Positions 1 to 42,876 of a stretch of 42,876 nt of DNA are shown piece by piece. Both the position numbers and the translations under genes were made by a program. How positions within the stretch are numbered: position 1 is the first letter of the stretch; every line of letters starts with the position of its first letter. The notes beneath the pieces were generated by a model. That model was not told the origin of the DNA. It saw only the letters and a program-made list of their open reading frames with translations, and made no database searches. The stretch is from Zetaproteobacteria bacterium (GTDB taxonomy: Bacteria > Pseudomonadota > Zetaproteobacteria > Mariprofundales > Mariprofundaceae), in NCBI GenBank assembly GCA_002746295.2, contig NVWS02000056.1:1-42876 (forward strand), in the 5' to 3' direction.

Positions 1-32
1 ATGCCCAATGCTGCTTCAAATAACTTTTGCAT
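1..32 (-). CDS. Partial transposase N-terminus, probably ISL3 family
   Basis: Reading leftward from an ATG at 32, the first ten codons give MQKLFEAALG and then leave the window. This matches the typical start of ISL3-family transposases (LFxxALGI, followed in the family by a PW motif that lies outside the window). The call is supported by a 25-bp terminal sequence beginning GGCTCTTTTGA, reading inward from position 102, which is the usual form of an ISL3 left or right end. The start codon sits 70 bp inside that end, a normal distance for this family. Only ten residues are visible, so the family assignment rests mostly on the terminal repeat. Confidence 0.5.
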   Translation of the reverse strand, partial: MQKLFEAALG

Positions 33-102
33 GATCTCGAAATCCTAATCCCTATGAAATGTCAAAATTATAATCGCTACCCACTCAAAATTCAAAAGAG
101 CC
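1..102 (-). mobile_element. End of an ISL3-like insertion sequence, cut by the window edge
   Basis: The outer end is at 102. Reading inward on the minus strand it starts GGCTCTTTTGAATTTTGAG and continues TGGGTA (78-102). ISL3-family elements generally begin GGCTCTT. Just outside lies a run of eight A residues (103-110), which fits the 8-bp target duplications of this family; the matching copy would be beyond the left edge. A closely similar 25-bp sequence lies inside recJ at 5905-5929. The element's size and integrity cannot be judged from here. Confidence 0.55.
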
Positions 103-178
103 AAAAAAAAGATACCTCAACATCAGGGCAATGATAACATTCGTTGCCTATCATCTAAAATAACTATATACACCATAT

Positions 179-196
179 TTGACATACCTTTGTCAT
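179..196 (+). promoter_or_regulatory. Putative PHO box upstream of ppk1
   Basis: Two 7-bp direct repeats, TTGACAT (179-185) and TTGTCAT (190-196), are separated by four bases, giving the 11-bp period of PhoB sites (consensus CTGTCAT-N4-CTGTCAT). Matches are 5 of 7 and 6 of 7. The site lies about 50 bp before the chosen ppk1 start, in place of a strong -35 box, as is normal for PhoB-activated promoters. A weak -10 such as TTATTC follows at 206-211. Phosphate-starvation control of ppk is known in several proteobacteria; here it is inferred from the repeat alone. Confidence 0.45.
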
Positions 197-246
197 CTAC
201 ATTTGTTATTCTTCGAACTTACATAAAATATATCCGAGGTTATCCA

Positions 247-2352
247 TTGCCACATTCCATCCCACTTGATTCACCCGAATTATATATCAATCGAGATTTA
301 AGCATGCTTGAATTTAATCGACGTGTATTTGAAATGGCATGTGACCCAAGCTTACCTTTATTAGAACGCTTACGTTTTTTGTGTATTTGCACATCCAATA
401 TGGATGAATATTTTGAAGTCCGCGTGGCGATTCAAAAACAACGGTTAGCCCTTGGCTCAATGAACACAGGTGCTGATGGCATCTCTCCCAGTGAGGTTCT
501 TCAGCAAATCCATCAACGTGTAAGCCATTTAATCGAGCAACAATACAAACTTTTAAATGATGATTTATTGCCCAATATGCGCGATGAAGGCATTTATTTT
601 TTACATCGCCATGAGTGGACTGAAGAACAACAACAATGGATTCATAATTTTTTCAAGCGTGAACTCTTGCCTGTCCTGACTCCCATCGGCCTTGATCCAG
701 CCCACCCCTTCCCGCGCTTATTGAATAAAATTCTTAATTTCATTGTTGAACTCGATGGAAAGGATGCCTTTGGACGCGAATCTAGCCATGCTATTGTCCA
801 AGCTCCACGCTCACTTTCGCGTATTGTTCGATTACCTGATGATATTGCAACATCCAAAGATTGTTATGTTTTCCTATCTTCTATTATTCATGCTCATGTT
901 GGTGATTTATTTCCAGGCATGAAAACAATGGCATGTCATCAATTTCGTATTACGCGCAACAGTGAAATGGATGTGGATGAAGAACTGGGTGATTTAAAGA
1001 AAGCCATCAGTGGTGAATTACTTGAGCGACGATTTGCCGAAGTCGTGCGTTTGGAAGTATCCACCCGCTGCCCACAAGAATTATCCGATTTTTTACTGCA
1101 ACAATTTCAATTACAAACCCATGATTTATACCGTGTGGATGGTCCTGTTAATCTTTATCGTCTGTCACCGATATGCGATCAATTGGAACGCCCTGATTTA
1201 AAATTTCCAAATTATGAAGCTGGCACAGCTCAGCCTTTTCAAAATGATTATAGTCATATTTTTGAAATGATTCGAGAACGTGATATTTTATTGCACCACC
1301 CTTATCAAGGCTTTCAACCTGTGATTGAAATGCTAAAACAGGCAGCCAATGATCCCCATGTTTTAGCTATCAAACAAACATTGTACCGCGTGGTTCCCAA
1401 TTCACCCATTGTGGATGCTTTGGTTAAAGCTGCGCGTCACAACAAAGAAGTTGTCGCTGTTATTGAGTTACGCGCACGCTTCAATGAGGAAGATAATATT
1501 GCTTTGGCCAATCGTCTTTCTGATGCAGGTGTACAAGTGGTTTATGGTGTTGTTGGCTATAAGACCCATTGTAAAATGATGTTGGTGGTTCGACGTGAAG
1601 GTCGCAAACTTCGTCGTTACGTTCATTTGGGCACAGGTAATTACCACACCATCACCTCTCGCTTTTATACTGATTTTGGCATGTTAAGTTGCCGCCCTGA
1701 TTTAACCGATGATGTTCATCGTGTTTTTCAGCAACTGACTGGCATGGGTAAAGTGTCCAAACTCAAAACCATGTTGCAATCCCCCTTTTCTTTGCATAGC
1801 GGATTGATTGAACGCATCAATTTTGAGGCTGCCAATGCCAAAGCGGGCGGGAAAGGTCTCATTATTGCTAAATGTAATGGATTGGAAGAACCCAGTATTA
1901 TTCAAGCTTTATATCGCGCTTCACAAGCAGGTGTCAAAATTCAATTGATTATACGCGGTATTTGCTGTTTACGCCCTGGTATCCCTGGTATTTCAGACAA
2001 TATTAGTGTTCGATCTGTCTTGGGGCGTTTTTTAGAACACACCCGTATTTTTCATTTTTACAATGGAGGTGAGCCTGAAACCTTATGTGCCAGTGCCGAT
2101 TGGATGGGGCGCAACTTACTTCGTCGCGTTGAAACTTGTTTTCCTATCACCGATAAAGTCTTAGCACGCGAAGCTCTCAAGCTTGGTTTACGCCCTTATC
2201 TGCGTGATAACACAGGTGCTTGGAATTTAAGACGAGATGGAAAGTATTATCGTATTCATGCTAAAAGTAAGCCATACAACGCCCAAAAAACCTTGATGCA
2301 GCACTATGGTAAACTCGCCAAGGAAGTGAAACCTCAGAAAAACGAGGCGTAA
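247..2352 (+). CDS. ppk1: Polyphosphate kinase 1
   Basis: Makes inorganic polyphosphate reversibly from the gamma-phosphate of ATP through a phosphohistidine intermediate. The N-terminal domain carries NRDLSMLEFNRRV. The catalytic C-terminal domains show YKTHCKM and VHLGTGNYH, whose histidines (H441 and H460 by this start) correspond to the two essential histidines of E. coli PPK. I chose TTG 247 because GAGG lies 7 bp upstream (236-239) and the resulting 701 residues fit the usual length near 690-700. An earlier in-frame TTG at 190 would lie inside the putative PHO box and has no ribosome site. It is followed after 2 bp by the CBS-GGDEF gene, so the two are probably cotranscribed. No exopolyphosphatase gene is next to it. 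Confidence 0.95.
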   Translation: MPHSIPLDSPELYINRDLSMLEFNRRVFEMACDPSLPLLERLRFLCICTSNMDEYFEVRVAIQKQRLALGSMNTGADGISPSEVLQQIHQRVSHLIEQQYKLLNDDLLPNMRDEGIYFLHRHEWTEEQQQWIHNFFKRELLPVLTPIGLDPAHPFPRLLNKILNFIVELDGKDAFGRESSHAIVQAPRSLSRIVRLPDDIATSKDCYVFLSSIIHAHVGDLFPGMKTMACHQFRITRNSEMDVDEELGDLKKAISGELLERRFAEVVRLEVSTRCPQELSDFLLQQFQLQTHDLYRVDGPVNLYRLSPICDQLERPDLKFPNYEAGTAQPFQNDYSHIFEMIRERDILLHHPYQGFQPVIEMLKQAANDPHVLAIKQTLYRVVPNSPIVDALVKAARHNKEVVAVIELRARFNEEDNIALANRLSDAGVQVVYGVVGYKTHCKMMLVVRREGRKLRRYVHLGTGNYHTITSRFYTDFGMLSCRPDLTDDVHRVFQQLTGMGKVSKLKTMLQSPFSLHSGLIERINFEAANAKAGGKGLIIAKCNGLEEPSIIQALYRASQAGVKIQLIIRGICCLRPGIPGISDNISVRSVLGRFLEHTRIFHFYNGGEPETLCASADWMGRNLLRRVETCFPITDKVLAREALKLGLRPYLRDNTGAWNLRRDGKYYRIHAKSKPYNAQKTLMQHYGKLAKEVKPQKNEA

Positions 2353-2354
2353 CC

Positions 2355-3359
2355 ATGCCCAAACACCAAACTATCCAAATATCCTCTGCTCATGGTCAAT
2401 CCATATCTTTACAACTTGAGATATCCCAAGCTATCACTTTAGACATGTACGCCACGGATGTGTTGGAAAAATTTGCCAAGCAAGAAGATATTATCGCATT
2501 GCCTGTGGTAAATAGAAAACAAAAAGCTGTAGGTTTGGTGACACGTCGTAAGGTATTGGCAGTATTTTCACACACCTTTTCGCGCGAGTTAAATCGCAAC
2601 AAACAGGTCGATATTATCATGGAAAGTAAGCCGCTTATTTTTGACAGCCACATTGATTTAGAATCGGTCAGTAAAGCTGTAACGCAGCGCAAGACTGCCC
2701 ATGCCTTTGACCCTGTTATTTTTACCCATCATGGAAAATATATGGGGATATTATCCATTATCACCTTACTCAAAACGATGACACAAGTGCATGTAAAAAA
2801 TGCGTTGGATTGCAATCCACTTTCCCAACTTCCTGGTAACAACTGTATCAACCATGAAATAGATCAACGCTTAAAGGCTCAAGAACCGTTTACACTGATC
2901 TATGCTGATTTGGATTCATTCAAAGCATATAACGATCATTATGGCTATGAACGAGGTGATCATATCATTCAATGGGTTGCTAAGCTTTTCAAACAGCATA
3001 TTCAAAAAGGTGATTTTGTTGGACATGTGGGGGGCGATGATTTTGTCATCATCCTCAAAGGGGATACTTGGCAAGCATACATTGACAAATTCATGGATGA
3101 TTTCACCCAAGGTATACCCGACCTATATAAGAAAAAAGATCGTAAATTGGGTTATATCCTTGGTGAAAACAGGCAAGGTCAAACGACTAAATTCCCATTT
3201 ATTAGCCTATCATTGGCCGTTATTCCATGTCCAAAGAATGCCTACCCATCGCATGTCTGTGTTGCCGAAGTTGCCAGCGAAATTAAACATCTCGCCAAAC
3301 AACAAGAAGGGAATAGCGTTGTCGTCAATCGCCGTCAACAACAGATTAGGACATCTTAA
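2355..3359 (+). CDS. CBS-pair and GGDEF-domain protein
   Basis: A soluble 334-residue protein. Residues about 15-150 look like a CBS pair, a domain that usually binds adenine nucleotides; 'IIALPVVNRKQKAVGLVTR' is a typical CBS strand-turn. Residues about 160-325 form a GGDEF domain starting near NPLSQLPGNNCIN, with the substrate-side stretch YADLDSFKAYNDHYGY. The signature reads G226-G227-D-D-F230 instead of GGDEF or GGEEF. The allosteric I-site position five residues upstream reads QKGD rather than RxxD. Cyclase activity and product inhibition are therefore uncertain, and it could be a c-di-GMP cyclase or a nucleotide-sensing relic. The ATG lies 2 bp after ppk1, which suggests coupling of polyphosphate or energy status to signalling. 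Confidence 0.85.
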   Translation: MPKHQTIQISSAHGQSISLQLEISQAITLDMYATDVLEKFAKQEDIIALPVVNRKQKAVGLVTRRKVLAVFSHTFSRELNRNKQVDIIMESKPLIFDSHIDLESVSKAVTQRKTAHAFDPVIFTHHGKYMGILSIITLLKTMTQVHVKNALDCNPLSQLPGNNCINHEIDQRLKAQEPFTLIYADLDSFKAYNDHYGYERGDHIIQWVAKLFKQHIQKGDFVGHVGGDDFVIILKGDTWQAYIDKFMDDFTQGIPDLYKKKDRKLGYILGENRQGQTTKFPFISLSLAVIPCPKNAYPSHVCVAEVASEIKHLAKQQEGNSVVVNRRQQQIRTS

Positions 3360-3511
3360 CAGCCTACTAAAGACATAGGCATCTACACAAATATTTAAGT
3401 CTAATTCCTATTGAAATTTCAGGGGGGTATTATAATCCTACCCAGTATCAAAAACTCGAATGCTCATACGCTTGCCTTGTAAAAAAGAACCTTTGGGGTA
3501 GATATCGTACC

Positions 3512-5269
3512 ATGTCTATTGAAGATCCACGTTATTTTTCACTCCATCAAACACGTGATGAGTTTTTATATTACTCTCTACTGGTCAATGTCCTTACATT
3601 AAGTTTTTTCCTTGTTTTCGATATTTATCACCATATTTACATTGGTGCAGTGACTGATGCCATTGCTTTATTTGCCGTCACCATCAGTTTTTTTTCTTTG
3701 AAAAATGGTGGTCTTAAAACATGGCATGTTCACCTCGCACTTTTTGGTGGTGTTGCTATTTGCTCACCCTTACTTATCACTGAAAGCTTTGAAAATACTG
3801 GAATTTACTGGATTCCCTGTATCCCTATTCTTCTTTTTATTTTGGGTGGTACGCGCATTGGTGTTTTTTGGCTTATGATTTATTCAGTACTGATGCTATT
3901 GAGTATTGGCACTGCAAATTTAGGCTATGTTACATTGTTTTATAGCCTCGGTGAAATTTCATTTATCATGTTAGCTACTTTTTTTATGGGTATTATTTCC
4001 TATATTTTTGTGCGTTATTTGGAACAAACAGAACAAATTATTATTTCTCAACAGAAACAAGTAGAAACAGCTTTAACACAGGCTCAGCATGCGAGTCAGG
4101 CCAAAAGTCACTTTTTATCCACCATGAGCCATGATTTACGTACGCCACTACATGGTATTATTGGTATGCAAGATCTTTTAAGCCAAGATTCTCAAAACTG
4201 GACAAGCGAACAACGTGAGTCATTGCAATTGGCATTGCATTCATCCCATATACTCAAAGATTTACTCAATGACGTGTTGGATTTAGCAAAAATAGAATCA
4301 GGGAAAATGATGGTTGAACAAAAAAAAGTAGAGACTTTACCCTTATTGCGTGAAGCCATCTTACCCTTTATTTTTCAAGCTCAACAAAAAGGCATTGAAC
4401 TCCGTTTACGCATGCAGCATATCCCTAGAAACATCATGTCAGATCAAAAAATCTTGCGTCAAATACTTCTCAATCTATTGAGTAATGCTGTGAAGTTTAC
4501 TGAATCTGGATATATTGATGTCCATGTATCCTTGCAGTCAAATCAACTGCTCTTTGCCATTAAGGATACAGGCATTGGCATTGAAGAAGCAGAACAATTA
4601 TCGATTTTTGAACCTTTTCATCAATGTGACTTATCCAAAAAACAACACCAAGGCACAGGTCTAGGCACCACGATTGTCAAACAATGCGTTGAACTTCTTG
4701 GCGGTAAGATTGCACTTACCAGTCAGATGGGACAAGGAAGTTGCTTTTCCTTCACATTGCCTTGTCTATCACCTTCGCAAGACATCCACGAATTATCTTG
4801 GGGCATGCAAGAGCTTATGCCAGCGAAGCACTATCTACCCCAACAGAATCACGCGCAAAACGACATTGAGAAAGCATTATCTATCTTATTGGTGGAAGAT
4901 GATCGCATTGCCCAACGCATTGCGAGCAAAAGCATTCAACGCTCTGGCATGCATGTGGATGTCGCATCCAATGGTTTAGAAGCCTTAGAACTTCTTAAAA
5001 AACGTTGCTATGATGCCATGCTCACTGATTTACATATGCCAAAAATGGATGGTATGGCATTAACTCGCGCTGTCCGTCAAAACAACCTATCCATGCCTAT
5101 CATTGGCTTGAGTGCACACGCGCTATCATCGCTTATTGATGAAGCCAAAGAAGCTGGCATGAATGCTTTTTTATCCAAACCTGTATCACCAGAAGATATT
5201 GTAAATTGCATTCAAAATCAGACGGTTAAAACCACTTCATTCACCCATACATCATCCACTTCAAATTGA
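3512..5269 (+). CDS. Membrane hybrid sensor histidine kinase with C-terminal receiver
   Basis: The first ~175 residues form about six hydrophobic helices with no large periplasmic domain, so it probably senses something within or near the membrane. A coiled-coil linker follows, then HisKA with the H-box SHDLRTPLHG (phosphoacceptor H207). The HATPase_c domain shows the N-box LNLLSNAVKF, G1 DTGIGI and G2 GTGLGTTI. The receiver near 455-570 has the acidic pair VEDD and phosphoacceptor D506 in LTDLHMPKMDG. No cognate regulator is adjacent, so it may pass phosphate to an HPt or response regulator elsewhere. There is a 152-bp gap after the CBS-GGDEF gene, so it may have its own promoter. Its 3' end overlaps the recJ remnant tail-to-tail by 52 bp. 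Confidence 0.9.
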   Translation: MSIEDPRYFSLHQTRDEFLYYSLLVNVLTLSFFLVFDIYHHIYIGAVTDAIALFAVTISFFSLKNGGLKTWHVHLALFGGVAICSPLLITESFENTGIYWIPCIPILLFILGGTRIGVFWLMIYSVLMLLSIGTANLGYVTLFYSLGEISFIMLATFFMGIISYIFVRYLEQTEQIIISQQKQVETALTQAQHASQAKSHFLSTMSHDLRTPLHGIIGMQDLLSQDSQNWTSEQRESLQLALHSSHILKDLLNDVLDLAKIESGKMMVEQKKVETLPLLREAILPFIFQAQQKGIELRLRMQHIPRNIMSDQKILRQILLNLLSNAVKFTESGYIDVHVSLQSNQLLFAIKDTGIGIEEAEQLSIFEPFHQCDLSKKQHQGTGLGTTIVKQCVELLGGKIALTSQMGQGSCFSFTLPCLSPSQDIHELSWGMQELMPAKHYLPQQNHAQNDIEKALSILLVEDDRIAQRIASKSIQRSGMHVDVASNGLEALELLKKRCYDAMLTDLHMPKMDGMALTRAVRQNNLSMPIIGLSAHALSSLIDEAKEAGMNAFLSKPVSPEDIVNCIQNQTVKTTSFTHTSSTSN

Positions 5270-6515
5270 ATGGCATCATCACCTTTCCAATCATCAGCTT
5301 TCAACTGCCCCACCAGAGAAACAATGCTACCCACTTGTAAGCTGGCACTTAATACGCTGCCACCAAATACAATGGATGGTAGATAATATTGCCCATCACT
5401 CAAGGTCAATCGCATCACACCTGCATGCCAATCTTCATGATGCACTGCCAAAACAGTGCGCTCACTCACTTCACCTAACATCTCAGTGGCTTGTTTGAAC
5501 ACTTGCATTTCAATTTTACGCCGATGTTTGTTGGTCTCATCCAGTTCATTTGCCAATACATTGGCTTCTTCCCTATCGGTTGATAACAATAAACGCATGG
5601 CAATATCACCATGTTGCATACGCCCTGCGGCATTGATGCGTGGGGCAATATAAAAAGCAATCGTTTCAGCTGTGACTTTGCCGCGCACCCTGACCACCTT
5701 CATCAAAGCAGCCATGCCCACACAGGGTGAATCATTCAATTGCTGCAAGCCATAGGCTACCAAAATACGGTTCACACCCACCAAATCCATGACATCCGCC
5801 ACCGTTGCCACGGCGACACGATCCAATAAACGTCGCAAATCATAATTTGGACGCTTGCCGAGTTGTCCTAAGCGTTTCCAGACTGCCATCAACAAGAAAA
5901 AAGTGGCTCTTTTGAAAATCAAGTGGGTAAGCAAAATTTACGCTCAGAAAAACCACAATCCTCACGCGCAGGATTGAGCAAGGCAAAAGCTTTGGGCAAA
6001 TGTTTATCGGGTAAATGGTGGTCGGTGATAATCAAATCCAAGCCCAGTCGTTTGGCTTCTTCACAGGCTGTAAAACAGGTCGTACCCGTATCCACGCTAA
6101 GCCCCAAACCCACGCCTGCTGCCACGGCTTCTTTAACAGGTTCAACACCAATACCATGCCCATCATCCGCACGATGGGGGATGGATGAAGTCACCGTTGC
6201 ACCTGCTGCCAACAATGCTTCGACCAAAATCGTTGTCCCCGACACGCCATCACAATCAAAATCACCAAAAATATGAATGGCTTCACCTGTTTGAACGGCA
6301 GTCACCACACGTTGCACGGATTTTTCCATATCTTGCATCAACAAAGGGTTGGGAAGTTGGCTTAATTGTGGGGAGAAAAACGCATCCGACTCTTGTAAGC
6401 CACGCGTTTGCAACAAACCTTGCCATGCTTGCAGTGGTTGTTGAGCATGAAGGGGTTTATCTCGCCATTGTAAATGCTTGCCACGCAGGGTTAGGCCTTC
6501 AGGAAGTGAACGCAC
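5218..6515 (-). pseudogene. recJ: recJ, single-strand 5'-3' exonuclease, disrupted
   Basis: RecJ degrades 5'-ended single strands in recombination and mismatch repair. The N-terminal part is clear: the DHH-superfamily metal motif GDFDCDG at residues 84-90 and D165-H166-H167. That frame stops at TGA in the middle of what should be the conserved AGVG segment, and the gene continues in another frame from about 5904 (TFFLLMAV onward). The junction (5905-5935) is not recJ-like and contains an ISL3-type terminal repeat. A second lesion lies at about 5413-5418. There WHAGV joins directly to the C-terminal OB-fold strand, so the rest of DHHA1 with its GGH motif is missing (roughly 100 residues, judged from family length near 565). 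The start is taken as GTG 6515, 2 bp after the upstream stop; it has no well-spaced ribosome site. A non-functional gene is likely, though assembly error is possible. Confidence 0.8.
5905..5929 (+). repeat. Solo ISL3-type terminal inverted repeat inside recJ (IS scar)
   Basis: The plus strand here begins GGCTCTTTTGAA and ends AAGTGGGTA. Compared with the IS end at 102-78 it matches 21 of 25 positions, including the first 12 and the last 8. Its outer GGC abuts a recJ sequence that is again recognisable. It replaces the codons for the RecJ AGVG motif and causes the frameshift. No transposase is present, so this is best read as the residue of an IS lost by deletion. Confidence 0.6.
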
Positions 6516-6517
6516 CC

Positions 6518-7729
6518 TTAAGAAATCTGTTTGGGAACAGGCAAGTGAAGTCCTGCCGAGTTTTTCATCAATAAATGTTTCAACACACCCGTATTTCCCA
6601 TTGCTTTCATGCCCAAACCTCGCAGTAACGGCAAAGCAGGCATGGGGCTGGTAAACAAACGATGAAAGCCTTCCATCGAACCCATGACGGTCAATACATC
6701 GGGCATACGCAGTTTCATATAACGATTGAGTACCGATAACTCGCCCCAATCTTCACCATACTTTTTAGCATCCACGATTTCTTGCGCCAACACCATCGCA
6801 TCACGCAAACCAAGATTGACACCCAAGCCTGCCAAGGGATGAATACTGTGTGCCGCATCGCCAATCAGTGCCAAACGCGGGCGTACTAAGTGCATGGCAA
6901 GTTGTGCTTTCAAAGGAAAAGCAGCGCGTCTTCCCACTTCTTCAATCCGACCCAAGACAGGGCCAAAAGTCATGTTTAAAGCTTCTTTAAAACCAACATC
7001 GTCCAGTGCCATCAATTGTTCAGCCTCTTCATTGAACTGACTCCAAACAATCGAGCATAAACCATCTTTCATGGGCAACATCGCCAAAGGTCCTGAAGGG
7101 GTGAAGCGTTGAAAAGCCACGCCATGATGGGGAATCAAGGGGCGAACATTCGCCACAATCGCTTTTTGCTTATAATCACGGGCATACACACCAATATCCG
7201 CTTGTTCACGCAACCATGAACGTGCGCCATCCGCCCCCACAATCAAGGGTGTTGAGAACTGGTGACCATCATCCAACGTCATTTTAACCCTATCACTCAA
7301 CCAGTCGATATGTTCAATGCTGGCAGGACAAAGATATTGCACCGTATCACTATGTAATAAACTACGTTTCAAAGCTGCTTGCAAACGGCTGTTTTCCACC
7401 AAGTAACCCAAGGCATCTTCAGCGATTTCGTCCGCATCAAAACGAATGCCACCAGCATGTTGGTCATCCCAAATTTTCATGCTGTGCATGGCTTGGGCAT
7501 CTGCTTGTAAATACTGCCAAGCGCCCAAACCTTCTAAAATGCGTTGATTGCCCAACACAATCGCCGATACACGGCAATCCATACCCAAGGATTCAAAAGG
7601 TTGGGCTTCACAGCGTTCAATGACCACCACTTGCAAACCTGAACCTTTCAAGGCACTGGCACATGCCAAACCCACCATGCCACCGCCTACAATCACTACA
7701 TCCACATGTTCTATGCCTTGATTCATCAT
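6518..7729 (-). CDS. UbiH/UbiF-type FAD-dependent ubiquinone biosynthesis hydroxylase (copy 2)
   Basis: A 403-residue flavoprotein monooxygenase of the UbiH/UbiF/UbiI/VisC family, which hydroxylates the aromatic ring of ubiquinone precursors at the membrane. It shows the N-terminal Rossmann FAD motif VIVGGGMVGL, the mid-protein VGADGARS (DG motif), and the C-terminal GDAAHSIHPLAGLGVNLG. The start MMNQGIEHVD at 7729 overlaps the stop of the upstream paralogue in ATGA (7726 would also be possible). Longer upstream starts would overlap that gene by 100 bp and are rejected. Which ring position it modifies cannot be told from sequence alone. Confidence 0.88.
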   Translation of the reverse strand: MMNQGIEHVDVVIVGGGMVGLACASALKGSGLQVVVIERCEAQPFESLGMDCRVSAIVLGNQRILEGLGAWQYLQADAQAMHSMKIWDDQHAGGIRFDADEIAEDALGYLVENSRLQAALKRSLLHSDTVQYLCPASIEHIDWLSDRVKMTLDDGHQFSTPLIVGADGARSWLREQADIGVYARDYKQKAIVANVRPLIPHHGVAFQRFTPSGPLAMLPMKDGLCSIVWSQFNEEAEQLMALDDVGFKEALNMTFGPVLGRIEEVGRRAAFPLKAQLAMHLVRPRLALIGDAAHSIHPLAGLGVNLGLRDAMVLAQEIVDAKKYGEDWGELSVLNRYMKLRMPDVLTVMGSMEGFHRLFTSPMPALPLLRGLGMKAMGNTGVLKHLLMKNSAGLHLPVPKQIS

Positions 7730-8928
7730 GCTTTCCCCACTTGACTTAAACCTGCTGCATGTTCCATCAACAAAGCGCGCAAAGGTGTGAGACTTTGCAT
7801 GCCATCCAAGGCTTGACGACGCAAGCATTTCAGGGGTAAAAAATCTTGCCCAAAAGCAGCCAGTATGGACTCGGTGAAACCGGCCACAGCCAACACATCC
7901 AAACGCCGTTGTTCTGCATAAGCTTGTAATAAAATATCCGCGCCCATATCAGCTGGCTGGTGGCGCAAAATTTGGCTTAATGTTGCCACGTCTCTTAAAC
8001 CCAAATTCAAACCTTGCCCTGCCACAGGGTGCAAAGTGTGTGCGGCATTGCCAATCAACACCATACGCGATGCTGTATAGGATTGAGCGATACGAAGTTC
8101 CAAGGGGAAACATGCCCGTTTGCTTACTTCCAACATCCACCCTGAACGCGGCAATACCGCTTCATCCACCGCACGTTGTAAACGCTTCAAAAACATACGT
8201 TCGGGCATATCCAACATGCGCATGGCTTCTTGCGGTGCTAACGCCCAAACAATCGAAAAACGACCATCGGCCAAGGGCAAACATGCCAAGGGTCCTGACT
8301 GACGAAAACATTCATAAGCCGTATCCGCATGCCCACGTTCACAGCGAATCGAAGCGACTAAACCAAAACGATTGTGATCCCAACCGTGCGTGCCTATGCC
8401 TGCCATACGTCGCATCTGTGAGTGCGTGCCATCGGCAGCAATCAATAATTTTGCATGAAGCTCTTGAGGCTGACCTTGATATTGCATGGAAATATGCGCA
8501 GTATCATCATCACGATGCACTTGTGTCACTTTTGCAGGACAAAACATGGTGATTTTATCTTTTAAAGCAGCATCGACTGCTGCCACCACATGCGACAATT
8601 CCACCACATAACCCAAAGCATCCACGCCTTTTTCTGAGGCTAGCATGTGCATTTCGCCATGATTGTTCGGCTCTCGAACTTCAATAAAACGAATCGCACC
8701 CGTACCTTGCTTGGCAATATCATGCCACACACCCAAACCTTCCAAATAGCAACGCGAACCATACGACAACGCCACCACCCGTTCAGGATTACTTGATGCC
8801 ATACATGGCATGTTTTGTTCAACCATCGCCACGCGATAACCCAAGTTCACCAATTCAAGTGCTTGTATGCCGCCCACCGCACCACCGCCCACAATCACTG
8901 CATCAAATTCATGTAATATCTGTGTCAT
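7726..8928 (-). CDS. UbiH/UbiF-type FAD-dependent ubiquinone biosynthesis hydroxylase (copy 1)
   Basis: A 400-residue paralogue of the next gene, with the same three flavin motifs: VIVGGGAVGGIQALELV at the N-terminus, AADGTHSQMR in the middle and GNAAHTLHPVAGQGLNLG near residue 300. It is the first gene of a tightly packed minus-strand unit that continues with copy 2 and recJ. The ATG at 8928 is preceded by AAGGTGGGAT, a good ribosome site. Ubiquinone synthesis needs three ring hydroxylations. Two different family members side by side probably divide these steps, or one is broad in specificity. The first glycine of GDAAH is kept but the aspartate is asparagine (GNAAH). Confidence 0.87.
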   Translation of the reverse strand: MTQILHEFDAVIVGGGAVGGIQALELVNLGYRVAMVEQNMPCMASSNPERVVALSYGSRCYLEGLGVWHDIAKQGTGAIRFIEVREPNNHGEMHMLASEKGVDALGYVVELSHVVAAVDAALKDKITMFCPAKVTQVHRDDDTAHISMQYQGQPQELHAKLLIAADGTHSQMRRMAGIGTHGWDHNRFGLVASIRCERGHADTAYECFRQSGPLACLPLADGRFSIVWALAPQEAMRMLDMPERMFLKRLQRAVDEAVLPRSGWMLEVSKRACFPLELRIAQSYTASRMVLIGNAAHTLHPVAGQGLNLGLRDVATLSQILRHQPADMGADILLQAYAEQRRLDVLAVAGFTESILAAFGQDFLPLKCLRRQALDGMQSLTPLRALLMEHAAGLSQVGKA

Positions 8929-8981
8929 ATCCCACCTTCATATTGGCAATACTGTAATCCCTTATCATCTTGGCAAGCAAC

Positions 8982-9010
8982 TTACACAAAAGATGTGCTT
9001 GTATTATATC
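8982..9010 (+). promoter_or_regulatory. Predicted sigma70-type promoter for the small secreted protein
   Basis: TTACAC (8982-8987) and TATATC (9005-9010) are separated by 17 bp in the divergent gap between the ubiH-like gene and the secreted protein. The ribosome site of the plus-strand gene follows 40 bp later. Prediction by eye only. Confidence 0.35.
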
Positions 9011-9062
9011 TTTAATCACGCCACTGTTTCACCTTTCGTATATAAATTTAAGGAGCCATTCA

Positions 9063-9563
9063 TTGCTCAAAATAAAACTTTTATGCTTGATCGCTTGCAC
9101 TGTTTTTATTGCAAGCACGGCGCAAGCGACACCAGGAACTCATGCTCATTTTGCAGCTTTCTTCAACAATGGAAGTCATGCTGACTTTTCCTTCCCCGAT
9201 ACTGTTGTCGGTAATGCTATTGAACCGCTGATGCATAAAAAAGGTGGTGAAATGATGCTGTTTGCTCATTCTGTAGCCATTCAAGATGGCGATGTATTTA
9301 GCATACAAAATGATATATTACGTGAAGTCGAAGGTAGTTTTCAAGACTTTGGTTTAAACTGCCAAATTACTATCCATACGCAAAAAATTTGGGAAGTATC
9401 AGGTATGTGTGAAAAATTTCTCGTGGGAAAAGGCAAAAGCAATCAATCGATTATGCCAACAGCCATATCTAAACAATTGATTTGGTATAAGATTTTTGAA
9501 GATAAAGAACATGGTATGGCAGGTTATTTCATGAAGGAGAAAGGACAAGATTTCGAGAAATAA
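9063..9563 (+). CDS. Secreted protein of unknown function, 166 residues
   Basis: I do not recognise the family. The chosen start is TTG 9063, because AAGGAG (9050-9055) lies 7 bp upstream and this start places a clean signal peptide at the N-terminus: a basic LKIK segment, a hydrophobic core and a cleavage site after AQA. The mature part of about 144 residues is soluble and mixed alpha/beta in character, with two cysteines (in LNCQ and GMCEK) that could form a disulfide in the periplasm. An in-frame ATG at 8970 would bury the signal peptide 31 residues in and lies over the predicted promoter. It is convergent with the peptide-binding lipoprotein gene; the intervening 205 bp hold a repeat element. 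Confidence 0.6.
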   Translation: MLKIKLLCLIACTVFIASTAQATPGTHAHFAAFFNNGSHADFSFPDTVVGNAIEPLMHKKGGEMMLFAHSVAIQDGDVFSIQNDILREVEGSFQDFGLNCQITIHTQKIWEVSGMCEKFLVGKGKSNQSIMPTAISKQLIWYKIFEDKEHGMAGYFMKEKGQDFEK

Positions 9564-9588
9564 CGTGATATTTAAAGGCTTAGGGTTC

Positions 9589-9739
9589 ATATAGTCGTGA
9601 TTCGATAAAGCTACCTCTTAGTTCGTCATTCCCGAAATCTTGTATCGGGAATCTTTCTATAGACCCCCGACACAAACACTCGGGGGTGACGGTTCGGATG
9701 ATGAACGAAAGGGTAGTTTCATACTTATCCCATTATAGC
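9589..9739. repeat. Inverted-dimer hairpin repeat element, copy A
   Basis: Contains two perfect hairpins of 8-bp stem and 9-nt loop. H1 is at 9628-9652, stem ATTCCCGA/TCGGGAAT. H2 is at 9663-9687, stem ACCCCCGA/TCGGGGGT. H2 is an inverted relative of H1, 35 nt further on. The ends, ATATAGTCGTGATTCGATAA on the left and ATACTTATCCCATTATAGC on the right, are imperfect inverted repeats. It fills the gap between two convergent genes and could act as a bidirectional terminator. Confidence 0.7.
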
Positions 9740-9768
9740 AGGCGTTGGATTTATACCCAAAACCTTTT

Positions 9769-11436
9769 TTATGGCTGCATCGCTGACACTTGATACTTCT
9801 GCAAATCTTTAGGCACATACCAAAACTCACTGTTGTAGCCAATGCCCGCAGAGGATGGTTTGATGCCTTGAAAACGCTTATGTACCACGGGCAATGAATA
9901 CGGCGCATATAAAAATACCATCGGTACATCCTGATAAATTTCCTTTTGCATGATGTCATACCATTGTTTGCGCTTGCTTTCATCAAAGGTTTGCGTGGCT
10001 TTGACCAAGGCTTCATCGACTTTGGCATTGTTGTAACTTAAAAAATTAAACTGACGTTTACCTGTTTGAGAGGAATGCCAAATATTGTATTGATCGGGTT
10101 CGGGGGTCAGTGACCAACCCAAAATCACCGCATCAAAATCACGTTTATTGATAAAATTCTCAATAAATGCCGACCATTCAATCAAACGTACCTTCACTTG
10201 AATACCGACTTGCTTCAACCGCTGTTGAATGATTGTCGCGGTGTCTGCACGCTGTTTGTTGCCATTGTTGGTGATGATGGTGAATGATAAAGGTTGACCA
10301 TCCTTATCCAAAATACCATCACCATTGCTATCTTTCCAACCCGCTTTCGCCAGCAATACTTTGGCTTTTTCAGGATTAAATGCGCGTGCATGTAAGGATT
10401 CATTCACCCATATCGTGCCTGGTTTATAAGGCGAGGAAATCATCTCTCCTTGCCCCAACAACACACCATCAATCAGTTCTTGACGGTCAATCGCATACGC
10501 CATGGCTTCGCGCACCCGTTGATCGGCAAACAATGGGCGTTTCAAATTAAATCCCAAGTAAGTATAAACTGATTCAAGGTAGTGATAACGCTGATAATTC
10601 TCTTTCAAAAAAGGTTTCGTTTCAAACAAGCGCTCATATTGTGTCGGTGTTAAGCCCATTTCATCAATATGCCCCGCACTTAACTCCAAAAACTGCGTGG
10701 CAGTATCAGGGATAATGCGCGTTAAATGTTCGGCAACCCATACTTTACCACCATAATAATGGGGGTTGGCTTGCAAGGTGATGGACTGTTGGGATTGCCA
10801 ATCCTTCAAAATATAAGGTCCCATCGTCGCTTTCGGGTGACGTGCCAAGTCGGTTTTCATAATATCTTCGTGTTCAAAGATGTGCTTGGGTAATATCGAA
10901 AGTCCTGCCCATGTCGAAAGCGCAGGTGAATAAACCGTATCATAATGTACGATAAACGTCTGGGCATCGGGTGTTTCAAAGCTTGTGACTTTGGCATAAT
11001 CGGATTTGTAGGCACTTTGCGTATGCTCATTTTGAATCAATGCCAGTGTAAATGCACAATCTTGGGAGGTGAAGGCAATACCATCTGTCCAAAAAATATC
11101 AGGGCGCAAATGAAAGGTAATGGATAAGCCATCATCGGAGACTTGCCAAGATGCGGTGAGTTGGTTGGCAATATGTAAATTTTTATCAAATTTTAACAAG
11201 GATTGATACAACTGACCTGCAATAGCATGGCTAGATGAATCGCCAGCAAGCATGGGAATCAAGGTGCTGGCATCGCCAATGGATGCCGTGACCAAGCGAT
11301 CACCATAGGCAGGACTCATATCGACGGCTTTGCTGTATTGCGTTTGTAGATGAGATTCAGGTTCAGAGGAGCAGCCTGCCAAACCCAACACCACACATAA
11401 AGCGATTAGCTTGAGCGAATGCGTGCAAGAATCCAT
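9769..11436 (-). CDS. Peptide ABC transporter substrate-binding lipoprotein (OppA/DppA type)
   Basis: A 555-residue family-5 solute-binding protein. A lipoprotein signal ends in the lipobox LAGC, so the mature protein is acylated and sits in the periplasm. The motif at about residues 85-125, where 'LRPDIFWTDGIAFTSQD' follows a LTASWQVSDDG stretch, is characteristic, as are RVREAMAYAIDRQEL and WSLTPEPDQYNIW. It probably binds oligopeptides or a similar ligand. No permease or ATPase genes lie nearby, so it is an orphan that must dock to a transporter elsewhere. Its ATG is preceded by AGGAG and overlaps the end of the lytic transglycosylase by 31 bp. That coupling suggests a role in murein peptide recovery, by analogy with MppA; this is inference. 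Confidence 0.88.
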   Translation of the reverse strand: MDSCTHSLKLIALCVVLGLAGCSSEPESHLQTQYSKAVDMSPAYGDRLVTASIGDASTLIPMLAGDSSSHAIAGQLYQSLLKFDKNLHIANQLTASWQVSDDGLSITFHLRPDIFWTDGIAFTSQDCAFTLALIQNEHTQSAYKSDYAKVTSFETPDAQTFIVHYDTVYSPALSTWAGLSILPKHIFEHEDIMKTDLARHPKATMGPYILKDWQSQQSITLQANPHYYGGKVWVAEHLTRIIPDTATQFLELSAGHIDEMGLTPTQYERLFETKPFLKENYQRYHYLESVYTYLGFNLKRPLFADQRVREAMAYAIDRQELIDGVLLGQGEMISSPYKPGTIWVNESLHARAFNPEKAKVLLAKAGWKDSNGDGILDKDGQPLSFTIITNNGNKQRADTATIIQQRLKQVGIQVKVRLIEWSAFIENFINKRDFDAVILGWSLTPEPDQYNIWHSSQTGKRQFNFLSYNNAKVDEALVKATQTFDESKRKQWYDIMQKEIYQDVPMVFLYAPYSLPVVHKRFQGIKPSSAGIGYNSEFWYVPKDLQKYQVSAMQP

Positions 11437-12731
11437 AAGGTATCTCCTGGTCGTATGATATGTTTTTTAGATAATTGATTGGAACGTGAAATAGCATGGG
11501 TTGTCGTCCCAAATCGATGTGAAATACTCCACAAAGAATCGCCTTTGCGTACTTTATAACGAATTCGCCGCCCTTTTGAAAGCAAAGGGTTCACACTCGC
11601 CGTTGCCCGTGCATAGCCATGTGCAGGCACTTTAATGCGCTGACCAATATGCAAAATCTTGGAGAGATGTGGGTTCAAAGCCTTGATATGTTTCGTAGTC
11701 GTGTGGTAAGTACGAGCCAACTGCCATAAAGAATCACCCGAACGAATGCGCATATAAATATCATGCGGTTGCTGCTGTTCACTGCCATATTGTAATTGAT
11801 CCAGCAATGTATTCGGCACATGAATACTCACCGCATGCTGGAAATACTGACTGTAATGCAACTGTGGGTTAAGTCGAAACAAATCATGACGTGATAATTT
11901 TAAACGTTTCTCCAAAACCCGAATATCAATCGGTGGCAATAATGTCACTTTTGTGGTTCTCATCTCTTGAGGAAATGCCACAACATGCAAATGCAACAAG
12001 GCTGTCACCCCCAAAATACGCATGACATAATTTCGCGTCTCTCTCGGCACAGGCATGGTGCGAATGCCATCCGATAGTTGCCATGGGGATTTTTTCAAAC
12101 GCTTGGCTAAACCATACGGTCCCATATTATAAGCTGCAAAAGCCAGCACCCAATTACCAAATTTTTTGCGTTGCTGCATCAAATATTGCGCTGCTGCGCG
12201 TGTGGATATTTCCACATGTCGCCGACCATCACCCGCTTGGGTATCACGTACCCCCAAGCCGTATGCCGTTTTAGGCATCAATTGCCATAAGCCCATCGCC
12301 CCCGTCCGTGATAAAGCATACGGCTGGTACGCCGATTCCACAATCGGAATGACCTGTAAATCTAGGGGAGCGCCAGCATCCTCGAGACCTTTAAGAACTC
12401 GCTCGCGAACCCATCTGGAACGCTCTGCCAAAACATGCCAGTGCCTCGAGAGTGAAGCTTTAACCTGCGCTTCTGCCCAAGCCAAATCATCACTGCGAAC
12501 CCCTGAAAAAAACGGTGAACTCAAGTGATAAGCTGGTCTTGTAGTCATTGGAGTAGGCTTGGAATCTAGCCTGTTTACAGGCTCGAATAAAGCATCCGAA
12601 TCATCCACCAAAACATCACCTTTGGGCGACACACTTTGATCTGGTAATACAGATAAAGCTAGAGGGTGACTACAACCTTCCAAGAACAAACCCAATCCGC
12701 CCATCATAAGAATAAAGAAATATCGAAACAT
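11406..12731 (-). CDS. mltD: MltD-like membrane-bound lytic murein transglycosylase with LysM repeats
   Basis: A 441-residue lipoprotein (lipobox LEGC near residue 20) that cleaves glycan strands of peptidoglycan. The SLT domain at about 120-250 shows the catalytic glutamate in IPIVESAYQP, then GAMGLWQLMPKTA and FAAYNMGP, the classic family-1 motifs. Two LysM modules follow: 'RSGDSLWQLARTYHTT' with its GQRIKVP end, and 'RKGDSLWSISHRFGTT' ending in RPGDTLW. These bind glycan. The protein is a little shorter than E. coli MltD (452). A TATAAT lies on the minus strand at 12754-12749, only about 20 bp from the start codon, and no ribosome site is obvious, so the leader may be very short. Downstream it overlaps the peptide-binding lipoprotein. 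Confidence 0.9.
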   Translation of the reverse strand: MFRYFFILMMGGLGLFLEGCSHPLALSVLPDQSVSPKGDVLVDDSDALFEPVNRLDSKPTPMTTRPAYHLSSPFFSGVRSDDLAWAEAQVKASLSRHWHVLAERSRWVRERVLKGLEDAGAPLDLQVIPIVESAYQPYALSRTGAMGLWQLMPKTAYGLGVRDTQAGDGRRHVEISTRAAAQYLMQQRKKFGNWVLAFAAYNMGPYGLAKRLKKSPWQLSDGIRTMPVPRETRNYVMRILGVTALLHLHVVAFPQEMRTTKVTLLPPIDIRVLEKRLKLSRHDLFRLNPQLHYSQYFQHAVSIHVPNTLLDQLQYGSEQQQPHDIYMRIRSGDSLWQLARTYHTTTKHIKALNPHLSKILHIGQRIKVPAHGYARATASVNPLLSKGRRIRYKVRKGDSLWSISHRFGTTTHAISRSNQLSKKHIIRPGDTLWILARIRSS

Positions 12732-12773
12732 CGCGGCACAGTAACGATATTATACGCATAAATCACGGGCATC

Positions 12774-12802
12774 CCATATCATTCTTGATTTTCGTGATAT
12801 GG
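12774..12802. promoter_or_regulatory. Inverted repeat in the mltD/pilB divergent region
   Basis: CCATATCA (12774-12781) and TGATATGG (12795-12802) form a perfect 8-bp inverted repeat with a 13-bp spacer. It lies midway between two divergent genes, upstream of the minus-strand TATAAT at 12754-12749. The half-site spacing of about two helical turns fits a dimeric repressor or activator site. No known operator is recognised. Confidence 0.35.
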
Positions 12803-12851
12803 CTCACTAAGGTCACGTGCCAATGAAGAACTTTCCAAGGCACCTATTCTT

Positions 12852-15053
12852 ATGCTACTGAAACAACAACGACAGTTGATTGAAAGTGGCGTTGTCACCC
12901 AAGAGCAAATTAAAGATGCTCTACAGCACCCCGACACCCAAAAGCATGGTCTTTTATATTCTCTCCTTGGCATACAAGGCATAGATAGCTCAGCCATCGT
13001 ACAAACACTGGCGCGCATTTATAAAGTACCTTTTTTGGATATTACCAACATCCGCCCAAGCGATGAATTGATAGAGCGTTGCCCTGAAAAACTATGTTTG
13101 GATTACAATTTTATCCCCATTGATTTTCAAAATGGTGAGTTGGTGATTGCCACAGGAAACCCCATGAATTTCTCGGCATTGGATGCCTTGCAATTCAAAT
13201 TGGGTGAGCGGGTCAAAACTATTTTTGCGCGCCCCGATGCCATTCAGAAAAAAATCCGTGATGTTTATCAAGGCAACGCAGCTTTTGACGATGCCATGTC
13301 AGGCTTGGATGATGATGCCAGCTTTGCCACGGAAGACGATCCTGAACACGATGATGACATTGATGCACTGAAAAAGGGTGCCGATGAATCGCCCATTATC
13401 AAATTGGTCAATGGTATTATGGTACAAGCACTTAAACTGGGGGCATCAGATATTCATATTGAAGCAGGCGAGCGTACCAGTATTGTACGTATGCGTGTGG
13501 ACGGGCGTTTGAAAATTGCTTTACAGTTTCCTGTTAAAGCGCATCCCATTGTTATTTCGCGCATAAAAATCACCTCCAAACTGGATATTTCCAACACTCG
13601 CACCCCACAAGATGGTCGTACCCGCATTAAACTATGGGGTAAAGCCTATGATATGCGTGTATCTATTCTACCTTCATTTTATGGCGAAAAAGCGGTGTTG
13701 CGTATTTTGGATAAAAGCGGTTTATCCTTGGATTTGGACATCCTTGGCTTTGAGAAGCTTGCCGATGAACGTGTTCGTGAATCCATCACCAAGCCAACGG
13801 GTGCAGTGTTGGTGACAGGACCTACAGGTTCTGGAAAAACCACCACACTTTATTCCTTCTTGAACCATATCAATGAAGAAGAAAGTAACTTGATTACCGT
13901 TGAAGACCCCGTGGAATTTCAACTTAAAGGCATCAATCAAGTACAAGTCAATGCCAAAGCAGGTATGACATTTGGTGCAGCATTACGTTCTATTTTACGA
14001 CAAGATCCCGACATTGTCATGGTGGGTGAAATTCGTGATGAAGAAACCGCTGAAATTGCTTTGCATGCGGCGCAAACGGGACATATGGTATTATCCACAC
14101 TACATACCAATGATGCACCCTCAACCATCACCCGCTTGATTGATATGGGGATCAAGTCCACCATGCTTTCCTCCTCACTCAATCTCATTGTTGCACAACG
14201 TTTGGCACGTCGCTTATGCCCCAAGTGCAAGAAGAAAAAACGCCCTAGCAATGAATTTTGCGAGCGTTATGGCGTTCCTGAAGGTTTAGAGTTTTATGAA
14301 CCTGTTGGCTGCAAAGCCTGTATGAACATTGGTTATAAGGGTCGTCTTGGTATCCATGAAGTATTGTATGTGAATGACCGCATGCGTGAAATGATTTCAC
14401 GCGCAGCACCCGATCAAGATTTGATGCAAGCGGCGCGTGAAGATGGGATGTTTTGCTTGTTTGAGGATGGCATCAACAAGGCTTTGGCTGGCATCACCAG
14501 TATTGACGAAGTCATTCGCAATTCAAGCCCTCCCGAAGGCTTTCGCCTAGATCAGCGTCTTGCTGACGATGGATCTCTTATGTCTGTAGGCGAGAGTATG
14601 CGCCAAAAAGATAAAGCGCATAACCAAGAAAATTTATACACAGGCAAACAAACTGTATTGATTGTGGATGATTCCAAAAGCATCCGAAGTTTGGTGAAGT
14701 TTGTCTTACAATCAGAAGGTTACGATGTTTTGGATGCCGAAGATGGTCAACAAGGCTGGGATACCTTGCAGCGGCTCAGTAATAGCATCAGCCTTGTCTT
14801 GACCGACTTTGAAATGCCCAACATGAATGGTCCTGAACTGGTGAAAAAAATCCGTGAAAACCCTGCCTATGACCACATTCCAGTGGTCATGCTAACTTCC
14901 AGAAAAGATGAAGAAGATGAAGTTTTTGGTTTGGAATCAGGCGCAGATGATTATATTGGCAAACCCGTTGAGCCTATGAAATTACAAGCACGTGTTAGAA
15001 AAATTCTTTCTATGTATGCCCGAATCGCTTCGGCTATTCAACAAAGGATGTAA
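12852..15053 (+). CDS. PilB/GspE-family type IV pilus ATPase fused to a CheY-like receiver
   Basis: A 733-residue secretion/assembly ATPase. An N-terminal MshEN/GspE-II domain (1-135) is followed by the hexameric ATPase: Walker A GPTGSGKT at 323-330, Walker B-like DPDIVMVGE with D385 and catalytic E393, and the histidine-box segment STLHTNDA. A zinc-type CPKCKKKK...CKAC region starts at C456. Residues ~600-725 are a receiver domain with acidic residues D606/D607 and phosphoacceptor D652 in LTDFEMPNMNG. PilB and GspE normally end after the ATPase, so the receiver is an addition. Immediate downstream genes are CheW, MCP and CheA types, so CheA could phosphorylate the motor directly. No pilin, PilC or PilT genes are in the window. 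Confidence 0.9.
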   Translation: MLLKQQRQLIESGVVTQEQIKDALQHPDTQKHGLLYSLLGIQGIDSSAIVQTLARIYKVPFLDITNIRPSDELIERCPEKLCLDYNFIPIDFQNGELVIATGNPMNFSALDALQFKLGERVKTIFARPDAIQKKIRDVYQGNAAFDDAMSGLDDDASFATEDDPEHDDDIDALKKGADESPIIKLVNGIMVQALKLGASDIHIEAGERTSIVRMRVDGRLKIALQFPVKAHPIVISRIKITSKLDISNTRTPQDGRTRIKLWGKAYDMRVSILPSFYGEKAVLRILDKSGLSLDLDILGFEKLADERVRESITKPTGAVLVTGPTGSGKTTTLYSFLNHINEEESNLITVEDPVEFQLKGINQVQVNAKAGMTFGAALRSILRQDPDIVMVGEIRDEETAEIALHAAQTGHMVLSTLHTNDAPSTITRLIDMGIKSTMLSSSLNLIVAQRLARRLCPKCKKKKRPSNEFCERYGVPEGLEFYEPVGCKACMNIGYKGRLGIHEVLYVNDRMREMISRAAPDQDLMQAAREDGMFCLFEDGINKALAGITSIDEVIRNSSPPEGFRLDQRLADDGSLMSVGESMRQKDKAHNQENLYTGKQTVLIVDDSKSIRSLVKFVLQSEGYDVLDAEDGQQGWDTLQRLSNSISLVLTDFEMPNMNGPELVKKIRENPAYDHIPVVMLTSRKDEEDEVFGLESGADDYIGKPVEPMKLQARVRKILSMYARIASAIQQRM

Positions 15054-15056
15054 GCC

Positions 15057-15536
15057 ATGTCTCCTCAAACCAGTATCCCCCCCAGTTCTCCACCGACAGA
15101 AAATCTTCATGCTAATTTCAATCAAGCTTATGTAGAAGTCATGCAGGTTCGTGTGGGGCAAGAAATTATTCTTATTCCTGTTTCTGATGTGTCTGAAGTG
15201 ATTCATCAACAACGCTTAACCCCTGTACCTATGGCGCCAGACCACTTATTGGGTGTTTGCAATATTCATGGGCAGGTGGTGTGTGTGATTGACCCATGTC
15301 AAGTAATGTCTTTACCCTACAGTAAACAAACATTTGATGATAGCGTACGTTTCATTGTCCTTAGCCATCCTAAAATGCATCTTGCCTTACGTGCAGAAGA
15401 AATCTTATCACTTGAACCCATCCCAGAAGAAACTTTCCTACAGGCTACACAAGGTTCACAGGGGTTTTTCTATCGGAGTTTAAATATCAAAAACCAAGAC
15501 TACCGAATACTTCATACGGCAGCCTTGTTTAAATAA
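15057..15536 (+). CDS. CheW/PilI-like chemotaxis adaptor
   Basis: A 159-residue CheW-domain protein. The fold is recognised by ILIPVSDVSEVIHQQ, the hinge PMAPDHLLGVCNIHGQVVCV and a C-terminal ILHTAALF. CheW proteins bridge receptors and CheA in signalling arrays. It begins 3 bp after the pilB-receiver stop and is followed by the MCP, so by position it plays the PilI part in this Pil-Chp-like cluster. The first 20 residues are serine- and proline-rich and probably disordered. Confidence 0.85.
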   Translation: MSPQTSIPPSSPPTENLHANFNQAYVEVMQVRVGQEIILIPVSDVSEVIHQQRLTPVPMAPDHLLGVCNIHGQVVCVIDPCQVMSLPYSKQTFDDSVRFIVLSHPKMHLALRAEEILSLEPIPEETFLQATQGSQGFFYRSLNIKNQDYRILHTAALFK

Positions 15537-15553
15537 AGCAGACACACTTACTT

Positions 15554-15572
15554 GATTAAATAATATTTAATC
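15554..15572. promoter_or_regulatory. AT-rich palindrome upstream of the PilJ-like MCP
   Basis: GATTAAAT and ATTTAATC flank AAT, giving a 19-bp near-perfect palindrome 18 bp after the CheW stop. It lies in the 104-bp gap before the MCP, the only sizeable gap in this operon. It could be an operator or a weak hairpin. There is no T-run, so it is not a convincing terminator. Confidence 0.3.
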
Positions 15573-15640
15573 GTCAATATGCAGCTAAATTTATCACCAT
15601 TCGATCATTCGAAGTCAGTTACACATTGAGGGGAATTATT

Positions 15641-17098
15641 ATGACAGACGAGCAAAAACGTACTGTAATCAGTATCCGACAACTGGCGCGTCGGAACACG
15701 CTTATTTCTATTGCATTGTTTGCCATCCTTATCGGCACCGTATTCTTTGCATTTAACCGAGCTTCTGCGGGCATCAATCAAATCTCTACACTCAACAGCC
15801 AACAAACATCCTTAGAACGTTTTCGTGCCTCCCTGCCCAATGTATTATTACCTTTAAATGATTTTACATTGACGGGTAACAAAGAAGATATTGGCAAAAT
15901 CAAGCAGGCATCCAATGAATTCCTAAAATTATACACGCAAGTATCTGCCATGCCTTCACTCCAAGCTGCTGATATTAAAAGGCTCAAAGAAGTCCATGAT
16001 TTGATGCAAGAAGTGATTAAAATTTCACAGGACATCACCAGCGGAAAAATTCCTACTCAAATGGCAAGTAATGTAACCGTCGTGGCACAAAGCCTTGTAT
16101 TTGTAGCCCAAGATAAACTGAACAGCGTAGCAACCCAGCTTGCAAGCTCACTGTCCACCGAGCAAAGTGCCAAAGAAAGTCAAATTCAACTGTACTCCAT
16201 GATTAATGTGGGCATCATTATTTTCATTGTATTCGTCATGGCATTTTTCAACCGTAGCTTTGTCACCAATATTGCAGGTGCTATTGGTCAAATGTCCGAA
16301 GGTGTGAGTCATGCATCCTCAGAAATTCTTACCGCAGTCGATAGTCAAGCAACAGCATCATCAACACAGGCTCAATCCGTGGCAGGCGTGACATCGGAAC
16401 TGGAAGAGATGTCTGGCTCTGCCAAGAAAATCGCGACCACTGCTGCAAGCGTGGAACGCATTGCTGCCGCCACTGCGACTTCTGCTGAAGAAGGCGCTGA
16501 AGCGGTGAATGAAACCATTGGTTATATGGAACGTATTCGTAAAGAAGTGGCACTGATTGCAGAAAAGGTGACCGACTCAGGGCGAAAATCCGAACAAATT
16601 TTAGAATCACTCGGTGCATTGCAAGAACTGGCAGATGAAACCCATCTTCTGGCGCTCAACGCATCCATTGAATCGGCGGCGGCTGGAGAATTTGGTAAAC
16701 GCTTCTCCGTTGTCGCAGGAGAAGTACGCCGTCTTTCTGAACGTGCGCGTCAATTCACCGAAGAAATTCAGATTGTGGTGGATGATGTGAATAAATCAAC
16801 ACGAGAATCCATTGAAGTCACCAAAAAAGGACTGGAGGAAGTGGATAAGGGTGTGAGTGTTGCCAAGAATGCTGGTCAATCCCTCAGCAAGATGAAATCC
16901 ATGTCTGAAAAAACCAGCCAAGCAGTACGCACCATCGCCCAAGCCACCAAACGTCAGGATGAGAGTTCGCAAGAGTTTGTGCTGACCATGCGCCAAATCT
17001 CTGATCTTCTACAAGATTCTGCTGCACAAATGGATAAATCACGTGATGCATCCTATCGACTGAATGATGTGGCAGATGATCTGCAGAAACTCATTTAG
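15641..17098 (+). CDS. Methyl-accepting chemotaxis protein, PilJ-like position, no HAMP
   Basis: A 485-residue receptor. The first membrane helix is at about 17-37, then a helical periplasmic domain of about 150 residues, then the second helix (GIIIFIVFVMAFF, near 190-210). The cytoplasmic signalling hairpin carries [20 protein letters not shown] and SVVAGEVRRLSERA, the conserved tip that contacts CheA and CheW. No HAMP domain is evident between the second helix and the coiled coil, and there is no C-terminal CheR-binding pentapeptide. The start is ATG 15641, with GAGGGG at 15628-15633; an in-frame TTG at 15626 is less likely. Between CheW and CheA it takes the role of PilJ. Confidence 0.88.
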   Translation: MTDEQKRTVISIRQLARRNTLISIALFAILIGTVFFAFNRASAGINQISTLNSQQTSLERFRASLPNVLLPLNDFTLTGNKEDIGKIKQASNEFLKLYTQVSAMPSLQAADIKRLKEVHDLMQEVIKISQDITSGKIPTQMASNVTVVAQSLVFVAQDKLNSVATQLASSLSTEQSAKESQIQLYSMINVGIIIFIVFVMAFFNRSFVTNIAGAIGQMSEGVSHASSEILTAVDSQATASSTQAQSVAGVTSELEEMSGSAKKIATTAASVERIAAATATSAEEGAEAVNETIGYMERIRKEVALIAEKVTDSGRKSEQILESLGALQELADETHLLALNASIESAAAGEFGKRFSVVAGEVRRLSERARQFTEEIQIVVDDVNKSTRESIEVTKKGLEEVDKGVSVAKNAGQSLSKMKSMSEKTSQAVRTIAQATKRQDESSQEFVLTMRQISDLLQDSAAQMDKSRDASYRLNDVADDLQKLI

Positions 17099-17116
17099 TC
17101 CCTTTCGATATTTTCT

Positions 17117-19897
17117 GTGTCAGGTTTTGACTTATCCAATTTTTTAGCCTCCTTCTTTGATGAGGCTCGTGAACGACTTAGTTCGATTAACCAAGCTTTG
17201 GTCAAATTTGAAGCGGGTGAATTAACAGAAGAAGGCATGGTCGCTTTGCGCCGTGATGCCCATACCATTAAAGGCTCTGCTCTCATGTTGGGGGTCACTG
17301 ATATTGGCGAGGCCGCTCATATTTTCGAAGATATGATGGAACAATTGATGAAGCATCCAAGCTGGCGAAAAGAACCAGCGATGGTTCAATTTCTTTATGA
17401 TATTCATGATGCATTGGATGACCGTCTAAAAGACCCAGATGCTCAACAATTGATTAAGGCTGGACCTTTACAAGCCAGTCAACAGCAACTCATCGACCGT
17501 ATGAATAAACCTATGGATGAACCCACGTCAACACCTGACAACCTTGTTCATTTACCGACGGTTTCAAAGCCTACAGAAGAAGCCCGCCCCCAAGAAACTC
17601 CCACCTTGATTGAATCATTGGATAGAGAAAACCATGATGATGTCAACACCATTGACATTGATATGATGGAAGGCTTTCCAGATTTAGATGGCTGGCTCAA
17701 TGCCGATGAAATTTCCTTTGAAACTATAGAGGAAGTCCCCGTATTGGATCTTGATGATCGTACATCAAACACTGATTTGATAAGTACTTCTGACTCAAAA
17801 TCCATCGTCAACAGCACAGCAAAAGTGCCCACCACTGAACTTATCGGGGCTGGTGAAGCAGAGGCTTGGAAAAAACAGCAACAAGCCAAGCTTACGACCG
17901 AGGCAGCACGTACCCCCATCCTTGACAGCACTTCCGTTTCTCAAGCCGTATCAGTAGAGATAGAACCCAATAAGGATGAAACAACAACAGGCATTGCAAG
18001 TATAGAAATACTTGCAGGTACCAATGTACCCCCCACTTTCACAGACCCCCCCATTCAAAGCCCCCTTCAAGAAGCTAGCTTAGATTCAGATGCTTCTTCA
18101 TTCCGCCCCAATATTGAACAAATGGAAATGAATAAAACAGCCCAACGTAAAAGTTCGGGGCGTTTTTTACGTGTCGATGCAGAGCGTTTGGAGAACCTAT
18201 CCAACCAAGTCATTGAATTGAGTACCCAGCAAGCAAGAGATGAAGCTTTCGAAACCCAATTTACACGCCTATCCAAGGACTTTCGAACATTACAACGTGA
18301 TTTTCAGTACTTTGAAAAATCAGCTGGTGAATTGGATGCAAAAGCCAGCAAACAACTGTTACAACAACTGAATATCGGTTTTGAACAACAGGCACGCCAA
18401 CAACGTCGTTTTATTGAAGACGTTCGTTTTTCTAACATTCGTAATGAATATATGATGCGCGATCTTCGTGATCAAGTCCTTGCACTCATGTTACGGCCTT
18501 TGGATAATATTTTTTCTACCTTTCCGAGAGCGATTCGAGATGTCGCAATCCGCTTGAATAAACGTGTGCGCTTGGTGATTGGTGGCAAAACATTGGAAAT
18601 GGATCAAGGTGTTACCGAGTCCTTGGTTGAACCCCTTGTTCATTTGCTAAATAATGCCGTAGCACATGGCATTGAATCACCCGAAGAACGCTTGGCAGCG
18701 GGTAAACCTGAAGAAGGGCAAGTTTCCATTATTGCACGGCAAAATGGTAGTGAAATTCGCATTGAAATTATGGATGATGGACGTGGCTTGGATACTGAAA
18801 TCATCAAAAAATCCGCCGTTTCTAAAGGCGTTACCACCCAAGTCGAAGCCGATCAAATGGATTCGGCTGAAATCCTTGAAATGATTTTTCGCCCAGGCTT
18901 CACCACAAGGGAGACAGTGGATGCCACTTCAGGACGCGGAATCGGCATGAACGTGGTACAAGATACTGTGCGTCGTCTGACAGGCTCCATCCGTATTCAA
19001 AGTGAGGTTGGGAAGGGAACAAACTTCATTCTATCCATTCCTGTCAGTATTGCGGTTCAGTTTGCCTTGATATTTCGCATGGGTGATATGCGTTTTGGTA
19101 TGCTGACCCATATGGTAGAACAAGCCATTCCTTATCATACTACCCAGGTGCAACGAAGCAGTGATGGCAAAGCGTTTATTCTTTACGAAGACTATCAAGT
19201 CCCTCTTGTGGACATGCGTCATGTCTTAGGCAATACCGATAGCACGCCAGAGAAAAAGAAAGGAAACATCATTATTGCCGAACATATTGAAGGCTATGTT
19301 GGTATCGTCGTGGATGAACTGTTGGATGATATTGAAATTGTGGTGCGTGACCTCGACCCATACATCAAACGTTATAACCCTCAAGGTCTGATGGGCAACA
19401 CCATTGCTTCCGATGGTTCCGTCATCATGCTTTTAGAACCTTATGGTATCAAGGAAATGGGACGCACTTCTCCCGATCAACATATCGAAATTCATGTCAA
19501 AGAAGATGATAAGCTTCATTTTAATATCTTATTGGTGGATGACTCACTGATTGCGCGTGAAGTTGAGAAAAGTATCTTTGAAAGCATCGGTTTTGAAGTC
19601 GATACTGCCATTGATGGTTTGGATGCTTTGGAAAAATTACAGGGCAAGACTTATGATATGGTTGTCACTGATTTGGAAATGCCACGTTTGGATGGGTTTG
19701 GTTTGGTTCGTCGCATTCGTAACCAATCACGTTATGAAAATTTACCATTGATGATTATTTCAACACGTGAAAGTGCCGAAGATCGCATGCGTGCGCTTGA
19801 ATCGGGTGCTGATACTTATATGGTAAAACAGCAACTAAAAGGTGATGAAATTCTTCAAACAGTGAAAGCCCTGATTGGCAAGTTTCCACAACAATAG
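17117..19897 (+). CDS. ChpA-like hybrid CheA histidine kinase with receiver
   Basis: A 926-residue kinase. It has one HPt domain with phosphoacceptor H49 in AHTIKGSALMLG, a long acidic disordered linker (about 140-340), and a CheA catalytic core with HATPase motifs HLLNNAVAHGIE, DDGRGLD and GRGIGMNVV. A CheW-like domain (about 640-780) follows, then a receiver with phosphoacceptor D852 in VTDLEMPRLDG. P. aeruginosa ChpA has many HPt modules; this form has one. The start is GTG 17117, 18 bp after the MCP stop, with only a weak ribosome site. It is the last gene of the plus-strand cluster and the probable phosphodonor for the PilB-fused receiver. Confidence 0.9.
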   Translation: MSGFDLSNFLASFFDEARERLSSINQALVKFEAGELTEEGMVALRRDAHTIKGSALMLGVTDIGEAAHIFEDMMEQLMKHPSWRKEPAMVQFLYDIHDALDDRLKDPDAQQLIKAGPLQASQQQLIDRMNKPMDEPTSTPDNLVHLPTVSKPTEEARPQETPTLIESLDRENHDDVNTIDIDMMEGFPDLDGWLNADEISFETIEEVPVLDLDDRTSNTDLISTSDSKSIVNSTAKVPTTELIGAGEAEAWKKQQQAKLTTEAARTPILDSTSVSQAVSVEIEPNKDETTTGIASIEILAGTNVPPTFTDPPIQSPLQEASLDSDASSFRPNIEQMEMNKTAQRKSSGRFLRVDAERLENLSNQVIELSTQQARDEAFETQFTRLSKDFRTLQRDFQYFEKSAGELDAKASKQLLQQLNIGFEQQARQQRRFIEDVRFSNIRNEYMMRDLRDQVLALMLRPLDNIFSTFPRAIRDVAIRLNKRVRLVIGGKTLEMDQGVTESLVEPLVHLLNNAVAHGIESPEERLAAGKPEEGQVSIIARQNGSEIRIEIMDDGRGLDTEIIKKSAVSKGVTTQVEADQMDSAEILEMIFRPGFTTRETVDATSGRGIGMNVVQDTVRRLTGSIRIQSEVGKGTNFILSIPVSIAVQFALIFRMGDMRFGMLTHMVEQAIPYHTTQVQRSSDGKAFILYEDYQVPLVDMRHVLGNTDSTPEKKKGNIIIAEHIEGYVGIVVDELLDDIEIVVRDLDPYIKRYNPQGLMGNTIASDGSVIMLLEPYGIKEMGRTSPDQHIEIHVKEDDKLHFNILLVDDSLIAREVEKSIFESIGFEVDTAIDGLDALEKLQGKTYDMVVTDLEMPRLDGFGLVRRIRNQSRYENLPLMIISTRESAEDRMRALESGADTYMVKQQLKGDEILQTVKALIGKFPQQ

Positions 19898-19929
19898 TAG
19901 CAAGGATCCATTCCCACCGTAGCGAGTAA

Positions 19930-20213
19930 ACTATAGTGCTTTAAGTATTAAATCACCACGTCATTCCCAAAATATTTTATCAGGAATCTAATATATAGTG
20001 ATTCAAGTATTAAATCACCACGTCATTCCAGAGTGCTTGTATCTGGAATCTGATGATAGATCCTCGATAAAAGCATTCGAGGATGACGATTGGGTGATAT
20101 AGAAATCATAGTTCTATACTTGAATAAGTATAGACCCTCGATACAAACACTCGAGGGTGACGGTTGGGTGATATGAAAATGTTAATTCTATACTTGAATG
20201 ACTATATTGATTT
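19930..20213. repeat. Nested inverted-dimer hairpin repeats, copy B, between two convergent che operons
   Basis: The 344 bp between cheA and cheR hold two left ends (19931-19957 and 19993-20018, ATAGTGATTCAAGTATTAAA type) and two inverted right ends (TATACTTGAATAAGTATA near 20114-20131 and TATACTTGAATGACTATA near 20189-20206). The order is left-left-right-right, as if one element had entered another. Perfect hairpins lie at 20025-20049 (ATTCCAGA/TCTGGAAT), 20060-20084 (ATCCTCGA/TCGAGGAT) and 20134-20158 (ACCCTCGA/TCGAGGGT). A degenerate one is at 19963-19987. They may also terminate both operons. No gene is seen here. Confidence 0.7.
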
Positions 20214-20241
20214 CCAAAAAAGGACTTGCATTCATTTTGAA

Positions 20242-21075
20242 TCATGATTGTAACTGCCAAATCCGCTTACCTTGAAACATCATAGACTTCCATTTTGAAG
20301 CATGACCTGCCACACGGTCCGCAGCTCCTGTCAGTAAATAAGCATGTGGCTTCATGGTTTTAGCCAAGCGATCAATCACATTTTTTCGTTCTTCAGGTGA
20401 AAAATAAATCAAAACATTGCGACAAAAAACAATATCAAAGGGTCCATAACTACGTGCTCTCATCACCACAGCATCATCCACTAAGTTTGCCTCTTGAAAA
20501 GTCATCATACGCTTTAAATCTTGGCGTACCTGCCATGTTTCTCCTTGCTTTGAGAAGAATCGTGACAATTGTTTTTCGCCCAAGCCACGCTTGACTTCAA
20601 TTTGAGAATAAATGCCTGATTTGCCATAGTTCACAGCTTGCTCAGATAAATCTGTTGCCAAAATTTTCACCCGTTGTGTCGCATTGGGTAATGCTTCAGC
20701 CGCTATCATGGCAATGGAGTAAGGTTCTTGCCCACGCGATGATGCCGCTGACCATATTTTCACAGGTGAATGCATCCCACCCGTATCATTTAAAGCAGGG
20801 AAAATAATCTTTTTCAATGCTTCAAAAGGATAGTTATCACGAAAAAATAAGGTTTCATTTGTCGTCATCTCATCAATCAAAGCTTTGGCAATATCACCTT
20901 TTTCTTGACGTTTAATCCGCATCACCAAGGTGTTGATATCAACAATATCAAACTTACGCAGCAAGACTTGCACCCGTGATCGAATCAAGTAAGCCTTATC
21001 ATCTGCCAACACCAAACCACTGCGTCGTAATAAAAAATCTTGTAAATAAGTAAATAAATCTGAACGTATTGTCAT
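20242..21075 (-). CDS. cheR: Chemotaxis protein methyltransferase CheR
   Basis: A 277-residue SAM-dependent methyltransferase that methylates glutamates on receptors. It has the N-terminal helical domain and the SAM-binding segment KIWSAASSRGQEPYSIAM, where the usual cysteine and threonine of SAACSTGEEPY are serine and arginine. FDIVFCRNVLIYFSPEER is the family's strand-4 motif. It is the last gene of the minus-strand operon, starting 3 bp after cheB. No beta-loop-dependent pentapeptide is seen on either MCP. As the only CheR in the window, it may serve both receptor systems. Confidence 0.92.
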   Translation of the reverse strand: MTIRSDLFTYLQDFLLRRSGLVLADDKAYLIRSRVQVLLRKFDIVDINTLVMRIKRQEKGDIAKALIDEMTTNETLFFRDNYPFEALKKIIFPALNDTGGMHSPVKIWSAASSRGQEPYSIAMIAAEALPNATQRVKILATDLSEQAVNYGKSGIYSQIEVKRGLGEKQLSRFFSKQGETWQVRQDLKRMMTFQEANLVDDAVVMRARSYGPFDIVFCRNVLIYFSPEERKNVIDRLAKTMKPHAYLLTGAADRVAGHASKWKSMMFQGKRIWQLQS

Positions 21076-21078
21076 ACC

Positions 21079-22167
21079 CTAGCCTCCACTCGCTTGTACA
21101 ATGCCCATCGCAATCTCATTGAGCGGTAACACCTCATGCGCCGCACCGCACTTCACTGTTTCACCAGGCATACCCCATACCACACTACTTTGTTCATCTT
21201 GGGCAATCACATAAGCCTGCTTATCTCGCATGGCTTTGGCTCCCGCAGCCCCATCTGCTCCCATGCCTGTCAACACCACTGCCACACAACGTGTTCTCGG
21301 CAATAGTTTCACCAATGAATAAAAGGTGACATCCACCGCTGGTTTACAATGATGCACCTTCTCACCATCCACCAATTTCACACATAACTTTGCACCCATG
21401 CGTTCAATTTCCATATGCACATCACCTGGCGCCACATAAATACAACCACCTTCCAACACCATACCGTCTTTTGCCAACTTCGCTTGCAACTTGGTTTCTC
21501 GATCCAAACGATCCGCCAAAGATTGTAAGAACAACTTCGGCATATGTTGGGTCACCGTAATCGGTAAAGAGAAATTAGCTGGCAACATACTCAATACTTT
21601 ATGCAAGGCTGCTGGACCACCTGTACTGGAACCCATCGCAATCAAATCTGCTTTTTTTGCTGCACGCATACGTTTGGATTTTTGTTGCAGCATCAATGGT
21701 TCCGAAACACGTGAAAATGTATCAACTTTATCACAACCTATGACGCGACTCACACTGCGTGCATGTGGCAAGGTCTTTTTCAACATTTTTAATAAAACAG
21801 CGGTGGGATCACGCTCGGATGCTTTGGGCTTCAAAACAAAATCAAACGCACCGACTTGCAAAGCTTTCAGCGTTTTTTCGTCATCTGTTTCTGACTCACT
21901 GCTAATCACAAGCACACAGACATCAGGTGCTTCATGTTGTAAACACTCAATCACTTCAATGCCATGAAAATGTGGCATTTCCATATCTAGCGTCACCACA
22001 TCAGGCTGTAGTTGTTTGATTTTATTCAACGCATCCCGCCCATCTTTGGCGATACCGACGACTTCAACATGCTTCAATTGCGACATGCATCCTCGAAAGA
22101 AAGTTCGGAATACGACCGAATCATCAACAATTAAAATACGTATTTTTTCCCCGTATTTCGATTTCAT
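21079..22167 (-). CDS. cheB: Chemotaxis response regulator methylesterase CheB
   Basis: A 362-residue protein that removes or deamidates receptor methyl groups. The receiver domain has LIVDDSVVFR and phosphoacceptor D61 in TLDMEMPHFHG. A linker is followed by the methylesterase domain with GSSTGGPAA (catalytic serine about S181), VTQHMPK (histidine) and LTGMGADGAAG (aspartate). ATG 22167 was preferred. A longer start at 22206 is a TTG inside the end of cheW and would add residues before the usual receiver beginning. It lies between cheW and cheR in one operon. Confidence 0.92.
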   Translation of the reverse strand: MKSKYGEKIRILIVDDSVVFRTFFRGCMSQLKHVEVVGIAKDGRDALNKIKQLQPDVVTLDMEMPHFHGIEVIECLQHEAPDVCVLVISSESETDDEKTLKALQVGAFDFVLKPKASERDPTAVLLKMLKKTLPHARSVSRVIGCDKVDTFSRVSEPLMLQQKSKRMRAAKKADLIAMGSSTGGPAALHKVLSMLPANFSLPITVTQHMPKLFLQSLADRLDRETKLQAKLAKDGMVLEGGCIYVAPGDVHMEIERMGAKLCVKLVDGEKVHHCKPAVDVTFYSLVKLLPRTRCVAVVLTGMGADGAAGAKAMRDKQAYVIAQDEQSSVVWGMPGETVKCGAAHEVLPLNEIAMGIVQASGG

Positions 22168-22195
22168 AAGAACTTTCTGCTCTTCATCGTTTCGT

Positions 22196-22705
22196 TTAAT
22201 GCACAACAGCAGAATCAGGTACTTGTGTCTCCAAACCTGGAATCGTCAAAGCAATAAAACGATCCACATTCATCAACACCAATACCCGATCATCTTGTTT
22301 TAACACCCCTTCACTCACCTGCCGCCAAACAGGATCCAGCGAACTGGGGGTGGGTTCATAGTCATCTCGATCCATCAACATCACTTCGCCCACATCATCT
22401 ACAGCCAAACCAAAATCTTCGCCTGAACTACCTTCAATAATAGCAACGTGGAAGGAGGCACCAGCTTCACGTTCTGGTAAGCCCAAGACCTGACGTACAT
22501 CCAATTCAGTAAGCACCCGACCCCGCAAATTAATCAACCCCATCACGGCACTGGGTGACAATGGCATCACCGTTCTTCTATGCCCAGTCACCACCTCACG
22601 CACTTGTTGAACATGTAAACCAATCCATTGGTCCCCCACACGACAGGTCAACAGTTCCAAATCTGAACGCACAAGTTTATTTGCCACATGAACCAAAGCA
22701 TTCAT
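22196..22705 (-). CDS. cheW: Chemotaxis adaptor CheW
   Basis: A 169-residue CheW-domain protein with LLTCRVGDQWIGLHVQQVRE at the N-terminus, the conserved VMGLINLRGRVLTELDVRQV and a GLAVDDVGEVM segment. It links receptors to the large CheA encoded immediately upstream, starting 1 bp after its stop. It differs clearly from the CheW/PilI of the plus-strand cluster, which suggests that the two arrays use separate adaptors. A C-terminal extension of about 15 residues runs past the usual end of the domain. Confidence 0.92.
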   Translation of the reverse strand: MNALVHVANKLVRSDLELLTCRVGDQWIGLHVQQVREVVTGHRRTVMPLSPSAVMGLINLRGRVLTELDVRQVLGLPEREAGASFHVAIIEGSSGEDFGLAVDDVGEVMLMDRDDYEPTPSSLDPVWRQVSEGVLKQDDRVLVLMNVDRFIALTIPGLETQVPDSAVVH

Positions 22706-22706
22706 A

Positions 22707-25643
22707 TCAATCTCCTTGTGTCACAGTGCTGGAAATTAATTCACCTTCCACACTGAATGGCTTCTGATTTTGTATATCATCCATGATAAGTTTCAAACCT
22801 TCGGTCAATGTTTGCCGATCAAATTTAATCATCACATCACGAAATTTTCTCTGGGATTCAACAGGTATTTCATCAATGGGTGTTGCCGTTAATGCCACCA
22901 CAGGCACAGCCGACAACTCTGAACGAGATTTCACCCACTCCAACAAGCCATAACCATCCATATTCGGCATTTCTAAATCGGTAAGAATCAAGTCGGGAAT
23001 TTTATCTTCCAAAATCGCGCAAGCTTCTAAACCATCTTTCGCCACCCAAGTCTCATAATTCAATGTATCCAAGACTGGTATGACCAAGTTCCTGAAAAAA
23101 GTAGCATCTTCAACGAATAAAATAGTCGGTGCGGAAAACTCTTCACTCGATCCCACACTTTTATTGCGTGAAAACCAATCGGGATCCACTTGTTTGACCA
23201 CTTCAAACACATCCACCACTTCAGTAGCAATATCTTCAATCACCGATGTACCTAAAAACAAAGGGTTGTCTGATGTCATTTTTATATCCAAAGGTATCTC
23301 TAAAATATCCACGACTTCTTCCACTTGCAGACACAAGCATTTATAACCATCGGATAAAATAAGACCATAGACACTGTCATCGGGGGATATGTCTCGATGT
23401 AGACCAATCAAAGCACTCCAACGCAGTACAGCAATCACATCATCACGGTATTGAAGTACTTCAGAACTTCCAGAATGTTCAATTTTCTTTTCAGAAAAGC
23501 ATTCCAAACGCTCGATCAATGCCATGGGAATCGCAAAACGTTGCCCACCCTCAGCAAACACCAAGGTGTGCTGTAGCTCGTGGATGGCGACTTCTTTTTC
23601 CTCTTCCAAATGTTGAATGGCCTCGGCTTCTTGTGATAATTTCATCAAGGATGCCAATTCATTACAGTCAAAAATAGGAATCACCACACCATCACCCAAA
23701 ATACTACACCCACCATAAAAACGTGTTTGTTGGAAATGGATACCCAAAGGTTTGACTACAATTTCTTCCGCACCAAAAATTTTATCCACCAACACACCAT
23801 AGGTGCGATCACCAATATCCACCACCACAATCGATCCTTCATTGTCCACATTCTGTTTAAATTCCAGCACTTCCTTCAAACGCATCACGGGCAAGAGTTT
23901 ACCCCGCAAACGATAAAACGGTTGCCCACCAATCAAACGCCATTCACTGGAATCAGCAGGTGCATTCAATAGTTCGCGCACACTCATTTGAGGAATGGCA
24001 AAACGATGTCCATCACAGCCTATAATCATGGCTGAAATAATCGCCAAGGTCAGTGGAATACGAATGCGTAACGTTGTACCCACACCACGTTCACTGCTGA
24101 TGTCCACTGAACCACCCACTTTCTCAATCTCTGTGCGCACCACATCCATGCCCACACCACGTCCAGATAAATTACTCACTTGTTCAGCTGTCGATAAACC
24201 CGCATGAAAAATCAACTGCAAGACAGCTTTATCACTGATAATCGCAGCTTGTTCTTCTGTCAGTACACCCATCGTCACCGCTTTACTTTTCACACGCGAG
24301 GCATCAATACCAGCCCCATCATCTTCAATCAAAATGACAATAAATCCTGACTCTTGCGAAGCCGATAGTTTTAATGTGCCTTCAATTGGTTTTGAAGCAT
24401 TTCGTCTTTTATCAGGCATTTCAATGCCATGATCACAACTGTTCCGAATAATATGCGTCAACGGATCTTTGAGCGCATTGAGAATGGTGCGATCTAGCTC
24501 TGTTTCCTCACCTTCCATCACCACCGTAATTTTTTTATCCAATTGCTTGCCCATATCTCGAACAATACGCGGAATACTGCTCCACACACTTTGAATCGGT
24601 TGCATGCGGGTGCGCAATAGCTGTGCCTGTAATTGTTCGGTGATATGATCCACATCCCGACTCACACGCACATATTCCATATTGCCAGAGCTCATCATCA
24701 TCTGCATCAAACGATTTCGCGTCAGCACCAATTCACCCACTTGGTTCATCAAACTATCCAACAGTTCAATATCAACACGAATACTGCCAGCACTTTTCGG
24801 TCGTTGTTGTTTACTACCAGTTTTAGGCACGGCTTTCACCGCTGTATTTGTCGCTTTGGGCGTTTGGGGTTTTGCAGCAGATTTGGCAGCAGTTTGGGGC
24901 GAAGGTGATATTGATTTTTTGTTCTTACTTGGGGGGGTGCTGTCGTCTTCGTCTTTATTTTTAGCATGATCTTCAACATTGTTTTTTGATTCAGACTTCG
25001 CCACATGCTTTACGACCATGGCTGCTTCTTTTAATGTTTTTTTAGCCACCCCTAAAATTTTCAAAGCATCCGAAGGGGTTAAACCATCCGTCTCTCGCAA
25101 ACGGGCAAAACCAGCATCTATCATATCTTGCGCTGTAAACAATTTCGCACCCTTCAAGGTCGTCAACACCAGTGCATCAAACTCACCCAACCAATCAAGG
25201 TTTTGTGCTGCTTCCTCAAGCTCTTCTAAAGCCTCTTGTCCAGCCGATGTTGAAAAATCTTCCACCATACGTTCGGCGATATGCAAACGTTCAATCAAAT
25301 CACTGTGATCCAAATCTGGTTCGGCACCTTCGGCTTCCAAACCTTCCAACAAAGCTTTGATACCATCGGTACATTCAAGTAGCAAAGACACCACTTCATC
25401 ATTGACCAAATACTTGGTAGCGCGGATTTTACCCAACAGGTTTTCACCTGCATGGGCTGTTTTTTGCAAGCCCACCAAGCCCAAAAAGCCACAACTACCT
25501 TTAACAGTATGCACCGCTCGGAAAATACCATCCAACAAGTCCACGTTACTGGGGTGCATTTCCAAATCCATCAATTGTTGTTCAATGGATGCTAAATTCT
25601 CATTACTTTCTGTTAAAAACTCACTCAGTAGCTCTTCATCCAT
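22707..25643 (-). CDS. cheA: CheA histidine kinase with two CheW domains and a receiver
   Basis: A 978-residue kinase. The HPt domain carries H45 in AVHTVKGSCGFLG. A variable region and lysine/proline-rich linker (about 225-285) follow, then the dimerisation segment DSLMNQVGELVLTRNRLMQ. The HATPase domain has HIIRNSCDHGIE, EDDGAGID and GRGVGMDVV. The first CheW domain is at about 535-680, a second at about 690-820, and a receiver has phosphoacceptor D889 in LTDLEMPNMDG. Ordinary CheA has one CheW domain and no receiver. The extra modules could let one kinase bridge more partners in the array and act as a phosphate sink. A good ribosome site (AGGAG) precedes ATG 25643. Confidence 0.93.
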   Translation of the reverse strand: MDEELLSEFLTESNENLASIEQQLMDLEMHPSNVDLLDGIFRAVHTVKGSCGFLGLVGLQKTAHAGENLLGKIRATKYLVNDEVVSLLLECTDGIKALLEGLEAEGAEPDLDHSDLIERLHIAERMVEDFSTSAGQEALEELEEAAQNLDWLGEFDALVLTTLKGAKLFTAQDMIDAGFARLRETDGLTPSDALKILGVAKKTLKEAAMVVKHVAKSESKNNVEDHAKNKDEDDSTPPSKNKKSISPSPQTAAKSAAKPQTPKATNTAVKAVPKTGSKQQRPKSAGSIRVDIELLDSLMNQVGELVLTRNRLMQMMMSSGNMEYVRVSRDVDHITEQLQAQLLRTRMQPIQSVWSSIPRIVRDMGKQLDKKITVVMEGEETELDRTILNALKDPLTHIIRNSCDHGIEMPDKRRNASKPIEGTLKLSASQESGFIVILIEDDGAGIDASRVKSKAVTMGVLTEEQAAIISDKAVLQLIFHAGLSTAEQVSNLSGRGVGMDVVRTEIEKVGGSVDISSERGVGTTLRIRIPLTLAIISAMIIGCDGHRFAIPQMSVRELLNAPADSSEWRLIGGQPFYRLRGKLLPVMRLKEVLEFKQNVDNEGSIVVVDIGDRTYGVLVDKIFGAEEIVVKPLGIHFQQTRFYGGCSILGDGVVIPIFDCNELASLMKLSQEAEAIQHLEEEKEVAIHELQHTLVFAEGGQRFAIPMALIERLECFSEKKIEHSGSSEVLQYRDDVIAVLRWSALIGLHRDISPDDSVYGLILSDGYKCLCLQVEEVVDILEIPLDIKMTSDNPLFLGTSVIEDIATEVVDVFEVVKQVDPDWFSRNKSVGSSEEFSAPTILFVEDATFFRNLVIPVLDTLNYETWVAKDGLEACAILEDKIPDLILTDLEMPNMDGYGLLEWVKSRSELSAVPVVALTATPIDEIPVESQRKFRDVMIKFDRQTLTEGLKLIMDDIQNQKPFSVEGELISSTVTQGD

Positions 25644-25695
25644 TGCCTTTGCTCCTGTTTCTTTGCCACCCGAATGACCTGCATAACATCAGGCC

Positions 25696-26073
25696 TTAAA
25701 ACAACATCCCGCCCACAACTTCAATCAATGCATCAGGTTCAAAGGGTTTCACCAGCCATGCTGAAACCCCTGATTCATGCCCGACACTTTTTTTATCTTC
25801 ACCCGACTCGGTGGTGAGCATCACAATCGGTGTATGAGCATAACTGGGTATTTTTCGGATATTTTGAATCATGGTTAGCCCATCCATATTGGGCATATTC
25901 AAATCTGTTAGTATCAAATCATAAGGGTTATCTGCTGAGGCTGTCGCTTTATCCAAACCAATTTGACCATCTTTGGCTTCATCCACATTAAAATCAACTT
26001 TCTTTAAAGTACGCTTCACAGTAATCCGCACCATGGTCGAATCTTCAACAATCAAAATTCTAGGTCCTGTCAT
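25696..26073 (-). CDS. cheY: Single-domain response regulator CheY
   Basis: A 125-residue stand-alone receiver with the acidic pair in LIVEDSTMVR, phosphoacceptor in LTDLNMPNMDG, the switch threonine in VMLTTESG and the lysine in LVKPFEP. Its ATG overlaps the stop of the upstream channel gene in ATGA, so the two are translationally coupled. Transfer from the CheA encoded next is the obvious source of phosphate. Its output may be the flagellar or pilus motor; no flagellar genes are in the window. An upstream in-frame start inside the channel gene is rejected. Confidence 0.92.
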   Translation of the reverse strand: MTGPRILIVEDSTMVRITVKRTLKKVDFNVDEAKDGQIGLDKATASADNPYDLILTDLNMPNMDGLTMIQNIRKIPSYAHTPIVMLTTESGEDKKSVGHESGVSAWLVKPFEPDALIEVVGGMLF

Positions 26074-29000
26074 AATTCCCCCTTCAATACCATGCGTTCT
26101 TCTTCCATGACATAACGCTTCGCCACTTCTTCTTCCCATAATGCCGCTTGACTGGCATCACCAACATGCATCGACCAATCATCCAAACAAGTTTGAACAT
26201 TGGTGAGACGTTGCGAGACACGATCAATGTTTTGTAAATCGGTCAGCGCTGCCATAATCGCTTCTTCCACCGCATCAGAAACACCCATATCCAAAATTTC
26301 AGTCAGCTTAATCAAACCATCCTCACTACTTTCAGATAGCAGTTCCAAGGAGCCTTGCACTTGTTTCTTCAAAACTTGTAACAAACGTTTATCTGCCGTT
26401 TGTGGCCATACTGAATCATTCATAATCTCCCCTTCTTTCACCTCTTCTGGCACTGCCAACTCATTTTCTTCACGCACAACTTCTCTATCAGACTGTTCAT
26501 CTACCACTTCTTCAACCACGGTTTCTATTTTTGCCACAGCTTCCATCTTTGGTTCTGCTTTTACTGCAACTACAATATCTTCACTGACATCCTTGTTGTC
26601 ATCCAATGACACATCCAACACACCACGCCGACAAAACAATAAATTCATGGTATGTATAGGCACATCCATCTCCATCACAGGTGAACCCGCCAACAAATGC
26701 ATACGACTACCCGTTTCATCCTGTGGCTGCGGAAAGCTTCGATCCAAAAGACCAAACATGGTCTGTCCATCTGCATCCAACTCAGGCATCACATACGCCA
26801 TCAACATCCAGCCACGCGCCAAAGCTTCTTGATAAATCGGCACCCAATCCATGCCCGCCGAGACTTCCACCAAGCGTGTGGTGAGTACATCTTCCACCAA
26901 CACCGCATCGCCCAACATTGCATCCACAAAGGCATAACTCTTTTCATCTTGTGTGGATGCTTCGGGATAAAGGTGTTGTCTTGTTTGAGTAAGCAACTGC
27001 CTTGCCATAAATGTATCATGAAAAGCATCGGGAGAACCCACATCTACTTCCAATAGGGGATAATCCATGCCAGCCATTTCAAAACTGGCAACATTGCCCC
27101 CGCTTCTTGGCAACACCATCAGTTTGGGCGGTGTCCACCATTTCACATTTTGTTTGCGTTGGCTTAATGAGCGCGCCACTTCATGAAACCATAATTCCAA
27201 CAAAGAATCCTCACTATCACCCTCGCGTTCTTCGGGATAAAACATCATCACCTTACAACCGCGCAACAAGCCCACCCAGCCTTCTGAATCCAAACCATCC
27301 CATGGATGCACTGACACTTTTAATTCACAACTACACTGTGCTTTTGCACGTGCACAGGCACCTTTTAAACGGCGTAATTGTTCGGCAAGTTCATCGGCAT
27401 CACGGGTACTAAACACATGCAAGGTAAGTTTATGATGTTTCAATGCCATTTCTTCAATCATCGCAGGTAAACCTGTATGCCAGCCCATAAACAACATGGA
27501 TAAATCCCATGTTTCAGGCCATACGAATTGTTTAAGTGCATGTTCTTTTTGTGACAGATTCTCTTGCTGTAAATTTGTTTCCAAAATACCCGACCACAAT
27601 AAAGTATTACCACCCAAGCCCACCACATCGACAAAATGACCACCCACTTTTCCATGTGCCAAATCACTGAACAACACAAACGAACCATCTTCCCGCCGAC
27701 CAGCCAAAAGATTGACACCTTGGCTAAAACAATACGTCAGCCACACACCCAAGGCTTGTCTTTCATCCCCCATCAGCAACCATGGTTTGCCTTGCCCGAC
27801 TTCGACATCAAACGCCCAAGCAAGGGTATAAAGACCCGTTTCCCCTGCCACAGCATCCAACAAACGAATACCCAATTCTGGCATCCAAGCGCAATGATGC
27901 ATTTGATAAAGCATGCGCGCAGTGATCGATGATGAATCCAAAATTTTCATACCCATCGAATCTGCATACATACTGTGCAATTTATTGGGCATGATTGCTT
28001 CCGACACCAACACCACAGGCACGCCAAAATTGCGCACCAAATGATGGGTATCTACCAAGTGTATATCTTGTTTTCGACGAAAAATAATCATCTGTTGCAC
28101 GCCTGAAAGCTTAAAATGTTCGGCTAAGTTCCGACTTCCTGGATCCACCTCACGCACACTCAACCAACTACCCACCGTCGATGCACCAGAAACCGCCTTA
28201 TCATGAAAAACCCATACCGCAGCAAAGCGTTGCCGCATGCGTGAAAACATCGCATCCAAGCGTTTTAACACCCCATAGGATTGTTCATTCCAGCCTACAA
28301 TCACCAAGTATTCACGCGCAGAAAGAGGACTATTGCTTAACTCTCGTAACATGTAATGCATCACATTCGAACCCAAACTGACCACCAAAGCGAAGAAAAA
28401 TACACCCGAAAGCACCAACAACACCGTTAAACCAAGCAACCAAGGTGAAAAAGCTTCGGTGGTGGCAGCGCCTGGATCCACCATCAAACGAAACACATAC
28501 AATACCACTTGCACTGGCACATAATCTTGTGCATTGGTCACGCCATCGTCATTGATGTCCATTTGCGGATAAAGATAAACCACCGATAAACCACCCATCA
28601 TCATCATGGCCACCATCATGCCTGCCAACATGCTGGTTTCACTGCGTACTTCTTGCATCGCTGCCACACGTTTCGCAGCCAAAGAAATATTACCCAAAGG
28701 ATTCAGCATCACCAAAAAACGAATGGCACGAATCGCAACCCAATAAGGTGAAAATTCAGGCATCAAACCCAACAAAACCACACTCGATACACCATCAAGC
28801 AACACAAAGCCAAATTCAGTATTCCTACGTCCACCCTTGGGTAACACCTTCCATATTGAATAGGCACGGCATGCCGCCTCTAAAATAAGCAACACACCCA
28901 TGTAAAGCGCAACAGATGGCACAGCAATCGCCAAACCCACCATACCGATGACCAACAAAGCAAACGGCAATGAATAAATAAAGGTATCAAAGGTGAGGAA

Positions 29001-29468
29001 GGCAAAGATACGCAACATACGCAGCATATACATGCCACGAAACAGCCGTGCGATACGCAAATAAACCGCCTGATCCAATATATCCGCTGACACAAACAAA
29101 GCCGAAAACAAACTCAGTGTTGCCAAACCATCCAACATAAGAAAAATAAACTCAGTGCGATTACGGAAATGGTTTTCCTTTTGCAACCAAAAACGCAACA
29201 TCCACTCCCCCGCAAAGAACAACGCCAAGGGTGCCAACACAAACCAATATCGTTCAAACATGCACAAGCCCAATGCCGCCACGATAAGGATGGCATAACG
29301 GGGATGTGAAAACACACGTTCACCCAACAGCAGCCACTCACGGCGTGAATGCCCACCAGATAAACGAGATTTCCAGTGAGAAACTTTCACCTCATCTACA
29401 TTTTGTACATGCTCATCACCTTGGATTGGCGCAATATCACGCTCATCTTTTTGATGTTTAGCTGCCAT
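26070..29468 (-). CDS. CASTOR/POLLUX-like ion channel with RCK domains and CheZ-like C-terminal helix
   Basis: A 1132-residue membrane protein. The first ~375 residues hold many hydrophobic helices. One is S4-like, with arginines 138, 141, 144, 150 and 153 at mostly three-residue spacing; a second, weaker one is near 245-267. Before the presumed pore helix is a calcium-loop motif, DINDDGVTNAQD (304-315). Then come LYVFRLMVDPGA and a long last helix. REYLVIVGWNEQSYG (385 on) starts RCK-like domains, as in plant CASTOR/POLLUX channels. After an acidic linker (about 960-1030) the helical tail contains LQNIDRVSQRL, with D1082 and Q1086 in the D-x-x-x-Q spacing of CheZ. ATG 29468 has AAAGG 8 bp upstream. 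The 269 bp before it, back to the MCP stop, show no convincing gene. It overlaps cheY by 4 bp. Channel fold is likely, ion unknown, phosphatase role inferred. Confidence 0.7.
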   Translation of the reverse strand: MAAKHQKDERDIAPIQGDEHVQNVDEVKVSHWKSRLSGGHSRREWLLLGERVFSHPRYAILIVAALGLCMFERYWFVLAPLALFFAGEWMLRFWLQKENHFRNRTEFIFLMLDGLATLSLFSALFVSADILDQAVYLRIARLFRGMYMLRMLRIFAFLTFDTFIYSLPFALLVIGMVGLAIAVPSVALYMGVLLILEAACRAYSIWKVLPKGGRRNTEFGFVLLDGVSSVVLLGLMPEFSPYWVAIRAIRFLVMLNPLGNISLAAKRVAAMQEVRSETSMLAGMMVAMMMMGGLSVVYLYPQMDINDDGVTNAQDYVPVQVVLYVFRLMVDPGAATTEAFSPWLLGLTVLLVLSGVFFFALVVSLGSNVMHYMLRELSNSPLSAREYLVIVGWNEQSYGVLKRLDAMFSRMRQRFAAVWVFHDKAVSGASTVGSWLSVREVDPGSRNLAEHFKLSGVQQMIIFRRKQDIHLVDTHHLVRNFGVPVVLVSEAIMPNKLHSMYADSMGMKILDSSSITARMLYQMHHCAWMPELGIRLLDAVAGETGLYTLAWAFDVEVGQGKPWLLMGDERQALGVWLTYCFSQGVNLLAGRREDGSFVLFSDLAHGKVGGHFVDVVGLGGNTLLWSGILETNLQQENLSQKEHALKQFVWPETWDLSMLFMGWHTGLPAMIEEMALKHHKLTLHVFSTRDADELAEQLRRLKGACARAKAQCSCELKVSVHPWDGLDSEGWVGLLRGCKVMMFYPEEREGDSEDSLLELWFHEVARSLSQRKQNVKWWTPPKLMVLPRSGGNVASFEMAGMDYPLLEVDVGSPDAFHDTFMARQLLTQTRQHLYPEASTQDEKSYAFVDAMLGDAVLVEDVLTTRLVEVSAGMDWVPIYQEALARGWMLMAYVMPELDADGQTMFGLLDRSFPQPQDETGSRMHLLAGSPVMEMDVPIHTMNLLFCRRGVLDVSLDDNKDVSEDIVVAVKAEPKMEAVAKIETVVEEVVDEQSDREVVREENELAVPEEVKEGEIMNDSVWPQTADKRLLQVLKKQVQGSLELLSESSEDGLIKLTEILDMGVSDAVEEAIMAALTDLQNIDRVSQRLTNVQTCLDDWSMHVGDASQAALWEEEVAKRYVMEEERMVLKGEL

Positions 29469-29737
29469 ATACACTACCTTTAAACAAAAGGAATCGTATT
29501 TTTTTATGCAAAATCGAACCACTGATGATACCACAGACACTTGGGAAGACCTGATCACTGTTGAATCACCCGAATCATCTGCGTCACACACCGAAGAATC
29601 AGGGCAAGAGGATATTTCAACGGGTTCAAGCTGGGAAATACGTGCGACACCATTCGATTCTCCAACTTGTATCGTCGCCTGTGCCATTACTGACAAGCAC
29701 GGCGATGATAAAGTTCTTGGAGGAACTGCTGGGGGCT

Positions 29738-31981
29738 TTAATGGCGCCGCAAGGAGGCTAAAAAATCCAGAACCTGGGTATGCAAACTTTCACCCTGAGA
29801 GCGTATGCTGCCCGATACCGCCAATACATTCCCTGCTGCATTGCCCGTTTCAGCTGATGCACTGGTGACTTGCTCAATCGCTTCCGTCACCCGATGGGTT
29901 GCATCCGATGCATATTGCACACTTTGTGCAATTTCACGGGTGGCATCGTTTTGTTCTTCGGTTGCCGATGAAATCGCTCGATTGATTTCATTCATGCGTT
30001 TGATGGTATCTGCAATATGCCCAATGGCTTTTGCAGCCCCATCACTTTCTGTTTGAATCGCAGAAATTTGACCTGCAATCCGTTCCGTTGCTTGCGCCGT
30101 TTGATTGGCAAGCTCTTTGACTTCACCTGCCACCACCGCAAAGCCACGCCCTGCATCACCTGCTCGTGCAGCTTCAATGCTCGCATTGAGTGCCAAAAGG
30201 TTGGTTTGTTCGGCAATATCGGTAATCACCCGAACCACTTCACCAATTTCTTGTGATACACTGGAAAGCTTGGACACATTTTCATTGGTACTTACGGCCT
30301 CTTCCACCGCTTGATCCGACATAGCCACTGCTTCTTGTACTTGACGTGTAATTTCTGCAATGGATGCCGTCAATTCCTCGGCAGCCGATGCTACAGTCAT
30401 CACATTTTCATTGGCTTCCATCGCACTGGTAGAAACACTCCCTGCTTGATGCGTCGCCTCTTCTGCCATACTACTCATACCCTCACTGGCAGCTTCCATT
30501 TGTGTGGATGCAGCAATCAGTTCTTCCACCATGGCACCAATATTTTCTTCAAAACTACTTGCCAATTCATCACTTTCAGTCACATCACTCCATGAGACCA
30601 TGATGGACTCCCAATCGCCTTGCTGGTTATCAATGGCAAAGGAAGAAAACTTAATATTACGCCCTGCAATCGTGAAGCCTGCGGTGGCAGGTAAATTGCC
30701 TTTACTTGCCAAAAAATTTCGTTGATGTGCAGGGTTTTTATGAAATATATCAATGCACTGACCCACAATCTGATCGGCTGTACAAGGCAGTGCCGATTGA
30801 ATACCACGAAAAAGATGCAAGGCAGCAGGGTTCATATAGTTCACCACCAAGGTATGCCGATCTGCAATCATGGTGGCTTGCGGACTGGCTTCGACCACGC
30901 GCTTCAATTGCTCTGCTTCTTTGGATTGCTCTTGAAAAATACCCAAGGACTCCACCATTTCACCAAGCTCGCCACCTTGCCCAGAGGACACAGGAACTAC
31001 AATGCCGCGTTCCAAGGCATCCATGGCTTCGGATACTTCACGAATCGGTCTGGCAACACTGCGTGCCACTATCAACAACAAGATCAGCGTAATCACAAGC
31101 ACCACCAACATCAGCGACCAATAGTAAACAGGCATAGTTTCCATAATATTATTGTATTCAGCGTCCACATCATCAATTTCTTGACCAAACATATGGTCAA
31201 TGGCTTCAAGACCAGCTAACAGTTCATTTTTAAAAATACGTTTCACTTCTTGATTACGTTTTAACAGCTCCAAATCCAGTTCGGCATAAGCAAGGAAATC
31301 TTCCAGATAGATACCCATCGCCTTAGCAATCTCTTTTTTATCATTGTCACTGATATGGGTCGCATCCAATAACTGAGAAAAATGCTCCATTTCATTTTTT
31401 TGTTGCGTCAAATATTTGAGATTATGCCGCAACATAAAATCTTTTTCATGTCGGCGAAGCATCAACATGGATACCATCAAATTATCCTGTTTTAATGCCT
31501 TGATGCGATATTCTGCACGGTGAACAGAATCACGCAATGCGCCACGCAAGCCCAACTTTTCAGTCAAACCCAACTTCTCACGCATTTCAAGCATCAAACG
31601 TGCTTCTGAATCAAAATGTCGCATGGCTTCCGATAATTTTTCGGATGTATCCTTTAGATCTTGTGTTGGAAGAGCATTGGCTAAACGGACAATCTCTTCA
31701 TCATTATTTTTGGACAAACTTTGATAATTCACTTCTTCTTTTTTATCTGACAGATATAAAAAAGCTTGCAAAGCATGGTACTCTTCAGGAATACTGGCAG
31801 ATAAACCATCCAACATTTCCAGCATTTTCCCCGATTGAAACTCTTGCTTGGACACCACTTGTAATTTATTCACCATGACTTCATGCGCAATACCTGATGC
31901 CAATAGCCCCAACATTGCCACACTGCCCAACACCAGCATGCGTTGCATGATGCTAAGTTGTTTGAGATTCAATATTTTCAT
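29738..31981 (-). CDS. Methyl-accepting chemotaxis protein with HBM-like sensor, HAMP and PAS domains
   Basis: A 747-residue receptor. Membrane helix 1 is at about 13-32. The periplasmic part of about 250 residues is all helical, with [16 protein letters not shown], a hallmark of helical bimodular (HBM) sensors. Helix 2 is at about 286-308, then HAMP ([17 protein letters not shown]). A PAS domain (about 370-480, starting [14 protein letters not shown]) and the signalling hairpin follow, with [19 protein letters not shown] and [15 protein letters not shown]. It can thus sense outside and inside the cell. There is no CheR pentapeptide at the C-terminus. GGGGAG precedes ATG 31981. It is the first gene of the minus-strand che operon. 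Confidence 0.93.
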
Positions 31982-32104
31982 GCGAACTCCCCTTTTAATG
32001 AATGAGATAGCACCGGTAAACGGTGAATCACTGTCAATATGCAGGGGTAAGCAAATCCAATACCAAATTTTTAAGCCATCATTAAAAAATAAGTGATAAA
32101 CCCT

Positions 32105-32503
32105 CTATCTCTTCGCATGATAAGCAGCCAACAATGCTGCTTGGATGCTTGGGTGATCTTCTAGGTTAGCAATATCCAAGTACCGTTTGGCTATTGGACT
32201 TAACGCAGACAAGGCCTCTTTTTGTTCGTAGCTGACTTGAAAGCCCTCTAAATCAAATACACCATCCATGATATGGTCAGCGGCTAAACCTGTACCTTGT
32301 AAAAAAAACACAGGCTCCATTACCATCACATCATATTCATGACGGTAGCGATCCAAACCATTGGCAAGGGCAATCACATCATAGACATATTCCATATCAC
32401 CCAAGTGTTCTCGTAGCCACTTATCCACATCAACATGGGCAGAAAAATCAAATTTTTCACCCTTGAAATAAAAGACAATCGCCGCTCTTAATTGATTTTT
32501 CAT
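32105..32503 (-). CDS. Small cytoplasmic protein of unknown function, 132 residues
   Basis: I do not recognise the family. There is no signal peptide or membrane helix. The first half reads as alternating strand and helix (AAIVFYFKGEKFDFSAHV), and the C-terminal third is helical. The protein is acidic. ATG 32503 is preceded by AAGGAAAT at a suitable distance, which supports translation. It lies upstream of the MCP on the same strand, 123 bp away, and could belong to the che transcript or stand alone. A repeat element lies directly upstream. Confidence 0.55.
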   Translation of the reverse strand: MKNQLRAAIVFYFKGEKFDFSAHVDVDKWLREHLGDMEYVYDVIALANGLDRYRHEYDVMVMEPVFFLQGTGLAADHIMDGVFDLEGFQVSYEQKEALSALSPIAKRYLDIANLEDHPSIQAALLAAYHAKR

Positions 32504-32527
32504 GGTTTACATTTCCTTTTTTACTTA

Positions 32528-32713
32528 TTGATGTTCCATTTGACAAAAAAACAGCGTCACCCTCGCGTGCTTGTGTCAGCGTCTATGGGTATATTTATAT
32601 GTACAGATAGATCCCCGATAAAAGATTTCGGGGATGACAAGTTGCTGAATTTTAAGGAAGGGGCGCGAGAACATTTATTTTGTGTTGAAACAGCTGTGTG
32701 CGTAACATCAGTT
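32528..32713. repeat. MITE-like repeat element, copy C
   Basis: Runs from TTGATGTTCCATTTGAC to an inverted end GCGTAACATCAGTTA, and closely resembles copy E at 37990-38268 (shared GGGTATATTTATATGT-like core, then AAGTTGCTGAATTTT). It contains one perfect hairpin at 32611-32635 (ATCCCCGA/TCGGGGAT, loop TAAAAGATT) and a degraded partner 5' to it. Its right end touches the methyltransferase stop codon. No gene is seen in it. Confidence 0.55.
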
Positions 32714-32715
32714 AT

Positions 32716-33387
32716 TTATGGTCGAACACCCAACCAAACAATATGTTTACTGCCTCGTTGACCATGCGCTCTGCACGCTACTTCTTCGGTTTGAAAACCT
32801 GCTTGCTTCATTTTTTTGGTAAACCTTGGTTCAGGAAAGGCTGACCAAACACCCAAAATACCGTGTGGGCGTAAAGCAGCCTTAGCTGACTTCAAACCTT
32901 TGGCACTATACAACGCGCCATTTTCTTGACGAGTCAATCCATCAGGTCCGTTATCAACATCCAATAAAATGGCAGCAAAGCCCATGTTATCCTGCCGCAT
33001 CAATACCCCAACATCGCCTTCATACACAGTCACGCGCTTATCTTTCAAGGGATGGTTCGCAAGATGCGAAAGGTAAGTGCGATTCCATTCAATCACCGCA
33101 GGCACAAGCTCCGCCACAATAATTTCAGCATCATCAGGCGCATGTTTCAAAGCCGCCGCAAGCGTGTAACCCATACCCAAGCCACCAATCAACACCCGTG
33201 ATTTTTGCCCCTGTTTCAAAGCACGGCAGCCCAATTCAGCCAATAAATCTTCAGAACTGTGCATACGACTGTTCATCAATTCCGAATATCCTGTTTTAAT
33301 TGAGAACTCATCACCCCGTTGATACAAACGCATATCATACGCTTCACCTTCTACCGTTGTTTGCGCCAATAACGCCCAAATTTTCAT
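32716..33387 (-). CDS. Spermidine-synthase-like methyltransferase-fold protein
   Basis: A 223-residue Rossmann-fold protein of the spermidine synthase/SAM methyltransferase superfamily. RVLIGGLGMGYTLAAAL is the glycine-rich nucleotide-binding turn, IIVAELVPAVIEWNR the acidic strand-2 end, and AAILLDVDNGPDGL the strand-4 segment. It is shorter than true spermidine synthases (about 280-300) and lacks an evident N-terminal beta-domain. The substrate is unknown, and a polyamine role should not be assumed. It begins 7 bp after ilvD on the same strand, so it is probably cotranscribed, although no functional link to branched-chain amino acids is obvious. Confidence 0.65.
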   Translation of the reverse strand: MKIWALLAQTTVEGEAYDMRLYQRGDEFSIKTGYSELMNSRMHSSEDLLAELGCRALKQGQKSRVLIGGLGMGYTLAAALKHAPDDAEIIVAELVPAVIEWNRTYLSHLANHPLKDKRVTVYEGDVGVLMRQDNMGFAAILLDVDNGPDGLTRQENGALYSAKGLKSAKAALRPHGILGVWSAFPEPRFTKKMKQAGFQTEEVACRAHGQRGSKHIVWLGVRP

Positions 33388-33394
33388 ACTAGAA

Positions 33395-35242
33395 TCACTT
33401 CAATTGTTCCAAATCACGCACCGCACCTTTATCCGCTGAAGTTGTCAAAGCCGCATAAGCTTTCAATGCTTTGGACACCACCCGTTCCCGTCCAACGGGC
33501 ATCCAGGCATCCTTGCCCTTGGCTTGCATAGCCGTGCGACGTGCTGCCAAAGCATCATCGGATATAAGCAAATGAATGCTGCGGTTTGGAATATCAATAT
33601 TGATGGTATCGCCATCTTCAATCAGGCCAATAGCACCACCTTCCGCCGCTTCGGGTGAAGCGTGTCCAATGGATAAACCTGACGTGCCACCTGAAAACCG
33701 ACCATCAGTGAGCAAAGCACACACCTTGCCCATGCCCTTGGATTTCAGGTAAGAAGTCGGATAAAGCATTTCCTGCATACCTGGTCCACCTTTCGGCCCT
33801 TCATAGGTGATAATCACCATATCCCCTGCTTTAATTTTATCGTTCAGAATCGCATTCACCGCATCATCTTGCGATACAAAGACACGTGCTGTACCAGTAA
33901 ATTTCCAAATAGATTCATCCACACCTGCGGTTTTTACAATACAACCACGTTCAGCAATATTACCAAACAACACCGCCAGACCACCCTCTTTGGAATAAGC
34001 ATGTTCCACACTGCGAATACACCCAGTTTCACGATCCGTATCCAATGTTTTCCAACGCTCTGATTGAGAAAATGCCACTTGGGTTGGGATACCACCTGGT
34101 GCAGCGCGGAACATCTCACGTGGTATTGTATTCGCTTCATTGACAATATCATGGGCATCCAAGGCATGTCCCAAGCTTGGCGAATGAACAGTGCGCGTAT
34201 CACGGTGAATCAAACCACCACGATCCAGCTCCGCAAGAATACCGATGACACCACCAGCGCGATGCACATCTTCCATGTGATAGTGCTGCACTGCGGGTGC
34301 CACCTTGCATAGGTTCGGAACTTTACGGCTCAAACGATCCATATCATTCATGGTGAAATCAACCTCTGCTTCTTGCGCACATGCCAACAAATGCAACACC
34401 GTATTGGTGCTACCACCCATGGCAATATCCAGTGCCATGGCATTTTCAAAGGCATCAAATGAGGCAATGGAACGCGGCAACACAGAATCATCATCTTTTT
34501 CATAATAACGTTTGGTGATTTCTACAATCGTGCGTCCAGCTTCTAAAAACAATTCTTTGCGATCTGCATGCGTGGCAAGCAATGAGCCATTACCAGGTAA
34601 GGAAAAGCCCAAGGCTTCGGTTAAGCAATTCATCGAATTGGCAGTAAACATGCCCGAACAAGAGCCACATGTTGGACAGGCAGAGCGCTCAACAGCGGCA
34701 ACATCTTCATCGCTCTCATTATCATCGGCAGCCATGACCATGGCATCCACCAAATCAAGCATTTGCTCACGATTATTGATGGTCACTTTACCTGCTTCCA
34801 TCGGACCACCCGATACAAATACCGCAGGAATGTTCAAACGCAGGGCAGCCATCAGCATGCCTGGTGTGATTTTGTCGCAGTTGGAAATACAAACCATCGC
34901 ATCGGCGCAATGGGCATTAACCATATATTCGACCGAATCGGCAATAATTTCACGGCTTGGCAATGAATACAGCATACCGCCATGCCCCATGGCAATACCA
35001 TCATCGACAGCTATCGTGTTAAACTCTTTGGCAACACCACCCGCAGCTTCAATTTCTCGTGCCACCATTTGCCCCAAATCTTTTAAATGCACATGGCCAG
35101 GCACAAATTGCGTAAATGAGTTGACCACAGCAATGATCGGCTTCTCAAAATCTTCATCGGTCATACCTGTTGCACGCCAAAGCGAGCGAGCGCCTGCCAT
35201 ATTGCGACCTGCGGTGGTGGTTCTAGAACGGTATACTGGCAT
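33395..35242 (-). CDS. ilvD: Dihydroxy-acid dehydratase
   Basis: Dehydrates 2,3-dihydroxy-3-methylbutanoate and -pentanoate to the keto acids that give valine and isoleucine (and leucine and pantothenate). At 615 residues it has the length of the E. coli enzyme (616). Iron-sulfur ligand motifs are [13 protein letters not shown] and [19 protein letters not shown]. The C-terminal [19 protein letters not shown] is also typical. The gene stands alone apart from the methyltransferase behind it; no other ilv genes are here. The 291 bp upstream are filled by a repeat element, with no attenuator leader visible. Confidence 0.97.
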
Positions 35243-35280
35243 ATTTCAACCTCTCAAAATTTTTAAGCAAAAGTGTAACT

Positions 35281-35482
35281 ATCGTCGTTTAAGTATAGAA
35301 TTATCATTTTTATCATCCAATCGTCACCCTCGAATGCTTGTATCGAGGGTCTATCATTAGATTCCCGATAAAAGATTTCGGGGATGACGGGGTGATTTAA
35401 TACTTGAATCACTATATCATCGTTTAAGTATCGATAGCCCCTATCCCGTCATCCTGTGGTCTTTAAATCGGGAATCAAACAA
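35281..35482. repeat. Inverted-dimer hairpin repeat element, copy D, with a partial second unit
   Basis: Hairpins at 35326-35350 (ACCCTCGA/TCGAGGGT, perfect) and 35361-35385 (ATTCCCGA/TCGGGGAT, one G-U pair) start 35 nt apart, as in copies A and B. The right end TAATACTTGAATCACTATAT (35399-35418) is the same terminal sequence as in copy B. A fragmentary unit follows (35421-35482: CGTTTAAGTATCG, then CCCGTCATCC and ATCGGGAATC). It fills the gap between ilvD and apaG. Confidence 0.7.
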
Positions 35483-35533
35483 AATCAACACATGATGGGT
35501 GTCATAGGCTGTGAAGTTCTTTCGGCACTAAAA

Positions 35534-35911
35534 TTAGTGTAGAATTCCTTTCTTTGCCAAAGTAAAAATAGGAATATTGGCTATAAATTCATGACCATCT
35601 TCCCCCAGCATATGATAACTGCCATGCATACAACCCAGTGGTGTATCCAGAATACAAAAACTACTGTATTCATGTTCGCCACTGGGAGAAATGAGGGGCT
35701 GCTCACCGACAATGCCATCACCATGAATCTCTTCAACCTTATTATCAGCATCTGTAATCACCCAATGACGGCGCAATAATTTGGCTGATTTACTACCAAT
35801 ATTTCGAATTTTTATGTGGTAGGCGAAAATAAACTGCGTTACCTCTGCATTGGATTGTTCTTCCAAATACTCAGGCGCAACGGTAATTTCAAATTGGTAA
35901 GGAAGTGTCAT
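35534..35911 (-). CDS. apaG: ApaG (DUF525) protein
   Basis: A 125-residue protein, exactly the E. coli length, with a fibronectin-III-like all-beta fold. Recognised by [23 protein letters not shown], the glycine-rich [19 protein letters not shown] and MHGSYHM. Its biochemical role is unsettled; it is associated with Ap4A metabolism and metal tolerance in enterobacteria by gene context. The start is ATG 35911, which overlaps the tyrS stop in ATGA. The longer reading from 35950 would overlap tyrS by 43 bp and is rejected. Confidence 0.93.
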
Positions 35912-37095
35912 ACCGTCACACTCAACTGAAGAAAACGACGTTTCCCACACTTGACCAAATATGCACCGCCCACAGGCAATGAAAAATCTTTATCACTGAC
36001 TTTTTCACCATCCACCGATACCGCCCCTTGTTTGATTAAACGCATACCTTCACCATTGGATTTCGTTAAACCTGCTTCACTCAAAGCCTTCACCAGCCAT
36101 AAACGTCCATCTTCAGCGGGCATTGATGTTTCAGGTATATCATCGGGCACTTCTTTTTTGGCAAACTGTTTTTCAAAGCCTTCACGCGCAGCTTTCCCTG
36201 CTTCTTCACCATGAAAACGAGCTACAATCAATGCTGCCAACTGTTTTTTGGCTTCCATCGGATGAAGGACTCGAATACTGTCCAAATCTATATCCGTTAA
36301 TAACTCATAATAACGCATCATCAAATCATCCGATGCCGACATCAGTTTACCAAATTGATTGCTCGGTGTATCTTCAATGGCAATATAGTTATTCAATGAT
36401 TTGGACATTTTATTGACACCATCCAAACCTTCCAACAACGGCATCGTCATAATCATTTGCGGTGTTTTTTGATGAGACCCTTGTAGCTGCCGCCCCATCA
36501 ATAGGTTAAACTTTTGATCGTTGCCACCCAGCTCAATATCAGCTTCTAATACGACTGAATCATAACCTTGCACCAATGGATACAAAAACTCATGAATGGC
36601 AATGGATTGCCCACCTTTATAACGTTTTTCAAAATCATCACGTTCCAACATGCGTGCCACTGTTGCTTTACCTGCCAAAGAAATCATATCTGCCGCACTC
36701 ATTTTGCCAAACCATTCAGAGTTAAAACGCACCTCTGTTTTAACAGGGTCTAACACCTTAAACACTTGTTGTTTGTAAGTCTCTGCATTGGCAAGCACAT
36801 CTTCTTGTGTCAGTGCTGGGCGGGTTTCATTTTTGCCCGTTGGATCGCCAATCATACCTGTGAAATCACCAATCAAAAAAACAACTTGATGCCCACACTG
36901 TTGAAATTGGTGTAATTTTTCTAATAAGACTGTGTGACCCAAATGCAAGTCAGGTGCCGTCGGGTCAAAACCAGCTTTCACCCGCAAAGGGCGATTTTCT
37001 TTTTTCGCAAGGCGTAACTTCGCCTCCAATGAACCCTTCGGTAGAATTTCTAATGTACCACGCGATAATAAGGTCAGTTGTTGTTGAATATCCAT
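35908..37095 (-). CDS. tyrS: Tyrosyl-tRNA synthetase
   Basis: A class I aminoacyl-tRNA synthetase that charges tRNA-Tyr. [19 protein letters not shown] contains the HIGH-type motif (HLGH), [11 protein letters not shown] the KMSKS loop, and the C-terminal ~65 residues form an S4 RNA-binding domain ([17 protein letters not shown]). The [13 protein letters not shown] form and ~400-residue length are those of the TyrZ-type branch found in many proteobacteria. The start is taken as ATG 37095 (MDIQQQL, 395 residues); a TTG at 37116 is less likely. Coupled to apaG by ATGA. No T-box is seen upstream. Confidence 0.96.
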
Positions 37096-37144
37096 AAGGC
37101 GAACTATAAACAACATTGAATAAATTTTATACGTTGTGGAAAAT

Positions 37145-37193
37145 TAAAAAAATGATGCCACGGCATTCTCATACGTGGGAATGCCGTGTATCA
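37145..37193 (-). terminator. Rho-independent terminator of the barrel-like protein gene
   Basis: On the minus strand a stem CACGGCATTC/GAATGCCGTG (10 bp, 37158-37167 with 37178-37187) is extended by ATGAT/ATCAT pairs and followed by a run of six T residues (37150-37145). It lies between the stop at 37198 and tyrS, and would end transcription of the Fur-box gene before tyrS. Confidence 0.85.
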
Positions 37194-37197
37194 TTTC

Positions 37198-37920
37198 TTA
37201 GAATTTAACTTCCATATTTAGCTTAAAATCACCATAAGCAGGGCCTTCCTTACTACTCATTAACCACCCCGCATTCACTTCAACGGTATCATTGAATGTG
37301 TATTCAATAACAGGACCCATCAATTGTCGTTGCGTAAGTAAGACCTGTTTATTTGTACCCAGTGAGCCATACGCTTCAATACCAGCCTCTAATCCCATGT
37401 CAGTTTTATACCTTGAACGCCACGCATAACCAAGATTCACTGTTGATTGATTGATACCCCATAAAGCCCGTTTAAACACAAGGTTCAAGGTGTGCTTCCA
37501 TTGTTTAACAGGTCGTTCAAATAAAACCTTTAGTTCCAACACATCTGCTTTACGAAGGCTTGATTCATAACGTATGTATTCAGCATATACACCCATATCA
37601 ACCCAGTACTTTCCTTGCTCAGTAAGTTGAATAATATTAGCCCATTTGGATTGCGTATAACGCATGGATTGACCTGGTTTTTTCTCATAAACAACATACA
37701 CACCCGAATGCCAGCTATCACTTATACCATACGATAACTCCAATTGATGTTTTTGCTTTCCATTTTCCGCAGGGTTTTTACTACGAAATACTTCGCTTTG
37801 CGTTTCCACTTCAACTTCACCTTGCGTAACAATAGGTGAGTAGACTTTTTTGGCAGATGCCAGTGTGGGAAGCAATGATATGGATATACCCAAGCCAACC
37901 ATGATAAGTGTTTTGTTCAT
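37198..37920 (-). CDS. Outer-membrane beta-barrel-like protein, probably iron-regulated
   Basis: A 240-residue exported protein. The signal peptide (MNKTLIMVGLG... cleaved after ASA) is clear with ATG 37920, which has AAGGAG 5 bp upstream. The mature part alternates short polar/aromatic strands throughout (for example QLELSYGISDSWHSGVYVVY and WVDMGVYAEYIRY) and ends in phenylalanine, as outer-membrane barrels do. Length suits 8-12 strands. No specific transporter family is recognised. A Fur-box-like site lies about 20 bp upstream of the start, so synthesis is probably repressed by iron, and a role in metal acquisition is plausible but unproven. Confidence 0.65.
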   Translation of the reverse strand: MNKTLIMVGLGISISLLPTLASAKKVYSPIVTQGEVEVETQSEVFRSKNPAENGKQKHQLELSYGISDSWHSGVYVVYEKKPGQSMRYTQSKWANIIQLTEQGKYWVDMGVYAEYIRYESSLRKADVLELKVLFERPVKQWKHTLNLVFKRALWGINQSTVNLGYAWRSRYKTDMGLEAGIEAYGSLGTNKQVLLTQRQLMGPVIEYTFNDTVEVNAGWLMSSKEGPAYGDFKLNMEVKF

Positions 37921-37937
37921 ACTTGCTCCTTGATAGT

Positions 37938-37956
37938 GATAACTATTATCAATATC
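37938..37956 (-). promoter_or_regulatory. Putative Fur box
   Basis: On the minus strand the 19-mer GATATTGATAATAGTTATC matches the Fur consensus GATAATGATAATCATTATC at 16 of 19 positions. It sits 18-36 bp upstream of the start codon of the barrel-like protein, where bound Fur would block transcription. Confidence 0.6.
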
Positions 37957-37989
37957 ATTAAGCATGATTGATACCAATCTTAATTACCT

Positions 37990-38268
37990 TGCTGATGTTA
38001 CGCGCTTAACTGAAATAGATTGTCACCCCCCGAGTGCTTGTTTTGGGGCGCTATGGGCGTATTTATATGTATCGATATATCTCCGATAAAAGATTTCAGG
38101 GGTGACAAGTTGCTGAATTTTTAGGAAAGGGCGAGAGAAAATATAGGTTGACGAGATAATATGATCATTTTCATACGCCTATATCCTGGAAATACAGATC
38201 AACGCGTTCATCAAGCCTTTATTTCATCCAGTTCTTGTGGTGAAAGAGTTGCGTGTATAACATCAGTT
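37990..38268. repeat. MITE-like repeat element, copy E
   Basis: Terminal inverted repeats are GCTGATGTTACGCGC on the left and GCGTGTATAACATCAGT on the right. The first ~140 bp match copy C at 32528-32713, including degenerate hairpins near 38026-38050 and 38080-38104. The right half carries about 90 bp not in copy C. Short reading frames inside it show no recognisable protein. It occupies most of the gap between the barrel-like gene and gmd. Confidence 0.55.
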
Positions 38269-38403
38269 ATGAACTGATGTTACGCGCTTGACTGAAAATA
38301 GATTGTCACCCCAGAAATCTTTCATTGGGAACCCATTATTGACAGTGGTTCCCATACAAATGTTCGGGAGTGAGAGGCTAGATTCATACTTGAACCGCTA
38401 TAG
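38269..38403. repeat. Mosaic repeat, copy F, next to copy E
   Basis: Begins AACTGATGTTACGCGCTTGAC, so the junction with copy E forms a palindrome (AACATCAGTT-ATG-AACTGATGTT, 38259-38281). It ends ATACTTGAACCGCTATAGC, which is the terminal sequence of the other repeat family (copies A, B, D). The two inner hairpins are degenerate. It thus joins ends of two families and lies directly upstream of the gmd ribosome site. Confidence 0.5.
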
Positions 38404-38446
38404 CAATTTTGAAATGAACGGTAATAAAATATTTAGGAGGTTAAAG

Positions 38447-39568
38447 TTGAATCAAGTAGCACTGATTACAGGTGTAACAGGTCAAGATGGTTCATATTTG
38501 GCGGAGTTACTTTTGGAAAAAGGTTATGAGGTGCATGGTATCAAACGTCGTGCTTCATCATTCAACACTCAGCGTGTGGATCACCTTTATCAAGATCCCC
38601 ATATTGAGCACAAGAGCTTCATATTACATTATGGTGATTTAACTGACTCCTCAAACTTAACCCGTATTATTCAAGAAGTTCAGCCTGATGAAGTCTATAA
38701 TTTAGGCGCGCAATCGCATGTGGCAGTAAGCTTTGAATCACCCGAATATACGGCAGATGTCGATGCCTTGGGAACCTTACGTTTGCTTGAAGCGATTCGC
38801 TTGTTGGGTATGGAAAAGAAAGTGAAATTTTATCAGGCATCGACATCCGAGCTGTTTGGTGAAGTGCAAGAGATGCCACAAAAGGAAACCACACCCTTTT
38901 ATCCACGCTCTCCGTACGCAGTTGCCAAGATGTATGCCTATTGGATTGTGGTGAATTATCGCGAATCGTATGGTATGTATGCTTGTAATGGCATTTTGTT
39001 TAACCATGAATCTCCACGTCGTGGTGAGACTTTTGTGACACGTAAGATTACCCGTGGTTTGGCGAATATAGCGCAAGGTTTGGAATCATGCCTGCATATG
39101 GGGAATATAAATGCCCTACGTGACTGGGGACATGCGAAGGATTATGTACGTATGCAATGGATGATGCTTCAGCAAGATGAAGCGGATGATTTTGTGATTG
39201 CCACGGGTGTACAGTATTCAGTGCGTCAGTTTATTGAATGGTCAGCAGCAGAGTTGGGTATTTGCATACGTTTTGAAGGCAAAGGTCTTGAAGAAAAAGG
39301 CATGATTGAAGCCATTGAAGGTGATAAAGCACCTGCCTTGAATGTTGGCGATGTGGTTGTGCAAATTGACCCACGTTATTTCCGCCCAGCAGAAGTAGAA
39401 ACCTTGTTGGGAGATCCATCGAAAGCTAAAAAAATCTTGGGCTGGACACCTGAAATTACAGTGCAAGAAATGTGTGAAGAAATGGTTGCCGAAGATTTAA
39501 AAGTGGCACAACGTCATGCTTTATTGAAAGAGCATGGGCATGATATTCCTGTGCCAATTGAGGGCTGA
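38447..39568 (+). CDS. gmd: GDP-mannose 4,6-dehydratase
   Basis: Converts GDP-mannose to GDP-4-keto-6-deoxymannose, the first step to GDP-L-fucose and related sugars. A short-chain dehydrogenase fold with NADP motif [20 protein letters not shown], catalytic STSELFGE and [10 protein letters not shown] (Tyr/Lys), and [18 protein letters not shown]. The start is TTG 38447, with a perfect AGGAGG at 38435-38440 six bases upstream, which gives 373 residues, the length of E. coli Gmd. Upstream reading to 38288 crosses a repeat element and is not credible. First gene of the polysaccharide precursor operon, 6 bp before fcl. Confidence 0.97.
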
Positions 39569-39574
39569 TAGGCA

Positions 39575-40600
39575 ATGGATAAACATGCTAAGATTTATAT
39601 TGCAGGGCATCGTGGTTTGGTCGGTTCAGCCATTGTTAGGGCTTTAAAATCACAAGGGTTTAAAAACCTTGTTTGCCGAACTTCATCGGAGTTAGATTTA
39701 TGCAATCAGGCATCTGTAGATATGTTTTTCACAGAGGTAAAGCCTGATTATGTATTTTTAGCAGCGGCAAAAGTGGGGGGTATTTATGCAAATGATAACT
39801 ATCCTGCTAACTTTATTCGTGAAAACATTCAAATTCAAACCAACACGATTGATGCCGCTTATAGAAATGGTGTAAAACGCCTGTTGTTTCTTGGATCTTC
39901 CTGTATTTATCCGAAATTTTCACCCCAACCTATGCCTGAATCATGTTTGTTAACGGGTGATTTAGAGCCAACCAATGAATACTATGCCATTGCCAAGATT
40001 GCTGGAATTAAGATGTGTCAGGCATACCATAAACAATATGATTTTGATGCTATTTCGGCGATGCCAACGAACTTGTATGGTCGTAATGATAATTTTGATT
40101 TAGAAAACTCACATGTATTGCCAGCCTTGATTCGCAAATTTCATTTGGCCAAGCTTGCTTTGGCCGGTGATTTGACTGCTATTGAAGCTGATGAAGCAAG
40201 GTATGGTTGTATTCCCGATAATATTCGATCTCATCTCAATTTGGATCATAATCAACCCCCGCAAGTGGTGCTTTGGGGTTCTGGTAGCCCGTATCGGGAA
40301 TTTTTATATGTCGATGATATGGCAGAAGCGTGTATGTTCTTGATGCAGGCAGAGGTGGGTGCGGAAAATACATCTCGATTGTTTAATGTCGGGTCAGGAA
40401 TAGATTTGACCATCAAAGATTTGGCTGAACTGGTGCAATCTATTGTTGGTTTTAATGGTGATGTTATGTGGGATGATAGTAAGCCTGATGGAACGCCGCG
40501 AAAATTGATGGATGTGAGTCAGTTAAAAAATGAAGGCTGGCAAGCCACCACAACACTGCGTGATGGCATATCATTTGTTTATCAAAATTATGGTAAATAA
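39575..40600 (+). CDS. fcl: GDP-L-fucose synthase
   Basis: Bifunctional epimerase/reductase (WcaG) that turns the Gmd product into GDP-L-fucose. NADP motif GHRGLVGSAIVRAL, GSSCIYPKFSPQPMPE, and the active-site YYAIAKIAGIKMCQAYHKQY. At 341 residues it carries about 20 residues more than E. coli WcaG (321), mostly in an insert around LTAIEADEARYGCIPDNIRS (residues ~205-225). It lies between gmd and ugd with gaps of 6 and 3 bp, so the three are one transcript. Confidence 0.95.
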   Translation: MDKHAKIYIAGHRGLVGSAIVRALKSQGFKNLVCRTSSELDLCNQASVDMFFTEVKPDYVFLAAAKVGGIYANDNYPANFIRENIQIQTNTIDAAYRNGVKRLLFLGSSCIYPKFSPQPMPESCLLTGDLEPTNEYYAIAKIAGIKMCQAYHKQYDFDAISAMPTNLYGRNDNFDLENSHVLPALIRKFHLAKLALAGDLTAIEADEARYGCIPDNIRSHLNLDHNQPPQVVLWGSGSPYREFLYVDDMAEACMFLMQAEVGAENTSRLFNVGSGIDLTIKDLAELVQSIVGFNGDVMWDDSKPDGTPRKLMDVSQLKNEGWQATTTLRDGISFVYQNYGK

Positions 40601-40603
40601 ACG

Positions 40604-41770
40604 ATGAAAATTGCAGTGGTTGGAACGGGTTATGTTGGTTTATCCAATGCGATGCTTTTGGCGCAGCATCATGAGGTGGTTGCGCTCGATGTGGTTACTG
40701 AGAAAATAGCCTTATTAAATGCAAAGAAGTCGCCTATTGCGGATAAAGAAATAGAGGATTTTTTAAGTCATAAAAAACTTAACTTCAAAGCAACGCTGAA
40801 TGCTCAAGAAGCTTATCAGGGTGCTGATTTTGTCATTGTGGCAACGCCCACTGATTACGATACTGTGACCAACTATTTTAACACTTCAACGGTTGAACAA
40901 GTGGTTCAAGATGTGATAAGTATCAATTCTAAATCTGTGATCGTGATTAAATCAACAGTTCCTGTGGGTTTTACAGTTGATTTGAAAAAGAAACTAGGCT
41001 GTGATCGGATTATTTTCTCTCCAGAGTTTTTGAGAGAAGGCAGTGCTTTATATGATAACTTGCATCCATCCCGTATTATTATAGGTGAGCGTTCTAAGCG
41101 TGCAGAGGTATTTGCTTCGTTGTTACTGGAAGGCGCAGAAAAAAAAGATATTTCAGTGTTATTCACTGATTCCACAGAAGCAGAAGCTGTGAAGTTATTC
41201 TCCAATACATATTTGGCGATGCGTGTGGCTTATTTTAATGAGTTGGATAGTTATGCGGAAAGTCGTGGTTTGGATAGCAAACAAATCATTGAGGGGGTCG
41301 GTTTGGATCCGCGCATAGGGAATCATTATAGTAATCCATCCTTTGGTTATGGAGGTTATTGCTTACCCAAAGATGCCAAACAGTTACGCGCCAATTATGA
41401 AGATATTCCGAATAGTCTTATTGGTGCCATTGTTGATGCAAATAGCTTACGTAAAGATTTTATTGCCGATGCCATTATCAAACGAAACCCTAAGGTGGTT
41501 GGTATTTACCGTTTGATTATGAAATCAGGCTCGGATAATTTTAGGGCATCTTCGATTCAAGGTGTGATGAAACGCATCAAAGCCAAGGGCATTGAAGTGG
41601 TGATCTATGAACCTGTATTGAAAGAACGTGAATTTTTTCGTTCAAAGGTTATTGAAGATTTGGAAGTATTTAAGGCAATATCGAATGTGATTGTTGCCAA
41701 CCGTATGAGTGATGAAATTTTAGATGTGAGCGATAAGGTCTATACGCGTGATTTATTTGGAAGGGATTAA
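40604..41770 (+). CDS. ugd: UDP-glucose 6-dehydrogenase
   Basis: Oxidises UDP-glucose to UDP-glucuronate for acidic polysaccharides. At 388 residues it matches E. coli Ugd. NAD-binding [19 protein letters not shown] at the N-terminus, [30 protein letters not shown], and the catalytic cysteine in [15 protein letters not shown]. Together with gmd and fcl it points to an exopolysaccharide or capsule containing L-fucose and glucuronic acid, as in colanic acid. A 357-bp non-coding gap follows before wzz. Confidence 0.96.
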
Positions 41771-42127
41771 GTTATGTTTTATTGGGTTGAATGAGCTTGA
41801 TCAACCAAACCTGCTTGCTATGTTTGAACTCAGGTTGCATATAATACTAAAACCCGTAAGTTCGCAAAAAAATTATGCTTCAACCTACTCTATGAACTCC
41901 ACCACACTCCCATAATCTTGCTTGGGAACGTATCGTGTGAATCTTTAAAAGACTTAAGTTCAGGTTATCAAAAGTTGCGGTATAACGGCAGTTAAAATTG
42001 TTTGAAATCAACGATTTATAGCTTGATTTTTTACGAAATTACAGCTCATAGGGCTGGTGATTTATCTGTATAAAAGGATAAGGGTGCTCAACCTATTCAG
42101 TCGTTGAAGCAATATAAGGGAATTAAA
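41771..42127 (+). promoter_or_regulatory. Non-coding leader region upstream of wzz
   Basis: 357 bp with no credible gene on either strand. A TATAAT lies near 41841-41846 without a well-spaced -35 box, and TTGAAATCAACGATTTATAGC near 42008 is another weak candidate. I looked for an ops/JUMPstart element (GGCGGTAG type), common before polysaccharide operons, and found none. AAGGGA at 42116-42121 is the ribosome site of wzz. The length suggests a separate promoter or a regulated leader. Confidence 0.35.
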
Positions 42128-42876
42128 ATGAATGATGAGGTGAATTTGATTGATGTATGGCGTGTACTTGTTGCCCAAAAGAAAACAATCTATACGATGA
42201 CTTTGATGACTTTATTTCTGGGTGTGGGGTATGCTTTTCTTGCCCCAAAAGTTTATAAAGCGGAAGCTTATTTATTGCCGCCTTTAGCCAAACAGATTCA
42301 AGGCATTCAAAGCATTCAAGGTATTCAAGGCATTCAAGGCATTCAAGGCATGACAGTTGCATCAGTTTATGCTCAATTTATAACCAATTTAAAATCTCGA
42401 GATATGCGGCAGAAAATATTTCAATCAAGTCATGTATTGGAATATATATATCCAAAGCAAGATTCAGACATCAATAAGAATGATGTTTTTGAGAATTTTA
42501 ATAAAACATTAAAGATATCGTTTGACAAGAAAAGAAAAGAAAAATTAACGGTTTCTTTTGAAGCAAGTGATGGTGGATTTGCAGCAGATATAGTCAATGA
42601 TTTTATTATGCAGACAGCAAATAAAACGGTTGCTGATTTGTTTGGAAATGTTGTTTCTCAAATTGATAATATGAAAAAAATTATTCAGAATACTATCAAG
42701 AGTAAGCGCTCTTTGGCCAAGCAAAACAGATTGGATAGAATAGCAATATTATTAGAAAAAGATGCTGTTTCGATAAAAAATATTTCAAGTGAAATAGTTT
42801 TGGCTAAACATCGTGTAAATGTGATAGATGCTGATAAAGCCATGCACTTGAAAGAGGCTATCACTTTAGCAAAATC
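42128..42876 (+). CDS. Wzz/chain-length-determinant family protein, 3' end beyond the window
   Basis: 249 codons are open to the window edge. The N-terminus MNDEVNLIDVWRVLVAQKKT followed by a membrane helix (about 23-45) is typical of polysaccharide co-polymerases, which set chain length of O-antigen or exopolysaccharide from the inner membrane. The periplasmic part is helical, with coiled-coil character after residue ~175, as in the family. Residues 57-74 are six tandem tripeptides, IQG (one is IQS), right after the first membrane helix. Start ATG 42128 with AAGGGA seven bases upstream. Whether a C-terminal kinase domain (BY-kinase type) follows cannot be seen. Confidence 0.8.
   Translation, partial: MNDEVNLIDVWRVLVAQKKTIYTMTLMTLFLGVGYAFLAPKVYKAEAYLLPPLAKQIQGIQSIQGIQGIQGIQGMTVASVYAQFITNLKSRDMRQKIFQSSHVLEYIYPKQDSDINKNDVFENFNKTLKISFDKKRKEKLTVSFEASDGGFAADIVNDFIMQTANKTVADLFGNVVSQIDNMKKIIQNTIKSKRSLAKQNRLDRIAILLEKDAVSIKNISSEIVLAKHRVNVIDADKAMHLKEAITLAK
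42296..42349 (+). repeat. Six tandem 9-bp repeats (ATTCAAGGC) within wzz
   Basis: Six consecutive 9-mers, ATTCAAGGC with single-base variants in the second (AAGC) and third (GGT) copies. The last three are identical. Each encodes Ile-Gln-Gly or Ile-Gln-Ser. The unit is a multiple of three, so slippage would change protein length in steps of three residues without breaking the frame. Confidence 0.9.

Follow-up and report, generated by a model that had tools for sequence, protein, structure and literature searches.

A PilB-family ATPase with a fused receiver in a conserved chemosensory cluster of Zetaproteobacteria, a putative direct target of a ChpA-like kinase

PilB-REC is a PilB-family ATPase that carries a receiver domain (REC) at its C-terminus. 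It is encoded in the window, the whole 42,876-nucleotide stretch of Zetaproteobacteria DNA analysed here, and is followed by genes for a CheW-like adaptor, a methyl-accepting chemotaxis protein (MCP), and a ChpA-like CheA. We lean, modestly, towards the reading that ChpA directly phosphorylates the receiver of this second extension ATPase. This is the simplest reading because the phosphorylation site and ChpA are both intact, the two proteins co-occur, and the cluster contains no pilG or pilH. These bacteria may therefore do without the usual messenger that links sensor to pilus motor. PilB-REC is conserved across most of the class, where the output step seems to be written into a single protein. 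Chemosensory kinase control of pilus motors is unsettled even in Pseudomonas, and PilB-REC turns the question of whether a kinase acts directly on the extension ATPase into one that can be asked in vitro with two proteins. The features of the locus are collected in Table 1.

Table 1. Features of the PilB-REC locus, in window positions.
Feature	Position	Strand	Basis
Second flanking gene, neighbour in many class loci	9769..11436	-	ORF
Divergent flanking gene, neighbour in many class loci	11406..12731	-	ORF
pilB-rec, PilB-family ATPase with C-terminal receiver, 733 aa	12852..15053	+	ORF, Pfam, homologue search
MshEN domain of PilB-REC, residues 57-141	13020..13274	+	Pfam, 73.8 bits
T2SSE region of PilB-REC, residues 177-556	13380..14519	+	Pfam, 459 bits
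Variable linker of PilB-REC from ATPase core to receiver, residues 557-600	14520..14651	+	Mean identity 0.38
Receiver (REC) of PilB-REC, residues 602-716	14655..14999	+	Pfam Response_reg
CheW-like adaptor	15057..15536	+	ORF, Pfam
Methyl-accepting chemotaxis protein (MCP)	15641..17098	+	ORF, Pfam
ChpA-like CheA, 926 aa: Hpt (H49), HATPase, CheW, C-terminal REC (D808/D809, D852)	17117..19897	+	
Hpt domain of ChpA, presumed phosphate donor	17141..17401	+	Pfam

The T2SSE region of PilB-REC is made up of the N2 domain and a RecA-like core with Walker A and B motifs, a His box, and zinc-binding cysteines. The Response_reg match, at 98.7 bits (cut-off 30.2), covers profile positions 1-111 of 111. The receiver has the acidic pair D606/D607 and the phospho-acceptor D652. 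Also present are T682 and K704, the remaining usual receiver residues. The response-regulator residue set (acidic pair, phospho-Asp, Thr/Ser, and Lys) is complete. A preliminary description of this DNA had reported a complete fused receiver with D606/D607 and D652, followed by genes for CheW, an MCP, and a ChpA-like CheA; the full-length Pfam match and the open reading frames confirm both statements, and the numbering is correct. It had also stated that PilB/GspE ATPases normally stop after the ATPase core, which holds as well: a REC is found in just 2 of 80 other family proteins, at the C-terminus in one and at the N-terminus in the other.

PilB-REC scores 624.3 bits against the PilB equivalog TIGR02538 (cut-off 675.65) and 570.0 bits against the GspE model TIGR02533 (cut-off 630.25). 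Because it falls under both cut-offs, "pilus extension ATPase" is best taken as a statement at family level. The fused proteins listed from across the class score approximately 562-643 bits against TIGR02538, all under the cut-off, and the lowest of these are partial. The best relatives with solved structures are PilB proteins, and PilB-REC shares with them the MshEN (N1) domain, N2, the RecA-like core with Walker A/B, and the zinc cysteines. Unlike PilB, it has a C-terminal receiver and a sub-cut-off score, lies outside the pilBCD locus, and belongs to a clade of its own: in a quick tree, the ATPase parts of all PilB-REC proteins group together, apart from the PilB and GspE of the window genome. 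An AlphaFold2 model built with 5 sequences has a mean pLDDT of 53.8 and a pTM of 0.30 and was set aside. The MshEN c-di-GMP motif (two 24-residue motifs, in the relaxed form of PMC5013675) is found in 0 of 46 PilB-REC proteins. Lost c-di-GMP binding was rejected as a hallmark of PilB-REC, as 67 of 80 other members of the family, and the ordinary PilB of this genome, are without the motif too.

The window genome also encodes an ordinary, unfused PilB on contig C30 (743 bits, cut-off 675.65). Its gene adjoins pilC and genes that, by sequence and order, look like pilS/pilR and a peptidase gene. The PilB-REC gene is not beside pilC. A separate GspE is above its own cut-off. Because the ordinary PilB is present in the same genome, PilB-REC is a paralogue that acts as a second motor or in motor regulation, and not as the sole pilus motor. 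The platform family PF00482 has only two genes in this genome, pilC and gspF, versus four extension-type ATPases, so PilB-REC most likely works on the same PilC as the ordinary PilB. The fourth of these ATPases is an 815-residue protein, also on C30 (L049:1106-3553), with a weak N-terminal DUF4388 match; no platform gene of its own was found in the genome. Three tandem PilT-family genes are located on contig C119 of the same genome (L051:8098-11441).

PilB-REC was called "the motor" in the preliminary description. The protein is indeed a PilB-family ATPase with a receiver, but as a paralogue beside an ordinary PilB it is not the motor as such. The same description held that pilG/pilH and an unfused pilB carrying the function elsewhere in the genome would count against its proposal. 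An unfused pilB is present; as for pilG/pilH, the cluster has neither, and none of the genome receivers placed in a tree of REC domains groups with PilG. Among class genomes, 64 of 78 have a PilB above the cut-off. Read off the list of scores, ordinary PilB accompanies PilB-REC in 47 of the 55 genomes that have the fused protein; the eight that remain are draft assemblies. In keeping with the favoured reading, the four genomes of genus g6 without a PilB above the cut-off are also without PilB-REC.

The class sample is composed of 78 Zetaproteobacteria genomes, searched with the PilB-REC protein and with an alignment of its C-terminus. Together, and counting one piece at a contig end, these searches find PilB-REC, complete or fragmentary, in 55 of them. 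Most class genomes have full-length fused homologues that are 52-98% identical to the window protein. Since such homologues occur in dozens of genomes, neither a frameshift nor misassembly accounts for the fusion. Named relatives (L093-L095) are Zetaproteobacteria and Mariprofundaceae. Outside the class, among the matches listed, one of 320 sampled phylum genomes (G078) exceeds the unfused background, and distant fusions with weaker scores may be missed. G078 belongs to another class and has PilB-REC, CheW, a small gene, MCP, and ChpA, with the same two flanking genes.

The gene order PilB-REC, CheW, MCP, ChpA on one strand is found in 31 of the 40 loci read in the class, which come from 39 genomes and include that of the window. 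The search for further fusions and their neighbours that the preliminary description proposed thus returns both the protein and its setting. In five of the 31 loci pilB-rec is not whole: it is in two pieces at a contig end in G027 and G071, is interrupted by a stop codon in G056, and is reduced in G014 and G040. The remaining nine loci include three with PilB-REC alone (G061, G062, and G067) and two with CheW-MCP-ChpA without PilB-REC (G043 and G075). In G006, PilB-REC and CheW are together and the rest of the cluster is on another contig. Three loci are cut by contig ends (the second copy of G016, G042, and G074). The G016 draft has two PilB-REC clusters (L070 and L183), 90% and 61% identical to that of the window, and the second may be contamination. 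By genome, PilB-REC and a ChpA orthologue are both present in 52 of 78, PilB-REC only in 3, ChpA only in 4, and neither in 19 (Fisher p ~1e-11, kinship not corrected).

Within the window, PilB-REC and CheW are separated by 3 bp and MCP and ChpA by 18 bp. The four genes probably form an operon, judging by their spacing and conservation; a promoter and terminator scan of the cluster gave matches no commoner than in shuffled sequence. No ligand-binding domain is recognised by Pfam in the MCP. Of the two flanking genes, the divergent neighbour is presumably a lytic transglycosylase with LysM repeats and the second presumably a gene for a peptide-ABC-transporter substrate-binding-like protein.

Conservation of the receiver was examined in 46 distinct PilB-REC homologues. 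This set includes the G078 protein and the G040 protein, which has no ATPase core, and is limited to matches that reach residue 700 and are at least 45% identical. D606, D652, and K704 are invariant (46/46). D607 and T682 are each present in 45 proteins, and only one protein does not have all five residues: the orphan PilB-REC of G062, with D607R and T682S, whose genome has no ChpA orthologue. This protein (L180:618-2795) also has a long branch. The orphans of G061 and G067 have an intact receiver site even though ChpA is absent, so receiver decay does not automatically accompany loss of the kinase. These two proteins, which stand alone in L084 and L181, may have another kinase as partner.

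The motifs of the motor part are conserved as well. Walker A, Walker B, and the His box are present in 45 of 46 proteins, G040 being the exception, and the zinc-binding cysteines in all 31 rows of a first alignment in which the window protein is entered twice. Mean identity is highest in the ATPase core (0.76), followed by the REC (0.68) and the linker (0.38). In an analysis of dN/dS by region, synonymous sites are saturated in most pairs; the usable closest pair (G015) gives 0.022 for the REC, a value of little weight. The kinase is likewise intact. Among 30 ChpA proteins, each of the 29 that can be aligned over the Hpt has its histidine, and the ATP-binding N, G1, and G2 boxes and the REC acceptor are preserved. 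Pfam recognises a single Hpt in the ChpA of the window, and most of the 30 aligned proteins have one Hpt-like His motif.

The nearest known system is Pil-Chp of Pseudomonas aeruginosa (PilG/PilH/PilI/PilJ/PilK/ChpA), which is tied to type IV pili as the PilB-REC cluster is. Both systems have CheW, MCP, and a CheA with a C-terminal REC in one cluster. Unlike Pil-Chp, the PilB-REC cluster has no PilG, PilH, PilK, or ChpB, the latter two being the dedicated methyltransferase and methylesterase, and its kinase has a single Hpt where that of Pil-Chp has many. The position of pilG/pilH is occupied by a receiver-fused PilB-family motor. The absence of pilG/pilH noted in the preliminary description extends from this cluster to every class locus read. 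Canonical ChpA loci of other proteobacteria, read identically, do show PilG and PilH.

In a tree of REC domains, the fused receivers, including that of G078, form one clade (99/95) apart from PilG (100/100) and PilH, and the REC of the window's ChpA falls among those of canonical ChpA proteins (93/83). The tree has 73 rows on a short alignment and does not settle the deep branching order. One ChpA REC (L189) is entered twice, the second time labelled as PilB-REC, and a 1091-residue kinase of L075, unrelated to ChpA, bears a ChpA label; both lie where their true identity would put them. Derivation of the PilB-REC receiver from PilG or PilH is unsupported, as it groups with neither.

It is quite improbable that the true output of ChpA is an orphan CheY-like receiver elsewhere in the genome, or its own REC, with PilB-REC serving another kinase or acting as a sink. 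The genome has nine receiver frames of single-domain size, and kinase clusters without PilB-REC and PilB-REC without the kinase both exist. However, the adjacency and co-occurrence of PilB-REC and ChpA are conserved. Moreover, none of the genome receivers placed in the tree, which omits those of 13 of the 40 REC matches (long frames), groups with PilG, and two of the free receivers are located in other che clusters.

Natural variants bear on the function of the two halves of PilB-REC. In G040 a 503-residue frame (L178:1906-3417) encodes MshEN, the N2 portion of T2SSE, and a receiver that is intact. The entire RecA-like core (residues 290-572) is missing in frame, and CheW, MCP, and ChpA follow normally. 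In G014, residues 1-44 and 674-730 remain as a single in-frame remnant. In G043 and G075 pilB-rec is cleanly lost. All four genomes have an ordinary PilB; each case is a single draft genome, and most of these drafts are incomplete. These variants show that a genome can do without the motor part and still retain the receiver. The core-less G040 protein implies that the module can be maintained even when PilB-REC does not hydrolyse ATP.

Because of these variants, an alternative is retained, although it is rather unlikely, in which PilB-REC is mainly a regulatory subunit. Its MshEN and N2 domains would either assemble with ordinary PilB at PilC/PilM or compete with it there. Through the receiver, ChpA would add or remove this modifier, whose own ATPase activity would be less important. 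The combination found in G040, the ordinary PilB in 47 of 55 PilB-REC genomes, and the single pilC of the window genome are in keeping with such a role. However, the core-less case is one draft genome, and the Walker motifs and His box in 45 of 46 proteins, within the best-conserved region, indicate that hydrolysis is usually selected.

Under the favoured reading, direct phosphorylation by ChpA, the four genes would together be an output module through which chemosensing acts on type IVa pili. The ChpA-like kinase, controlled by the MCP and CheW, would autophosphorylate its single Hpt at His49. The phosphoryl group would then pass to Asp652 of the PilB-REC receiver and change either the ATPase activity of PilB-REC or its recruitment to the pilus machine, presumably the same one that is driven by ordinary PilB. 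The receiver of ChpA itself would act as a phosphate sink or brake. Evidence against the direct reading is that G043 and G075 have the cluster without PilB-REC and that G061, G062, and G067 have PilB-REC without a ChpA orthologue, the receiver site being intact in G061 and G067; the loss of the ATPase core in G040 also counts against it. The wiring of kinase to motor proposed in the preliminary description is therefore upheld in part: it agrees with the missing pilG/pilH, the intact sites, and the co-occurrence, but PilB-REC is not the only possible output of ChpA, because G043 and G075 keep CheW-MCP-ChpA without it. A separate CheY-like output may exist, given the other free receivers in the genome. 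Genomes with the motor but no kinase, with the kinase but no motor, or with the receiver but no ATPase core offer ready-made natural comparisons.

A more far-reaching form of this mechanism is possible but doubtful. Here the response regulator would be the motor itself, and the kinase would phosphorylate receiver-bearing subunits within the pilus extension hexamer, with no diffusible messenger of the CheY/PilG type. The hexamer could be pure or mixed with ordinary PilB. If true, a single phosphotransfer at the machine would couple sensing to pilus extension.

The closest experimental precedent for a receiver acting on an extension ATPase is EmvR of Xanthomonas oryzae. This stand-alone receiver is reported to bind PilB and to cut its ATPase activity by ~40% in a phospho-Asp-dependent manner (PMC11973254). 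Unlike EmvR, described there as a separate protein with a ColS-type kinase, the PilB-REC receiver is fused and lies in a chemosensory cluster. In P. aeruginosa, PilG/PilH are reported to act on PilB via localisation, FimX, and cAMP (PMC12632253).

A comparable function in targeting, modelled on what PilG does for PilB in P. aeruginosa, is improbable for the fused receiver. The receiver would serve as a polar-targeting or array-tethering tag that brings the motor to the sensing pole by attaching to the ChpA array, whether or not it is phosphorylated. In P. aeruginosa, PilB and FimX reportedly become delocalised when PilG is lost or is no longer phosphorylated (PMC12632253), and the REC of FimX, which has no phospho-Asp, reportedly matters for localisation (PMC11656802). 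A pure tag, however, would not require all five catalytic receiver residues, and the full set occurs in 45 of 46 proteins.

In the accessible parts of the open-access full-text literature, no paper was found that describes a receiver-fused PilB within a chemosensory operon. The available text of a 2024 PilB review (PMC11656802) does not mention "receiver", and its three mentions of "REC domain" are all about FimX. The association of MshEN with REC is mentioned in print, in the part available of PMC5013675. REC-bearing PilB-family proteins of other build also exist in Calditrichota and Armatimonadota. In the available portions of zetaproteobacterial genome papers, Wsp, Flp pili, and few MCPs are described, not this cluster (PMC5513912, PMC3179512). 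PilB-REC and its neighbours are a candidate module for the control of surface behaviour in these marine iron oxidisers, and none was found described in the accessible open-access literature searched.

Other receiver-bearing ATPases are found in distant phyla. A Calditrichota MAG encodes a PilB/GspE-family ATPase with a C-terminal receiver (L096:483-2891), whose gsp-like operon also contains peptidase and pseudopilin-like genes. Unlike PilB-REC, it has no che genes in its operon and is on another branch; it looks like a separate fusion event. A PilB-family ATPase of Armatimonadota (L164:8108-10573) has an N-terminal receiver-like domain in which the phospho-Asp is apparently absent.

In the window, a separate minus-strand che cluster (20242-31981) meets the PilB-REC cluster tail to tail. 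It is made up of CheR, CheB, CheW, a CheA with REC, CheY, a 1208-residue multi-helix protein, and an MCP. The CheR and CheB genes at 20242-22206 are part of this cluster and not of the PilB-REC cluster. The multi-helix protein is unusual in its position between CheY and the MCP.

Follow-up and report, generated by a model that had tools for sequence, protein, structure and literature searches.

The C-terminal ~117 residues of a channel-like protein in a Zetaproteobacterial chemotaxis operon are, in our judgment, probably a CheZ/CheT-like CheY-P phosphatase module that exists both in a free form and tethered to a CASTOR-like channel. Zetaproteobacteria are marine iron-oxidizing bacteria, and in this member of the class the channel-like open reading frame (ORF) occupies the place in the operon where a CheY phosphatase would be expected. 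In the window, the whole 42,876-nucleotide stretch of DNA that was analyzed, all of the features described here lie on the minus strand, in the order MCP gene (29738..31981), fusion ORF (26070..29468), cheY (25696..26073), cheA with a C-terminal receiver domain (22707..25643), and then cheW, cheB, and cheR (20242..22705). The fusion ORF starts with ATG and encodes 1,132 amino acids comprising a membrane core, a tandem RCK-like gating-ring region, an acidic linker, and a CheZ-like tail; an alternative TTG start at 29696 would give 1,208 amino acids. Its stop codon overlaps the cheY start in an ATGA at 26073-26070. An earlier note on this DNA had reported the same ORF, running from 29468 to 26070, with the same MCP and cheY flanks and overlap, and all of the motifs that it listed were found: the arginines in RIARLFRGMYMLRMLR (residues 138 to 153), VDPGA (330 to 334), REYLVIVGWNEQ, and LQNIDRVSQRL with D1082 and Q1086.

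AlphaFold predicted a helical hairpin in the tail (residues ~1027 to 1101; 26166..26390; mean pLDDT, 75) as well as short C-terminal helices. The D-x-x-x-Q motif that the earlier note compared with the CheZ active site (D1082-RVS-Q1086; 26211..26225) lies in helix 2 of this hairpin and was identified as the counterpart of the CheZ/CheT DXXXQ by the tail alignment and by the profile of an MCP module. D1082 and Q1086 were invariant in 32/32 aligned tails, free-standing and tandem copies among them, which indicates that the motif is more than chance; the lack of conservation among orthologues that the note had named as evidence against its reading was not seen. One weak tail match (L118 in genome G128), in which QNID is not followed by Q at +4, was taken as chance. 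A further conserved segment, RYVMEEER (1118 to 1125; 26094..26117), is the counterpart of YTMxxER in the MCP module and is a possible site of contact with CheY.

The tail could not be linked to CheZ directly. There was no match to the Pfam and NCBIfam CheZ models (PF04344) at an E value of ≤10 and no CheZ match in a PDB HMM search, HHalign of the tail against CheZ gave a probability of 0.5%, and Foldseek with the tail model returned nothing significant, with CheZ absent among the 50 matches listed. Helical hairpins were generic in the Foldseek comparison. The profile search against CheZ that the earlier note had proposed for the C-terminal residues thus gave no direct match with Pfam, NCBIfam, or HHalign. 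The tail is clearly homologous to a module at the C terminus of gammaproteobacterial MCPs (HHalign probability, 97.6%; E value, 4.5e-12), with HMM matches in both directions, and the D and Q of the tail are also present in these modules. The MCP module in turn aligned with CheZ with an E value of 1.4e-4 (probability, 53%) and a score of 33.3, compared to a maximum of 19.3 over 40 column shuffles, and FQDRVSQ of the module was aligned to FQDLTGQ of CheZ with D-x-x-x-Q in register. The module profile also matched a true alphaproteobacterial CheZ (E value, 7.6e-4); without four CheZ-like intermediates, the link between the module and CheZ was weaker (E value, 0.0039). Because the direct comparison fails, the link between tail and CheZ is remote and by way of intermediates, and the tail appears to be distantly related to known CheY phosphatases. 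The description of the tail as CheZ-like holds for the hairpin, the DxxxQ motif, and remote homology through MCP modules but not for direct comparison with CheZ.

In CheZ, an AXXFQ motif lies just before DXXXQ (PMC7750401). The tail has DLQNID at this position and related MCP modules have LQFQD; neither AXXFQ nor the C-terminal CheY-binding peptide of CheZ was recognizable in the tail. The MCP module has no Pfam or NCBIfam name, and no description of it was found in the literature searched. HHalign of the tail against three short LQxxDxxxQ proteins of che clusters gave a probability of 79%, but these surrogates for CheT were picked by motif, so the match is weak evidence.

Several features suggest that the tail is probably more than a channel domain. 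An internal Shine-Dalgarno (SD) sequence, GAAGGGGAG (26427..26435), precedes an in-frame ATG (26423-26421; M1016) that opens an ORF for a predicted free tail of 117 amino acids (26070..26423). The tail copy adjacent to cheY has an in-frame ATG behind an SD sequence in 37/37 fused cases, and the duplex energy was ≤ -6 kcal/mol (mean, -9.2) at all 37 of these internal starts versus 9% of 884 other internal methionines. By themselves, the EGE residues encoded just ahead of the internal ATG already strengthen the SD sequence (synonymous mean, -7.2), so an explanation of EGEVM as a protein motif alone is partly true; however, in proteins with tandem tails, which have up to three copies in one chain, most N-proximal copies have lost it and mostly have no internal SD/ATG start, and this loss argues for a start-site function. 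Furthermore, the tail is a separate ORF at L047, L049, and L050, with its own SD sequence at the latter two, and in genome G016 it is free, without a channel. Thus, a free tail protein is probably made from the internal start site, and the internal start, its loss in N-proximal copies, and the lineages with separate ORFs make a CheY-P phosphatase module with both forms the best reading. The fusion that the earlier note recognized is kept beside cheY, but the note missed the internal start and the separate genes.

The conserved SD sequence and ATG at the fusion point, the separate ORFs with their own SD sequences, and the channel-free tail of G016 would also be expected if the tail were a phosphatase but the fusion had no signaling meaning, the two genes being merged or overlapping, with the M1016 product alone of importance for chemotaxis and the tethered copy a by-product or membrane anchor. 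We consider this unlikely. Most genomes with the tail retain the in-frame fusion to the channel, and D and Q persist even in the N-proximal tandem copies, which have mostly lost a start of their own; channel-attached copies are therefore under selection.

Somewhat less likely still is that the tail is a docking domain for CheY-P or the array that has no phosphatase activity, so that chemotaxis regulates or positions the channel and ion flux lies downstream of chemotaxis, not upstream. A binding module would suit the fusion to a channel, the tandem copies, and the homologous modules on MCPs, i.e., in arrays. However, no tail or MCP module deviates at the two DXXXQ catalytic residues, the module occurs without a channel in G016, and the clusters have no other constant phosphatase.

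The tail was found in 43/78 Zetaproteobacteria genomes; tail and this cheA occurred together in 43/45 genomes, the two exceptions being at contig ends, and 33 genomes had neither. The survey of genomes that the earlier note had suggested showed the fusion beside cheY to be conserved. CheZ (PF04344) was detected neither in this genome nor in the other 40 Zetaproteobacteria searched (41 in all), and the constant presence of a true CheZ with the orthologues, which the note had regarded as contrary evidence, was not observed. Its statement that no separate CheZ, CheC, or CheX is visible holds for the window and, for CheZ, for the genome, but one CheC/CheX-family protein is encoded outside the window on contig C33. 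CheC was present in 10/78 genomes, a distribution that rules it out as the constant phosphatase. Dephosphorylation of CheY by that protein or by a separate DxxxQ protein (LQFEDITTQ) on contig C65, both present in this genome, is improbable, because CheC is absent from 33/43 tail-bearing genomes and lies here beside another CheY-like regulator and a hybrid kinase, and the C65 protein adjoins, and belongs to, a different cluster, cheB-cheD-cheR.

The membrane region (residues ~45 to 380; 28329..29336), delimited from the sequence and the secondary structure of a low-confidence model, is predicted to contain S1-S4-like helices, a second helical set, S5, a pore loop, and S6. In the S4-like segment RIARLFRGMYMLRMLR (29010..29057), R138, R141, R144, R150, and R153 were invariant in an alignment of 16 orthologues. 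An EF-hand/dockerin-like loop, DINDDGVTNAQDY (304 to 316; 28521..28559), in a predicted periplasmic turret may bind Ca2+; its D304 and D315 are also kept in a tailless paralogue. The predicted selectivity filter, DPGAA (331 to 335; 28464..28478), was assigned by alignment and comparison with CASTOR; D331-P332-G333 was invariant in the 16 orthologues, and the paralogue likewise has an Asp-x-Gly behind the pore helix. Model secondary structure and Foldseek delimited RCK1-like (~385 to 640; 27549..28316) and RCK2-like (~650 to 950; 26619..27521) domains, which are followed by the unconserved acidic linker (951 to 1015; 26424..26618; pLDDT mostly <35). The full-length AlphaFold model was poor (pLDDT, 54; pTM, 0.31), with a membrane part too weak to judge. 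The best matches of this model in the PDB were nevertheless the gating rings of LjCASTOR and MtDMI1 (6o7a, E value of 1.1e-9; 7vm8, E value of 1.8e-9), and the tandem RCK gating-ring fold is present in it (E value, ~1e-9). The channel had no Pfam match and no sequence-level PDB match, and neither it nor its paralogue gave a tblastn match in plasmids. Within the confidence of the model, these comparisons support the CASTOR-like reading of the earlier note and a fold in which, as in CASTOR and DMI1, a tetrameric cation channel bears a gating ring of tandem RCK domains. Such channels conduct Ca2+ and are gated by it, properties that are putative for the fusion protein.

A CheY-P phosphatase module in the cheZ slot could act as follows. 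The putative phosphatase would use D1082 and Q1086 to attack the phosphoryl group of CheY, its neighbor in the operon and translationally coupled to it. The free form would arise from the internal ribosome-binding site and M1016, and in the tethered form the disordered linker would hold the phosphatase at the membrane. Speculatively, channel opening, ion entry, or a gating-ring ligand might then change phosphatase activity. A tentative proposal, which we would not call probable, is that the channel carries the phosphatase on its gating ring, so that the lifetime of CheY-P depends directly on channel state or ion entry and the receptor array is bypassed, while the internal start sets the ratio of bound to free phosphatase. 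In models of chemotaxis, the receptor-kinase array is where environmental input enters. If true, a phosphatase on an ion channel would add a second input at signal termination and would couple CheY-P to the flow of ions or the state of the membrane, so that the swimming signal may receive direct input from an ion channel. There is now a strong candidate for the CheZ missing from Zetaproteobacteria, and the unnamed DxxxQ module found in the tail and in many MCPs may represent a group of CheY-P phosphatases that is under-annotated. No description of a CheZ fusion to a channel or to an MCP, or of Zetaproteobacterial chemotaxis, was found in the literature searched, subscription papers lying mostly outside the search.

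Like CheZ, the tail is predicted to form a helical hairpin whose second helix carries D-x-x-x-Q and to have short C-terminal helices, it is encoded next to cheY, and a remote profile link runs through the MCP modules, but it is 117 amino acids long compared to ~214, has a much shorter hairpin, and occurs in fusion with a channel and in tandem copies. Its homology to the MCP module LQFQDRVSQ...YTMxxER extends over ~70 to 85 residues and takes in D, R, V, Q, and YxMxxER, whereas the module sits on MCP signaling domains and ends in a D/E-I-T-F-F peptide that is absent from the tail. CheT of Sinorhizobium meliloti is described as a small DXXXQ protein with no significant homology to CheZ and a CheZ-like predicted structure (PMC12654446), encoded in a che cluster without CheZ (Agbekudzi et al. 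2024, via PMC12654446). The tail is likewise a small DXXXQ protein of a che cluster, as the internal ORF or the free ORFs, although CheT, as described there, is not fused to a channel. The likeness to the plant Ca2+ channels CASTOR, POLLUX, and DMI1 lies in the tandem RCK gating ring and in the D-x-G of the filter (VDPGA in the fusion, TDPGN in the paralogue, and ADS(A)GNHA in plants); the CASTOR filter is A-D265-S-G-N-H-A, and its Asp is essential (PMC6697748). The fusion protein differs in having more N-terminal helices, the dockerin-like loop before the pore, and the CheZ-like tail. In CheA-long and CheA-short of Escherichia coli, too, a chemotaxis gene yields a second, shorter product by starting internally in frame, but the protein is a different one, and the short product here would be the phosphatase module itself.

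The fusion gene, read on the minus strand from 29468 to 26070, encodes 1,132 residues from its ATG (1,208 if started at an upstream TTG), and all motifs that the earlier note had named in it were found. The minus-strand gene order was MCP, fusion gene, cheY, cheA, cheW, cheB, and cheR, with a C-terminal receiver domain on the cheA product. The fusion gene and cheY overlap as ATGA (26073 to 26070), and the placement of the tail against cheY fits the known benefit of translational coupling between cheY and cheZ (PMC2716512). A second chemosensory cluster in the window is headed by a PilB/GspE-type ATPase (12852 to 15053, plus strand; T2SSE, E = 9e-138) with a C-terminal response-regulator receiver domain (Response_reg, E = 3e-28), followed at 15057 to 19897 by CheW, an MCP, and CheA with a receiver.

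The conserved module comprises the last ∼107 residues; between it and the channel lies an acidic linker that is not conserved. D1082 and Q1086, the pair on whose conservation the phosphatase reading had been made to depend, were invariant in 32 tails, as were R1083, V1084, and Q1079, among other residues. AlphaFold predicted a helical hairpin (residues 13 to 46 and 51 to 87 of the modeled segment; pLDDT, 75) with the D and Q within helix 2, followed by two short C-terminal helices; Foldseek is uninformative for a hairpin of this shape. The tail is modular. The proposed survey for the fusion beside cheY revealed a single fused copy in most tail-bearing Zetaproteobacteria, but tandem tails occurred in several loci (L010, L011, and L108). 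Locus L049 (1922 to 7373, plus strand) has three copies within one channel chain and a fourth as a separate open reading frame ahead of cheY; a separate tail also follows the fused protein in L050, and in genome G016 the tail is a separate gene with no channel.

The tail was present in 43 of 78 Zetaproteobacteria genomes, all 43 of which had the cheA orthologue of the cluster, and 33 genomes had neither (Fisher P = 5e-20, kinship ignored). The remaining two had this cheA at a contig edge, which would cut off an upstream tail. Close relatives were Mariprofundaceae, other Zetaproteobacteria, or MAGs labeled merely proteobacteria. As had been claimed from the window, no separate CheZ was detected, here among 41 Zetaproteobacteria searched; CheC was found in 10 of 78 genomes. 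The window's genome (138 contigs; about 2.1 Mb) encodes a CheC/CheX-family protein on contig C33 (L100, 1027 to 1988, minus strand), which does not belong to a che cluster and is partnered there by a PAS hybrid kinase and a CheY-like regulator that stands alone. On contig C65 (L150, 4607 to 5611, minus strand), a 334-residue protein without a Pfam name, which contains LQFEDITTQ and ends in GDVDLF, adjoins cheB of a cheB-cheD-cheR-ParA-MCP cluster, with a similar protein in L152; it is a candidate for another DxxxQ phosphatase.

Direct comparison of the tail with CheZ, including the profile search proposed earlier, gave no match. In a 399-genome phylum sample, the tail profile matched C termini of MCPs outside the Zetaproteobacteria that carry LQFQDRVSQ...YTMxxER (E = 1.6e-6 and 2.5e-5). 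A profile of these MCP modules only recovered the window's tail (E = 3.5e-9) and also matched a true alphaproteobacterial CheZ (E = 7.6e-4), and one intermediate MCP was a sub-threshold match to the CheZ Pfam model (E = 8e-4). HHalign paired tails with MCP modules (probability, 97.6%; E = 4.5e-12) and MCP modules with CheZ (probability, 53%; E = 1.4e-4; score, 33.3), aligning FQDRVSQ with FQDLTGQ of CheZ. Forty column-shuffled CheZ profiles scored at most 19.3 and the reversed profile 15.9. Removal of the four most CheZ-like intermediates left a score of 25.1 (E = 0.0039), against 18.8 for a control with the signaling region of the same MCPs. This chain of profiles suggests that the tail is probably a remote homologue of CheZ rather than a member of PF04344. 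Modules of the LQF(Q/E)DxxxQ type, for which no Pfam or NCBIfam name was found, are common to many MCPs (L119 to L127, L132, L148, L157, and L161) and occur in short che-cluster proteins (L153, L154, L156, L162, L179, L186, and L188); these proteins terminate in an acidic peptide, e.g., ITFF, VELF, IELF, or VNLF.

The tail adjacent to cheY opens with an in-frame ATG behind a Shine-Dalgarno (SD) sequence, GAAGGGGAG-ATT-ATG at 26435 to 26421 in the window and GAAGGAGAAGTGATG in relatives. The anti-SD duplex energy was −6 kcal/mol or stronger in 37/37 fused last copies (mean, −9.2). Among the remaining 884 internal Met codons (mean, −2.7), only 9% were as strong. Synonymous recoding gave a mean of −7.2, and thus the EGE residues account for part, not all, of the SD strength. 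In tandem proteins, this ATG is missing from most N-proximal copies (three copies in L049; L098, L086, L008, and L106; first copies of L050 and L032); it is retained in L085 and, without an SD, in L009. The separate last copies in L049 and L050 bear their own SD. Together, these patterns suggest that a free 117-residue tail is probably made alongside the fusion.

The body of the protein had no match in Pfam, NCBIfam, or PDB sequence searches. Although the AlphaFold model built from 16 orthologues was poor (pLDDT, 54; pTM, 0.31), its best Foldseek matches were the gating rings of LjCASTOR and MtDMI1 (E = 1.1e-9 to 1.6e-8); TrkA, Slo2.2, GsuK, and MthK ranked next. The proposed CASTOR-like channel thus gained fold support for a tandem RCK-like region, with the membrane part poorly modeled. 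R138, R141, R144, R150, and R153 were invariant in all 16 orthologues, as was D331-P332-G333, which is comparable to the CASTOR filter A-D265-S(A)-G-N-H-A, in which D265N abolished current (PMC6697748). Residues 304 to 316 (DINDDGVTNAQDY), in a predicted periplasmic turret, resemble a dockerin/EF-hand loop, and the channel may bind and conduct Ca2+. A tailless paralogue of 973 residues on contig C26 of the same genome (L103, 1164 to 4085, plus strand), away from chemotaxis genes, is 24% identical over the membrane core and retains D304 and D315 of the loop. It has the filter TDPGN and the loop DIDFTRDGVVDAAD, and it closes with DDDVELF, the type of C-terminal peptide seen in MCP modules.

We infer that the tail would act as a CheY-P phosphatase, that it would also be made as a free product, and that the form tethered to the channel would act at the membrane. 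More speculatively, channel state might control the tail. The reverse direction, in which CheY-P acts on the channel, may also apply. No account of the fusion, its tandem amplification, or the conserved internal start was found in the literature searched, which was largely outside subscription journals. The channel half and the tail half each belong to known kinds. A precedent for the tail is CheT of S. meliloti, a DXXXQ protein that is described to dephosphorylate one CheY and to have a CheZ-like predicted structure yet no significant CheZ homology (PMC12654446).
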